From Onchidella celtica (lineage: Eukaryota > Mollusca > Gastropoda > Systellommatophora > Onchidiidae), in contig OZ007579.1 in NCBI GenBank assembly GCA_963931925.1, positions 47,413,271-47,477,270 on the forward strand: a stretch of DNA of 64,000 bases, written 5' to 3'. Of the stretch, positions 1 to 64,000 are shown one piece after another. A program made the position numbers and the translations under genes. Each line of letters opens with the position of its first letter. Position 1 is the first letter of the stretch. Below the pieces are notes generated by a model that worked only from the letters and a program-made list of their open reading frames with translations, was not told the origin of the DNA and ran no database searches.

Positions 1-541
1 TAATTGTGTACTCTGTGTGTCTTGAGCATGAAATAATTGATGCATAATGGACTGATTGAAAATAGATTCTAAAATACACATATGTAATATTACTATTAAT
101 GACTTATTTGTTGTGTGATTTGTATTTGGCCCAGGTATTACTGTTACATAAATCTACCATTCTGGACATTCTCAATAATACTATTTGCATTGCTTTGATA
201 TGCGCTGTTGCTGTCAGTTTTACTCTTTAGTAAGCAAATTTGGTTAAACCTGATATCAGGCTTTTTGTGTCACCTTCACTGGTAAAATTATATCCAAACA
301 ACATTGTTTTTATATAAAACCTTATCAAAGGCTTTATCTGAGAACTTAATTTTATTTAAAATTTTTATCTTTTCTCTTTCATGGTCTGGGTCTGTCCCTC
401 TGAAAGTCAGATGTTAAGATTTATAATTTAAAGCGAAATATATAACCTACTACAGCACTGTTCTTGTGAACCACAGCTTTTAAGTGGGATTTTTGAAAAG
501 TAAACGCTAAAGATTCCTTTTTGCATTTTTTTCTCTTTCAG
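1..541 (+). other. Probable intron end (or upstream flank) with splice acceptor at 540-541
   Basis: This AT-rich, non-coding stretch ends in a strong pyrimidine tract (TTTTTTTCTCTTTCAG) whose AG lies at 540-541. That is a good vertebrate/invertebrate-style 3' splice site just upstream of the large ORF's leader. I infer that 1-541 is the end of an intron inside the 5' UTR of the gene at 1018. No coding exon is visible here. The true upstream exon and promoter would lie outside the window. Confidence 0.55.
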
Positions 542-1017
542 ATCTGATGAATAACCTTCACTGATGTATGCACAATGCGTTCATTTCCAAGATGTGATCG
601 TAAGTCCATGGCGGGATTGCAGAACATGCAATGAATGAGACACGCTTTCTGCCAAATTTCTCTCAAGCACCTGGTTGCAGGGAGACTATATGATTGTGCT
701 GATGCACATTAACCAGGCAGTTCTTTGATTCAGGCTCCAGACCTTCGCACTGAAGGCATCTAAGTACACTCCTGGATGCTGGAAGCTGAGAGCATTAAGC
801 ACCAGTCTAAAGGAAACAATGGGGAAGAACACAGCAAAGCTGATATAAAAAGTTAAGCATATTTATAGATAAAGTGCGCCAAAGTTTTGTGTCCAGAAAT
901 CAATGGAAAAGAGGGAACAAAACAGTGAACAGACCATTAGATCAAAGAAGAGAAGGTGAGGAGAAATATTGCAGCCTTTGGCGTTCATGATTCTTCGGAA
1001 ATCACAACTGTTCCACC
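542..1017 (+). promoter_or_regulatory. 5' UTR exon with five upstream ORFs, the last overlapping the main start
   Basis: The leader between the inferred acceptor and the main ATG holds short ATG-initiated ORFs at 547-564 (5 codons), 564-638 (24), 776-856 (26), 903-959 (18) and 987-1025 (12). The last overlaps the main ATG at 1018 in another frame. A TGA at 988-990 is in frame with the main ORF, so the coding region cannot simply extend upstream. A consensus donor (AAG|GTGAGG) lies near 955/956. If used, it would remove the main ATG, so either it is silent or there are alternative transcripts. Overlapping and multiple uORFs usually lower translation of the main ORF, so tight translational control is a reasonable inference. 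Confidence 0.5.
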
Positions 1018-4000
1018 ATGGATGAGCAAAGGGATGAAACATCCATGGCTGTGGATAAAATCTTGTCAGATCTGCAAAGTAGGAAAGAGCCCAGTAAAGT
1101 TGGAGAAATTGAGTTAAGGTCTAGAGAAAACAATACGGATACCGACAGTGTCAATCATCATAGAGAGGAACAAATTTCTGATGCATTTCAGCCATCTCTC
1201 AAGAGTAATGCAAAGTTACAAGAAAGTAACAGTGGCAATGGAGAAAATATTGAAGTGAAAGAGCCATCTGACAACCAGTCAAGAAAGATTGAAGGCTGGA
1301 ATACATGTGGGCAGAATAGACTAGGCAATGCAGACTTTGAAGGCATGCAAAATGCAAGTCAGTGCAACAGCAAAGAGGGCATGTCTACTGATGACGTCAG
1401 CAGAGAAGTGGTAAGATATGCTGCGACTGTATTATGTGGTGATGGTCTGGGCCCTCAACCAGGAGACAATCAAAGGGTTAAGGAGAAGCAGAATATGCAA
1501 CTAAGGTGGGAACCTCTCAGTATTAGTGACACTGAAAATAACAAAGACAGTGGTCAGTCTGTTAGTCCTGGTGCAAGTGCTACAGACTGCAGTATGGTTG
1601 AGCATGAAAAAGCAGACCAAATTACCAACACTACACAAATGACATCCACATCTCTTTCATCACTGCCAAACCATGCAAATAATTCCAAAGAAAGCGATAA
1701 TGTGATGTTACTTGTATCAGCAAAAAGTACAAGCCCTCATGAAAACCACTCTGTTGAGAAACCAAATACTGACTTAACAGAAAGTGAAGATATTGAAATG
1801 GATCAGCTTGATATTGCAAATACTGGTACTGCTGAACTTGCAGCTATGAAATCTGAGTTTCACACTCACTCTTTCAATCAGGACAATTCTGGCATAACAT
1901 TTCCCTCAAAATCATTCACATCCAACGAAGGAAAAGAGGAGAAATTGCCATTCTCTAAACACACAGTAAATGAGAATTCCAGCCACACAATAAACGAGAA
2001 TGCAGTTCCAAGCTCTGACACTTCAGATAGTGGTGACACTGAACAGGCTTCCCCGAGCACTGCAAACAGCTCAACCAAAATTTTGACAAAGTATGTGTAT
2101 ATCAACAAACCTGTAAAAACAAAGTCAGGCAAGAAAAGCTTTGGTTTATTGTATCGTCAGGCATTTCGACATTTTCATAAAGGGAAAGTGAGAAGTAAAA
2201 CTGTGAAACCGCAAGGAAAGAAAGAACAAGCTAGAAAACCACAGCCAAAGAACACAAAGAAGGCAGTCACTGCTAAGGTGAGAAGCAGTCCCAAGAAAGT
2301 GAAAGGGAAAACTCGACCTAAAGAGGAGGAAACAATCACTGTGGAAAGCGTGAGATCCACACGCAGCAGGACACAAAAAATGGAAGGAAAGAAAGTGGCC
2401 AATCGGCATTCAAAACGTAAGGAACCTGCAGCACGATCCAGTTCAGAACCAAAGAAGAAGAAAGGTAGGAGAAAACTTGTCACTCTAAAGGAGAAGGTGG
2501 CCATCATTGAGGCCATGGAGGCTTCAAATAATTCTGTAATGTCTGTTGTGAAAGATTTTGAAGTCTCCAGAACCAACATCTGGAGAATTATGAAGAAGAA
2601 GGAAGAAATCTTGGCTCAGGCTAGGGCGGAAGGAGAGAAAGTGGATAAGAAGAAGAAAAAAAAGAAACAGAAGAAAGTAAAGCAAGAGAGTGTGGAAGTG
2701 AAGCAAGAAATTGATGAAGAGTTGGGTGTCGCTGAAGGAGATGGAAATGGAAATGTGGGTGTTTTCTTTGGAGATGTATTCTCATGTCCAAATAGGAAAT
2801 CAGTCCTGCGGAACAGACGAGACCTGACGTTGGAGGAAAAAGTTCAAGTGATCAAATGTTTAGAAGCTCCAGGTGCAAGAGTGAGAGGTGTGGCTCGTAT
2901 GTTTGGGGTCTCATCATCTGCTATCAGCAGAATCAACAAAAATAAAGAATTTATCTTGTTGCGTTCAGTAAGTGGAGATAGTTGTGCGAATGAAAGAAGA
3001 AGTCGTGATTGTAAAGATCCAGAATTAGACAAGGCCTTGCTGCGATGGTTTCGTGCCATTGAACAAATGCAGTCTGATGGTTCACAGGTAGCTATTTCAA
3101 ACATATTGCTAAAATCAAAAGTACATGATTTGGCAATTACAATGGGGAAGGATTATTTCCCATCTGACAACTGGATTGTTCGCTGGAAACACAGACATAA
3201 TATTGGCTCAAAACCCAAGAGCAGTGTCACGTTGTGTATTCAGAGCAAGGAAGAGCTGCAAAAGTATGATGATAAGGTGGACATTGATGAAATTCTGAAG
3301 CAGCTGGGTAAAGAAGCTCAGCATATAGACCAGGTCAAACGGGAAGCTATATTGAAGCGGCAGGAGAAACCGGATGAGTTCATGATCTGTCCCCACTGTG
3401 GTGTTTTGACCAACACTAAGAAAAAGAAGCAAAATAACCATGTTGCTGGCTGCCCTTTGTCATCCAGCAGGAAAGATTTGACATTAGAAGAAAAGTATCA
3501 GGTGGTCCGGGCATTAGAACAGCCAGGAATGAAGATGATTACTCTGGCAAAGAAGTATGGAGTGTCAACATCAGCCATCAGCCGCATCAACAAAAACAGA
3601 ATTGATATTTTGTCCCGCCGAGCAAGTGGCCTGGCCAATGGCACCAGGAGGAGAGATCGGGGGAGCAAAGAACCCGAGGTGGAGAAAGTTTTATGTGATT
3701 GGTTCAAAGTTCAGAATGATTTGGGTATTCATATTTCAGGTTCTATGATTCGTGATAAGGCCAGGGAGATTGCTAAGCTAATGGGCAAAGACTTTTGGCC
3801 GTCAGAAAGCTGGGTATTCCGCTGGAGACATAGAAATAATGTGACTGAAATGAATCCACTGCTGTATGGTGAGAGTGAAGATGAAGAAGAGGGAGGGCTG
3901 GAGAGAACCAATGATACTGCTGAGGATGTGGCTGTGCCGAATTCTAGTGAGGAAATGACAGAACCAGCTGCAGCCAAAGTGGAACAGGAAGGAGATGATG

Positions 4001-5457
4001 CTATTGACAATAATGACTTAGATGGGAATGAGGGAAATGGTCGTAAAAAGAAGAGAAGCGAAGAAAATGAAGAAGCTCCTAGTGAAAAGCGATTTCGTCT
4101 TCCGCGCTCTGTCATGTGCGAAAAATGTGGATTTGTATCATTTAGAGTAAAAAATAAACGAATCAAAAGTCTTCGTCATGCCAAAGGTTGTCCCGATCAG
4201 AAACCCCGAAATGAACTTACTTATGAAAACAGGGCTAAAATTTTGAAGGCACTAGAGGAGCCAGGAGCTACATTGAGTTCTGTGGCTCGTGAATTCGGCA
4301 TCTCTGTGTCTTCCATGTCCAGAATGAATCAGCAGAAGGAGAGAATTTTGACCCATGGCCAGGACCACGGGGGACAGAAAAGAATCCGGGACTGTAAAGA
4401 GCCCGAAGTGGCATACAATCTATACTGCTGGTACATGGAAAAGAAAGCAGAAGGGATCCACGTCACTGGACCCAAACTGAAGGAACGAGCCAAGAAGTTG
4501 GCAGCAGAAATGGGACGAGAGTTCAATGCTTCCAGTGGCTGGTTGGGAAGATGGAGACACAGATATAACATCATTGGCTCTGCTAATCGTGGGGAGAGAG
4601 TTCAGAAAACACCGTCACTAAGAAGAAAGAGGCATAAGAAAAATATGGATGCTAAGTCAGAGTCTCCAACTGAACACCTGACACAACTTCAACCCATTCC
4701 CACAGACCTACATCAAGACAGTTTGGGAAGTCAAACCAGTGTGATTGTGGAACCACTGGAGCCAATACCACCTCCACCTCAGCCAGCAACAGTATTCCTT
4801 CACCAGCGGTTCCAGAATCCTTGGGATCTGGCTCAGCAACAGCCCAGTTCTTGTGTTTGGACCAAGGAGTTTATAGCACCAGGTCCCAGCACTCAGGAAG
4901 AGCCCATGGCTCCTGTGTCTTATGCATACACTGATACTGTTCCAAAGCCTGTGTTTCACAATATGTTTGACTCGTTCTCCACCATGGGCTACCAGGTGGC
5001 CATGCCTGTGGATTCCAGTATGGTAGGCAGGGACTATATGAAAACAGACAATGGGGAGGAAGCAGCAGGGCCTGGTGGTCACATGGCGCACAAGCCTCAC
5101 CCCTCCCACCAACAGCTCCCACATCATCACCGCACCAACCTCAACCCACCACATCTGCAGCATCACCCCGCCTTATCTCACCCCCACCCTCACCCCCATG
5201 CCAACGCCCTCATCCACCAGCCCTCACTTCCTCCACAGCCCCAGACATCACACCAGTTACCTCCTGCATCCCCTGCAACAGGAGAAGAGGATCCAGAACA
5301 ACAAAGACAAGTCATGGAAGCTTTCAAAATCATGAGTTCATTTGCAGCCAAGAAATCTTTGGGCGGCCAAGTCCAGGCTGCATTACGAACAATCGAAATG
5401 TCCATGAAAAATTCTTCCAAGAAACCAGCCTCACGACATACCTACACATCCATTTGA
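1018..5457 (+). CDS. Multi-CENP-B/Psq helix-turn-helix DNA-binding protein (pogo/Tigger-derived, no transposase domain seen)
   Basis: Single-exon ORF of 1479 codons. The ATG has a strong Kozak context (ccaccATGg) and an upstream in-frame stop at 988-990. Residues 1-350 are Ser/Asn/Glu-rich and probably disordered; 360-480 are Lys/Arg-rich. Four CENP-B N-terminal/Psq-like HTH modules follow at about 482-531, 600-650, 818-868 and 1064-1114; the middle two share LTLEEK and SAISRINKN. Modules 2-4 are each followed by a second CENP-B/Tc5-type helical domain ending RWxHRxN (666-729, 884-942, 1127-1185). Zinc-finger-like motifs precede modules 3 and 4: C791-x2-C794-x13-H808-x3-C812 and C1034-x2-C1037-x16-H1054-x3-C1058. 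A K7 run and two SUMO-type VKQE motifs (554-557, 561-564) lie between modules 1 and 2. The linker at 950-1015 is acidic; 1240-1420 is Pro/His/Gln-rich; 1422-1465 may be helical. Paired HTH domains are typical of pogo/Tigger transposases and CENP-B, but no DDE catalytic region is visible. I infer a nuclear, sequence-specific chromatin or transcription factor. I do not recognise a named orthologue. Confidence 0.9.
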   Translation: MDEQRDETSMAVDKILSDLQSRKEPSKVGEIELRSRENNTDTDSVNHHREEQISDAFQPSLKSNAKLQESNSGNGENIEVKEPSDNQSRKIEGWNTCGQNRLGNADFEGMQNASQCNSKEGMSTDDVSREVVRYAATVLCGDGLGPQPGDNQRVKEKQNMQLRWEPLSISDTENNKDSGQSVSPGASATDCSMVEHEKADQITNTTQMTSTSLSSLPNHANNSKESDNVMLLVSAKSTSPHENHSVEKPNTDLTESEDIEMDQLDIANTGTAELAAMKSEFHTHSFNQDNSGITFPSKSFTSNEGKEEKLPFSKHTVNENSSHTINENAVPSSDTSDSGDTEQASPSTANSSTKILTKYVYINKPVKTKSGKKSFGLLYRQAFRHFHKGKVRSKTVKPQGKKEQARKPQPKNTKKAVTAKVRSSPKKVKGKTRPKEEETITVESVRSTRSRTQKMEGKKVANRHSKRKEPAARSSSEPKKKKGRRKLVTLKEKVAIIEAMEASNNSVMSVVKDFEVSRTNIWRIMKKKEEILAQARAEGEKVDKKKKKKKQKKVKQESVEVKQEIDEELGVAEGDGNGNVGVFFGDVFSCPNRKSVLRNRRDLTLEEKVQVIKCLEAPGARVRGVARMFGVSSSAISRINKNKEFILLRSVSGDSCANERRSRDCKDPELDKALLRWFRAIEQMQSDGSQVAISNILLKSKVHDLAITMGKDYFPSDNWIVRWKHRHNIGSKPKSSVTLCIQSKEELQKYDDKVDIDEILKQLGKEAQHIDQVKREAILKRQEKPDEFMICPHCGVLTNTKKKKQNNHVAGCPLSSSRKDLTLEEKYQVVRALEQPGMKMITLAKKYGVSTSAISRINKNRIDILSRRASGLANGTRRRDRGSKEPEVEKVLCDWFKVQNDLGIHISGSMIRDKAREIAKLMGKDFWPSESWVFRWRHRNNVTEMNPLLYGESEDEEEGGLERTNDTAEDVAVPNSSEEMTEPAAAKVEQEGDDAIDNNDLDGNEGNGRKKKRSEENEEAPSEKRFRLPRSVMCEKCGFVSFRVKNKRIKSLRHAKGCPDQKPRNELTYENRAKILKALEEPGATLSSVAREFGISVSSMSRMNQQKERILTHGQDHGGQKRIRDCKEPEVAYNLYCWYMEKKAEGIHVTGPKLKERAKKLAAEMGREFNASSGWLGRWRHRYNIIGSANRGERVQKTPSLRRKRHKKNMDAKSESPTEHLTQLQPIPTDLHQDSLGSQTSVIVEPLEPIPPPPQPATVFLHQRFQNPWDLAQQQPSSCVWTKEFIAPGPSTQEEPMAPVSYAYTDTVPKPVFHNMFDSFSTMGYQVAMPVDSSMVGRDYMKTDNGEEAAGPGGHMAHKPHPSHQQLPHHHRTNLNPPHLQHHPALSHPHPHPHANALIHQPSLPPQPQTSHQLPPASPATGEEDPEQQRQVMEAFKIMSSFAAKKSLGGQVQAALRTIEMSMKNSSKKPASRHTYTSI

Positions 5458-6026
5458 TCATGAGGCGTATAATACATGTAGTTCATTTATTTATTTTTTT
5501 GGGTGAATAAGTGTTATTGTGTTGCATAACATTCAAAACTTTCATTATCAACTAATGAAAGTTTCTAATCTGCTGAATAATCTCTTCCCCCGAGACAGCT
5601 GCTCTACTACCTACTGTCACTGTAGAGATTCACCATGGCAGCACTAGCAGCGGGCCTGATTTTTTTGTATTAATCAGTAACTTTATGCTGAGAGCTCTAA
5701 ACTCACTGTTCCAGACCATTATTGAGATGGGGAAAAATAATAGTTTCTAGTCTTTCTGAACTTTTTCTTTTTTTCTTGGAAACGTGCTAATCTCATTGAC
5801 AGGGGACAGAAAAGCATCAGTTCAACAAAAAGTGAGAAACCCCCAATTTTTATTATCTCCCCTGCCCATTCCAGTTTCTATACACAGGCCACTTGTAGAG
5901 ATAAGCTCACTACACTATCCAAGTTACAGGGGCATTATGTGATTGCCCATCTCACATACTGGTGTATCAATAAAAATTTCCCCTATTACAGTAGAGCGTT
6001 TCAGTTTTGGTGAAAATGATATTTCT
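5458..6026 (+). other. 3' UTR / downstream flank with candidate poly(A) signal
   Basis: AT-rich non-coding sequence follows the TGA at 5455-5457. An AATAAA lies at 5969-5974, giving a possible short 3' UTR of about 500 bases. A later AATAAA at 11233-11238, followed by an A-rich run, could serve a much longer 3' UTR. Nothing in the sequence decides between them. Confidence 0.4.
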
Positions 6027-6459
6027 TGTATAGGTAGAATGCACATGACATCATAGGATGTTTTTGTTTTGTTCTTCCGCCACCAAAGATGGCCGGTGGA
6101 TCAGCTGATTAGTGAAATTTCGAGATATAATCTGTTAAAATGCCGGTTACTGTGATACATGTAATTGCATTGTAGATGATTGTTATGACAGGGGTGGAAA
6201 GGATGGATCCAAGCTGGTCAGATTCCCTACCATCCGTGTAAACAAGGGAAGGGAAGTGAAAGAATTGACCAAACGTCTCCCATTGAACATGTACACACGT
6301 GCCATTGTTTACTGTAGCGACCTACGTTTAGCTCGCTGGCGGTTGGTTCGTGGCTTGCAATGCAAATTAGCCAACAAATCAAAATCAGTGCCACAATCGC
6401 CATGGTGATGTGTGGGTCCGCACACTAAAGATGGCAGATATGCGCATTCTACCTGTACA
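6027..6459. mobile_element. Short inverted-repeat element carrying a THAP-like remnant
   Basis: The left end TGTATAGGTAGAATGCACAT and the reverse complement of the right end, TGTACAGGTAGAATGCGCAT, match at 18 of 20 positions. They define a 433-bp non-autonomous DNA element. No clear target duplication is seen. The THAP-like relic inside suggests a P-element-like or other THAP-encoding parent, which is an inference. Confidence 0.55.
6190..6412 (+). pseudogene. THAP-domain-like coding remnant
   Basis: One plus-strand frame reads RFPTIRVNKGREVKELTKR near 6220-6277. This resembles the middle of THAP zinc-finger domains (a hydrophobic FP/RFP core followed by a basic region). No start codon or complete C2CH ligand set is present in frame. 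It lies within the inverted-repeat element at 6027-6459, so I read it as transposon debris and not a host gene. The call rests on pattern recognition alone. Confidence 0.35.
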
Positions 6460-6614
6460 GTCAAGCATGTGGTAAAAACATTTCTGCTCATAATTTCAAA
6501 ACTTTTAAACTCATTTGCTATGGTAAGCTGAATATATTCGGCTTGTGGGTTTTGGCTTTGCCGCGCATAGCGAAATATTTGGCTTGAGTGGACATCGAGT
6601 TTCTAGTACTAATA

Positions 6615-7374
6615 CAGTGCACTCTCCCGATAACGACATGGCTCGGGACCAGAGGTGCATGTCGTTATCGGGAACATGTCGTTATTCGGAGATTTTCAAG
6701 ATGGCGGAAAAAGGGGTGTGGTTAGACCCTTAGAATGTAACGTACCAACCATAGTGGGTGATCAGTGATCGGACTTTCCAAACATGTAAAATACACGATG
6801 TGTTGTGTGTGTTGTTTTGTTTTTTTTGTTTGTTTGTTTTTTTTGTTGTTGTTGTTTTTTGTGTGTCATTTTCCCTCTGTTGTTTATCCGGGCTTGGGAC
6901 CGGCATGAGTGCAGCTGTATTTAATAATACAACTGAACACATGGCCACATTAAAAATGTTTTTTTTTTTTGTTTTTTTTTTTGTTTGTTTGTTGTTGTTT
7001 TTTTTAAACTAACAGTCGGATTTCGATTTAGGGAAGAAATCCATAATCCCGGTCTGTCGCTTGTTGCTGCAAATCATAGGGCCGACTTTATCTTCCATCT
7101 GATGCAACAAGTCGAAAAGAGATGCACCATCCTTATGTTGCAGTGCAAACCGTCTGAGAGTTTGTAGTGCCGAATTTGCGTCACTACCCGTGACAAGAGG
7201 GGCAGCTTCATTGCTAACTCAATGTCGTTATCCGGAGAGTGGTCTAATAAGTATGTCGCTATTTAGAGAGTTTTATTACTAATAACATATAGTAAAAAAA
7301 TCGGGACCGGGAGTCAATGTCGTTATCGGGAGAATGTCGTTATTCGGAGATGTCGTAATCGGGAGAGTGCACTG
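6615..7374. mobile_element. Pogo/Tigger-like MITE with TA target duplication and repeated terminal motif
   Basis: The 760-bp element is bounded by TA (6613-6614, 7375-7376). Its ends are CAGTGCACTCTCCCGATAAC and, reverse-complemented from the right, CAGTGCACTCTCCCGATTAC. TA duplication and CAGT-starting ends with a CGATAACGACAT core are typical of the pogo/Tigger branch of Tc1/mariner (family knowledge). The core motif ATGTCGTTATC or a close variant occurs about eight times, clustered in the first 90 and last 170 bp, so the terminal motif is iterated subterminally. No transposase ORF remains. Internal T-rich runs lie around 6810-7005. Confidence 0.8.
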
Positions 7375-7376
7375 TA

Positions 7377-9114
7377 TCTAATCCAACTTTTCGAAGTACA
7401 AAATATCATTATCAAATCGTGTCCTAGTTCAATGATTTTCCTTTACTTTGATGTATAAAATTGTTATGTCGTATGTTGATACTGAGTGAAAGAAAATGAC
7501 ATCTTTGAAGCACCCATAAGTGTCATATATCGATGGTGTTGAGAGTTCCTGTCCACACATACAAAAGTTTCCATGGGGAATGAGTTAAGATTTAATCATG
7601 TGCCACCCTGTCAGAACATACATCTCACAGTGGTCAAGAGTACGTTTCCTATAGCTCAAAATCTTCTAGTATCAAGCCAATACGTGGGATTTTGACTGGT
7701 TATTTTAGCAGAAGTTGGATTTCTCAGTTTTGGCAGCGTATTTTTTACTTGATGTGCAGATTGTTAATACACACAGTACATGTATACATGTTAGCTTGTT
7801 CTATGGGGGAAGAGATCATGCACGCTTTGAGACAAAACTTGTCTTATATGAAGCAAACTTTCTATGTATCTCAGGGCAATGTAAATAAGGACATATTTTA
7901 TCTATTATAAATTCCTAATGTGAATCAATCAAGAGTGTGGAAAGTGTAACACGTGTAAAATATTCATATATATATATTGGGTAGCACATATTTTGTTATC
8001 AGGCATTTTTTTTTTATTTCTTTCATAATTCAGATTGAATGATTTATTGTTAATATTCCATTGCGGTTTAAATCTTTGCAACTCTTTTTAATATTTATGT
8101 TCTGTTGTGAGTGAAAACTTGGACTTATTCAATCCATTGTCGCTAAAAATTGTCTCATGACAGACAAGTACAGAAATTCACATGCGGTTGGTTTGATATG
8201 AATTGGTTGATATATCATGTTGTAATGTACATATAGGTATTTTTCATGATTTCCTAGCATAGTCAAATGAAATTCTGGTGAAACCCGAAGAGAAAGTGAA
8301 ACAGTGAAAATGCACAAAGATGTCAAACCAAGATCAGGTACTAATGTCTTCTGTCACTCAGAGAGTTTGTTTCATCTATCTTGACATCAACCATCTGCTG
8401 AATGTAGCTTTTTTGTTAAAGTTATACATCCTGCGTATTATACATCTGAGAGTGGGAAATCCCCCCAAAATCAGTGTACTACATTTAACAGAACTTTAAG
8501 AAAGCTGAATCTTGACCGGTGGTTTTTTTTTTTTGCTTCTACTTCTAGCTGTATAAGTAAATGAAAAATCAGCGAGATCAAATGCAAACAAGTTCTTGTC
8601 ATCAAGCTTAGTTAATGGTTGTCAGTGTATTAACCAAACTTTGTTAAATTGCATGGAAGAGATATATGAATGATCAGTCTAGGAGTACTTTTTTGATGCA
8701 CTGAGTGGAAGACGTACTCAAAGGCACATGTCATATAATAAAGTGAGTTTGACTTTTATGCCTCATTCTGTTGTACTGAGCAAATCATGTGGAAGCCAAA
8801 GATAACACACAAAAAGTATAGTTTTTTATCCCTATTGTACAATGTGATTCGAGTTGACTTTCTTTATGTTGACATCATGTTTTGCGGTTGGTATTTTATC
8901 CATTTGATTAATGCAGTTCACTCTGTTTTTCACTGTTGTCTTTTATTGTACATGGATGCAACCCCGTATGAATCTAATGTGAAATGGTTGAGTGACAATT
9001 TGTATATGGGAATAAATATAAGTATAAAGAAAAAAGACAATTGACCGGAAGTTATTGAAATACAATTAAGTTTCAAATCTCACTAATGATTTTCATTACT
9101 TTAGTATTGAAATA
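7377..9114. other. Non-coding AT-rich stretch, no recognised feature
   Basis: No coding potential or clear repeat structure was seen beyond short T-runs (for example near 8007 and 8521). An ATAATAAAG near 8736 could be a poly(A) signal for a long 3' UTR of the upstream gene. Confidence 0.4.
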
Positions 9115-9370
9115 GCAGTCTGAATATTTCGTAAGGTATTTGCCATTTTGTTGTATGTGTATTTTTGCCTTTTGGAGAAAATGAGGATTGAAGTTTGGTC
9201 GGTGAATGGGCTTAAATGCATAAAACATTATGTCAAAAACACATATCTCGAAAAGTTTTTAACTGATTGGAATGACACTTATAATTAGGAGTGAGAGAAC
9301 CACTTTCATGACACAACCTCAGAATTGGTAAAATGGCACTTACAACAATATGACTGATGCCCCTTGATTT
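9115..9370 (-). repeat. Copy of dispersed repeat R (empty site for the hAT-like MITE)
   Basis: Reverse-complemented, this segment aligns with 53770-53869 plus 54237-54430. Shared landmarks are CATATTGTTG, TGTCATGAAAGT, GTTCTCTCACTC, ACCAAACTTCAATCCTCATT and AAAATGGCAAATACCT. At the point where the other copy carries a 367-bp MITE, this copy has one uninterrupted GTTCTCTC. It therefore represents the pre-insertion state. Confidence 0.7.
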
Positions 9371-11436
9371 TATTACTGGTTATAAATCTTGTTTACACTG
9401 CGAACTGGTTCTCAGATCTTGGCTGTGACGCATATTCTTGTATTTCAATCATGTTTCTCAACTATGGCAACCCAAAACCACAACTGTTGTTGTTCTTATT
9501 GGCTCAAACTCAAAAGTGAGTGTACAATACCGTCATGGTCATTTCTCAATTCCCCTGGTCATTTTTGTGCTGTTTTGAGATGAAATGTTCACCTTAGCCA
9601 GGCCCATTGTGTGTCAAAGTATCAAGCAGATTCGATTTGTAATTTGAAAGTATTATTGAAAAGAAAACAAATTGTTTGCTGTAAAAGCTATGATCCACAT
9701 GAAACTTCAATTCTTGATTTCTCAAAAGTTGACAGAAGGGAGTCATTCTTGGGGGACAAAAATTGAAATGCAGGCTGCTATTTCCCCCCCCCCCCCCCCC
9801 CCCCAACTATGAACTCCTTGAGATAGACTTACTTTTTAATCTATCAATGAAGGAAGAGGATTACAACATGTATGTATCAAATGTTTGTGACTAAAATTTA
9901 GCAAAAATACACATTACTTTTTATTATAGTTATTATAAACTAGCCGAGGCTCCTGGTGTTGTCCTGTGTAAACCTGCGTTCACCCTCCACCTTTCCCTTT
10001 CTTTCTCTCCCTATCCTTCATCCTGTCTTCCTGACCCCCACCCTACTGTGTGCTATGCACAACTTTTCCTGTGAGTGAAAAGTGCACAGAATGAACACTC
10101 TTGAAACTGAAAGGCAGTGAAATAAAACCAAGGCCTAGGGCAACATCATGATGGACAACATAATCGAAAAAAAAAATGTTGAAACAAAAAATACATGCCT
10201 TTTTATCAATAATTGTCAAGGTTTTATTATGATTTGAGTTACGATATTTGTAGGAAAATGTGGTGAAGCTTAAACTGTTTGTGGTTTAGCCAGTAACTGG
10301 TGCCAAATATTGGCGTGTCCTGAATAATATAGTATTGATATTAGTGAGGCGCTTGAGCTTCAAGAGGGAAATGGTCCACATTGCCAGTTTTTTCAAAATT
10401 GAGTTAAGGGTATACTGTACAAGTTGTCCTTAATAGAACCTACTTTATTTCATGTAAAAATGTTGAAATTGACCAGGTTACGGCTATTTCAAGATCGCCA
10501 GGTAGAAAAAGTCACTTTTGAGAAATATACACTTAAAGTTAAAGTGTACGTAAATTTCAAAAGACCATAAGACTGGATCAGGAAGAAAAAAAAAGCTTAC
10601 AGGTAGAATTCATTAAAATGCTTTTGCCCAGACATTATGAAATGACTGAGGAACCTATGTATGCCAAAAACTGATTTAGGACCCTTCCACCTATTTTTTG
10701 GCTTTATCTCAAAAATGCCTAGTGCCACATGTGGACCATTTTAAGCTAGCTCCTCACATTATATTTCAATACAAATACATTGTTACTGCTTTCCTCTCCT
10801 GCAGAACACATACAGTTTCATGATATGGCCAGCATGTAGCGGAACACTGATATATTCAAAGATGATATGATTCATGCATGTACATGTATCAACATGTCAT
10901 TGTAACACAGGCTATATCACAGGGCATTGTGTATTTTGAATGTGTGTTGTGAACTTGGGACCTGTATATAATGTAGAATTTATAATGTAGACACAAGGCA
11001 CAATGAAACCCAGATCAGGGAATTTGTATAACTTCGACAATTCATGCAAAATTCATGCTATCTCCGAATGCAAAATCCATGCATTTCAAACACGATGTAT
11101 TAGAATTTATAATTTTACTTTAACTTTATGTTTTTGTTCTTTGTTTGTTGATGTTCATCTTTGGTTAGCCGCATTTAGACATAATAATAATACAAAAAAA
11201 TTATCATGTATTATATTTTGATTGATCAGGAGAATAAACTGATTTGATGAAAAAAAAAAGATTTATTTTAATATTAAAATTTGTTGTATTGTACCAGTAT
11301 CAGTGATGGCAGCAGTTTGATGTACAATGTAGATTGCAGGACGCTGTCAGATGTTATCATTATAATTATCGTCACTGTTCTACGCTAATGATGTAGGTTA
11401 TATTTGACGCTTTTGAAATATTAAGAAAAAACTGGT
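9371..11436. other. Non-coding stretch with a 21-base poly-C tract
   Basis: No gene is seen. The only marked structure is a homopolymer of about 21 C at 9784-9804. The sequence around 9930-10120 has no coding signal. An AATAAA followed by an A-run lies at 11233-11260. Confidence 0.4.
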
Positions 11437-11439
11437 TAA

Positions 11440-11624
11440 CTGGGTTTTCATGTGTACCGAAACGGAAACGGCAAAATAAAAAAAAATCCCTCTTATAGTA
11501 AAATGAAAGAGTGTTTCCATTTGTACGGAAACGGTGTGCGGAAAAATTCTTTCTATTTCACTGCTTGAAGGGTTTTTAACGTTTCCGTTGCCTTTGCCAT
11601 TTCGGTATATATGAGAACCCAGCC
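11440..11624. mobile_element. PIF/Harbinger-type MITE with TAA target duplication
   Basis: The 185-bp element is flanked by TAA on both sides (11437-11439, 11625-11627). Its ends are CTGGGTTTTCATGTGTACCG and, reverse-complemented from the right, CTGGGTTCTCATATATACCG, matching at 17 of 20. A 3-bp TWA target duplication is the hallmark of PIF/Harbinger elements (family knowledge). The terminal core GTTYTCATGTGTACSGAAACG is shared with the 2.2-kb element at 50826-53010. Confidence 0.72.
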
Positions 11625-11627
11625 TAA

Positions 11628-11750
11628 AGTTGTGTTTTCATGTGTACGGAAACGCAATGGAAATGTAAAAAAATCCTTCAAGTATTGAAATGGAAAGAAG
11701 GTTTTGATGTGTAGGGAAATGCCATATTCCGTACATATGGAACCACTGTT
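11628..11750. mobile_element. Partial second copy of the Harbinger-type MITE
   Basis: It directly follows the TAA of the preceding copy and starts AGTTGTGTTTTCATGTGTAC. It ends in a degraded inverted match (TTCCGTACATATGGAAC). The relative order and spacing suggest an adjacent or tandem insertion. The right end is poorly defined. Confidence 0.45.
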
Positions 11751-12234
11751 TCTTTTTACTACCGATGAATTGTTTCCGTCTCCATGAAATACAAAGCATT
11801 ATGCCATTATGATTCTATTGGATTATTACATTTTCCTGTTGGCATAATAATTTCTTTTTCTTATAAGATTATCTGATATTTATAGCCCTCATGCTCAAGA
11901 ATACAGTGAAGCGTCAGTTGCCTTTTGGCATAACTCTTAATGACATTTGTAATATCGTGGAGCAGTGACGATATTTAGAGTGGAAATAAAGGGGAATCAT
12001 TGAGAGTCACACTGTGCATTGCTTTCGCAGTGAGAAAAATTCATGGACTTGTTTGAAACTGCTGGGACTGAGAGAGTAATATGTACCTGTCCTAACCTTA
12101 ATGAATGAATGAACACCTGAACTACGTGTACATTATTGTGACGGTAACAGTAGAACACTAGCGTGGGATCACGAAGTTAGTTTGAGCAACACATTTGTGT
12201 GCATGATTAGTCCTGGCAGTACAGCACAGACGTG

Positions 12235-12397
12235 GTCGTTCTTTCTTTTTTCTTTCTTGCTTTTGTCTGTCTTTCTTTTCTCGTTCTGTCTGTCTTTTCT
12301 TTTCTGCATTCTTTCTTTCTTTTTCTGTCTTTTTTCTCTCTCTTTCTGTTTTTCTTTCTTTCTTTCTATCTTTATATTGTTCTGTTTTTTCTTTAAA
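12235..12397. repeat. Pyrimidine-rich CTTT/TCTG low-complexity tract
   Basis: About 160 bases of almost pure C/T on the plus strand, with CTTT and TCTG runs. Open frames on both strands here are low-complexity artefacts. Confidence 0.8.
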
Positions 12398-12399
12398 AA

Positions 12400-13137
12400 A
12401 TACCCGGACATTAATTTTAGTAATTTACAATAATATAATTTAAGCTTGCCTCAAGCTGATATGATTGAGTTTGTCCAGTCGTATCGAATGAAGCCAATAA
12501 ACCTCAATTCTTAGAAAACTGAAAAATGTCAAGATGAAAATTATCCAGTCCAATTTCCGGTCTAATGATCAATTCATTCCTGCCTCAAAAGGACGAAAAC
12601 GATGAAATTGGAGAAAATTAATACTTTTGTGTCTAAAAGACGTATTGCTCGGTAAAATAACAAAATGGAAAAAAATAAAACAAAAAAAAACTGCCAAATA
12701 TAAAACGTGCTGTGTTTGGAGGACGTGTTACTGAGAAATCAGGAGATCTATCTAGCACTACAGTGGGACGAAAGAACAGAAAAATGTCCACCTCAACAAA
12801 GTCAAAGACATTAAACCATTAATCCACCCATTGTTATATTTCGCGTATATGTTAGACTGCACTGTATAAATCACGGATTTTATTTTCATGTACTATCAGC
12901 AAAACTTACATTATGCAAGGAGAAAATGGCTATCGTTTTGTTGTGAATACAATTACACCAAAGGTGAGGCGAATAAGCTGAAAATGTTACCGTTTCAATC
13001 ACTAGAAAGTGCGTTTTTCCGTTGCTTTTTCCGAGAACAGTTCTCCCTGTACAGCTGTTCTAATACAGAATATAAATTATTGACAACTCCTTGTTATTTT
13101 TAACTTGATTTCTCTTTGGATCATGAAGTTTGAAGAA
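12400..13137. other. Non-coding stretch, nothing recognised
   Basis: AT-rich sequence without convincing coding potential or repeat boundaries. Confidence 0.35.
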
Positions 13138-13268
13138 GACGGGACATGGCAAGTTTTAACTGAACACCTACACCGCCCCTTACGCTAATTTTCAATGACT
13201 GTCTGAAAGGGGCCATAATTCATGCAAAATTTGACTCACGCAGTTTTGGAACACTCTCTTCAATTGGA
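13138..13268. mobile_element. Right half of the palindromic foldback element
   Basis: It shares GGGACATRGCAAGTTTTAAC, ACTGAACAC, CTGAAAGG and the terminal CTCTTCAATT with the right arm of the complete palindromic copy at 36906-37168. The left arm is not recognisable here, so this copy is truncated or decayed. Confidence 0.55.
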
Positions 13269-13659
13269 GGTGACAATTTATAAAAGTATAGAAAGATTTT
13301 AAATGCAGCTGAAGCAAATACAGTATATGTATACATGTAAAAATACATGCCAGCAAAAACTCCAAGTATGTTTTCATGTAGGACAATTACAACAAACAGC
13401 TATACTGCTGGTATTCTTTGGTTTCCATAGAAAACAATGGTTGACTCAATTATCATTTTTTTTAACAGAGGAAGGTCTGGACAATCGCATCTTTTGCCTC
13501 CTGTAAATCCCCACTGTTAATACCCTAAACTATACTGTTTTCATCTGCTTAATCAGACCCATTTCGAGACCAGTGTTAAATTTTGTTCCTAACTGTTCAT
13601 TGCAATTAACTGGTCTCACTTTAGACCTAAATGTTTTAGCACATTGCTTTGTCAGTTAA

Positions 13660-14006
13660 ACCCTTGCGTGTGGCCGCCGAGAGAGGCTGTGATAGTTCTG
13701 ACTAGAACGACATCGATTTGGTAAGTTCCTCTGCGCGGGAGCTTTACTACAGAGCCGAGCCAAAACGGTTTACCGTAGCCGGCCCCACAGAAACTCACAG
13801 TTGTCCATCATCGTAGGGAACGAGCACAACCGCGAGAGAGTGTCGAGGCGCGTGCGGGGCGCGCGCGTCAGTTCAGTGACATCTCAGCCAGGTAACAGTC
13901 ACTTTTCAGTCCAGGACAGAAAATATTGGCCTCACCTTGGATAGTTTGCAACCAGCAGTGGATATTCAGATTCAAATATTTCATGGATGGAAACCTGGAT
14001 TATCAG
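13660..14006 (+). promoter_or_regulatory. CpG-rich segment with a candidate first exon and splice donor
   Basis: CpG density rises sharply at about 13670-13870 (for example GCGCGTGCGGGGCGCGCGCG) against AT-rich surroundings, as at promoters or first exons. An ATG at 13983 opens eight codons (MDGNLDYQ) ending exactly at CAG|GTAGGT, a strong donor at 14006/14007. An in-frame TAA lies upstream at 13893. A second donor-like CAG|GTAACA occurs near 13890. I infer a possible plus-strand first exon of a gene whose remaining exons would lie outside the window, after a long repeat-filled intron. The ATG has a weak -3 position. Confidence 0.4.
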
Positions 14007-14432
14007 GTAGGTTTCTTGCTTGAAAAGTTTGTCAGATGTCTATGTAATAAAATGTCTTGAATGTTTACCGCGAAGTTAGATTTAGCGTGAAAAACATGAA
14101 CGAACCCGAGGAGGGTAAATCTGTCATTGCTGTCAACGCTTGCGTGCGATAGTTCTGAAATTTTAAAGATTGATGTTCTTTTTATCTTGTATGGAAACGA
14201 ATGTTATCTGCATTGCTTGATTTTTTGTTCCGTTTACCGATAGGCCTTTCGAGTGATTGCTTTTAATCTTCTCTCAAATGTCGCGCCTGTTGTTTAATCA
14301 CGTGTTAATTGTTTGTCGTCTCGATTTCACGACGAGTGAAAAACGACAAACAGTTTTTGTTGTGTGGTCAGGTGGTTATCTCAGCTCCTGATTTAGGACG
14401 AGCTTCGATTGATCAGTTTCATCAACAGAAAC

Positions 14433-14535
14433 GGAGTGGCCGAAAAGTTAAGCGCGTTAATTTCCTTCTTCCTGGCATGGTGATTGGCGTCGCGGCAAAG
14501 GTCGCGAGTTCGATCCCCGCCTTGGGGTCACTCGT
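14433..14535 (+). mobile_element. tRNA-like sequence, probable SINE head
   Basis: It contains an A-box-like GTGGCCGAAAAGTTAAGCGC and, about 60 bp later, a B-box-like GCGAGTTCGATCCCCGCC, as in class II (Leu/Ser-like) tRNAs. The T-arm and acceptor stem do not pair well, so an intact tRNA is unlikely. A tRNA-derived SINE fragment fits better. Confidence 0.45.
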
Positions 14536-14869
14536 TTATCTTCTTTCTTTCACTCCTGCCTTTCTGAGCACTAACTAAACACATACAATTCTAATCGCCC
14601 AGCGCGGAGCCTTTTCTCTGAATTATTTACACTCTGCTCTGTCTCCCATGAGCTTCTATATTTACTTTTATTTGCTTCACTTTCATCACCAAAGGGGTGA
14701 TTGGTGGGGGCTTCTAGCAGGATCTCCTTCTGTCCTAGAGTTCTGCTATGTTCTGTCTGTCGTCTTGTTTCTTTCTAGCACAGTGTAACCGTTATCGTGT
14801 CCACGTGCTTCCTCCAACTCCTTAGTTGAAGAAATTTTGGGTTTTCTGCTCACGACCTTTATAGAAACC

Positions 14870-15228
14870 AGAGAGTATGACGTATTTATAGAGAGGTTTC
14901 ACTATTGGTCCATTTGCACTGCGAGACACGGGGAACGCCGCGAAACCACTGTTAGCATGCAGCGGGAAGTATGTCGCTGCGGTAAACAATACCCGTTTGT
15001 GCATTTCCACGAGGCGTAAGAGCTTACAAACGGTTTTAAATACATGTAGTTTCAATCAATCAAAAAATATGAACAAACCACAGTAAACAGATATAATTAT
15101 GCACACTATCGATAGTGAAGACGGTCTCTTTCAATTCTTCAATTTCTTGTTTACCGCAGCGACCATGGCAGCGACCTAGTTTCGCGAGTTGGCGCAAGTG
15201 AGATCTCTCTACAAATACATACTCTCTG
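14870..15228. mobile_element. MITE family O, complete copy with perfect 8-bp target duplication
   Basis: The 359-bp element is flanked by TAGAAACC on both sides (14862-14869, 15229-15236). Inverted ends start AGAGAGTATG and end CATACTCTCTG, followed inwards by related TATTTATAGAGAG / CTCTCTACAAATA. There is no transposase ORF. An 8-bp duplication is typical of hAT- or P-like elements (family knowledge). A second copy, interrupted by another MITE, is at 32981-33586. Confidence 0.78.
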
Positions 15229-15236
15229 TAGAAACC

Positions 15237-16842
15237 ACTCTGCGATGTCCTACATCAGAAAACGCCGAAGTGACATTTAAACTGGTTAAAAAGTTGAACA
15301 TAACTAACAAAGAAACAAAACACTTAAACACAACAATAGAAGTCACAGTTTACTGTAAGTTAAATGCACCCTCCATGAAAAACAGTTACTGTGCCATAAT
15401 AATTATTCTTTTTAATGAAGCTGTAACACCCTAGGGAGAAAATAAGCCCGTTAAAGAATGAACTTTCATCTTTCTGAATTGCTTGTGATTTTGTATTTCT
15501 AGCCTACATCCTTTTCCTCACGTTCCTAGTTAAAGGCAAGTTTTCCTATTTACATTAAACGAAACATCACATAACCAAGACAATGACGCTGCAAAATCAT
15601 TGTGATACTAGGCAATGAAATAGAAAATAAACACGGTAGATTGATGTTGTTGTTGCTGCTGTTGTTTTAGTTGCTGTTGTTGCCTTTGTTGATGTTGGTG
15701 TCGTTGCTGCTGTTGTTGCTTTTGTTGATGTTGATGTAGCTGTTGCTGTTGCTACTGTTGTTGTTCTTGGTGGTGGTGGTGGTATTATCTCCTCAGTCCC
15801 CTTTCAACGCAATTTCATGTTGATGAGGATGTTGCTTTGGGAGGGGATGGAAAAGGCGAGGGGGGGGGGGAGAGGAGGGACAGTATAGAGACTGGATAAC
15901 TATATTAAACAAGGAAAATAAGTTCAATTCGAAACAGTCAGTGGTCTGGCAAAGTACTGTTCAAGGATTTCATTTACATGAAACAACATTATGTATTCCC
16001 AGGAGACTCTCAGTCTGGGTATCTTTTAATCTCGTGAAGTTTCAACCTCTCCTGGTAAGCAAATCATTCGTTTTTATCCAGTTCTTGGCGGAAGTGTAGG
16101 GACGTTTGATTCTCTCTGGGCCCTGCGTGACGCGCTCCCCCCCTCCCAAGTTACTGTTCTTTCTTAACTCTAACGCTGCCAAGAAAGTTTTACTGTGTCT
16201 TGCCAATGTCTTTTAAACTGTGAGTGGCTGTCTTAAAAATTCATCATTTGGAGCTTATATTGGCCTAAACAAATTAAATTTTTTTAAAATTCGGGAAAGC
16301 CAGCTTTTATTATTGCGGCAACTTCACCGTTGAAATGTTATCTGATTTAATGTGTTGAAGGCGTAAGCAGGTTTAAAAAAGCCATGTTGGCCTTATAAAA
16401 TCGCAGAAGTGGGCAAGATTCAAATTTACAGGAGAGTGAACAGCCGTTTTACTTGAATATGTCGCGACCGCAGTTCTTGTTTGATCTATCTCCATTTCCT
16501 GAAAAACTGGAGATCTTTTAGTATGGAGAAGTGGTATAACAAATAAACACTTTGACATTACTTGTTTAAAATGCGTTGTTGCTCTTAGCAAGTTGTTTCA
16601 CAGTTTTGATTTAATAACACTAAAGCCGCAAACGTTTAACGTCGAATTTCTCAGTTGTGCAAAAAGTGGAGTGGGAACAAATAAGAACTAAAGTCCCGAA
16701 TTTAATTATTATTTATCTCAATTACGTCTATAGTCACATAAATAAACATTTAATTATTTTGAAACACAATACTTTCCCTTAATCTGTGGAAAAAGAACAA
16801 AACAATTCCATCTGTCAAGAATATGCTTTTAACCAAATATTA
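15237..16842. other. Non-coding stretch with GTT/GCT-rich cryptic repeat
   Basis: No gene is seen. At 15643-15785 the plus strand is a scrambled trinucleotide tract (TTG/CTG/GTT). A G-run lies near 15862. The rest looks like ordinary intergenic or intronic sequence. Confidence 0.45.
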
Positions 16843-17225
16843 TCTATCTTCTATTATAAAAAAAAATAGTTGCGGGAGTAATGCATTGTGGTACAGTTTT
16901 AGCCCTTTTTTTGTTCAAAGCTACAGCCTAACTAAAAGTTTTTAAAATTATGAAGTTAATTTTCTTAAGTGTCAATTATCCAGTCCAATCGCTTTTGTAT
17001 CTACCGATTGTGTTGATTCAAGTTTTAGATATTTTTAAATAAAAAGTTGTAAACATGTAAAACACAATGATCTTAGTTTTGGCTCCCTGTCGCAAGCCCA
17101 CCTCACCGGAAACGATAATGCGTTCACTTCCGTGCGTACAATTTCTCTATCACAAATGAGTGAGTAGTGCTCAGGAGCCCATGGAATCTGTAGTAAGGCT
17201 GTAAAGTATGGGAAGCTTTGTAGAC

Positions 17226-17276
<51 letters not shown>

Positions 17277-17330
17277 AGGGAACAGTGGGTTCACAGGCTT
17301 ATCTCGGATAATGCCGGGAACTTCATCTAG
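16843..17330 (+). mobile_element. Helitron-like element, tandem copy 1
   Basis: It begins TCTATCTTCTATTATAAA after an A and ends ...GCCGGGAACTTCATCTAG before a T. It shares GCGGGAGTAATKCATTGTGG near its 5' end with copies 2 and 3. The 3' hairpin (YTCGG-ATAATG-CCGGG) precedes a CTAG terminus by about 10 bases, as expected for Helitrons (5' TC, 3' hairpin plus CTRR, A/T insertion site). It carries an internal (GA)n expansion at about 17229-17270. There are no Rep/helicase ORFs, so it is non-autonomous. Confidence 0.78.
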
Positions 17331-17775
17331 TCTTATTAAAAAAGTAGTTGCGGGAGTAATTCATTGTGGTGCAATTTTGCCCCCTTTTTTGCTCGACTCT
17401 ACAGCCTAAATGACAGTTTCAAAAATTACAAAATTAATTTTCTTAAGTGTCAACCAATCCAGCCCAATCGCTTTTGTATCGACCGATTGTGTTGATTCAA
17501 GTTTCAGGTATTTTTAAATTCAAAGTTGTAAAAATGTGAAACACAATTGTCTTTGTTTTGGCTCCCTGTAGCAAGCCCACCACACCGGAAACGATGTATT
17601 AACACGCGTTCAATTCGGTGCGCGCAATTTCCCTATCAGAACGAATGCATAGAGCTCTGGTGCGCATGAAATCCATAGTAATCTGGGAAGCTTTGTAGAC
17701 CCAAAAGAGAGAGAGAGAGAAGTAGAACAGTGGGTTCGCAGGTTTATCCCGGATAATGCCGGGAACTTCATCTAG
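17331..17775 (+). mobile_element. Helitron-like element, tandem copy 2
   Basis: It starts (TCTTATTAAAAAAGTAG) at the base immediately after the CTAG of copy 1 and ends CTAG at 17772-17775. The hairpin CCCGG-ATAATG-CCGGG is perfect in this copy. The internal (GA)n tract is short (near 17707). The exact abutment with copy 1, without target sequence between them, is the main evidence for tandem Helitron insertion. Confidence 0.78.
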
Positions 17776-18217
17776 TTATTAAAAAAAATAGTGGCGGGAG
17801 TAATTCATTGTGGTGCAGTTTTTAACCCTTTTTTGTTCGTCGCTAAAGGTGACAGATTCAACAATGATAAGTTTATTTTCTATAGTGTCAACTTATCCAG
17901 CCAAATCGCTTTGTATCAACCAGTTGTGTGAATTCAAGTTTCAGATATTTTTAGATAAGAAGTTGTAAACATGTAAAATGCAATGATCTTTATTTTGGCT
18001 CCCTGTTGTAAGCCCATCGCACCGGCAACAATGTATTAATAGGCGTTCAGTTCGGTGCGCGCAATCTCCCTACCAGAAATGGGTGCGCAGGGTGCGCATG
18101 AAATCTGTAGTAAAACTGTAGAATATGGGAAGCCTTCTAGACCAAAAAGAGAGAGAGAGATGGAACGGTGGGTTCACAGGTTTGTCCTGGATAATGCGGG
18201 GAACTTCATCTATCTAG
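17776..18217 (+). mobile_element. Helitron-like element, tandem copy 3
   Basis: It abuts copy 2 and starts TTATTAAAAAAAATAGTGGC, having apparently lost the C of the TC terminus. It ends CTAG at 18214-18217 followed by T. The 3' hairpin is degraded (CCTGG-ATAATG-CGGGG). Sequence after it (TATTATATATAAAAAAAC) resembles another 5' start but does not continue as a copy. Confidence 0.72.
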
Positions 18218-18394
18218 TATTATATATAAAAAAACAACAAAAAACAGAAAATATGCGGGGTTGCGGCAAGGCTTGAAGCAAAATCAATATGTGTCATGGT
18301 ATCGGGTCTGTATTATTGTTTACGCAGGGGTTTGCAACATTCAACTTTTTCTTTTTGTTACATTTTGACTATGAATATATATTCGTAGGCCTAT

Positions 18395-18622
18395 CCGAGA
18401 CACGGGATATCGAGACAGACCAATTCATCATTTTCCGTCCCCCGGTTTGGGCGCGTACCATCCATGTCAACAATGCAACAGTTCGCACCACACCCCCTTC
18501 GTAATTGAACGAAAAAGACTAGTACCACAGAGCTCTGTAAGTAGTACTCAGCGTGTTTATACGCGCACAAGCTGTGGACATATAGTGAAAGAAGGAATGG
18601 TCCATCTCGATATGTGTCTCGG
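18395..18622. mobile_element. MITE family P, copy 1
   Basis: The inverted ends are CCGAGACACGGGATATCGAG and, reverse-complemented from the right, CCGAGACACATATCGAGATG. The interior is shared with 24605-24835 in inverted orientation. The flanks AGGCCTAT and GGGCCTAC may be a diverged 8-bp duplication. No coding capacity is seen. Confidence 0.6.
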
Positions 18623-18767
18623 GGCCTACTAGCCCAATTTTATGATAGGATCAGCGATATAATACACTTTTCATTGTATCTCTGTCTAAATACACAGTGA
18701 CGTAAGTGACACTTTGACTACTTTAGAAGTTTAGAATTTGCCAACTTTTATAAAAGAATGGTAAATA

Positions 18768-19577
18768 CAGTAGTCTCCGTGTAAGAACCCGGTCAACGGG
18801 AGACAGAAAAAGCGGGTTCTTAGGCGGACAGGGCACTTAGGCCGATATCAAAATATGCCACTCATATTTGACTTCCCGTGTTCATTGCCTATCCCCCTTG
18901 ATGGCTCGGACCTGGGTAGTGACCTCGTAGCGTTGAACATTTAAAAAAAAAAAATTTTTTTTGCGAATGGTCAAAGTTAGGACTTATGGCTAGCAGAATG
19001 CTCTTTTCTTACAGTGATTGTGTAACGAATGCAATGTTTCAGACTGAACAATCAAGTTGTGAATCACAGATGCCGATTTTAGACAACACGAGGCCCAGTG
19101 ATACCCTGTGTAATAACCACAATCAGCCCTAAGTACATATTGTGTGCTGTGCAAACCAAGCGCATGGTCAATTACGTATAAAATTCTGCCCCTCGAGTCA
19201 GACAACAATGATGGATTTATTATTAGGTGATGTCTATGCTAATTTAGTCTAGGAGTGGCTTGTTGCACACAAAAGACGTAACTGGGCTCTATCCTTTGTA
19301 CGATTCGCCTCCCCCTACTTTCCCCCCACCCGTTCTCTTTCACTGTACTGTGTGGCTTTGTTCTATCCCGTCTACTTGAAAGAGAATTTTGCGTGGACAT
19401 TTTACGTAAAAGTGTGCTCATCTCTCGGTCAAATGCCGGGTTCTTAGGCGGATTTTTCGTTTCAGAGCGGGTTCTTACGCATGTAAATTACAGTGAAAAA
19501 AATTCGGTTTCGCGGCAACAGCGGGTTCTAAGGCGGATCGGATTCTAAGGCGGCGAATTCTTAGACGGAGACTACCG
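18768..19577. mobile_element. TA-flanked MITE with iterated subterminal motif (pogo/mariner-like)
   Basis: The 810-bp element is bounded by TA (18766-18767, 19578-19579). Its ends are CAGTAGTCTCCGTGTAAGAA and, from the right, CGGTAGTCTCCGTCTAAGAA. The motif GGTTCTTAGGCGGA or close variants occurs about six times near the two ends. This is the same architecture as the element at 6615-7374 but with an unrelated motif. The TA duplication supports Tc1/mariner/pogo affinity. There is no transposase ORF. Confidence 0.75.
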
Positions 19578-19579
19578 TA

Positions 19580-19850
19580 TTGTGGAATACGTGGTTTTCA
19601 TAATCCCAGTAAGGAAAATCAGTAGATTATGGTCGGCTGCAAACTTGACAAGGGATCCATCATTGTGTGAGAACTGGGGATCCATCGTTGTGTAGCACTT
19701 TGGGCCACAAGTTTAAAATTTACGGACTTTTACCTAAGAATAGTGAAAAAATGTGGAATACGTTGTTTTTACACCCCGGTCAGGAAAATCAATAAATTCT
19801 GGTTGGCTGCAACCCTGACAAGGGATCCATCACTGTATGGGACCTGTCTC
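19580..19850 (+). repeat. Two direct copies of a ~171-bp repeat
   Basis: GTGGAATACG begins units at 19582 and 19753. Both contain AGGAAAATCA, GGCTGCAA and ACAAGGGATCCATCA. Divergence is moderate. The array has only two units. Confidence 0.65.
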
Positions 19851-20143
19851 AGCTAGTACAGTACGTCATGTAATAGTCAACCAGCGTTCCTAACTGTAGG
19901 TGAGCAGTGTGCAGTACAGAGGCTTAAAGTACCGGATATTGGTCCAACTATAGTCGTGTAATAGATCTATGTAATCAGTACATTGAGCTCTGTTAGCAAT
20001 TGCAGTGGTGTTCCTGCATGAGTGTTACTGGAGGTATAGTGATTGTAGGTAGTACGTATAGTTATGAGCTGAAGAACTTGTGATAGGGCATTATATACAA
20101 TAGAAAAGGCAGTAGTAATATTAAGTACAGTATGATAATAACG

Positions 20144-20595
20144 AAGATACTAAAAACAATAAGATGAGACAGCTAGCGCTTTTAGCCTGCACAGATTTCG
20201 CACCGCCACCTAGCGGCGAATGCTCGGAAGTCATGAATATGTATGTCATGTATTTATGTAATGTATTTTACAAAGCTAAATAGGGAAAATATTGAAATTA
20301 GTTCACTGTTCAGCTATCGCTGTAGGCCTTGACTGACATCGCCTATTTCGTAATTTTAACTTCAATCGCTGTGCTATTTTTTCTTTCTCTTAGTCGTAGT
20401 AGCACTGTAACAAATCCGCATCATTAATTCATCATTATATCAAGCATTCTTTTCATGCACTGCGCCATGGGCCCCGCCCATCGATCAGCGCGCAAACTGT
20501 GTGTACGATTTTTTAATAGGTGCGAAGAAGGGAGTGCATGGAGCTATTAGTACCTCCATGAGGGAGTGTCTCATTTTATCATTTCCAGTATCTTT
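20144..20595 (+). mobile_element. MITE family A, copy 1
   Basis: The inverted ends are GAAGATACTAAAAACAATAA and, from the right, AAAGATACTGGAAATGATAA. The flanks GATAATAA (left) and GATAATAG (right) are a 7/8 matching 8-bp target duplication. The interior contains CACCGCCACCTAGCGGCGAA, itself a near-palindrome, which is conserved in all three copies (33712-34126, 47906-48893). The element is non-autonomous, and the 8-bp duplication suggests hAT- or P-like mobilisation. Confidence 0.75.
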
Positions 20596-21270
20596 GATAA
20601 TAGTGATCATAATGTGCAATTTAGCTACAGTAATCATCGCTTAAAATTAATATAACCGTGGAAGATGCACTGCGAAAAGATTCTCTTTAATTTGTTATTT
20701 ATGTATATTATATAAAAATGTGATGATTGAAAAACCAGTGCACACTTTGGCGTGTATTGCATACTGCATGTATATTTTATTTCCTCAGCCCAGTAAGTGT
20801 TTAAAGGGCCGCGCGCATTATCCCGTTTCGCCTGCTGCACGGCGCGCAAACGCAGATTTTTGCTTGCTAGGCAAAGAATTTACCGTGCTGCACGCCACGC
20901 GAAAGATTGCTTGCATTGAACGGGCGGTTAAGTTTAACATAGTGCGCGCCGGGCCTAAGGCGTCCAGAAAAATGCTTTTCGAACTTCATTGAACTTTCTT
21001 ATGTCTTAAGGGTCTTATTTTCTTGCCAGAAACTGAAGTCACATGAATAAGGATTTTTTTTTATTGTTGTTGTTGTTGTTTTGAAATTATTCATCTCCTC
21101 ATTGGACATCATCGGTTATATTATTACAATTTTTTGTATGAAATATTCTTTTCAGATTTGGTTTTGCACTGTAGACAGACTTGCCTCTTTATGCCAGGAA
21201 TCTCCTCTTGTAATGATGGACTAGTTTACGAATGTGTGTTGTATGTGTGGGAGGGGAAGGGGGACGAGAA
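20596..21270. other. Non-coding stretch, nothing firm
   Basis: A GC-richer patch at 20800-20960 with many CpGs could be an old repeat, but no boundaries are visible. No gene is recognised. Confidence 0.35.
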
Positions 21271-21273
21271 GGA

Positions 21274-21445
21274 GGAGAGAAGAGAAGAGAGAGAGAGAGA
21301 GGTGAAGTGAGAGAGAGAGAGAGAGGTGAAGTGAGAGAGAGAGAGAGAGAGAGAGAGGGGTGAAGTGAGAGAGAGAGAGAGGTGAAGTGAGAGAGAGAGA
21401 GAGAGAGGTGAAGTGAGAGAGAGAGAGAGAGAGAGAGAGAAGTGA

Positions 21446-21479
<34 letters not shown>

Positions 21480-21511
21480 GAAGTGAGAGAGAGAGAGAGA
21501 GAGAGAGGTGA

Positions 21512-21554
<43 letters not shown>

Positions 21555-21590
21555 TGAAGTGAGAGAGAGAGAGAGAGAGAGAATATAATA
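21274..21590 (+). repeat. GGTGAAGTGA / (GA)n compound minisatellite
   Basis: A GTGAAGTGA core occurs about nine times, separated by (GA)n tracts of variable length. Further GA-rich sequence continues to about 21750. Open frames here are compositional. Confidence 0.85.
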
Positions 21591-22073
21591 TATATATACC
21601 TATATATAAGAGAGGGTAAAAGAGTGATGCGAGGCGGGTGATTGAGAGAGATATGTGAAGGCGAGAGAGAGAGAGAGAGAGAGACAGAGAGAGAGAGGGA
21701 GAGACAGACAGACAGACAGACTAAGAAAGAACGAGAGATAAAGAGAAAGAAAGAGAGCTCACAGTCAAATACGCACATAAACACACACACACCACCCACT
21801 TATCACATTCATAAACACACACTCACGAACACACAGTTACAAATGACCTAGTTCCAGACCGACAAATTCCCAGGTCAATTGACATTCTATTCAGAACTGC
21901 AGACTGGTCTTGGACAAGTTTGGGGCCTCATAAAGCTAGAGGCCTACTCGTGGCGTGGTCTTCTCTGGTACAATCATTGACTGTATTGTACCATTTCTCC
22001 TTCAATCTCACCACTTTTTTTGGTCCTAGATGACGTCGTGTACGTAAGCGGATACTGGTATAGGCGGAAAAAT

Positions 22074-22663
<590 letters not shown>

Positions 22664-23068
22664 CCCTCCCCCCTTTTCCTTTTCTGCCACTTTCCTTCCA
22701 TTTGATATTATAATTTCAAATGACTGAAAAAATCAAAGTGAGATGTTGTTTTCAGGTTATTTTATGGAACCCATTAATTCATTCCATTTAACATTACTGG
22801 GACAGATGACAGAGCTTGTGAAGTGACGTAGAGCACCATTTGAGAGAGACCATCAACTTCACAGAGATCGATAAATCTAGATTACTGTAGGAATGTACCA
22901 GGCCAACTATTGATCTCTATGTAATTGTTTTTCGCACATGGTCCAGGCGTCAGGACTGTGATAGTTGTCACATGATGCTCACTCGTGAAAAACTGAACGG
23001 TCGATTGACGTTTGTAATGTTTACTAGGCAACGACCGCAGGAGTTTATTGTAGGCTTTGAGCCATGTG

Positions 23069-23311
<243 letters not shown>

Positions 23312-24220
23312 ATTTCCTGTTTATCCATCTATCTTTCCATCCATACACCCACCCGTCCGTCATTTACCAGCGTTACACATTAGTCAGCCTACCGACCTCA
23401 CTCCAGCCTGTACTTTGACCACCCCATCAGACTTACAGCATTTTAATAATAAAAAGCAACAACAACAAAACTGGGTTGGCGGAAGGATGGGCTGTACGCA
23501 GCGGGTGAAAGCTGCAGTGGTGTGGGCACAAAGAGAGTTTGTTACGTGTACACATACACGATGTTTTTGAACATTCTATATCAAAATACAGCCTGTGTAT
23601 GGAAGAAAATTATTATAATATTAAAACTAGATCTAAGCCCCCACGATTACTAATAAATATCATTTGAATGAGATTTTGGCAGTGGGACCCTAAAAACGAT
23701 ATTCAATAAAATGTGTATAAAATTTATAGATTATTATGTTTGCCATTGACCGAGGCGAGGAATAGAACTTCCTATGGCGAGGTGGAAAGTTTTCCAGTTT
23801 TGGAGGTGGAGGGATTGGGGTATTTCTCTCTGCTATCACAATTCTAGTATTTTATGGTAAATTTATTATTAAACTTTAAAATGAATTATAACATTAATTT
23901 GATTTAATACTGAATTTTAAAATAAATTATAACATCAATTTGATTTATTACTGAACGTTAAAATGAATTATAACATTAACTAGATCAGTGTCTACTGTTG
24001 TGGCTTTAGACTGAGACTGTTGCTGTATACAAACTTTCATTTCAGATTAATGTCTCCCATTATTTGTATTGTGAGTTGTGTACTGCGCCCAACAGGCTGC
24101 GTCACAATTTGCTCTGAGATAGAGAGAGAGAGAGTGAGCGAGACAGGGAGAGAGAAAGAAGCAGTGTAGTGTGCTGAGCGCTTCGCCGACGCTCCATTCT
24201 CCTCTGTGGTTGACAGGTTT
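23312..24220. other. AT-rich stretch with a 3 x 41-bp tandem repeat
   Basis: There is no gene. At 23872-23985 a 41-bp unit (core AAATTATAACATCAATTTGA) is repeated three times with a few substitutions. Confidence 0.55.
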
Positions 24221-24224
24221 CTTC

Positions 24225-24313
24225 TGCATTTTAAAAATGGATATGCGCTATATAAAATAATAATAATAATAATAAATAATAATAATAATAATAATAATAG
24301 TAATAATAATTTT
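24225..24313 (+). mobile_element. Probable SINE/LINE 3' tail (GCGCTATATAAA + ATA repeat)
   Basis: ATGCGCTATATAAAATAATA runs into an (ATA)n tract. The same arrangement (GCTATATAA or GCTGTATAA followed by ATT/ATA repeats) is seen at 44785-44835 and 57112-57207. Such tails are widespread at the 3' ends of invertebrate SINEs and their LINE partners; assignment to a family is an inference. Confidence 0.4.
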
Positions 24314-24604
24314 CTTAAAAGGAGCATTATATTAGAAGTTGGATCATTGTAAGAAAATTGCTTTTTACAAGTAGCCTACCAGTTAAAACGTGGATAACTT
24401 GTCACTTTTATTGTTGTCACTTGTTGTCGTCGTTCTAGTTGTTGTTGTTGATGAAGATGATGAAGACATCCCTAGTTGATCAACGAAGACTGCAGCAGCA
24501 GCAACACCAACAGCAACAGAGTACGACCCAAATAATTCTAATGGAAAAAAAAAATGCTGTAATCAGGGGACGGTAGTATCTTACATCGTGAGCCATTGCG
24601 AGAC

Positions 24605-24835
24605 CCGAGACACAGAATACCGAGACGGACCATTCCTTCTTTCACTATATGTCCACAACTTGTGCGCGTGTAAACACGGTGAGTACTACTCATAGAGCTC
24701 TGTGGTACTAGTCGTTTTCGTTCAGTTATGAAGGGGGTGTGGTGCGAATTGTTGCATTGCTGGCATGGATGGTACGCGCACAAGCCGGCGGACGGAAAAT
24801 GATGAATTGGTCCGTCTCGATATCCTGTGGCTCGG
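24605..24835 (-). mobile_element. MITE family P, copy 2 (inverted relative to copy 1)
   Basis: The ends are CCGAGACACAGAATACCGAG and, from the right, CCGAGCCACAGGATATCGAG. The interior matches 18395-18622 in reverse orientation, including AGAGCTCTGTGGTACTAGTC. The flanks give no clear duplication. Confidence 0.65.
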
Positions 24836-25124
24836 GTGAACACAACTGAATATGTTCTCTAATTTGCTTTGTAGTTTAGTCTGCCATCCTTAAAAAGAGC
24901 CAAAATATTTTTAAAAAACGTTTGCCTCTCACCCCTTTTGGCGTCGGAATATTTGTCGTTTCACTCAAGGGATAATTAATAATATGTGTGAATGGATCTT
25001 GAGAAATCGGGCCTAAGGTGAAGTATTTATACCTTTAAAAAAAACCAAAATTAAATCATTTTATGTCTTCCCCCTCTCTTGTTAGTCCATCGGGATCCGG
25101 TGATGACGTTGTTTCTCTGCTCTC

Positions 25125-25625
25125 TTACCGATGACGGCGCCTGTGGCTCCGCAGACCGAAGCTGGAAGCACACAGGTGCCCGCAGGTGTCGCATTGAAAG
25201 TTTGTATTTTGGACGAGGTGAACGCTGCCCTGTGACGTCTGCCGCTTGCTGCAGCGAGCCGCTGTCGCCCATCCTCATCAAAAGCAGTGGTTGCCTTGGA
25301 GGTGAGAGACCTCCATCCTGATCTATTGGAGGCACACGCTTCCAGCTGGCGTGGCTGAATGCCGCTCCACTTGAGGTTGTTTTTCAAGATGTCCTTGTAC
25401 CTCAGTTTTGGGCGTGCTTGTTTGCGCGAACCCTCTTTCAGCTCTCCTTACATGACTTGTCTGGGGATGCGGCTGTCATCCATTCGTACTACGTGGCCTG
25501 TCCAGCGAACCTGAGCCTTCAGCAGCATCGACTCAATGCTTGATGAGCCAGCTCTGTCTAGCACCTCCTGGTTGGTGAATCTGTCCTGCCAGCGGATGTT
25601 CATAATCATGCGCAGCGATCTTTTT
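25125..25625 (-). pseudogene. Degraded non-LTR retrotransposon: reverse transcriptase C-terminus plus C2H2 finger
   Basis: On the minus strand the frame entering at about 25625 reads NIRWQDRFTNQEVLDRAG, then SMLLKAQVRWTGHVVRMDD, SRIPRQVM, an in-frame TAA (25448-25450), GELKEGSRKQARPKLRYKD and NLKWSGI. This is the conserved segment after the reverse transcriptase core in many animal LINEs. A frameshift then leads to FQCDTCGHLC...LRSHRRRHR and a TAA at 25125-25127, a C2H2 finger (C-x2-C-x12-H-x4-H) typical of the extreme C-terminus. It is 5'-truncated, as is usual for LINE insertions. The stop plus frameshift mark it as dead. The exact clade is not assigned. Confidence 0.8.
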
Positions 25626-26254
25626 GATGTGATTGCAGAAAAATGGCTAATCTTTCATTTTTATAAGTAAATTTTAGTTTCCATACAAAATTGTTTCCCC
25701 TTTGAAGGGGATTCCTCAGGAATTTGGTCTTTCACGTTCAGCCCGATTCCGCCAGATCCACTCACATTATTTACAATTTCAGACAAACCCTACCCCTCTT
25801 GGACCTCACTAATCCCTCTCTACTTCCTGGAAAAACCAGCCCCATCCTTCTAGATAGTCTGCACGCCAAACTGTCTTTCCCACTCTCTGAAATCACACTC
25901 ACAGACGCAGTGCTGTTCTCAATGTTTCCGCTCGAGACGTCTCTAAAATAAAAGGCATCAGACACACAGACTAAGACAGCAAAACATGATTTAACCAGTT
26001 GGATCACGCAAATCTTAACGACACAAATTTGCAATTACCATTTCTGTTTTCTCTCTTACCCCTCTCCCTCGACTAAATCCTTATTCAAAATGTCTCACTC
26101 TGCCTCCCAAAGGCGAAAAAACATCGTAACTGACAGAATGGCCTTTTTCTACTTTATTGTGCCTGGTTACAAGAACGGTCCCTTACTTTGGTTTGCCACA
26201 TAAGAAACTACTGTTTCTGTGGTAGATACGTCTTTCTGACTTTTACAAGGGGAC

Positions 26255-26512
26255 AGGGTGGTCTAGAGGCAATGTGCTCGCCTCTCATGCCAAGAGACCA
26301 GGGTTCAAAACCCGGCTGGTAAAGGCATGTTGGAAGATTTGGGATTTTTCTCATATTTTCGTGTCCCTGATCCTATTAGGGGGTTGGGGGGGGGGCAGGA
26401 TGAGCACCTAGTCTTCTCGGATAAGGATGAAAAAATTCGGAGGGACCGTGTGCACCTTGCTCCTTGCTTACCAGGACTGACTTCAAAAGCCCGTAGTTGA
26501 AGCCACATTAAT
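26255..26512 (+). mobile_element. tRNA-derived SINE
   Basis: An A-box region (GGTGGTCTAGAGGCAATGTG) and a B box (GGTTCAAAACC) sit at tRNA-like spacing. They are followed by a non-tRNA body reading GAGGGACCGTGTGCACCTTG and GTAGTTGAAGCCACATTAAT. A minus-strand copy of the same head is at 53495-53605, which supports a dispersed Pol III family and not a tRNA gene. Confidence 0.75.
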
Positions 26513-27690
26513 CATTTAAAATACATATTCTTTAAGCTGTCCACCCTGGCAAATTCCAATTAACATGAAATTGCTCTCTCCCAGCAACTCGCTGGTTGAC
26601 CTGTAACTATTCAGAGTCCCCTCCCCGTTCATCTAAACACAAGGCTCTCGGAGCGATTTTTGCCTTTAGAGATTCCTCTTAAAGAAATCATTAAAGAACA
26701 AAAAACAAACAGGCAATCAACCAGTTTAATCTTTTCAGGCAAATTCTGACTTGTGAATTGACTTCCCAACCCTTCCCACCAATGCCACAGTTTTCCTTCG
26801 CCATCTTTCCCATCGTTCCATATTTCTGTGTTCTATTGAATGTCAAGCGGCGCATGCTGGCACGTCTTTGTGGCTTCCGGCGAAAAAAAAAATTCTCCTT
26901 ACCAATTTTAATTGATTGCACTCGCCAACAGCGTAGAATGTAATTAAGTTTTGTTTTATGTGCGTGGTTAATCTTTTCTGTTTTTTTTTCACGATAGTTA
27001 ATGGTTTTATGGCAACCTGCAACATTGGGTTTTCCATAGGTGTGGCAATAAAGGTAAACATTGGCAGTAACTGGCATAATGACGTCAATTTAAAGTAAGG
27101 AAGTTATTACAAGTACGTAAGTCCCCCAAGATTTTTGCGCTAGGGGTACGTCTTTTAAAGCCCTTTGTGACTCCAGAGCTCTAGAGCTCCTCCCGAAATG
27201 CTCCTTGACGACGGCTTTAATTCATCATCATCATCATTGCCTTTCTCACCCTGGATCAGGGTATAGGCCACCAACAAACACTTTCCATCCCTCTCTGTCA
27301 TGGGCCAGCCTCTTTACATTATTCCAAGTCTTTCCGCTCCGTTGCACATCATTTATTTAATTAATCATGATTAATTATTCGTTTAGAGTTTTTTGTTTGT
27401 TTTCCTCCTGTTTTTTTGGTTGAAAGGTAAGAAGGCAGGGTTAGGGATTCGATAAGATTTAAGGTCGAGGATAATGACGGGGTTAGTGATAGAATGTATA
27501 TGTACGTGCCCCTTGCGCAAAACGCTCGGGGTGCTTACGTAGCCTACTGATAACAACAGCCCTAACGTAAGTAATGATAAAATCATCGTCAGGGTAAATA
27601 AATATAATGTAGGCATTTTCCCCCAGATTTAAATGCAGTCAGTTCCATAACTCTCATGACATTGAGACGAATAACATAAATGAGTTGATA
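26513..27690. other. Non-coding stretch, possible retroelement tail
   Basis: No gene is recognised. CATCATCATCATTG near 27226-27239, followed by CACCCTGGATCAGGG, resembles the ATC-rich tails of some LINE/SINE insertions read on one strand, but evidence is thin. Confidence 0.3.
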
Positions 27691-27905
27691 CATCTTTCTC
27701 CTCCTGTCTGTCTATCTGTTTGCCTGTCAGTCTGTCCGTTCCTCTGTTTATCTGTCTTTTTCTCTCTCCCCCTCTCTGTGCCCCGCCCACCCCATCTCTC
27801 TGTGCCTCTCTCTGTCTCTCTGTCTCTCTCTCTCTCTCTCACTGTCTGCTTGCCTAACTCTCTCTATCTCTTCTATGTCCCTCTTTCTCTCATTCTCTCT
27901 CTTAT
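27690..27905. repeat. (TCTG)/(CT)n low-complexity tract
   Basis: Pyrimidine-rich plus strand with TCTG and CTCTCT runs. The overlapping open frames are compositional. Confidence 0.85.
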
Positions 27906-28439
27906 GAAAAATCTTCAGCACAGAGCTTCTGTTTTCGTAGAAAAACAACTTCAGTTTTTTAGGTCAACTCGGAGTCTTTTCACTGCAACAGCTGAATAAT
28001 CTCCAAGACTGATGGAAATGAAACATTTTGTCTCTATACTAAAAGAGATATTTTCATTTATAATGGCAAGATGGCAACGATTTGCAAAGTATAATTTGTG
28101 ATTACCAGTTCCCTGTGATCTATCGATTACTAGCAATGCTTTACGCTGCGGAAGCTGAAAGTATCGATTTAGACTTTGGGTAAATACATTCATTTTAAAT
28201 TGGGTGATTACTCGCTGCTGATGGAAGAAACGACTGGCTTAACGGGAAGTAATGTGGGTTTTTTGGACGGCCTTTGTCTTTGATCTGCACTGCTGAGCTT
28301 GTGAATGTTTGGGGGGTGGACAACAATAGACTTAGCTTTGTTTGGGTAGGAACAGGTGAGGGCGGGGGGCGGGGGGTGGGGGGTGGTGGGGAGGTGCCTC
28401 CATGGTTGGGGTTGAACATTAAGGTATAAAAGTTGTATT

Positions 28440-28723
28440 AGTTTTGGTTAGTTTTTGTCACTGCTGCTGTTGTTGCAGCTGTCGAGCTTGTTGACATTCT
28501 TACTGTTCTTGGCAGTGTTGTAATTATCACTATAGCAGTTCTCGATTTGGTTAATGCGCCCACTTTTGTTGTAGTTTTTGCTATTGCTGTTATTGTGGCA
28601 GTTTGTTGCAGTCTTGTTCGTGTGCCGACTGTTGTTGTTGTCGTTGCTGTTGCTGTTGTTGAGTTTGTTAATACACACATTTGATGTTGTTGTTGCAGTT
28701 GTGGAATTTATTTGTATGCGCAC

Positions 28724-28766
<43 letters not shown>

Positions 28767-28835
28767 GCTGCTGCCGTTGGTTTTGTTGGTATTGTTTTTA
28801 TCGTTATTGTTGTTGTGATTGTTCTTTGTGTTATT
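28440..28835. repeat. GTT-rich degenerate trinucleotide tract
   Basis: The plus strand is dominated by GTT, GCT and TGT triplets, including a clean (GTT)n run at about 28722-28766. It leads directly into the 27-bp array. Confidence 0.75.
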
Positions 28836-29632
28836 GTTCTTGATGTGATCACTGCTGTAATGGTTCTTGATGTGATCACTGCTGTAATGGTTCTTGATGT
28901 GATCACTGCTGTAATGGTTCTTGATGTGATCACTGCTGTAATGGTTCTTGATGTGATCACTGCTGTAATGGTTCTTGATGTGATCACTGCTGTAATGGTT
29001 CTTGATGTGATCACTGCTGTAATGGTTCTTGATGTGATCACTGCTGTAATGGTTCTTGATGTGATCACTGCTGTAATGGTTCTTGATGTGATCACTGCTG
29101 TAATGGTTCTTGATGTGATCACTGCTGTAATGGTTCTTGATGTGATCACTGCTGTAATGGTTCTTGATGTGATCACTGCTGTAATGGTTCTTGATGTGAT
29201 CACTGCTGTAATGGTTATTGATGTGATCACTGCTGTAATGGTTCTTGATGTGATCACTGCTGTAATGGTTCTTGATGTGATCACTGCTGTAATGGTTCTT
29301 GATGTGATCACTGCTGTAATGGTTCTTGATGTGATCACTGCTGTAATGGTTCTTGATGTGATCACTGCTGTAATGGTTCTTGATGTGATCACTGCTGTAA
29401 TGGTTCTTGATGTGATCACTGCTGTAATGGTTCTTGATGTGATCACTGCTGTAATGGTTCTTGATGTGATCACTGCTGTAATGGTTCTTGATGTGATCAC
29501 TGCTGTAATGGTTCTTGATGTGATCACTGCTGTAATGGTTCTTGATGTGATCACTGCTGTAATGGTTCTTGATGTGATCACTGCTGTAATTGTTCTTGAT
29601 GTGATCACTGCTGTAATGGTTCTTCGTGTTAT
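28836..29632 (+). repeat. 27-bp x 29 minisatellite with a GTGATCAC palindrome in every unit
   Basis: GTGATCAC recurs from 28845 to 29601, exactly 28 intervals of 27 bases with no indels. The remainder of the unit is TGCTGTAATGGTTCTTGAT. I noticed only two substitutions, a C>A near 29214 and a G>T near 29590. The array is flanked on both sides by a related GTTCTTYGTGTTATTGTTCT. Because 27 is divisible by three, several frames stay open for over 330 codons; these are not genes. Confidence 0.95.
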
Positions 29633-29649
29633 TGTTCTTGATGTGATTG

Positions 29650-30815
29650 TCAGGGTTAGTCTTGTAATTGTCGTGCTGGGTCACGACTTGTTTTTTTTTG
29701 TCACGGTTTCGTTGATTTTAACCAGCGGAAATGTCCTTGAACTGTTTTCGTGAACAGTTTGTTTTTGTAACGCTTTTTCTTAGAGATGGAAAGAAAGTGG
29801 GGCAAGATAGAATAAATGGATAAATTAGCAGTGACGGTGCAGTTCTCGACCCCGTGATTTTGATGAACTCTAACAGGGGTGAGAAAAGGGAGATAGTAAA
29901 TTCGTACATAAAACGTAGAGGGTTTAGAGACTTTAGGAAGGGTTTTGACATGTTAATTTGCAGCCGGCCGCACAGTATATAAGCGCAGCCATTCCTATGT
30001 TTGATCACTCCATGCAGAAATATCCATCTGTGCAGGCGGTCGGCGGGATTCTGCCAGAAGAATCAGAAGACTGTTATATTCATGTCTATGTCCTTTATAG
30101 ACACTGAAATGAGACCATACGCTATTTGTGAGAATTATCCACTGCTGTTATCCATTGTTCCCTGATTTCTGATCAGGGACCAAGTGTAAGTGTCTGCCTG
30201 TTGATTCAACAATGAACGTGAAGCTGACCTTAATTTTCCAGTAGGAGTGCTACCGAAGAATGCAAGACTTCCATGTACATTAGCTTGCAACTAGATCTAG
30301 CATGAATGTCTGGTATACACATTTGTAAATTGAAATTGATGTGTCTGGATGAGGCTGGGGATTGCCAGCCCATCCTAGAGCAGATCTAGATCTAACTTAA
30401 CTACGTCAGTTTGTATTGACGAGTTTGATCCATTATAAGCGGTAGGCACAAATAACTGAGATAACATTGTCGTCTGAGACATTAGAATATTATTTGTTAG
30501 ATAGTAGATAAGTAATACTTAAATTGTGAGTGAGACAGAATGATATAATCTTTTAGGAATCTAGAGGAGACTTCTAGTGACATATTATTGAATTTTCATT
30601 TGATGCTGCTGATGTTGTCTTTTTAATATGTAAGAGCTAGACGAAATTGTTAGGGAATAATAAGTAAATAAATTTGTGGCCCTGCAGGTCTGTTGATACA
30701 AAAATTCAGATTGTTATTAGTATGTGGCATGGTATGAAAGTGTAATTCCTAAATACCTCTCGATTTTTAAATGCAGTCGTAACACCTACAATTCCTTAAT
30801 ACCCAACTCGTAACA
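29650..30815. other. Non-coding stretch, nothing recognised
   Basis: Ordinary AT-rich sequence between the 27-bp array and its displaced fragment. No gene or repeat boundary was seen. Confidence 0.35.
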
Positions 30816-30862
30816 GTGATCACTGCTGTAATGGTTCTTCGTGTTATTGTTCTTGATGTGAT
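30816..30862 (+). repeat. Displaced 47-bp duplicate of the 27-bp array's 3' edge
   Basis: These 47 bases are identical to 29601-29647, from GTGATCACTGCTG through TTCTTCGTGTTATTG to GATGTGAT. They lie about 1.2 kb downstream of the array in the same orientation. Confidence 0.85.
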
Positions 30863-31584
30863 CACTTCTGTTGGTGTTTGTCAGTGTTATCGTTCTTAAT
30901 GTTATTGTTGTTGTTGTCGTTCGTCGATTCTGTTTGTGAAGTCTCTGATGTTGTTTATCAGGTTGCTGCGGTGGTCACATTTTGTTGTTTTTATAGTTCA
31001 AGACGATGACTGCAACAATACCGGCATACCCGGGCCTCAGCGTCGAAGTTAAAATGCCACGGCTTCATCTCTACTATGAGAGACAATACCTTTGTTTGAT
31101 GAATTTTGACGTCACCAGATCTGAGGCGCCACAAAACCTTGAATTTTGTTTCTTCTTTCGTCGGGGAGTTCCAAGACCATCATGTTTCATTGTCCTAAGA
31201 TTTTCTCTTCTTATTATTTTTTGGACCGAAGCATGTTTAGCTGCAGTGTCTCCTCCTCTGCCGCATCCCCCGCCCGCCCCCCCCCCCCCCGGAAAAACCT
31301 TTACGAGTGTCCATGCCCAGCCGCCGTGCACTGGGGGACGGGAATGCCGTGCAATCAACATCACAATCTAGGGTGACCTAAGTGAAAGAAACCATTACGG
31401 TGTGGCGAAGTCCTGTTTCGTAGACTAGAGCAAATTGCGTTATAACGTACAGCCCTGTTAGTGGACCGCTCTTCGAGACTAAGATCGAACAATTTATGGT
31501 AATATGGAATCCTTCTGGGGTCTTAGATCAATGGACGTACTTGGCGTGCAGTCTTATGCGTTCGTGGGGTGTGGAGATCAAAAT

Positions 31585-32093
31585 AAGGTAAGATTAGCTT
31601 AGATTTATGTTAGAGGGAGGTTAAAGAAAAAACCTATAAGATTATATTAGATTTAGGACAGAAATTGACTCTAACAAAAGATAAGATTAACTTGAATTTA
31701 TGTCAGGAATTGGTTTTAAAAAATGAAAAGGGGAAGATTAACGTAGATTAAAGACAAACTGGTTTAAAACAACAACAACATAAGATTAATCTAGATTTAC
31801 GACAGAAATGGACCCAAAAAAAACAAAACAACAACAACAAAAAAACAAAGAAACAAGGACAACAAGATAAGATTAATTTAGATTTACGTCAAGAATTGGA
31901 GGGGAAAATAGAAAAAAAAGAAACAAAAAAAAAAAAGATAAGATTAAGTTACATTTATGTCAGAAACTGGTAAAAAAAACAAAACAACAACAACCGATAA
32001 GATTCGTTTAGATTTACGACAGAAATTGCTTAAAAAGAAAGAAAGAGAGAGAGAGACAGACAGAGAGAGAGGGAGAGATAGAGAGAGACAGTC

Positions 32094-32124
<31 letters not shown>

Positions 32125-32440
32125 GATAGACGGTGAGAGAGAGACAGACAGAGGGAGAGAGAGAGAGAAGATTAACTTAGATTTACGACCAAAGTTGGCT
32201 GAATAAAAACGAAAAGATAAGATTAACTTAGATTTACGACCAAAGTTGACTGAATAAAAACGAAAAGATAAGATTAACTTAGATTTACGACCAAAGTTGA
32301 CTGAATAGAAACGAAAAGATAAGATTAACTTAGATTTACGACCAAAGTTGACTGAATAGAAACGAAAAGATAAGATTAACTTAGATTTACGACCAAAGTT
32401 GACTGAATAAAAACGAAAAGATAAGATTAACTTAGATTAA
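31585..32440 (+). repeat. Decaying array grading into a 51-bp tandem repeat
   Basis: AAGATTAACTTAGATTTACG-type units recur throughout. At 32168-32440 five nearly identical 51-bp units carry GACCAAAGTTGACTGAATAA and ACGAAAAGATAAG. Upstream units (31585-32030) are spaced irregularly and diverged, with A-rich (AAC)n or GA-rich insertions; a GA tract occupies 32035-32165. This gives a visible gradient from old to recently amplified repeats. Confidence 0.85.
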
Positions 32441-32980
32441 AGAAAGAAAATTAGTTAAAAAAACAAAAAGAAAAAAAATCAAAAAAAAACATCGGGTGAA
32501 AAACTCATCAAAAGTCGAACTTTAGCCAAAGAACAATGTTTCGCTTCAAATATTATTTTAGCCAGGCTTGAGGTTAATATATTGACTCTTCAAATAAACC
32601 TATTTCAAATTCTAACTTTAACCTAAGATTATTCTGAGACGATTGTGTTTATTTGGAGCACCTCGCCCCTGATTTCTTCCCCAACGCCAGCACTGCTGAT
32701 TTCCTTGTACAGAGCTAGCTACTTAGGCCTACTCTAATGGGGTTCTTTTGTTAAAGATGAAAGAAATCTCTCTCTCTCTATCTCTCTCTTTTTTTTTTTT
32801 TCAATCGCTCTTGATTTATTTTGTTCCTTTGTGCCTTAATTGATTCTGTTTTTTTCTACAAACTACATGATTGTTTACTTTCGATGTCATGGAGCATTTT
32901 GGGTCGTCTAGGAAACGCTCAGTATTGAATGTTTGTTGTGTATGTGTTTCACGTCATTTTTCAGGATAATGAGTTTATGC

Positions 32981-33586
32981 AGAGAGTTTGTAAGTATGGA
33001 CCCTTTTCATTTAGCGTCCTCCATATCACGTGATTTGCAAAAAAAATGGCGGCGTGCCTCATTTGTAGGGCGGAAGCGATGGACAACGGTCAAACCATGC
33101 TATCCTCTTGTTGGGCACCCAACTGTACAAACCCATTACGTGCTGGTTCTGGCATAAAAATGCATCTTTGCTTAGACTGTGCACATATTCAGATGCCATC
33201 ACTAAGGCAAGTTGAGGTTTTTGCCCCACACGGTGCTTTTCGATGCCGTGCGGCTCCCCGCAAACAACCGTAACGCGGAAGTGAAAAGGGTCCATAGAGA
33301 AGTTTCACTTTTGATCGATATGCACTGCGAGACACGGGGGTCGCCGCGAAACCACTGTGAGCACGGAGCGGAAAGTAGAGACTTGCGGTAAACAACACAC
33401 TGGGTGTAAGAGTTTACAAAACGGTTATAAATAGTTTCAGTCAGCCCAGAAATATGAACAAACCACAGTAAACAGATATGCCCACTATCTTTGGTGAAGA
33501 CGGTCTCTTTCAATTCTTGTTTACCGCAGCGACCTATTTTCGCGATTTGGCGGAAGTGAGATCTCTCTATAAATACATACTCTCTG
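32981..33586. mobile_element. MITE family O, copy 2, interrupted by another MITE
   Basis: It starts AGAGAGTTTGTAAGTA and ends CATACTCTCTG. The interior shares CACTGCGAGACACGGG, CCGCGAAACCACTGT, AACAAACCACAGTAAACAG and TTGTTTACCGCAGCGACC with 14870-15228. The flanks GTTTATGC and GTTTGTGT form a diverged 8-bp duplication. The left arm is split by a 298-bp insertion at 32997-33294. Confidence 0.72.
32997..33294. mobile_element. Nested MITE with a THAP-like remnant
   Basis: The ends are TGGACCCTTTTCATTTAGCG and, from the right, TGGACCCTTTTCACTTCCGC, flanked by TA on both sides. Removing it restores the left arm of the family O element. Plus-strand codons at about 33102-33155 read SSCWAPNCTNPLRAGSGIKM. 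This resembles the N-terminal CxxxxC start of THAP fingers, so the autonomous parent may have encoded a THAP protein (an inference). Confidence 0.65.
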
Positions 33587-33711
33587 GTTTGTGTCAGACA
33601 CATAGGCTTGGGATTGCCAGACTCACGAGTGAATGTCAAGGCCTAGGCGGTAAACCAGGCAAATTTGATAGGTCAACTAGTTAATAGTGGCGTCACGATA
33701 GTGGGTGAAGG

Positions 33712-34126
33712 CAAAGATAGTAGAAACAGTAAGGTGAGACAGCCAGCGCTTTTACTTTTAGCGTGCACAGATTTCGCACCGCCACCTAGCGGCGAATGCG
33801 CGGAAGTCACGAACAATGGAGTAGTTTACATAATCAAAAAGGGAAAGTCCGAATTTTGTTCTCTGTTCAGTTATTACTGTAGACCTTGATTGGCATCACT
33901 TATTACTTCAATCGCTGTGGGAAAATATTCGATAGTTTTTTTGTGTTTTTTTGGTCACAGCAGCACTGTCACAAATCAGCATCATTAATTTATCATTATA
34001 CCAAGTATTCTTTTCATGCTGTGCGCCATGGGCCCCGCCCCACGATCAGCGCGCAAACTGTGCGCACGATTTTTTTAGAGGTGCGAAAGAAGGGAGTGAC
34101 TCATCTTATCGTTTCTAGCATCTTTG
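33712..34126 (+). mobile_element. MITE family A, copy 2, with perfect 8-bp target duplication
   Basis: It is flanked by GGTGAAGG on both sides (33704-33711 and, directly after TCTTT, 34126-34133, with a one-base ambiguity in the end position). The inverted ends are CAAAGATAGTAGAAACAGTA and, from the right, AAAGATGCTAGAAACGATAA. It shares CACCGCCACCTAGCGGCGAA and GGGCCCCGCC with copies 1 and 3. Confidence 0.78.
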
Positions 34127-34164
34127 GTGAAGGTGAGAAAACCCAGCTAGCTGGTGCGCAGTCT

Positions 34165-34530
34165 CATTGAAACTCAACGGCGTGATGTCACCATCCAATT
34201 AGTCGGTCGATCAAAATGAGCGTGTGGGAATCGATGGTTATGCTAGTGGTACAGAGAGTCAAGTCTGTTGTGTGTGTTTTCAACGTAGTACGCACGGTCT
34301 TTCTTTCACCCAACTAACTCAAGACAGTTTGGACACGCTTGAATTAGTGTCCGTTTCACCGGTGAGTGGGGTCATGTGTAAACGCCACAATTCACATCTC
34401 ACACTAAAACGGAGACATAGGCTATATAGACCTGACTTTATGCTATGCCAGCCTTAAAAACACCCCGAGTGATCAGTTAGATTGGAGCCTGTCCTGGATT
34501 TGAATTTACCACCTTTCTACCCTGGCCATG
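34165..34530. other. Non-coding stretch with a fragment of a dispersed repeat
   Basis: GATGTCACCATCCAATTAGT near 34182 resembles the reverse complement of 37290-37330 and a weaker match near 45405. It is probably a further MITE family whose ends I cannot place. No gene was seen. Confidence 0.35.
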
Positions 34531-35190
34531 CGCCAGATAAATAGACAGACTGATAGATAAATATGTGGATTGATAGAGAAATATGTGGATTTAGATTTGA
34601 ATATATGGATGGATAGATTAATGAATGTGGATTGATAGATAAACAGGTGGATTGTTAGTAGATAAATAGAAGGATTGATAGATAAATATGTCGAATGACA
34701 GATAAATGGGTGGACTGATAGATAAATAGGTTGATTGAAAGATAAATATAATTATGTGGATTGACGATAAATATGTGGATTGACAGATAAATAAGTCGAC
34801 TGACAAATAAATATGTTGAATGACAGATAAATAGGTGGATTGATAGATAAATAGGTGGATTGACATATCAACTGGGGGAACTGATATGATAGATAAAAAG
34901 ACGGAATAGCAGATAAATAAGTGGACTGTCAGATAAAATCGCACATTGGCAGATAAAAGGACGCACTAGAAGATGAAAGATGAAAGACTGGCTGGCGTGA
35001 ATAGATCAATGGCAGATAAATGTAAAGATTGACAGAATGATGGGCGGACTGACAGACAATCTGGCAGAATAAAAGAGATTAAACGATAAATAGAGGGAAG
35101 AGGCGACAGATAAAATGTCTAGCTGACATGAGGTGATGATTGACAGATAGATATAAAGAATGACAGACAAATTAATGGATTGACAGACAA
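34530..35190 (+). repeat. Degenerate ~20-bp minisatellite (GATAAATAGGTGGATTGATA type)
   Basis: Units of roughly 20 bases alternate GATAAATA and GGATTGA or GACTGACA motifs, with substitutions increasing towards the right. Open frames are compositional. Confidence 0.75.
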
Positions 35191-36102
35191 CTAGATTTGA
35201 AAAGTTAATGAGTTTGTAAGCGAGGTATTCATTCACAGGCTCAGACAACAGTAGAGCATTTTTAAAAAATCAATGTTTCATCTACGTCGCTCTGAGTTGA
35301 AGTGTTAGAGGCTGTTGTTTTGTCTGTTTATACATGTGTATGCATGTGTGTTCGTGCACATATGAATGAGTAAAGGTCTGTGTGCGTGAACGTGTGCGTG
35401 TACATACAATGATATATATTGAGCTCAGATGTTCGTGTGTATTTACATTATTGTGTATGCGTGTGTGTGTTATAATTGTGTAAATTAAAAAAAAAAAGTG
35501 TTTTATACATTATTAAGATGATTCTATGCCAGGTCACTGTCCATTATATTATGCATTTCAGTCATATCTGGTCTTGTTACCGGCATCATAATCCATCTGT
35601 CACCCTCTGCGCATTTCCACCGTGGTATTATGTGATATGATATTGTTCCTTCTAAAGGAAATTAAAATTCTGAATTTTGATATGTGTTGTACGTGAGCAG
35701 GTATATTATGTGTAAAGATATGTGAAATGTAACCGGACAACACAAATGTAGAAGACCAATTAACAGGAAGAAACTGGATTATGTTTCCCTGCAGCACTCA
35801 CAGTTTACCCCAATGCCCGACTTTGTGATCTATTATTCATGCAGCCTCCACTCGCTGTGCGTGAGTGTGCACGTGCGTGGACAGGAGAGCGAGTATGAGT
35901 GTGTTCAAGAGAGGGACAGGGTGTGGTTGGCACGTGAGACCTGGGGAGGGGCAAGAGATGAGGGGCGGGGGGGGGGGGATTGAGAGAGGGGATTCTGTGA
36001 GTAGGCTTGCATTTGTCTCCGGCGATGTGGCTGAATTTCTTCAGTGGTGCGTGCAGATGAAAAGACGGTAAAAAACGATTTTCAGGTAACTGCTAGATAG
36101 AG
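35190..36102. other. Non-coding stretch, nothing recognised
   Basis: It contains GT-rich patches (35330-35480) and a G-run near 35967. No gene was seen. Confidence 0.4.
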
Positions 36103-36110
36103 AGATGAAC

Positions 36111-36193
<83 letters not shown>

Positions 36194-36211
36194 CGAGACA
36201 GATTGAAAGGT

Positions 36212-36305
<94 letters not shown>

Positions 36306-36313
36306 TGAAAGGT

Positions 36314-36366
<53 letters not shown>

Positions 36367-36373
36367 CAGATAC

Positions 36374-36438
<65 letters not shown>

Positions 36439-36465
36439 AAGATTGAAACGTATAGATAGATAGAT
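36103..36465 (+). repeat. (GATA)n array with ATTGAAAGGTATA interruptions
   Basis: Tetranucleotide repeats of about 360 bases. The interruption ATTGAAAGGTATAGATAG, or a close variant, occurs at about 36202, 36304 and 36441, so blocks of about 100-140 bp were duplicated. Confidence 0.9.
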
Positions 36466-36905
36466 AGGCAAACAAACTTTCATGTTTAATCAAAGTTTTG
36501 AAACTGCCATTAACAACTCTCTAGAAATCTTACGTTTATTCACCTGTAAAAATGTAAACATGTTTGCTTATCGTACAGGTATAAATTCAGACAGAAAAAT
36601 GATATCGAATCCAATTAAAAAACATAAATGATGGTCTCTACTTAGTGCCATACCCCCACCCCCCGCCCTACCCTTCCCAAATACCCACACCGTCCTCTCT
36701 CTAGCTGCTGAAATCTAACCCCCCTCCCCTTGCCTCCTCAGTGCGCCAGTAGATATTTCATACTTGATCTTGTCTCCTTACGTTAAAGATCATCCATTTA
36801 CCACGAAAGCTCGAGTTTGGAATTTTGTAACTTCCCCCCCCCCCGCCCCCACCCCCACCTCCACCTCCCTTTGTAATTTGTTTCTGAATCACCCGTTGAA
36901 TAATT

Positions 36906-37168
36906 TTGAAGCGTTTTTCCAAAACTGGGTAAGTCAAATTTGGCAAGAGTTATTCAGATATTCATTCAAAATGAGTGTAAGACGCGGTGTGAGTGTTCAT
37001 TTGACACTTGATAAGCCGCGTCTTTATCTTCGGGTAAAAACGGGACATAGCAAGTTTTAACTGAACACTTACACCGCGTCTTACACTCAATTTAAATGAC
37101 TATCTGAAAGGAACCCAAAACTCACGCAAAATTTGGCTTACCTAGTTCTGGAATAATTTGCTCTTCAA
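36906..37168. mobile_element. Palindromic foldback MITE
   Basis: The left arm (TTGAAG...CCAAAACTGGGTAAG...GTGTAAGACGCGGTGTGAG) is the imperfect reverse complement of the right arm (CTTACACCGCGTCTTACAC...CTTACCTAGTTCTGG...CTTCAA) over roughly 110 bp, leaving a short central spacer near 37030. Transcripts across it would form a long hairpin. A right-arm copy is at 13138-13268. Confidence 0.72.
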
Positions 37169-37790
37169 TTATAGGCCCACGGTGATTTCCCACTACACGC
37201 TCAAGGTGAACAAGTGCTGAAAGGATGAGCATTTCGCCAGCTCTAGCATTAAACCTAACAGTTTTTAGGCGGCGCGCACTAAACGATTTTGATTGGTCAG
37301 TTAGTTGGATGGTGACGTAAAGATATTGAGTTTCAAAGAGGAAACAACCCAAAAAAACTAGTTGTTAGTGCGAGAGGCCTCACTAAATTTTCACGGGTCG
37401 ATAAGTCAGGCCTCAACTAGACAGATGAACGTCGGCGGCCAATGTGCTCGGGCTAAACTTTGAGCACGAATGGGGTCGTTCATTACCAGTAAAGTTGAAA
37501 ACACTTGCGCTTCGACGCCAAACAAACTACAGATTATCATCAATTAAGCCTCAGTAGATGTTTGTTCTGAGCCATGATCATAACGTTTGATTGGAAAACT
37601 CACTTATAGGAAATAGCGAGGGAACGTTTGAACTTTTCAAGGATAGGTTCAGAATAAACTGGGATGAAAAGAAAGTGGAAATGAGATAGGGGGAAACTGG
37701 AGAAAAAAAAATAAGAAAGGAAAATGGACGAATATAAAACAAAAAAAGAGTAGGAGTGAGGACAAATAGCCGTGTTAATGGGGAGGAGGG
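37169..37790. other. Non-coding flank of the poly-G minisatellite
   Basis: Contains a possible dispersed-repeat fragment (37260-37340). No gene was seen. Confidence 0.35.
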
Positions 37791-40700
37791 GGGGGGGGGT
37801 GAGGTAGAACAAGACATACAACAGAAGAGGGGGGGGGTGAGGTAGAACAAGACATACAACAGAAGAGGGGGGGGGGTGAGGTAGAACAAGACATACAACA
37901 GAAGAGGGGGGGTGAGGTAGAACAAGACATACAACAGAAGAGTGGGGGGGGGGGTGAGGTAGAACAAGACATACAACAGAAGAGGGGGGGGGTGAGGTAG
38001 AACAAGACATACAACAGAAGAGGGGGGGGGTGAGGTAGAACAAGACATACAACAGAAGAGGGGGGGGGTGAGGTAGAACAAGACATACAACAGAAGACGG
38101 GGGGGGGGGGTGAGGTAGAACAAGACATACAACAGAAGAGGGGGGGGGTGAGGTAGAACAAGACATACAACAGAAGACGGGGGGGGGGTGAGGTAGAACA
38201 AGACATACAACAGAAGACGGGGGGGGGGGGTGAGGTAGAACAAGACATACAACAGAAGAGGGGGGGGTGAGGTAGAACAAGACATACAACAGAAGAGGGG
38301 GGGGGGTGAGGTAGAACAAGACATACAACAGAAGAGGGGGGGGGTGAGGTAGAACAAGACATACAACAGAAGACGGGGGGGGGGTGAGGTAGAACAAGAC
38401 ATACAACAGAAGAGGGGGGGGTGAGGTAGAACAAGACATACAACAGAAGACGGGGGGGGGGTGAGGTAGAACAAGACATACAACAGAAGACGGGGGGGGT
38501 GAGGTAGAACAAGACATACAACAGAAGACGGGGGGGGGGTGAGGTAGAACAAGACATACAACAGAAGACGGGGGGGGGGGTGAGGTAGAACAAGACATAC
38601 AACAGAAGAGGGGGGGGTGAGGTAGAACAAGACATACAACAGAAGACGGGGGGGGGGTGAGGTAGAACAAGACATACAACAGAAGAGGGGGGGGGTGAGG
38701 TAGAACAAGACATACAACAGAAGACGGGGGGGGGGTGAGGTAGAACAAGACATACAACAGAAGAGGGGGGGGGTGAGGTAGAACAAGACATACAACAGAA
38801 GAGGGGGGGGTGAGGTAGAACAAGACATACAACAGAAGAGGGGGGGGGGTGAGGTAGAACAAGACATACAACAGAAGACGGGGGGGGGTGAGGTAGAACA
38901 AGACATACAACAGAAGAGGGGGGGGGTGAGGTAGAACAAGACATACAACAGAAGAGGGGGGGGGTGAGGTAGAACAAGACATACAACAGAAGAGGGGGGG
39001 GGGGTGAGGTAGAACAAGACATACAACAGAAGAGGGGGGGGGTGAGCTAGAACAAGACATACAACAGAAGACGGGGGGGGGGGGTGAGGTAGAACAAGAC
39101 ATACAACAGAAGACGGGGGGGGGTGAGGTAGAACAAGACATACAAGAGAAGACGGGGGGGTGTGAGGTAGAACAAGACATACAACAGAAGACGGGGGGGG
39201 GGTGAGGTAGAACAAGACATACAACAGAAGAGGGGGGGGGGTGAGGTAGAAAAAGACATACAACAGAAGAGGGGGGGGTGAGGTAGAACAAGACATACAA
39301 CAGAAGACGGGGGGGGGGGGTGAGGTAGAACAAGACATACAACAGAAGAGGGGGGGGGTGAGGTAGAACAAGACATACAACAGAAGACGGGGGGGGTGAG
39401 ATAGAACAAGACATACAACAGAAGAGGGGGGGGTGAGGTAGAACAAGACATACAACAGAAGAGGGGGGGGGTGAGGTAGAACAAGACATACAACAGAAGA
39501 GGGGGGGGGGGGTGAGGTAGAACAAGACATACAACAGAAGAGGGGGGGGGTGAGCTAGAACAAGACATACAACAGAAGACGGGGGGGGGGGTGAGGTAGA
39601 ACAAGACATACAACAGAAGACGGGGGGGGGTGAGGTAGAACAAGACATACAAGAGAAGACGGGGGGGTGTGAGGTAGAACAAGACATACAACAGAAGACG
39701 GGGGGGGGGTGAGGTAGAACAAGACATACAACAGAAGAGGGGGGGGTGAGGTAGAACAAGACATACAACAGAAGACGGGGGGGGGTGAGGTAGAACAAGA
39801 CATAAAACAGAAGAGGGGGGGGTGAGGTAGAACAAGACATACAACAGAAGACGGGGGGGGGGGTGAGGTAGAACAAGACATACAACAGAAGAGGGGGGGG
39901 GGTGAGGTAGAACAAGACATACAACAGAAGAGGGGGGGGGTGAGGTAGAACAAGACATACAACAGAAGAGGGGGGGGGTGAGGTAGAACAAGACATACAA
40001 CAGAAGACGGGGGGGGTGAGGTAGAACAAGACATACAACAGAAGGGGGGGGGGTGAGGTAGAACAAGACATACAACAGAAGAGGGGGGGGGGGTGAGGTA
40101 GAACAAGACATACAACAGAAGAGGGGGGGGTGAGGTAGAACAATACATACAACAGAAGAGGGGGGGTGAGGTAGAACAAGACATACAACAGAAGAGGGGG
40201 GGGGGGGTTAGGTAGAACAAGACATACAACAGAAGAGGGGGGGGGTGAGGTAGAACAAGACATACAACAGAAGAGGGGGGGGGGTGAGGTAGAACAAGAC
40301 ATACAACAGAAGAGGGGGGGGGTGAGGTAGAACAAGACATACAACAGAAGAGGGGGGGGGGTGAGGTAGAACAAGACATACAACAGAAGAGGGGGGGGGG
40401 TGAGGTAGAACAAGACATACAACAGAAGAGGGGGGGTGAGGTAGAACAAGACATACAACAGAAGAGGGGGGGTGAGGTAGAACAAGACATACAACAGAAG
40501 AGGGGGGGTGAGGTAGAACAAGACATACAACAGAAGAGGGGGGGGTGAGGTAGAACAAGACATACAACAGAAGAGGGGGGGAGGTGAGGTAGAACAAGAC
40601 ATACAACAGAAGAGGGGGGGGTGAGATAGAACAAGACATACAACAGAAGAGGGGGGGGGGTGAGGTAGAACAAGACATACAACAGAAGAGGGGGGGGTGA

Positions 40701-42791
40701 GGTAGAACAAGACATACAACAGAAGAGGGGGGGGGGTGAGGTAGAAAAAGACATACAACAGAATAGGGGGGCGGTGAGGTAGAACAAGACATACAACAGA
40801 AGAGGAGGGGGGGTGAGGTAGAACAAGACATACAACAGAAGAGGGGGGGGGGTGAGGTAGAACAAGACATACAACAGAAGAGGGGGGGGTGAGGTATAAC
40901 AAGACATACAACAGAAGAGGGGGGGGTGAGTTAGAACAAGACATACAACAGAAGAGGGGGGGGGGGTGAGGTAGAACAAGACATACAACAGAAGAGGGGG
41001 GGGGTGAGGTAGAACAAGACATACAACAGAAGAGGGGGGGGGGTGAGGTAGAACAAGACATACAACAGAAGAGGGGGGGGTGAGGTAGAACAAGACATAC
41101 AACAGAAGAGGGGGGGGGGGTGAGGTAGAACAAAACATACAACAGAAGAGGGGGGGGTGAGGTAGAACAAGACATACAACAGAAGAGGGGGGGGGGTGAG
41201 GTAGAACAAGACATACAACAGAAGAGGGGGGGGGGTGAGGTAGAACAAGACATACAACAGAAGAGGGGGGGGGGTGAGGTAGAACAAGACATACAACAGA
41301 AGAGGGGGGGGGGTGAGGTAGAACAAGACATACAACAGAAGAGGGGGGGTGAGGTAGAATAAGACATACAACAGAAGAGGGGGGGGGTGAGGTAGAACAA
41401 GACATACAACAGAAGACGGGGGGGGGTGAGGTAGAACAAGACATACAACAGAAGAGGGGGGGGTGAGGTAGAACAAGACATACAACAGAAGAGGTGGGGG
41501 GTGAGGTAGAAAAAGACATACAACAGAAGAGGGGGGGGGTGAGGTAGAACAAGACATACAACAGAAGAGGGGGGGGGGTGAGGTAGAACAAGACATACAA
41601 CAGAAGAGGGGGGGGGGTGAGGTAGAACAAGACATACAACAGAAGAGGGGGGGGTGAGGTAGAACAAGACATACAACAGAAGAGGGGGGGGTGAGGTAGA
41701 ACAAGACATACAACAGAAGAGGGGGGGGGGTGAGGTAGAACAAGACATACAACAGAAGAGGGGGGGGTGAGGTAGAACAAGACATACAACAGAAGAGGGG
41801 GGGGGTGAGGTAGAACAAGACATACAACAGAAGAGGGGGGGGTGAGGTAGAACAAGACATACAACAGAAGAGGTGGGGGGTGAGGTAGAAAAAGACATAC
41901 AACAGAAGAGGGGGGGGGTGAGGTAGAACAAGACATACAACAGAAGAGGGGGGGGGGTGAGGTAGAACAAGACATACAACAGAAGAGGGGCTGGGGTGAG
42001 GTAGAACAAGACATACAACAGAAGAGGGGGGGGTGAGGTAGAACAAGACATACAACAGAAGAGGGGGGGGTGAGGTAGAACAAGACATACAACAGAAGAG
42101 GGGGGGGGGTGAGGTAGAACAAGACATACAACAGAAGAGGGGGGGGTGAGGTAGAACAAGACATACAACAGAAGAGGGGGGGGGTGAGGTAGAACAAGAC
42201 ATACAACAGAAGAGGGGGGGGGGTGAGGTAGAACAAGACATACAACAGAAGAGGGGGGTGAGGTACAACAAGACATACAACAGAAGAGGGGGGGTGAGGT
42301 AGAACAAGACATACAACAGAAGAGGGGGGGGGGTGAGGTAGAACAAGACATACAACAGAAGAGGGGGGGGTGAGGTAGAACAAGACATACAACAGAAGAG
42401 GGGGGGGGTGAGGTAGAACAAGACATACAACAGAAGAGGGGGGGGGTGAGGTAGAACAAGACATACAACAGAAGAGGGGGGGGGGTGAGGTAGAACAAGA
42501 CATACAACAGAAGAGTGGGGGGTGAGGTAGAACAAGACATACAACAGAAGAGGGTGGGGGGGTGAGGTAGAACAAGACATACAACAGAAGAGGGGGGGGG
42601 GTGAGGTAGAACGAGACATACAACAGAAGAGGGGGGGGTGAGGTAGAACAAGACATACAACAGAAGAGGGGGGGGGTGAGGTAGAACAAGACATACAACA
42701 GAAGAGGGGGGGGGTGAGGTAGAACAAGACATACAACAGAAGAGGGGGGGGTGAGGTAGAACAAGACATACAACAGAAGAGGGGGGGGGAG
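37790..42791 (+). repeat. 5-kb minisatellite, ~37-bp unit with a variable poly-G tract, ~135 copies
   Basis: Each unit is a conserved 29-base segment (TGAGGTAGAACAAGACATAC + AACAGAAGA) followed by G or C and then a G-run of about 6-12. The conserved segment is almost invariant, while the G-run length differs from unit to unit. Two unit types are visible: GAAGACGGG is common between 38090 and 40015 and rare elsewhere, while GAAGAGGG dominates the right half. Rare variants recur at fixed spacing (see findings). On the minus strand all three frames stay open, giving frames of up to 1765 codons of Pro/Ser/Leu/Cys-rich peptide. I treat these as artefacts. Confidence 0.97.
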
Positions 42792-42939
42792 CAGGAGGAA
42801 TGAAGAGGAAGGAAATGAAGGAAGAAAGAGGAAATAAAAAAAAGAGAAGATGAACAATGCAACATAAAGATGGAGTAAAAAGAAAGAAAAGATGCACGTG
42901 ACAGGAAATTGGATGGGAGTTCAGATCATGACGAGAATG

Positions 42940-42992
42940 GGGTCAGAATGGGGTCAGAATGGGGTCAGAATGGGGTCAGAATGGGGTCAGAA
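42940..42992 (+). repeat. 11-bp x 5 tandem repeat
   Basis: GGGGTCAGAAT is repeated five times without change, just right of the poly-G minisatellite. Confidence 0.9.
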
Positions 42993-42999
42993 TACAGAA

Positions 43000-43450
43000 A
43001 AAAACAGAAAGAAACAAATACAGACAGAAATTAAGAAAGAAAGTCAGAAAGGGCGAAAGAAAAAACGAAGACAAAAAGAAACAGAATGAAGGAAAGAAGA
43101 CTAGAAAGGACAGAAAGAAAAACAGAAATTATAAAAGAAAGAAAGACAGAAATTGAGAAAGAAAGACAGAGAGAGCCAAAGAAAGAAAGAAAAAAAGATA
43201 GACAGAAATTAAGGAAGAAAGAAAGACAGAAATTGAGAAAGAAAGACAGAGAGAGCCAAAGAAAGAAAGAAAAAAAGATAGACAGAAATTAAGGAAGAAA
43301 GAAAGACAGAAATTGAGAAAGAAAGACAGAGAGAGCCTAAGAAAGAAGGAAAGAAAAAAGACAAAAAGACAGAAAGAAAGGAAGAAAGGAAGAAAAAAGA
43401 AGACAAAAAAGACAACAACAAAAAAATAAAAAGAAAAAAAGAAAGACAAC
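43000..43450 (+). repeat. GAAA-rich tract containing ~81-bp duplications
   Basis: A purine-rich plus strand. A block of about 81 bases (AGACAGAAATTGAGAAAGAA, then GACAGAGAGAGCC) recurs near 43141, 43225 and 43306 with minor changes. Confidence 0.85.
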
Positions 43451-43454
43451 CAGA

Positions 43455-43866
43455 AAGAGAGAGATTAAAAGAAAGACAGACACACAGAAAGAGAGAGATT
43501 AAAAGAAAGACAGACACACAGAAAGAGAGAGATTAAAAGAAAGACAGACACACAGAAAGAGAGAGATTAAAAGAAAGACAGACACACAGAAAGAGAGAGA
43601 TTAAAAGAAAGACAGACACACAGAAAGAGAGAGATTAAAAGAAAGACAGACACACAGAAAGAGAGAGATTAAAAGAAAGACAGACACACAGAAAGAGAGA
43701 GATTAAAAGAAAGACAGACACACAGAAAGAGAGAGATTAAAAGAAAGACAGACACACAGAAAGAGAGAGATTAAAAGAAAGACAGACACACAGAAAGAGA
43801 GAGATTAAAAGAAAGACAGACACACAGAAAGAGAGAGATTAAAAGAAAGACAGACACACAGAAAGA
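43455..43866 (+). repeat. 34-bp x ~12 minisatellite
   Basis: AGAGAGAGATTAAAAGAAAG + ACAGACACACAGAA recurs at exact 34-base spacing with essentially no variation, from a GAAA-rich flank. Confidence 0.93.
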
Positions 43867-43869
43867 AAC

Positions 43870-44784
43870 AGAAAGACCGAAAAAAAAAACGAACCAGCGA
43901 ACCAGTGAAAGAAAGAAAGTAAGAATGTGAAAAGCAAGATGTTGAAGGTATATCAGAATGACTCAAGGATAAAAAAAAAAAAAAAGTTGTGCCCTGTGCT
44001 CTAGCCAGATCTTTTCATTATCTTAAAAGTACACAAGAGGAAGTTGCCAGACTGGAGAAGAAAGGGTGAAATTAAATTAAAAGACATTATTATTGACATT
44101 TTCTATCTCGTATGAATAAAACATAATGGTCTGTGTGGGTCCTAGAAAATGGGAGCGGTGAAAAAGGTTAATAGGAACTTGAAGAAGACGGGAGAAAAAT
44201 AGAGAGGGATGACGTCATTATAAATGGGACAGATTGGAGAGAGGGGGCCGGGGTGGTGCATGCACCCATTGAACCTATTTGAAGTTTTCTAGAATCTGTG
44301 GTAAAACAAGGAAATTATTATTAAAAGTCAACATTTGATGAACTGCCGGCCACTTTTTCCCTCCCTCCAGTTGTGGAGAGAAAGTCTCTCCTTATGGTTT
44401 GTGGATATGGGTTTGTGTAATAATGTAAACCAATGTGATATCATAATATAATATTACATAATATACTGTAATGCGATGTGATATAATATAATAATTATAA
44501 TATAATGCAATGTGATATACATATTATAGTAATATATTAAAACTATTTTATACTGTAAGGCAATGTAATGTGATGTAATATAATGCTGTAAAAAAGTATA
44601 CTATTATATATATTATTATGATACAAATTAATAAATAATATATTGTAAATTGTTGGGAATTTCTGTGCAACGTCTAGTAAATGGGTATCTGTTGTGTGTG
44701 CGTACGTGTGTGCGCATCCAGTTGTGCTCGTGTTTAGTTGTGTTTATGCATGCATAAGAGTGGAGTATTATTTTTGCTTATCTT
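43870..44784. other. Non-coding AT-rich stretch
   Basis: No gene. At 44430-44650 there is cryptic AT repetition built from TAATATAAT and ATGYGATAT motifs. Confidence 0.45.
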
Positions 44785-44850
44785 CCCCCAAAGTGCCTTG
44801 AGCAGACGGGAAAAGTGAGCTATATAAATATATGTTTATTATCATCAATA
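44785..44850 (+). mobile_element. Probable SINE/LINE 3' tail
   Basis: AAAGTGCCTTGAGCAGACGG then GTGAGCTATATAAATATATG then an ATT/ATC-rich run. This matches the layout of the tails at 24225 and 57112, where AAAGCGCCTGGAGC precedes GCTGTATAAA. Confidence 0.4.
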
Positions 44851-46371
44851 TTATTTCGAACAGCCATGAGTCATATTTGATTCCTGCTGAATTTTTATTA
44901 CCTCAACCTTTCCCATTTTATGCTTATGGACCATAATATTGTTCTCCAGAACCGTTTGATCTAATAACATTAAAGGGAAAGATTCATGACTGGATAAGTG
45001 TATTTTTTCACCTGAGTCGTAAGCAAGGAATTTCATAACAGAGTGCACCGTGCAATAAAATGGAATCTGTTTTGTATATGTTTGACTCGATGTCGTGGAT
45101 AAGAATTTTGGCGTTGAGATAGAGTAATCTCCGGAGCAGCACAATCAAAACGCATCAAATTTGATCATCAAAGGTTGTCTTAATCAGGCTGTGTTGGCGT
45201 AGATGTTGATTTGCAAACGGTGATGATTTTAGTTGAAAGACATTAAAATTTGAAAGCACATCGGGACACGAGACATTTTTTCGGACGTATTTTCGACAGT
45301 TACACTAAGGAGGGAGAAGTGACTTCGCGAAACTGACTTTCAGTGAGATTTTTCGCATACTACCCAACTAGTTGGGTCTCACTGAAATGGAATGTGGTGA
45401 CGTCAGCATCCAATAATCCCCCCGAGCAAAATCGGCCAGTGCGGGCCAAGGTTTAGTCCTGTGAACGAGTCTCCCGGGAAAGTGAGAATGACACCCTAGT
45501 AACATCAGTTCTATTAAATTCATCCAAAGAGCTCAGGGAAAAGAGATCGTAAATGTCACTACTGAAGCTCTGTGAGTGTTGATTTTTACCTCTTTGGCCT
45601 GACATGTGATATCTTCATGGACGTCACATTTAACGTGTGGCTTATGGACGACCAGCTCACCACAGAGTTACATTAAAGTCGTCAATTGCATGTTTTATAA
45701 CCCTGGGGCGCACATGCGACCTTGTTGCGTAGAGGTCACTACGCAGTCACGTCACATTTGTTTTTAAATCTAAGGGAACGAATGGAGACGAGCACACAGG
45801 CGCGACTCGAGCACATTGCAGAGACAACAAAGACATGAAGCTAAGACGCGACTGCAAGATGACAGCGAGTCGCTTGTGCGCGCCAATCATCAGGTGAGGT
45901 CATATTACACACGATGTTAGATAGAGTTCGTGTCGAATTACACTGCCGCCGAGCGACTGCGAAAAATGAGTTGAAGTGGAGCATCCCCCCCCCCCCCCCG
46001 TCTCGTTTTCTCTCTATCCCGCCTCCTCCACCTTTTTTTTTCTCTCTCCTCTGCAAGATTTCAATCTGGAATTTCTTGCACCCTGGTCAAACGCTGTAAT
46101 CACTGCGCCAGCTTTTATTTGTTTATGACTGTACCATTGTTGCTTAGGCTCACTGCTGTTGCCGTGTATAAACGTTCACGTTATACCACTCAGTTTCTTG
46201 CTCATACTTGACAGCTGTAGCCATGTGATCTATATGACCTGAGTATGTCACTAACCCACACAGCCTTTTTTTGGCCTAATTCCGACAAAAATAATTGCAA
46301 GCTTTGTTGCATTGACGGCTACAAATTTGTATCGCGCACAGTCATGCATTGAACTTTTGAGCTCACATCTA
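44850..46371. other. Non-coding stretch with an inverted-repeat patch at about 45712-45892
   Basis: No gene is recognised. GGCGCACATGCGACCTTGTT (45711 on) and the reverse complement of CGCTTGTGCGCGCCA (45872-45886) suggest a degraded MITE, with internal CGCGACTCGAGC / GCGAGTCGC pairing. A poly-C run is near 45987. Confidence 0.35.
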
Positions 46372-46373
46372 AC

Positions 46374-46738
46374 AGTGGTTCTCAGCACTTTTCAAGCAAT
46401 CATATTTTGATTAATGATAGTCGACTTGTTGATTATTCATTGTAAAACAAAGTATTCTTTATCAAATGCACGAAAAAATGAAATTGATCTTTCCTGTACA
46501 TAAAACCTGTCTACGGTTGCTGTTGAAGAATTTAGTGATTGCCTCATGTATTTCCTTCAAATCGTTCTCCATTCCTGTTTTCGTCTCCCTTCGCTCCCTT
46601 TCCTTGTCCCCCCCTCCCCTCCCCCCACCCACCCACCCGTGCCCCTTGTCGCCCTTTTCTTCGTTTACGCGACTCTCCCCTGAAATGGAAACACCCTAAG
46701 GGGGGGGGGGGGGCGATATGGCCCAGGTTGACAACCAC
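46374..46738. mobile_element. hAT-like element with CAGTGGTT ends
   Basis: The left end is CAGTGGTTCTCAGCAC and the reverse complement of the right end is CAGTGGTTGTCAACCTGG. CAGNGGTTCTCAACC-type ends are common among hAT elements (family knowledge). No 8-bp duplication is evident, so the call is tentative. The interior includes a C-rich and a G-rich run. Related GGTTCTCAACCTTATG and GGTTCTCAACGTGGGG fragments occur near 53704 and 57561. Confidence 0.5.
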
Positions 46739-46742
46739 TGTT

Positions 46743-47790
46743 ATAAACAATACTTACTGTGACGGAATACAAGACTAGTGAATTTCAGTGTGTTTACAGT
46801 CAGGCCGGTGATGCACTGAATCAGATCTATTTTGTTCTGCTTTTAGCCTGACACTAAAGATAAAGGGGACCTCGCACATTTGCCCAGACCGAAACAGGTC
46901 TTTTCTCATTAGTTCGGGCGCCCCAAAGTTGTATGGAGTTAGTTCGCGGACAGAGAGACCTGGCGCTACGAGTTAAAATGGACGCAAAACAGACTTGATT
47001 CAACTTAAACCCACGTCAACAAACAAGATGTTGCCTTGTTACACATCAGCGCCTTTAAACAGATTGCTGTTATGTGGTCTCAACAAGCACTGTGCCTAAG
47101 ATATCGGATGTCGGTATTCCGGTTTCGCAAATTCTTCAGTGTGAAGACAAGACGAGCAATATCGACAAAGTCTGAACAGTTGATTTGCCGAAGTAAACTC
47201 TCTCATGACAGAATAGAACTCAATCGAGCTGTCTATTAGTAGGAGGAGTCGATACCGGTGTTTTTTATGACCCATTCAAAATATCTCAGGGCAGTGGAGC
47301 TTGCTTTTCTGGCATCCTGACAGCTCGTTGAGGAATCGATCAAGCTCATAATCGGATCGATTCTCCTACAACATGTGAAATGACGTAATGAAAGGTTCCA
47401 GTCGTTTCACTTGCAAAATTTCATTAAAAATCGATACCTGCCTGTCATTCAGTCCCAGCAAGGCATGTGGCGCAGTCATTACATTTTTGCATGGTATCGA
47501 GAAAAATCGACAACTGACATGCAATCAAAGCAGAGACAAAAAATTGAGTATCGATATGCTTGCGAATGCCCATCTGGCGAGAGCAAATAATGGTAGTTTC
47601 AATGGTGACCGTGACCTTGTTGATTGAGTACAGTCACGAGATGATGTCGAGTGTTATTAAACTAGCCGTATTACGAAACTAGTGATTGTTCATGAACATT
47701 CCTGATCATCTGGTGTGGCCTATTGGTAGTTTAATTTGCAGAACTAGTTCAGGTACCCGGCAATTCTCGGGATAGACCTGTCCTCCAAAC
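46743..47790. other. Non-coding stretch, nothing recognised
   Basis: No gene or repeat boundary was seen. It ends in a CT-rich tract at 47792-47875. Confidence 0.35.
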
Positions 47791-47905
47791 CTTCTTTCTC
47801 TCTCTCTCTCTCTTTCTCTCTCTCTATCTCTCTCTCACTCTCTCTCTCCCTCTCTTTACCTCTGCCTCTCTCATTCTCTACTAATTTACAGTCGTACTTC
47901 AGATA

Positions 47906-48893
47906 AAAGATACTAGAAACGATAAGATGAGACACCTCCCTCTTCGCACCTCTAAAAAAATGGTGCACACAGTTTGCTTGCTGATCGGGGGCGGGGCCCT
48001 TGGCGCATTGCATGAACAGAATGCTTGATATAACGATATATTAATGATGCTGATTTGTTACAGTGCTACTGTGGTTAAAAACAAAAACAGAACAAAAGAA
48101 CAAAATAGCCAGTTTTTCCCACAGTGATTGAAGTTATAAGTTATCTATACTATATATCTATACGAGAGAAGCTGTCAGTCAAAGTGAAAGTGAATATTCT
48201 AGCTGCTAAGACCGTCTGTAAAGACGCTAAAGGCCATATATATCTATACTATATATATTTGTGGACTTGAGATTTTTCGTTGCAAAAGGCTTCTGAACCA
48301 CTCAACACTCAGACTTCAAATTTTATATGGTGCATCAGAATGGATGTAAGAGTGCACAGTTTTTAATAGAAGTCTCAAATCGGTGTAGTTTTTTTTATTG
48401 GAAATTTATTGTTTCGCCATCATTTAGATCTATTTCGAGTCATGATTCGCCATTTTAAGGTTTCGTTATCACTTCCTGCGATGTGTTCACTATCAAACAC
48501 ACTAACCAGTGCGCAAATCGTGCTGTTGTACGGGATGCGCAGGGTGTCAACTCACAAAGGCAGAGCAGTAAGACTTATTTAAAAACAAACAAAAATAAAA
48601 TAAACAAATAGGAACAGGCCAGATGAAGCAGGTCCATAATAACCACCCAGAACTGAAACCAATATTCAAACCGATTTATCCCGGGCAGGGCCGGGGACCT
48701 CAGCTAGTTACAAAATAGGTGACGTCAATCAGTGCCTATATCGGTAGCTGAACAGTGAGCAAAATTCAGTATGTATTTTTCCCTATTTGGTTTTGGAAAT
48801 TACTGCTTTGTTCATGACTTTCGCGCATTCACCGCTAGGTGGCGGTGCGAAATGGCACTGAACGTCTGATCTTATTGTATCTAATATCCTCTG
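47906..48893 (-). mobile_element. MITE family A, copy 3 (inverted), interrupted by a Helitron-like element
   Basis: The left end AAAGATACTAGAAACGATAA and the right end (TAATATCCTCTG) bound sequence matching copies 1 and 2 in reverse, including CGCTAGGTGGCGGTGCG. The flanks TTCAGATA and GTCAGACA are a 6/8 target duplication. Between 48144 and 48707 lies an inserted Helitron-like element. Joining the two sides restores GAAGTTATAAGTTA + TTACAAAATAGGTGACG, which aligns with uninterrupted copy 1. Confidence 0.75.
48144..48707 (+). mobile_element. Helitron-like element family B, copy 1
   Basis: 5' TCTATACTATATATCTATAC follows an A. The 3' end is a CCCGG-GCAGG(G)-CCGGG hairpin, then GACCTCAGCTAG before a T. 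A second 5'-type terminus (TCTATACTATATATATTTGT) occurs inside at 48243, so the 465 bases from there may be one Helitron inserted next to or into another's 5' end. From 48243 on it is nearly identical to 50563-50822 plus 53014-53219. There is no Rep/helicase ORF. Confidence 0.75.
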
Positions 48894-48997
48894 GTCAGAC
48901 ATCATACGCGCCAGGACACTATGCACTTGTTCCAGGAAGAGAAAAATTACACCAAACTGAACTCATGTCAAGCACAGCCCGCCCTGCTCTGAACCTA

Positions 48998-49018
48998 TCA
49001 GAGGGAGCTAAACACACA

Positions 49019-49057
<39 letters not shown>

Positions 49058-49173
49058 ACGCACACGCACACGCACACACACACACGCACACACACACACA
49101 CACGCACGCGCACGTACACGTACGCACACGCACACACACGCACACACACACGCACACGCACACACACACATGC

Positions 49174-49205
<32 letters not shown>

Positions 49206-49235
49206 GCACACACACGCACACACACACACACAAGA
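48998..49235 (+). repeat. (CA)n array with CG-containing variants
   Basis: About 230 bases of CACACA with many CACGCA and CGTACA variants. Cys/Val- or His/Thr-rich open frames on both strands are compositional. Confidence 0.92.
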
Positions 49236-49912
49236 AATTATGTGACCGCCATAGCAAACGAATTTGAAAGATTGCCTGAAACTTGAATAAACTGAAAAGG
49301 TCGAAAAGAAAGAAGTGGGCCAGATTAATTCACACTTACGCAAACTAATTTCATAATCTTTGAAATTGTCAATCAGGTTGTCGAGTTGGGGAAAAACATT
49401 ACACCATGATGAAAATTTTAATACACCTGCTACTATTTTTTAAAATTTATTTTATTCTATGATTGAATTCTGTCAAAAGCTTGAGGGCCCGAAATCTCCC
49501 CATGAAATATTCTTTGTGTGTGCCGCCTTTGATAGACACATGCCCCATTAGTTAATGAGAAAATCTGATTTTGTATTTAGTTCATGTTTTGTTGTTTTTT
49601 TTTGTTGTTGTTTTTTTCTGCCTTGTTATCTATTGTAATTTCATTATGACAATTTTTTTGCCTTCATTTTGGTCATTTTCTCTGTCACGAGCTTCTGGGA
49701 TCAGGAACATTGAGGAAAGAATTATAGACGCTAACTTGAACTCTTTTGTAGCCAGGCAGGGAATAACGTATCCAGTGTTTCCGAGATATTATCTGCGAAA
49801 CTAAGTTTAAAATAGTCATACGCAAAAAGACAGGGAGTCTCAAAACGAAATGGTTGCAGACTTTGAATGTCTTTTAACGCAATGTCAGTTAGGGGGTGGA
49901 GGGATTGGGGGG
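49236..49912. other. Non-coding stretch, nothing recognised
   Basis: AT-rich with T-runs near 49600. No gene was seen. Confidence 0.35.
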
Positions 49913-49913
49913 A

Positions 49914-50035
49914 GAATGGTATCATTCAATATTGTAGATATGCTGAAGCGTCGGTCGATACCTTAAACCTAATATGGCCGATGGTTCATGACCTTTCGCT
50001 GTTTTGTGACGTCACACAATGGGATCATCCAGTCG
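49914..50035 (+). mobile_element. Truncated copy of MITE family C (right part)
   Basis: It matches the right third of 53870-54236 and 58630-58994 (ATGCTGAAGCGTCGGTCG, GATGGTTCATGACCTTTCGC, CACAATGGGATCATCCAGTC). It is cut by a G-run at 50036, so the terminal inverted repeat is lost. Confidence 0.6.
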
Positions 50036-50099
50036 GGGGGGGGGGGGGCGATAACGGCAGCTGAAAGTTGATTTCTTTATATACTTAATATATACGGAG

Positions 50100-50562
50100 C
50101 CTGGAAACCGACATTACTTTTAAAAATTAAGAGGGATCTAACAATGTCAAGAGAAACAGTGTCAAAAGTGTCACAGTGTCAAAATATGAAATTTGTTGTT
50201 TACAATGATTACGGCTTCCATGTTGGATTTTGTTGACACATAAAAATTATTTCAGTTGTAGCCTAAAATGGGCGTGTGTGCGCCGGGGTTTAACAATTTC
50301 AATTTGCTGAAACAAGGAGAACTAAAGTAAATGAACCCAGTCTATTTCATTCATTACCATAATTGAAAAGCCTACGTGCGCCCCCCTACCACCTCTCCCC
50401 TTCCAAGTATGCAAACCTCCTCTCCCCCCCCCCCAATCCCGCCACCATCTCTCTCAAGAAAGCTGTTGTTAGGGGACCGTAGTCTAGTTACAAAAGTAGA
50501 GCAGAGAAAACGTTGAGTTCGAACTGTTCAGCTATAGCTCACTCTGTACAATTTTTGGGGTA
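50100..50562. other. Non-coding stretch with poly-C patches
   Basis: No gene. It ends at the A that precedes the Helitron-like element. Confidence 0.35.
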
Positions 50563-51129
50563 TCTATACTATATATATTTGTGGACTTGAGATTTTTCGT
50601 TGCAAAAGGCTTCTGAACCACTCAACACTCAGACTTCAAATGTTATATGGTGCATCAGAATGGATGTAAGGGTGCACAGTTTTTAATAGAAGTCTCAAAT
50701 CGGTGTAGTTCTTTTTATTGGAAATTTATTGTTTCGCCATCATTTAGATCTATTTCGAGTCATGGTTCGCCATTTTAAGGTTTCGTTATCACTTCCCGTG
50801 ATGTGTTCACTATCAAACACACTGAAGCTGTGTTCTCATGTGTACGGAAACGACTACCGAAACGAAAATGATATGCGGAAACGACGTGCGGAAATAAAAT
50901 TTTGTGTTCCCATGTGTACGGAAACGGAAACGGCCAAAATAAAGGAAATTCTCACTTTTGTTTCTCTAGTCATGAGATTCGTTCTTTGCAGTCTGCTATT
51001 TTTTCTCTCTCTTACACCACGGCATCTCTTTCGCCCAGAGCCGAATGCAGTTTCTTGCTTTGGGAAAAGGAGTCCGTTTTAATATCTCTCTCCTCCACCA
51101 CAGAGGTATCAAAAGAAACAAAAACGTCC

Positions 51130-51258
51130 CCGAGAGCGCCGGTGGTGGGTGAACGAGTTTTTCTCCATTCTTTCTTCCAGCTCTCCGCTCAAATTAACAC
51201 GTTGCAGCATAAATTGTGTGAGAAATTGAGAAAGAGTCCTGAAATCAACTTTAAATGA
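51130..51258 (+). pseudogene. Harbinger transposase N-terminal-like remnant
   Basis: One plus frame reads RERRWWVNEFF (51130-51163). After a frame change it reads NTLQHKLCEKLRKSPEINFK and ends at a TGA at 51256-51258. An RRRWWV...(short spacer)...L..ELR..P..F pattern is typical of the start of PIF/Harbinger nuclease proteins. No DDE region follows. Confidence 0.5.
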
Positions 51259-52675
51259 TTGCCCCCGCCGTTTGTTCCATCAAATAGTCCGATTCCAAAG
51301 AAGCAGACGAACAATGTACTTAAAGACAAACAGAAAGCTTTAGAGGCGATCTTTTTTGCCATCCAGCATTCGAAGCAGTAATGTTGCCTAATTCGGTATA
51401 TATATTCTGTTGTGAGTTTTCCAAATCGATTGTTCTGACAGTGTGTGGGACTAATGTTCCTCACGTGAGCAATGTGCATGTGTGCGGTATGCGTCAGGGA
51501 CCTGTGTGCCTTTGATGTTATATTCAATGTAGTTCTACTACTGGTGGTGTGACAACAAATCTCCTAACAATAGGGTGATGAAGTTATATCTTATCTTATC
51601 CTATATTGTTTGTCACAAGAATTACAATGGTTAACCATGCAACAGATGTTCACTGTTTCGTTACAGACATCCCTTTTTTCCATTTTTTAAACGAACCTGT
51701 CTTGGCCTGGTAGTGATGTAATTGCAAATAATTCTGATTTCCAAATTTGTATTGGAAAATCTCAGCAATTAAGTTTATATTAGCCTTGAGGTTTTCTTTT
51801 CTTTTTTATGTAATGCACAATTCTCAAAGACTCCACATTATAAGCAATCATGTTATGACACGATATGTACATGTCTATTATATGTATTTACGTATTTCCA
51901 TATTCTCAACTCAGGAATACTGGAATAGAGATCCAAGGAGTAGACTTGCTCTACGAGCCGTAAAGGGGAAAGGGGATGGGAGAGTGTCAGCGAATGAAAA
52001 TTGTACATAGGGGCGGGGGAGATGTCGGGAAAGCATGGGGATTGTGCAGTTTTTAATTATGATAATGATTTTGTTTGAAAGGATAAAGAGGAAAAAAGCA
52101 AATTAAGTGGTTGGATTTTGTAAAACTCAAATTGAATAATAGATCTGGTTTCTTAAATACAACAGTCCAATAGTCCATATCTAGATCTAGTCCATACAAA
52201 ATACTATCAAGTTTTAGAACACCAAGGCTTTGTCATGCCTTGTCATGGACAGTCACCTCTAATGGCTGCACGTACGAGTGGGGGGGGGGGGGTGGAGGGG
52301 GGGTGGGGGGGGGGCGTTGAAGTCAAGATTGTAAAAGGTGTACAGGGTTACGGAGTGAATGTGGGGAAGTGAGACATGGATAAAATCAATCCTACATAGA
52401 CCTACATTTAGCCAAATATAAATACATAACAGGGTTGGTGTTAAAACAGCTGTCTGTGAGGTGACCCACTGATGATGATGATTACTACATACATTAAGAT
52501 ATCAGTGTAGCTGGTAATCATTGTGCTCACGTAGCAGCAGTTTCTTTACAGCTTTACCAAACAAAAAACAATTTAGTAAAAACGTGAAGTCAAAGGATAA
52601 AGCACAAACTCAACAGTTATATCATTTCTCCCCATCGCCTTTGCTGTACTTTCCCAAATATATTAATTGTGTAAA

Positions 52676-52790
52676 TGGGAGTCCTTGTGGTCTGGCCTCC
52701 TCAAGTCAAAAAGTGTCTTGTTTTGTCTAACAAGCTCAATGAGCTTCTCCATATCACTGCTTGTTGTGTGCCACGGTCTTGGCATCTTTG
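52676..52790 (-). pseudogene. MADF-domain-like remnant
   Basis: The minus-strand frame contains MEKLIELVRQNKTLFDLRRP followed by DHKDS. This is close to the first helices of MADF domains (L-I-x-x-V, L-Y/F-D, H/P-D-x-K-D). It breaks off after about 25 residues, so only the N-terminal third survives. Confidence 0.6.
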
Positions 52791-53494
52791 CAATACGAAG
52801 GTTTCCGCCACACTGTTTGACCCACAGAGCCAGCAGTTTCAGTTCATACAAAAACAAAAAAGCGCGGGGGAAAAAAGGCGGGAATGACGTAAGTTCCGGC
52901 TTGCGGCAGTGCGGCAACGGCTAAAAATCGCTACCCAGTGCGAAAAAAATTTTTTAGTCGTTTCCGCACGTCGTAGTCGTTTCCGTTTCCGCACACATGA
53001 GAACACCCCTTAACCCGTGCGCAAATCATGCTATTGTACGGGATGCGCAGGGTGTCAACTCACAAAGGCAGAGCAGTAAGACTTATTTAAAAACAAACAT
53101 ACAAAAATTAAATAAACAAATGGGAACAGGCCAGATGAATCAGGTCCACAATAACCACCCAGAACTGAAACCAATATTCAAACCGATTTATCCCGGGCAG
53201 GGCCGGGGACATCAGCTAGTTTTTGTCTACTTCCGAAATCCCGTTCAGGGAATGTGCCTTAGTGTAATGGCAGTCCAGTTACAACTGGAGCAGACACGTC
53301 ATCGCCACCGTACAGTGCCGGTTGGTGGGTTGTTGTTTTTTTCTGTTTTTTTGGAAGGGGCATGTTCGGCCTGCTCTTCCCGATTTTCAACTCCCAAAGT
53401 ATATTTAAGGCGCGCAACTTGCACATGAGCTCTCCGATTTTTTCGTTCTTGTCCGAGAAGACTAGGCGCTCGATCCTAGCTACCATAGATACAG

Positions 53495-53605
53495 GGACAG
53501 AAAAATATGAGGAAAATCCCTAAATACCTGCATGCCTGCACCGACCGGGGTTTGAAGCCGGTACCTTTAGCATGCGAGGCAAGCACCTTGCCTCTAGACC
53601 AACGT
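53495..53605 (-). mobile_element. tRNA-derived SINE head, minus strand
   Basis: Read on the minus strand it has GTTGGTCTAGAGGCAAGGTG (A-box region) and GGCTTCAAACCCCGG (B-box region), matching the SINE at 26255. It continues with GGCATGCAGGTATTTAGGGA and TTCCTCATATTT. Confidence 0.65.
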
Positions 53606-53769
53606 GTCCCTTTAAAATGGTTATTGTCAAGGAATCATAGCCTTATTACAAAGTGGAACAGAGAAACAAACTCAGTTGTGTTCACTGTTCAGTTGTAGCA
53701 GCGGTTCTCAACCTTATGTGTCCCACGCCCCACTTCAGTTTTTCCAAATAAACGTGCGGATCACCATAA

Positions 53770-54430
53770 TCGGACACCCTTGGTTTACAGTATGTCAAGG
53801 GGTGTTTGTCATATTGTTGCATCCGACATTTTGCCGATTTTGAGGTTTTGTCATGAAAGTAGTTCTCTCCACAGATGAATAAATTAACCAGACTGGAAAC
53901 ACGAGCTTCGGGCTGTGTCGTTTTTTTACGGAATTTCCTGAGCGACGACTGTATAACCAACATGGCCGCCGCTCGGGAAATTCCGATTCTAGTTCTATCT
54001 GCAGTAGAAAATTCTTTTTATTTGTCAAGATTGGTTGTACATGTATTAATTTCTTGGTGCGGAACCAAACTTCCGCGTTCAGTAGGCGCGACAAAATGGT
54101 GTCATTCAAAATTGTAGCTATGCTGAAGCGTCGGTCGCTACCTTAAACCTAATGTGGCCGATGGTTCATGACCTTTCGCTGTTTTTGTGACATCACACAA
54201 TGGGATCATCCAGTCTGGGTATTTTATTAGTCTGTGGTTCTCTCACTCTTAATTTCATTATGTATGAGTGTCTTTTCAATCGGATAAAAACGTTTCGAGA
54301 TCAAATGTGTTTGTGACGTAATGTTTTATGCGTTTCAGTCGTTTTGCCGACCAAACTTCAATCCTCATTTTCTCGAAAAGGCAAAAATGTGCATACAGCA
54401 AAATGGCAAATACCTGTCGATATATTTTTT
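53770..54430 (+). repeat. Dispersed repeat R, copy interrupted by an hAT-like MITE
   Basis: Sequence outside the MITE (53770-53869 and 54237-54430) aligns with the reverse complement of 9115-9370. The outer limits of this repeat family are not clear. Confidence 0.65.
53870..54236 (+). mobile_element. MITE family C (hAT-like), perfect 8-bp target duplication
   Basis: It is flanked by GTTCTCTC on both sides (53862-53869, 54237-54244). The ends are CACAGATGAATAAATTAACC and, from the right, CACAGACTAATAAAATACCC. The interior contains CATGGCCGCCGCTCGGGAAA and GTGACATCACACAATGGGAT. The uninterrupted target is preserved at 9.3 kb. The element is non-autonomous. Confidence 0.82.
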
Positions 54431-54904
54431 AGCCCCACTCTGAGGTCCCACACGTACCAAAATATTAGCCACGAACCACCGGTGGGAAACACGGAGCTAT
54501 AACTCATTATGTAAAATACAACTGTACTCAAACAACCCCACCCTTTCCTAGAAGAGTGTGTGTACTCTATGGACGGCCAATTCTGGAATCTTCCTGCCCT
54601 GTGTCAGACGAATTCCGGCGCGGGAATTAAGGTATTGTGAACGTTTATGAATGGACTTGATCAATAATGCATGAGCTTGATCAGGGGTTAAGCTGGCCAG
54701 TAGTGAATCAATTACTGCACTTACTGTCAAAGAGTTTCAAGTGGCGAGATCATGAAATCTTAATGTTGACACTCCACGAGTTTGTGACCAGGATAATAGT
54801 GTTATGTGCTGTTGGATCAAGGTTTTATTCTCTTTTGTAGTTAATCCTTTTGATGCCGAGACCTCTTTCAGAGCTCTTCTACCTCCCGCACAAACAACCA
54901 CCAA

Positions 54905-54986
54905 CCACAAACATACACACACACACACACACACGTTCCAACCCCCCCCCCCTCCGTGTCCCACTAGTTGCTCTCTCTCCCTCCCA

Positions 54987-55038
<52 letters not shown>

Positions 55039-55192
55039 ATCTCTCTCTCTCTCTCTCTCTCATACACACATTCAAGGAGACGGGGAGGGCACACATGAGT
55101 AGACAGCAAGACGAACAGAGACAGAAAGAGGAAAACAGAGAAAGACGGACAGACTGACTGAGACAGAAAGACAAAGAGAGAGAAAGACAGAC

Positions 55193-55253
<61 letters not shown>

Positions 55254-55255
55254 TA
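54905..55255 (+). repeat. Compound (AC)n, (CT)n and (GA)n tracts
   Basis: (CA)n at 54911-54934, (CT)n at about 54970-55062 and (GA)n at 55197-55249 are separated by short unique spacers. The CT and GA tracts are inverted relative to each other and could pair. Confidence 0.85.
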
Positions 55256-55259
55256 TCAT

Positions 55260-56620
55260 GTATTAAGTCTTATGTTTAAAGACATTGAATTTTGCATGAA
55301 CGATATCAGTATATTAGGATCTTTAAAATTAATTACCATTTTTAATTTTAATTTTTTTTTTTATTCGGCATAGCCTTGATGTGTCAAAACTTTAAATAGC
55401 AATTTATATGACTTATTTGATTGTTTCGTGAGGAATGCAATTTTTATATAATTTGACTTTTTTATTTGCTAAAACGAAAAGTTAATTAAACTACAGGTTT
55501 TAATTTATTAACTTAGTTGAAAAGCGTCCGTAAGCTCCTGATGACCCAAGTAGGCTTTTCGTATGCTGGAGGCAACCTAACGCCTTCCTCTTCCTCATCT
55601 CAGTTTAGGTACTGTATGGATGGGGCTTTGCGCTCAATGTCTTCCCACTCCGTAAATCGTCACTGCTTTACGACGATGGCATATTTCAGAGTTACGCCAA
55701 AAGGCAACTGGCGGTTCACTGCATTCCTGAGCATGAGGGCTATCAGATAATATCATACAAAAAGACCTGCTGCGCCAATAGGAAAAATGTAATAATCCAA
55801 TAGAATCATAATGGCAAAAGTCACCAAATAACAGGAATAGAAAGTTTTTTTCTTAATATAAAAGTGTCAAAAATGACTTACGCCATTAGCGTAGAGCAGT
55901 AAAGAAATGTAAAGTTCCATAATGGAGATGGTTCTGTGCCCAGCGGTGACGCCGGTGTCCTGTCGCTCAGCAAGAATTGGTTCATCTGTCTTTAATCCGA
56001 TCTAAGTGCAACATTTTTTTTTATTGATTTACTCGGGCTTGGAGAGAACACATTTCGATTCCAAGTGGAAGCGAGTTAAGGCAACAAAAAACCCAGAAGA
56101 AATAAATTTTCAAGCAAGAGAAGCAAGGTGCAAATGTCTAAATCAGCGGTTTCTCCGAAAATAAAGATTTTCAACCTATTATAGACGTAATATAATTACA
56201 TTTGCCAGTTTGAATATGTCTGTATAATTATGATTCTTACAGAAATGTATTGAACACCACAGTAAAATTTTTCTAGTATTCGGCATAGGATGGAAGATTT
56301 GCGAGCAATAATTTATACCAGTATTCTCTTCGATTCTCAGTTTGATACTCGATTATTCCCACTGCTAAGAAAGTTTTATGAGGAGTAATTCCATCAGATT
56401 TTTTCGATTCTCAGTTTGATACTTGATTATTCTCCACTGGCAATGTCAATTATTCATTCTAGCGTGAAATGATCAACCTGGCACATCGTCTTGTGTGGCC
56501 GACCAAGGGAAGAAAATCGGTCAGATTTTACAAAAGGGAAAGACATTGATTTTCTGAATAAACAATGAACTTGTCAGTGGATTGGTCGATCATTGGTCGT
56601 GACGTCATGGAGGTGGAAAG
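55260..56620. other. Non-coding stretch, nothing recognised
   Basis: AT-rich. The short TTTTCGATTCTCAGTTTGATAC-like phrase occurs twice (about 56330 and 56403), a minor local duplication. The text at 55680-55830 and 55880-55930 is the rough reverse complement of 11770-11960 (for example GGCATAACTCT and CATTATGATTCTATTGGATT), so these two loci share a diverged repeat. Confidence 0.45.
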
Positions 56621-56639
56621 ATGGAATATGAAGAACAAA

Positions 56640-56975
56640 GGAAGAGAGAGGGGGAGAGAGAGAGAGAGAGAGGGAATGAAAGAGAAAGGGAGAGAGTAGG
56701 AGAGAGAGAGAAAGAGAGGAGAGAGAGAGAGAAAGTGGGGAGGGAGCCAGAGAGGGCAGAGAAGATGGAGATAGAAAGAAAGAGAGAGAGAGGCTGGGAG
56801 AAAGAGAGAAAGAGGGAGAGAGAGAGAGAGAAGAGAGAGGAGGAGGAGGAAGAAGAAGAAGGAGAAGACGAAAATGAAGAATAATTGAAGAAGAGTAGAA
56901 CATCTTATATGATTGTGTAGATTATGTTTGTCTAGCCTAAGAATGCATGCAATAGATTGTGCGTAAAAGAGAGAG

Positions 56976-57042
<67 letters not shown>

Positions 57043-57065
57043 GAGAGAGAAAGAAAGACAGAGTA
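56640..57065 (+). repeat. (GA)-rich tracts
   Basis: Purine-rich at 56640-56880 (GA with GGAG and GAAG variants), with a purer (GA)n at 56965-57040. The intervening 56885-56960 is non-repetitive. Confidence 0.88.
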
Positions 57066-57111
57066 AGAGAGAGAAAGATAGGTGAGTTTGCAGATGGAGA
57101 GAACAAGACTT

Positions 57112-57172
57112 TCTGTAAAGCGCCTGGAGCAAGTTTGGGATTGGACGCTGTATAAAATTAAATTAACGATCT

Positions 57173-57207
<35 letters not shown>
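57112..57207 (+). mobile_element. Probable SINE/LINE 3' tail ending in (ATT)n
   Basis: TAAAGCGCCTGGAGCAAG, then GGACGCTGTATAAAATTAAA, then (ATT)n at 57174-57207. It has the same layout as 24225 and 44785. Confidence 0.45.
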
Positions 57208-57209
<2 letters not shown>

Positions 57210-58629
57210 AACAACAATAACAACAACAATTCCAAGCAACACCAACACTATCAAGACGGCACGAACATTTAATACGAAAACTAGACGTGTCCAAATAAAT
57301 TCTTTGTGGCACAATTTTATGTTTTCTTTCACGGTTAACTTACTGATATTTAAATAAGGTTTTAACATTCCCACTACTGACATTTAGTCTAGGGAAAATT
57401 GTTGCTATTTCTGCATCCTCTGGTCCTATTCCCCCCCCCCCCCCCCAGAACCTGTTGTGCCGAGAAATGCACAGATATTATCTTCTTTCCCCTGTGTCAT
57501 ACCTACGCACAGCTGCAGGTCGATAGTATTTCCTGGTTCAGAACAAACAGAATACGGATATGGTTCTCAACGTGGGGCGATATCACCTCCGGGTGTGCGA
57601 TTCTGATTTCCGGTTTGGGGGGGTGGGTGGAAACAAAGAAAACGGCGACAAGGGTGTCAAACTGTGGGAAAGAGGTGGGCAATTTTAGGGCAAATGAAGG
57701 GCAGCAGCTGACTTGTTCAGCCGCGTAGGTTTTGTGAATAAAATAAGTCCGTGTTTTAAAAGTACATTTGTTAGATAATGCTTTCTGTCTTATATGGGAT
57801 AATCTACAAGCCTTTTTATGGCATTGAAACACTTAATGTCAGAATTTTTTGTGTAGCTCTGTCATCTTGTGAACTGCATCTGTAGGGTTTGAGTGGGGTT
57901 GGGGGCCGGGGGGTGACGAAAGAAAATTTGGAAAGACAAGGGGGCAATGACCTAAAAAGGGCTGGGCACCATTGCCTGGGACACAGTATTGATTGATGGG
58001 AGACCGCTATAATTTAATGACAAGTCTTTTTTGGGGGGGAGATGCTTGACATACTAGAGGAACAGTCTGTAGGGATATTAATTGAAGATTTCTTTTCTTC
58101 TGGGATGAGTGGCGCTTGGAAAAAAGTAAACAGAGACAAGAAATGAGACTAATTAACGGTACATATTGAAGTAAACAGAGAAAAATACAGACAATCTTTT
58201 TTAACTTCCGCAATTCTCCCCAACGAGAGATTTCAGATAGATAATTATAATCCTACCATATTTCACTAAGGTTCTTTACCATGTCTCTTCATGTATGCCT
58301 GTTATTATGTTATTGCTTTATGATAATATGTAACTGTAATGATACGTAAGATGTGTGTACTATGTATGTGCTGTTAAACGCTCTGTGAAAGAGAATTTCT
58401 CTCATAGGATAATAAAGTGATTGTTATCTTGTCTTATCTTATCTTATCATCATTATTATTGTCACTTTCATTGTTGTTGTTTCTGTAGCTCCTGGTGGTT
58501 TTGAGTTTGCTTGACGTCGTTGCTGGAAGAAATAAAAATAATAGGGAAGGGAGAACAGTCTAGATGCTAGCTTTCTCTGTCAGTTTTTAATTTGTTGCAC
58601 GCTTCTGGCCAAAATCAATAGGGTAAATC
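57210..58629. other. Non-coding stretch with a (TTATC)n tail
   Basis: No gene. At 58404-58447 AGGATAATAAAGTGATTG runs into CTTATCTTATCTTATC, probably a retroelement 3' tail; a similar GGGACAATAAAGTGAATTC... lies at 59016-59045. A fragment with GGTTCTCAACGTGGGGCG lies at about 57561. Confidence 0.4.
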
Positions 58630-58994
58630 CACAGGCTAATAAATTAACCAGACTGGAAACACGAGCTTCGAGCTGTGTCGTTTTTTATGGAATTTCCTGA
58701 GCGACGACTGTATAACCAACATGGCCGCCGCTCGGGAAATTCCGATTCTAGTTCAATCTTCAATAGAAATTTCTTTTTATTTGTCAAGATTGGTGGTATA
58801 TGTATTAATTTCTTGGTGCGGAATCAAACTTCCGAGTTCAGTAGGCGCGTCAAAATGGTATCATTCAAAATTGTAGCTATGCTGAAGCGTCGGTCGCTAC
58901 CTTAAACCTAATATGGAGGATGGTTCATGACCTTTCGCTGTTTTGTGACGTCACACAATGGGATCATCCAGTCTGGGTATTTTATTAGTCTGTG
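58630..58994 (+). mobile_element. MITE family C (hAT-like), second complete copy
   Basis: The ends are CACAGGCTAATAAATTAACC and, from the right, CACAGACTAATAAAATACCC. The flanks GGTAAATC and GGTAGATC match at 7 of 8. It is nearly identical internally to 53870-54236, with small indels. Confidence 0.8.
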
Positions 58995-59224
58995 GGTAGA
59001 TCTCCATCTCGCCATGGGACAATAAAGTGAATTCTTACCTTATCTTATTCTTAGTTGAGACTGTCTCTCTCTCCCAAGGTTACGATCATAAACGTTCATC
59101 CTTTTTCTGTAATTGCATTCTAGAGATTCACCGATGTGCTAAAATCCTGAATCTTGAAGCGCCTATTGGCTGCTAGCTCGTAATTATCACAGACAACATT
59201 ATCATCTATTTTCATGGTTTCAAA

Positions 59225-60495
59225 GTTGTCCAGGAGTGCGTGAGAGGTATAAAAAGCTAAACCCAGTCCTAATCTTATACCTAACTCTAAAAAAATTAAC
59301 AACAACAAAAAAAATTCACTAAGCAGACAAAACCTGGTTTGGCTACACTCCGAAAACCACAAATAGAGCAAGGACCGACGAGTTGAGGGAAGGGGACAAT
59401 AATAAATAATTATCCATGTACAAGTTTTCACAGTTGTCCAAGTGCTGGGGGGGGGGGGTGGGGGTATAAAAATCTAAACCAGGTCAAAAGCCTAAAATTA
59501 ATCCTAAAACATTTTTTTTTTAAAATCAACTCGGGAGCAGACGAAAACAACACAACCTCCCTCACTTACTCACCGAAAACACGAATCAACAACTTGAATG
59601 AAGAAGACGATAGTTTTACAGGTTTCCAAAGTTGTCCATGAGTTATAGAGAGGGGTGCAAAAACCTAATCCCTGTCCCAAAACCAAAAGTCTAAAATATT
59701 CCTAAAAATAAAACATTCACGAACAGACAAAACCCAGGTTGGTTACACTCACAAAACAACAACAACATTCACGGACAGACAAAACCCAAAATTGGTTACA
59801 CTCACAAAACAACAACAACATTCACGGACAGACAAAACCCAGATTGGTTACACTCACAAAACAACAACAACATTCACGAACAGACAAAACCCAGACTGGT
59901 TACACTCCCAAAACAACAACAACATTCACGGAGAGACAAAACCCAGATTGGTTACACTCACAAAACAACAACAACATTCACGAACAGACAAAACCCAGAT
60001 TGGTTACACTCACAAAACAACAACAACATTCACGGACAGACAAAACCCAGATTGGTTACACTCCCAAAACTACAACAATATTCACGGAGAGACAAAACCC
60101 AGATTGGTTACACTCCCAAAACTACAACAATATTCACGGACAGACAAAACCCAGATTGGTTACACTCCCAAAACTACAACAATATTCACGGACAGACAAA
60201 ACCCAGATTGGTTACACTCCCAAAACTACAACAATATTCACGGACAGACAAAACCCAGATTGGTTACACTCCCAAAACTACAACAATATTCACGGACAGA
60301 CAAAACCCAGATTGGTTACACTCCCAAAACTACAACAATATTCACGGACAGACAAAACCCAGATTGGTTACACTCCCAAAACTACAACAATATTCACGGA
60401 CAGACAAAACCCAGATTGGTTACACTCCCAAAACTACAACAATATTCACGGACAGACAAAACCCAGATTGGTTACACTCCCAAAACAACAACAAC
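59225..60495 (+). repeat. Long-unit repeat passing into a 53-bp minisatellite
   Basis: Three diverged units of about 200 bp (starting near AGTTGTCC at 59225, 59432 and 59632) each contain a CAGACRAAAC...TACACTC segment near their end. From about 59715 that segment alone is amplified as a 53-bp unit (ATTCACGGACAGACAAAACC, then CAGATTGGTTACACTCCCAA) for about 14-15 copies. Left units read ACAACAACA...CTCAC and right units ACTACAACAAT...CTCCC, so the right block was homogenised separately. Confidence 0.88.
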
Positions 60496-60499
60496 AAAA

Positions 60500-60955
60500 G
60501 TAAAGTTAGAAAACAACTGGAGCGAGGGAGACATGGGACAGAAATCCCTGTGCTCCATGAGCTAACTGGATAACAGTGCCAAACAATGTTCACATTCGTG
60601 GCAGTTTGGGCATCGAACTAGAAAAAAATGGGCGGTGAAGGGCCGGCGAAAACATTTGATCAATAGCTGGGATGGTCCAAACTGAATCGTCTTACTCTGG
60701 ATAAAATAAAACAAACATTAAAAAAGTATAGGAGAAAAGGCAGACTGTACAAATTTCATCAACTGTGTAATATCATTCTTGGCGTTTTTAATCTGCCGTT
60801 GTCAATTCCCAATCTGCGTTCCTAATCAATGGGGGTCTTGTCTTGGAAATTTTGTCTACCAAATTGTCTGTTGTGATCTTGGTTTTGTAATCATGTTGTG
60901 TCTGGGGCGATTTTGTTAAGTGATTGTCTATGGTGAAATAGATTCTGTTTTCCTT
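60500..60955. other. Non-coding stretch, nothing recognised
   Basis: No gene or repeat is evident. Confidence 0.35.
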
Positions 60956-60957
60956 TG

Positions 60958-61034
60958 TCTATCTCTCTCTCTCTTTCTATCTGTCTCTGTCTGTATTCAT
61001 CTGTGTGTTTGTGTGTCTCTCTCTCGCTTCTCTT

Positions 61035-61114
<80 letters not shown>

Positions 61115-61242
61115 GTTTTCTCACTCCCTCTCCTCTCTCTCTTCTGTTTCTCTCTCGCTCAGATTGTCTCTCTCTCTTCCGCGTCTCTCTCTCTCGCTCA
61201 TGTTCTCTCTTTCTCTCTCTCTGAAGTTCTCTCTGTCTTCTC

Positions 61243-61328
<86 letters not shown>
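60958..61328 (+). repeat. (CT)n tract, two long blocks
   Basis: Pure (CT)n at about 61040-61112 and 61245-61328 is joined by CT-rich sequence. Ser/Leu- or Glu/Arg-rich frames here are compositional. Confidence 0.92.
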
Positions 61329-61332
<4 letters not shown>

Positions 61333-61504
61333 TTAAGCGTGAATATCATACCTATTACCCAAGGGTGAACTTCTCTTGGAAACCGAAATTCAGATATAGA
61401 GTGGAGAGAAAGAATGGAAACGAGAATGAAAGAAAGGAGAAAATAAAAAAAATTAGGCTTAAATGAAGAAAGGAATGTCAATGTAGAATAGCCATGTCCT
61501 CCCT

Positions 61505-61560
61505 CCCTCAGGCCTCATCTCTCTCCCCAACCTCAAAATTGGACTGAGGCCTGAGATAAA
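61505..61560. other. Small perfect inverted repeat
   Basis: CTCAGGCCTCA is followed about 27 bases later by its reverse complement TGAGGCCTGAG. It could form an 11-bp stem in DNA or RNA. The context gives no function. Confidence 0.55.
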
Positions 61561-61869
61561 AGCAAAAAGATGGCCCATCTCTCTGTCGTCTATCATTCAA
61601 ATTATCTACTCTCTTTTATTGTAATTCTCTCTTGTTTTCGTTTTGTTTTACTTTTTGTACATTTCCTGCATTAGTTTGTGTCCCAGAACAGAGGTATTGG
61701 AGGAAAATCTCTTACCAGGATTCCACTATCTGATCTAATGGTTAGTTCCAAAGCATGATATTAAGTGATAGAGGTATAAATATGCTTTCTTTCCTGCATC
61801 AGTCATTACGCTTCTGTGGTCCTCTAGGTATAGGTACTGATAAATGAAAGGACAAGACAAGAAAGTGGT

Positions 61870-62461
<592 letters not shown>

Positions 62462-63555
62462 GATGTCACAATATCAGGGTCTTTGTTTCCATAATACTTG
62501 ATATAGCTTAATATAAGTATGATATACCCGTAAGAAAATAAATAACATGGATAACAATTGCAGTGGTCAGTGTCACATTGCGAAAATATCTACCAACAGT
62601 TCTTTCTACATCTTTATGGGAACCTAGAAGCGGTGAGTCGCTGTATGGCTAGGTCTTAGAGGAAAGTTGGCAAAACATGATTGTATTAGCGGAGCCCTGC
62701 GGACCTGATAAGATAGACACAGGGAAATGTTACAAACAAAACATGAATGCAAACAGCCATATATAGATGTGCGTAGATACTTTGCTAAAAGATTGGACTT
62801 ATAGATAAAACGCACCTGACCTATTTACATATAAAACAAACCTGACTTACTTACATATAAAACAAACCTGACTTACTTGCATAATTTTTAAAAATTTGAG
62901 TATGAGTATCATCATCTGATAAACTCATTTACACGACTGAAATCATTTGAACATTCCAGGAGGGAGGGAGTATCGGAAGGAGGGGAAAGAAAGAAAAAAA
63001 AAAAAAGACACTATTACAGTATCAGTACTTCATTGAACTTGTGAATATTTTCATAACATGATAAAATCGACAGCCAGCGTGAGTATTGATACTCTTTTTC
63101 AACTATTTTTTAAAATTCGTTTTAACTAAGGAAAAATGAAACTAATAACGATAAAAAAATTGAGAAGTGTAGTGGGTGTGTTTGAGAGAGTGGGGAGGGA
63201 GAGGGCCGTAGAAGAGTGTTAGAACTGCCACATGTCCCACACGCCCAGGGCAGAGACACGTAAGTGGCAAAATATCAATCTTGCATGTTTACCTGACATT
63301 TTCCCCGGGTCAGAGACTCAATTTTCTCCCCAGGCAACCTGTTTCTCAGCTCGGAGAACTTGATCGACTGTCGCATAAAGACAATATGACAGAAATATAA
63401 AAAGACAGAATATAGGGATGAACGTGACATAGACCGACTTATGAATGGACATGAATACACAGACCATCAGAATGATAAATAGGCAAGATAGACAAGCAGA
63501 AAGAAACTCAGAGAGAAAGAGGTACATTATAATAAGGTGTATCGAAGATTGAACA
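62462..63555. other. Non-coding stretch with a short 29-bp x 3 repeat
   Basis: At 62813-62881 a unit containing ACCTGACTTACTTACATATA is repeated about three times. Otherwise nothing was recognised. Confidence 0.45.
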
Positions 63556-63559
63556 TATG

Positions 63560-63582
63560 TTATCTATCCATCTATCTATCGA

Positions 63583-63633
<51 letters not shown>

Positions 63634-63634
63634 G
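63560..63634 (+). repeat. (TCTA)/(TCTG)n tract
   Basis: A short ATCT run passes into TCTG repeats of about 50 bases. Confidence 0.9.
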
Positions 63635-64000
63635 CTTGTTGAATCAGTGTTATGGTGAGTTGCTGGCATACGTCGCCATGAGTTATGAAACCCTTAAGAA
63701 AATACAATGACATTTCCACTGCCATGAGAAACGGAACCACTTGTGACAGACAAGCCTACAGAACTCCCTCTTTCTCTCGCTGAAGACGTTTAACCTTTAC
63801 CTAATGTGTCACCTGCAAATGTCGTGTAGTTATTTTAATTGATTTGTACAGTCCTTGCTGACACCCGTTCACAACATTCATTATTGATGTTGGCCTTTCG
63901 AGGCCTGTGGTCTTTCACTGCTGCGGATTTTATTGGGACACTGTTTTTCTCAATTTGAGAATGAGTTTGGAAAACGCAAGTTGTCACGACAATGGCCATA
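63635..64000. other. Non-coding window end, nothing recognised
   Basis: No gene or repeat is evident up to the window edge. Confidence 0.35.

Follow-up and report, generated by a model that had tools for sequence, protein, structure and literature searches.

Drosophila Pipsqueak is a transcription factor with four tandem psq motifs, each of which is a single helix-turn-helix without a Tc5 half or fingers. In vertebrates, pogo-type DNA-binding units are found in the host proteins CENPB, JRK, JRKL, TIGD2-7, CENPBD1, POGK and POGZ. As described in the text of one survey, the 12 vertebrate pogo-derived genes contain CENP-B_N/HTH_Tnp_Tc5, BrkDBD/HTH_Tnp_Tc5 or HTH_Tnp_Tc5, given there without repeated units, and all the surveyed genes keep the DDE domain in full (PMC7386202). 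In CENPB itself, CENP-B_N/HTH_Tnp_Tc5 is accompanied by DDE_1 and by a domain for dimerisation, and POGZ carries seven to nine zinc-finger motifs in about 1200-1410 aa (PMC7386202). Mukherjee and Moroz 2023 tallied 121 CENPB transcription factors across metazoans, expanded in molluscs, proposed a transposon origin for them and described BTB/POZ in most of those of Octopus (PMC10027918); in passages of the text of their paper, figures and supplements aside, a protein with more than one CENP-B unit was not encountered. In oomycetes, GTTTAAC/GTTAAC motifs are the targets of CENPB and Psq family proteins, and centromeres show no enrichment of these motifs (PMC11267843); CENPB/Psq-type domains therefore need not act at centromeres.

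The window analysed here, a stretch of 64,000 nucleotides from the gastropod Onchidella celtica, contains a gene with the same bipartite unit, CENP-B_N followed by a Tc5-type helix-turn-helix, as the human CENP-B DNA-binding domain (PDB 1hlv, 1bw6). In contrast to CENP-B, a serial array is formed by three complete units and a half unit, and neither DDE nor CENP-B_dimeris is matched; the array likewise differs from the vertebrate pogo-derived genes, which keep DDE and are described without repeated units. With Pipsqueak the protein shares the placing of serial helix-turn-helix motifs of the CENP-B/transposase superfamily in what would be one transcription factor, but HTH_psq matches none of its modules. 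Unlike most Octopus CENPB members, it has no BTB/POZ match in a whole-protein Pfam scan, and it could be one of the 121 genes already tallied. The parts of the protein are already known, and it is their serial bipartite arrangement without DDE, as read from the sequence, that appears to be new: no account of such an array was found in the literature, figures, supplements and most subscription papers aside.

Four CENP-B-type modules in one reading frame

A single unbroken reading frame of 1479 codons runs from ATG to stop at positions 1018-5457 of the plus strand, its open frame beginning at 991, whereas the longest stop-free frame in simulated sequences reached 202 codons (n = 60, first-order Markov model of the first 9 kb of the window). 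The features of the gene are as follows.

526..541, plus strand: candidate 3' splice site (polypyrimidine tract followed by CAG), a pattern match
1018, plus strand: start ATG of the 1479-aa frame, in the context CCACCATGG
1018..2454, plus strand: N-terminal region of 479 aa, without meaningful Pfam match
2467..2619, plus strand: module 1, CENP-B_N helix-turn-helix, 37.7 bits
2809..2958, plus strand: module 2, CENP-B_N helix-turn-helix, 38.6 bits
3019..3213, plus strand: module 2, HTH_Tnp_Tc5, 29.4 bits
3388..3453, plus strand: C2HC finger-like motif CxxC-x13-HxxxC, residues 791-812, directly before module 3
3466..3612, plus strand: module 3, CENP-B_N helix-turn-helix, 27.0 bits
3673..3846, plus strand: module 3, HTH_Tnp_Tc5, 54.8 bits, fold match to CENP-B
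3847..4116, plus strand: linker between modules 3 and 4, nearly without predicted secondary structure
4117..4191, plus strand: C2HC finger-like motif CxxC-x16-HxxxC, residues 1034-1058, directly before module 4
4201..4353, plus strand: module 4, CENP-B_N helix-turn-helix, 22.5 bits, barely over the cut-off
4417..4572, plus strand: module 4, HTH_Tnp_Tc5, 42.9 bits, fold match to CENP-B
4576..5454, plus strand: C-terminal region of 293 aa, rich in P, Q, H and S, candidate effector region
5969..5974, plus strand: candidate poly(A) signal, the first AATAAA 3' of the stop, before the first downstream inverted-repeat element

The surroundings of the start codon are presumably a good initiation context. 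The splice-site candidate suggests a 5'-UTR intron and an exon upstream of the window, which holds 1017 bases before the frame, and a gene in which the 5' UTR is spliced, one exon holds the whole coding sequence and the 3' UTR is short may be proposed. Against such a simple model count fifteen ATGs in the interval 541-1018 and a consensus-like splice donor at 2275, inside the frame.

The original prediction had read four repeated helix-turn-helix modules, three of them bipartite, and had set a profile search as a test. Both families were recovered when the whole protein was scanned against Pfam at a maximum E-value of 10 (HTH_Tnp_Tc5 at 1.4e-32 in three stretches, CENP-B_N at 1e-27 in four). 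When the modules were scanned one by one, CENP-B_N exceeded its cut-off of 21.2 bits in all four and HTH_Tnp_Tc5 its cut-off of 22.2 bits in modules 2-4, each time after CENP-B_N, so that the seven domains all pass. The Tc5 half of module 1 was not found in a separate Pfam scan, and a Lys-rich stretch follows instead. The label 'Psq-type', also part of the prediction, found no support: at E <= 1, a range in which the HMMER filters drop most matches above ~0.1, HTH_psq is absent from the results of every module, and the modules are thus rightly called CENP-B-type, whereas assignment to the Pipsqueak family is unsupported. In structure prediction, modules 3 and 4 match the CENP-B fold, the best match of module 3 being the CENP-B DNA-binding domain, and the predicted structure is that of a CENP-B/pogo-type bipartite DNA-binding unit. 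By both sequence and fold this domain is the best match and the closest solved relative.

The finger-like motifs announced before modules 3 and 4 are present there and contain the only two CxxC occurrences of the protein; two such motifs arose in one of 20,000 shuffles. The first is modelled as strand-strand-helix at pLDDT 43-47, and at neither does a zinc-finger family of Pfam exceed its cut-off (best row Zn_ribbon_ISL3, 14.7 against 25.5 bits). We therefore call them fingers at the level of the motif. The linker between modules 3 and 4 has pLDDT < 50 almost throughout, and its first part is net acidic. In the N-terminal region, for which Pfam returns one meaningless row (E 0.36), residues 1-300 are net acidic and residues 401-500 strongly basic. 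The C-terminal region, to which an effector function may be ascribed, matches no Pfam family at E <= 1 and hence not CENP-B_dimeris.

Kinship of the modules and constraint

In local alignments, modules 2 and 3 are 48% identical, modules 2 and 4 39% and modules 3 and 4 38%, whereas their identity to the CENP-B domain is 33%, 32% and 34%, respectively. Module 1 is 46% identical to module 2, 35% to module 3, 29% to module 4 and 29% to CENP-B. Each pair outscores all 300 of its shuffles. The higher identity of modules 2-4 among themselves than to CENP-B supports the internal duplication that had been proposed, and appears to favour it over separate captures, in a comparison with one outgroup rather than a phylogenetic test. 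The inclusion of module 1 would follow from its likeness to module 2. Since modules 3 and 4 have in common a finger and a bipartite unit, this combination may have been what was duplicated; module 2 has no finger and module 1 no Tc5 half.

Between modules, the method of Nei and Gojobori gave pN of 0.36-0.46 and pS of 0.66-0.86, with dS infinite in five of the six pairs and 1.61 in the remaining one. Synonymous sites are thus near or at saturation and protein similarity is still present, which points to long selective constraint, in kind rather than as a ratio; together with the intact frame, this agrees with the expectation that the 1479 codons are under selection. The putative recognition helix is almost identical in modules 2 and 3 (SxSAISRINKN) and different in modules 1 and 4, and the array therefore probably reads one repeated half-site together with variant half-sites.

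Missing nuclease and surroundings of the gene

The original prediction had described a protein without a transposase core, and had named a DDE domain in a downstream exon or near-identical copies with inverted repeats as grounds for giving it up. Pfam finds no DDE_1 domain in the frame, and neither DDE nor another transposase core was detected in the plus-strand frames of 1-21656, 24001-36902 and 44001-63802, in a stop-masked scan that recovered the helix-turn-helix domains of the frame itself. Outside the scan lay the sequence upstream of the window and the stretches 21657-24000, 36903-44000 and 63803-64000, which are rich in tandem repeats, yet not wholly repetitive. Ten longer reading frames elsewhere in the window gave no meaningful Pfam match. 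No second copy of the frame occurs within the window. Positions 1-9000, which include 1017 bases upstream of the frame, contain 47 inverted-repeat pairs; of the 25 longest, four span the frame, at 17-22 nt and 73-82% complementarity, and none is a convincing flanking pair. Within the sequence covered, none of these results goes against the prediction.

Two inverted-repeat elements lie downstream of the gene.

6027-6459: inverted-repeat element of 433 bp, with 20-nt arms of 90% complementarity
6612-7377: inverted-repeat element of 766 bp with TA at both ends, arms of 28 nt and 96% complementarity, CAGTG after the TA

The second resembles a non-autonomous element of the pogo/Tc1 type. In the first, one frame resembles by eye a decayed THAP domain, with no Pfam match. 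A tailed tRNA-Pro-like sequence, which is probably a SINE of tRNA origin, occurs in two copies on opposite strands (26251-26460 and 53414-53609, ~72% identical). The gene had been said to be surrounded by dead transposons; this holds for the two short elements and the SINE-like pair, but no transposase core was found by Pfam in the scanned frames.

With units of transposase type in a long, uninterrupted frame and inverted-repeat elements less than 2 kb downstream, the gene might itself be part of a transposable element, as an accessory DNA-binding protein or the partner of a separately encoded transposase, and owe its intactness to recent transposition rather than to host selection. We consider this unlikely, as neither a convincing flanking repeat (among the pairs named above), nor a second copy in the window, nor a transposase core in the scanned frames was found, and the modules have diverged to or near synonymous saturation inside one intact frame.

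The element at 6612-7377, which lies 1.15 kb downstream and whose TA-flanked inverted repeats start with CAGTG, holds all seven matches of TCGTTATCGGGAGA in the window (at <= 2 mismatches; 0.25 expected), and repeated sites of this kind would suit a binder with several modules. The protein might then serve in host defence, as a multi-headed reader that silences pogo-like elements or MITEs through their terminal repeats. Little likelihood is given to this explanation: nothing links the protein to the TCGTTATCGGGAGA motif, the proximity may be due to chance, the element is only putatively pogo, and Pfam finds no known silencing domain in the regions on either side of the module array.

Tandem repeats are frequent, Tandem Repeats Finder reporting 82 overlapping rows in the window. 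The largest array is a 5-kb minisatellite at 37791-42789 (39-bp unit, ~130 copies) with strong strand asymmetry, its plus strand being G+A-rich. Two very homogeneous minisatellites, in which several frames are open, lie at 28829-29624 (27-bp unit x 29.5, 99% matches) and 59712-60496 (52-bp unit x 15.1, 96% matches), and homogeneous arrays are found at 43434-43866 (34-bp unit x 12.8, 99%) and 32164-32438 (51-bp unit x 5.4, 98%).

A satellite- or centromere-associated protein that acts on tandem repeats in the manner of CENP-B would fit the closest solved relative, and a protein with several binding units would be well suited to tandem arrays; the window has several minisatellites. This too is improbable, since the CENP-B box shows no excess in the window and the C-terminal region has no CENP-B_dimeris match. 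The frame could also be a relic, decaying or unexpressed, or the gene model could be incomplete, with a DDE exon in the skipped stretches or beyond the upstream edge of the window. This is very improbable: the incomplete modules 1 and 2, the donor-like site at 2275, the unscanned sequence and the start of the window 1017 bases before the frame would allow it, but 1479 codons without a stop, the consensus-like start context and the constraint on the modules speak against it.

A protein that may read several DNA sites

The observed domain content and order, the mutual similarity of the modules, their predicted fold and the absence of a DDE domain from the scanned sequence are best explained, in our view, by a multivalent host nuclear DNA-binding protein made of several pogo/Tigger-type (CENP-B-like) bipartite units, an explanation that we hold to be probable. 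The direction of descent would be from a transposase to this gene. Each full unit would grip one site of roughly CENP-B-box length, and the flexible-looking linkers would let the units occupy separated sites, so that the protein might have high avidity for composite or repeated DNA, or might bridge distant sites. The N- and C-terminal regions may recruit partners, and the whole may be a transcription factor or an organiser of chromatin. A protein without the DDE nuclease would be unable to transpose DNA by itself; with several parts that grip DNA and none that cuts it, this one is likely to read several points of the DNA simultaneously.

A more specific form of the multivalent host protein is put forward tentatively, as a possibility on the doubtful side. 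The finger and bipartite unit may have been duplicated serially after the loss of catalysis, giving a dedicated multivalent DNA reader whose modules, of partly different specificity, jointly recognise long composite or tandem-repeat sites. If true, this scheme would be comparable in logic to arrays of C2H2 fingers, but built from CENP-B-type units. As the modules are short and separable, their specificity is directly testable in vitro, and the array would offer a natural experiment on two possibilities, that CENP-B-type modules together read longer recognition sites or that they bridge separate ones. A serial array without a nuclease would show that CENP-B-type units can multiply like zinc fingers.
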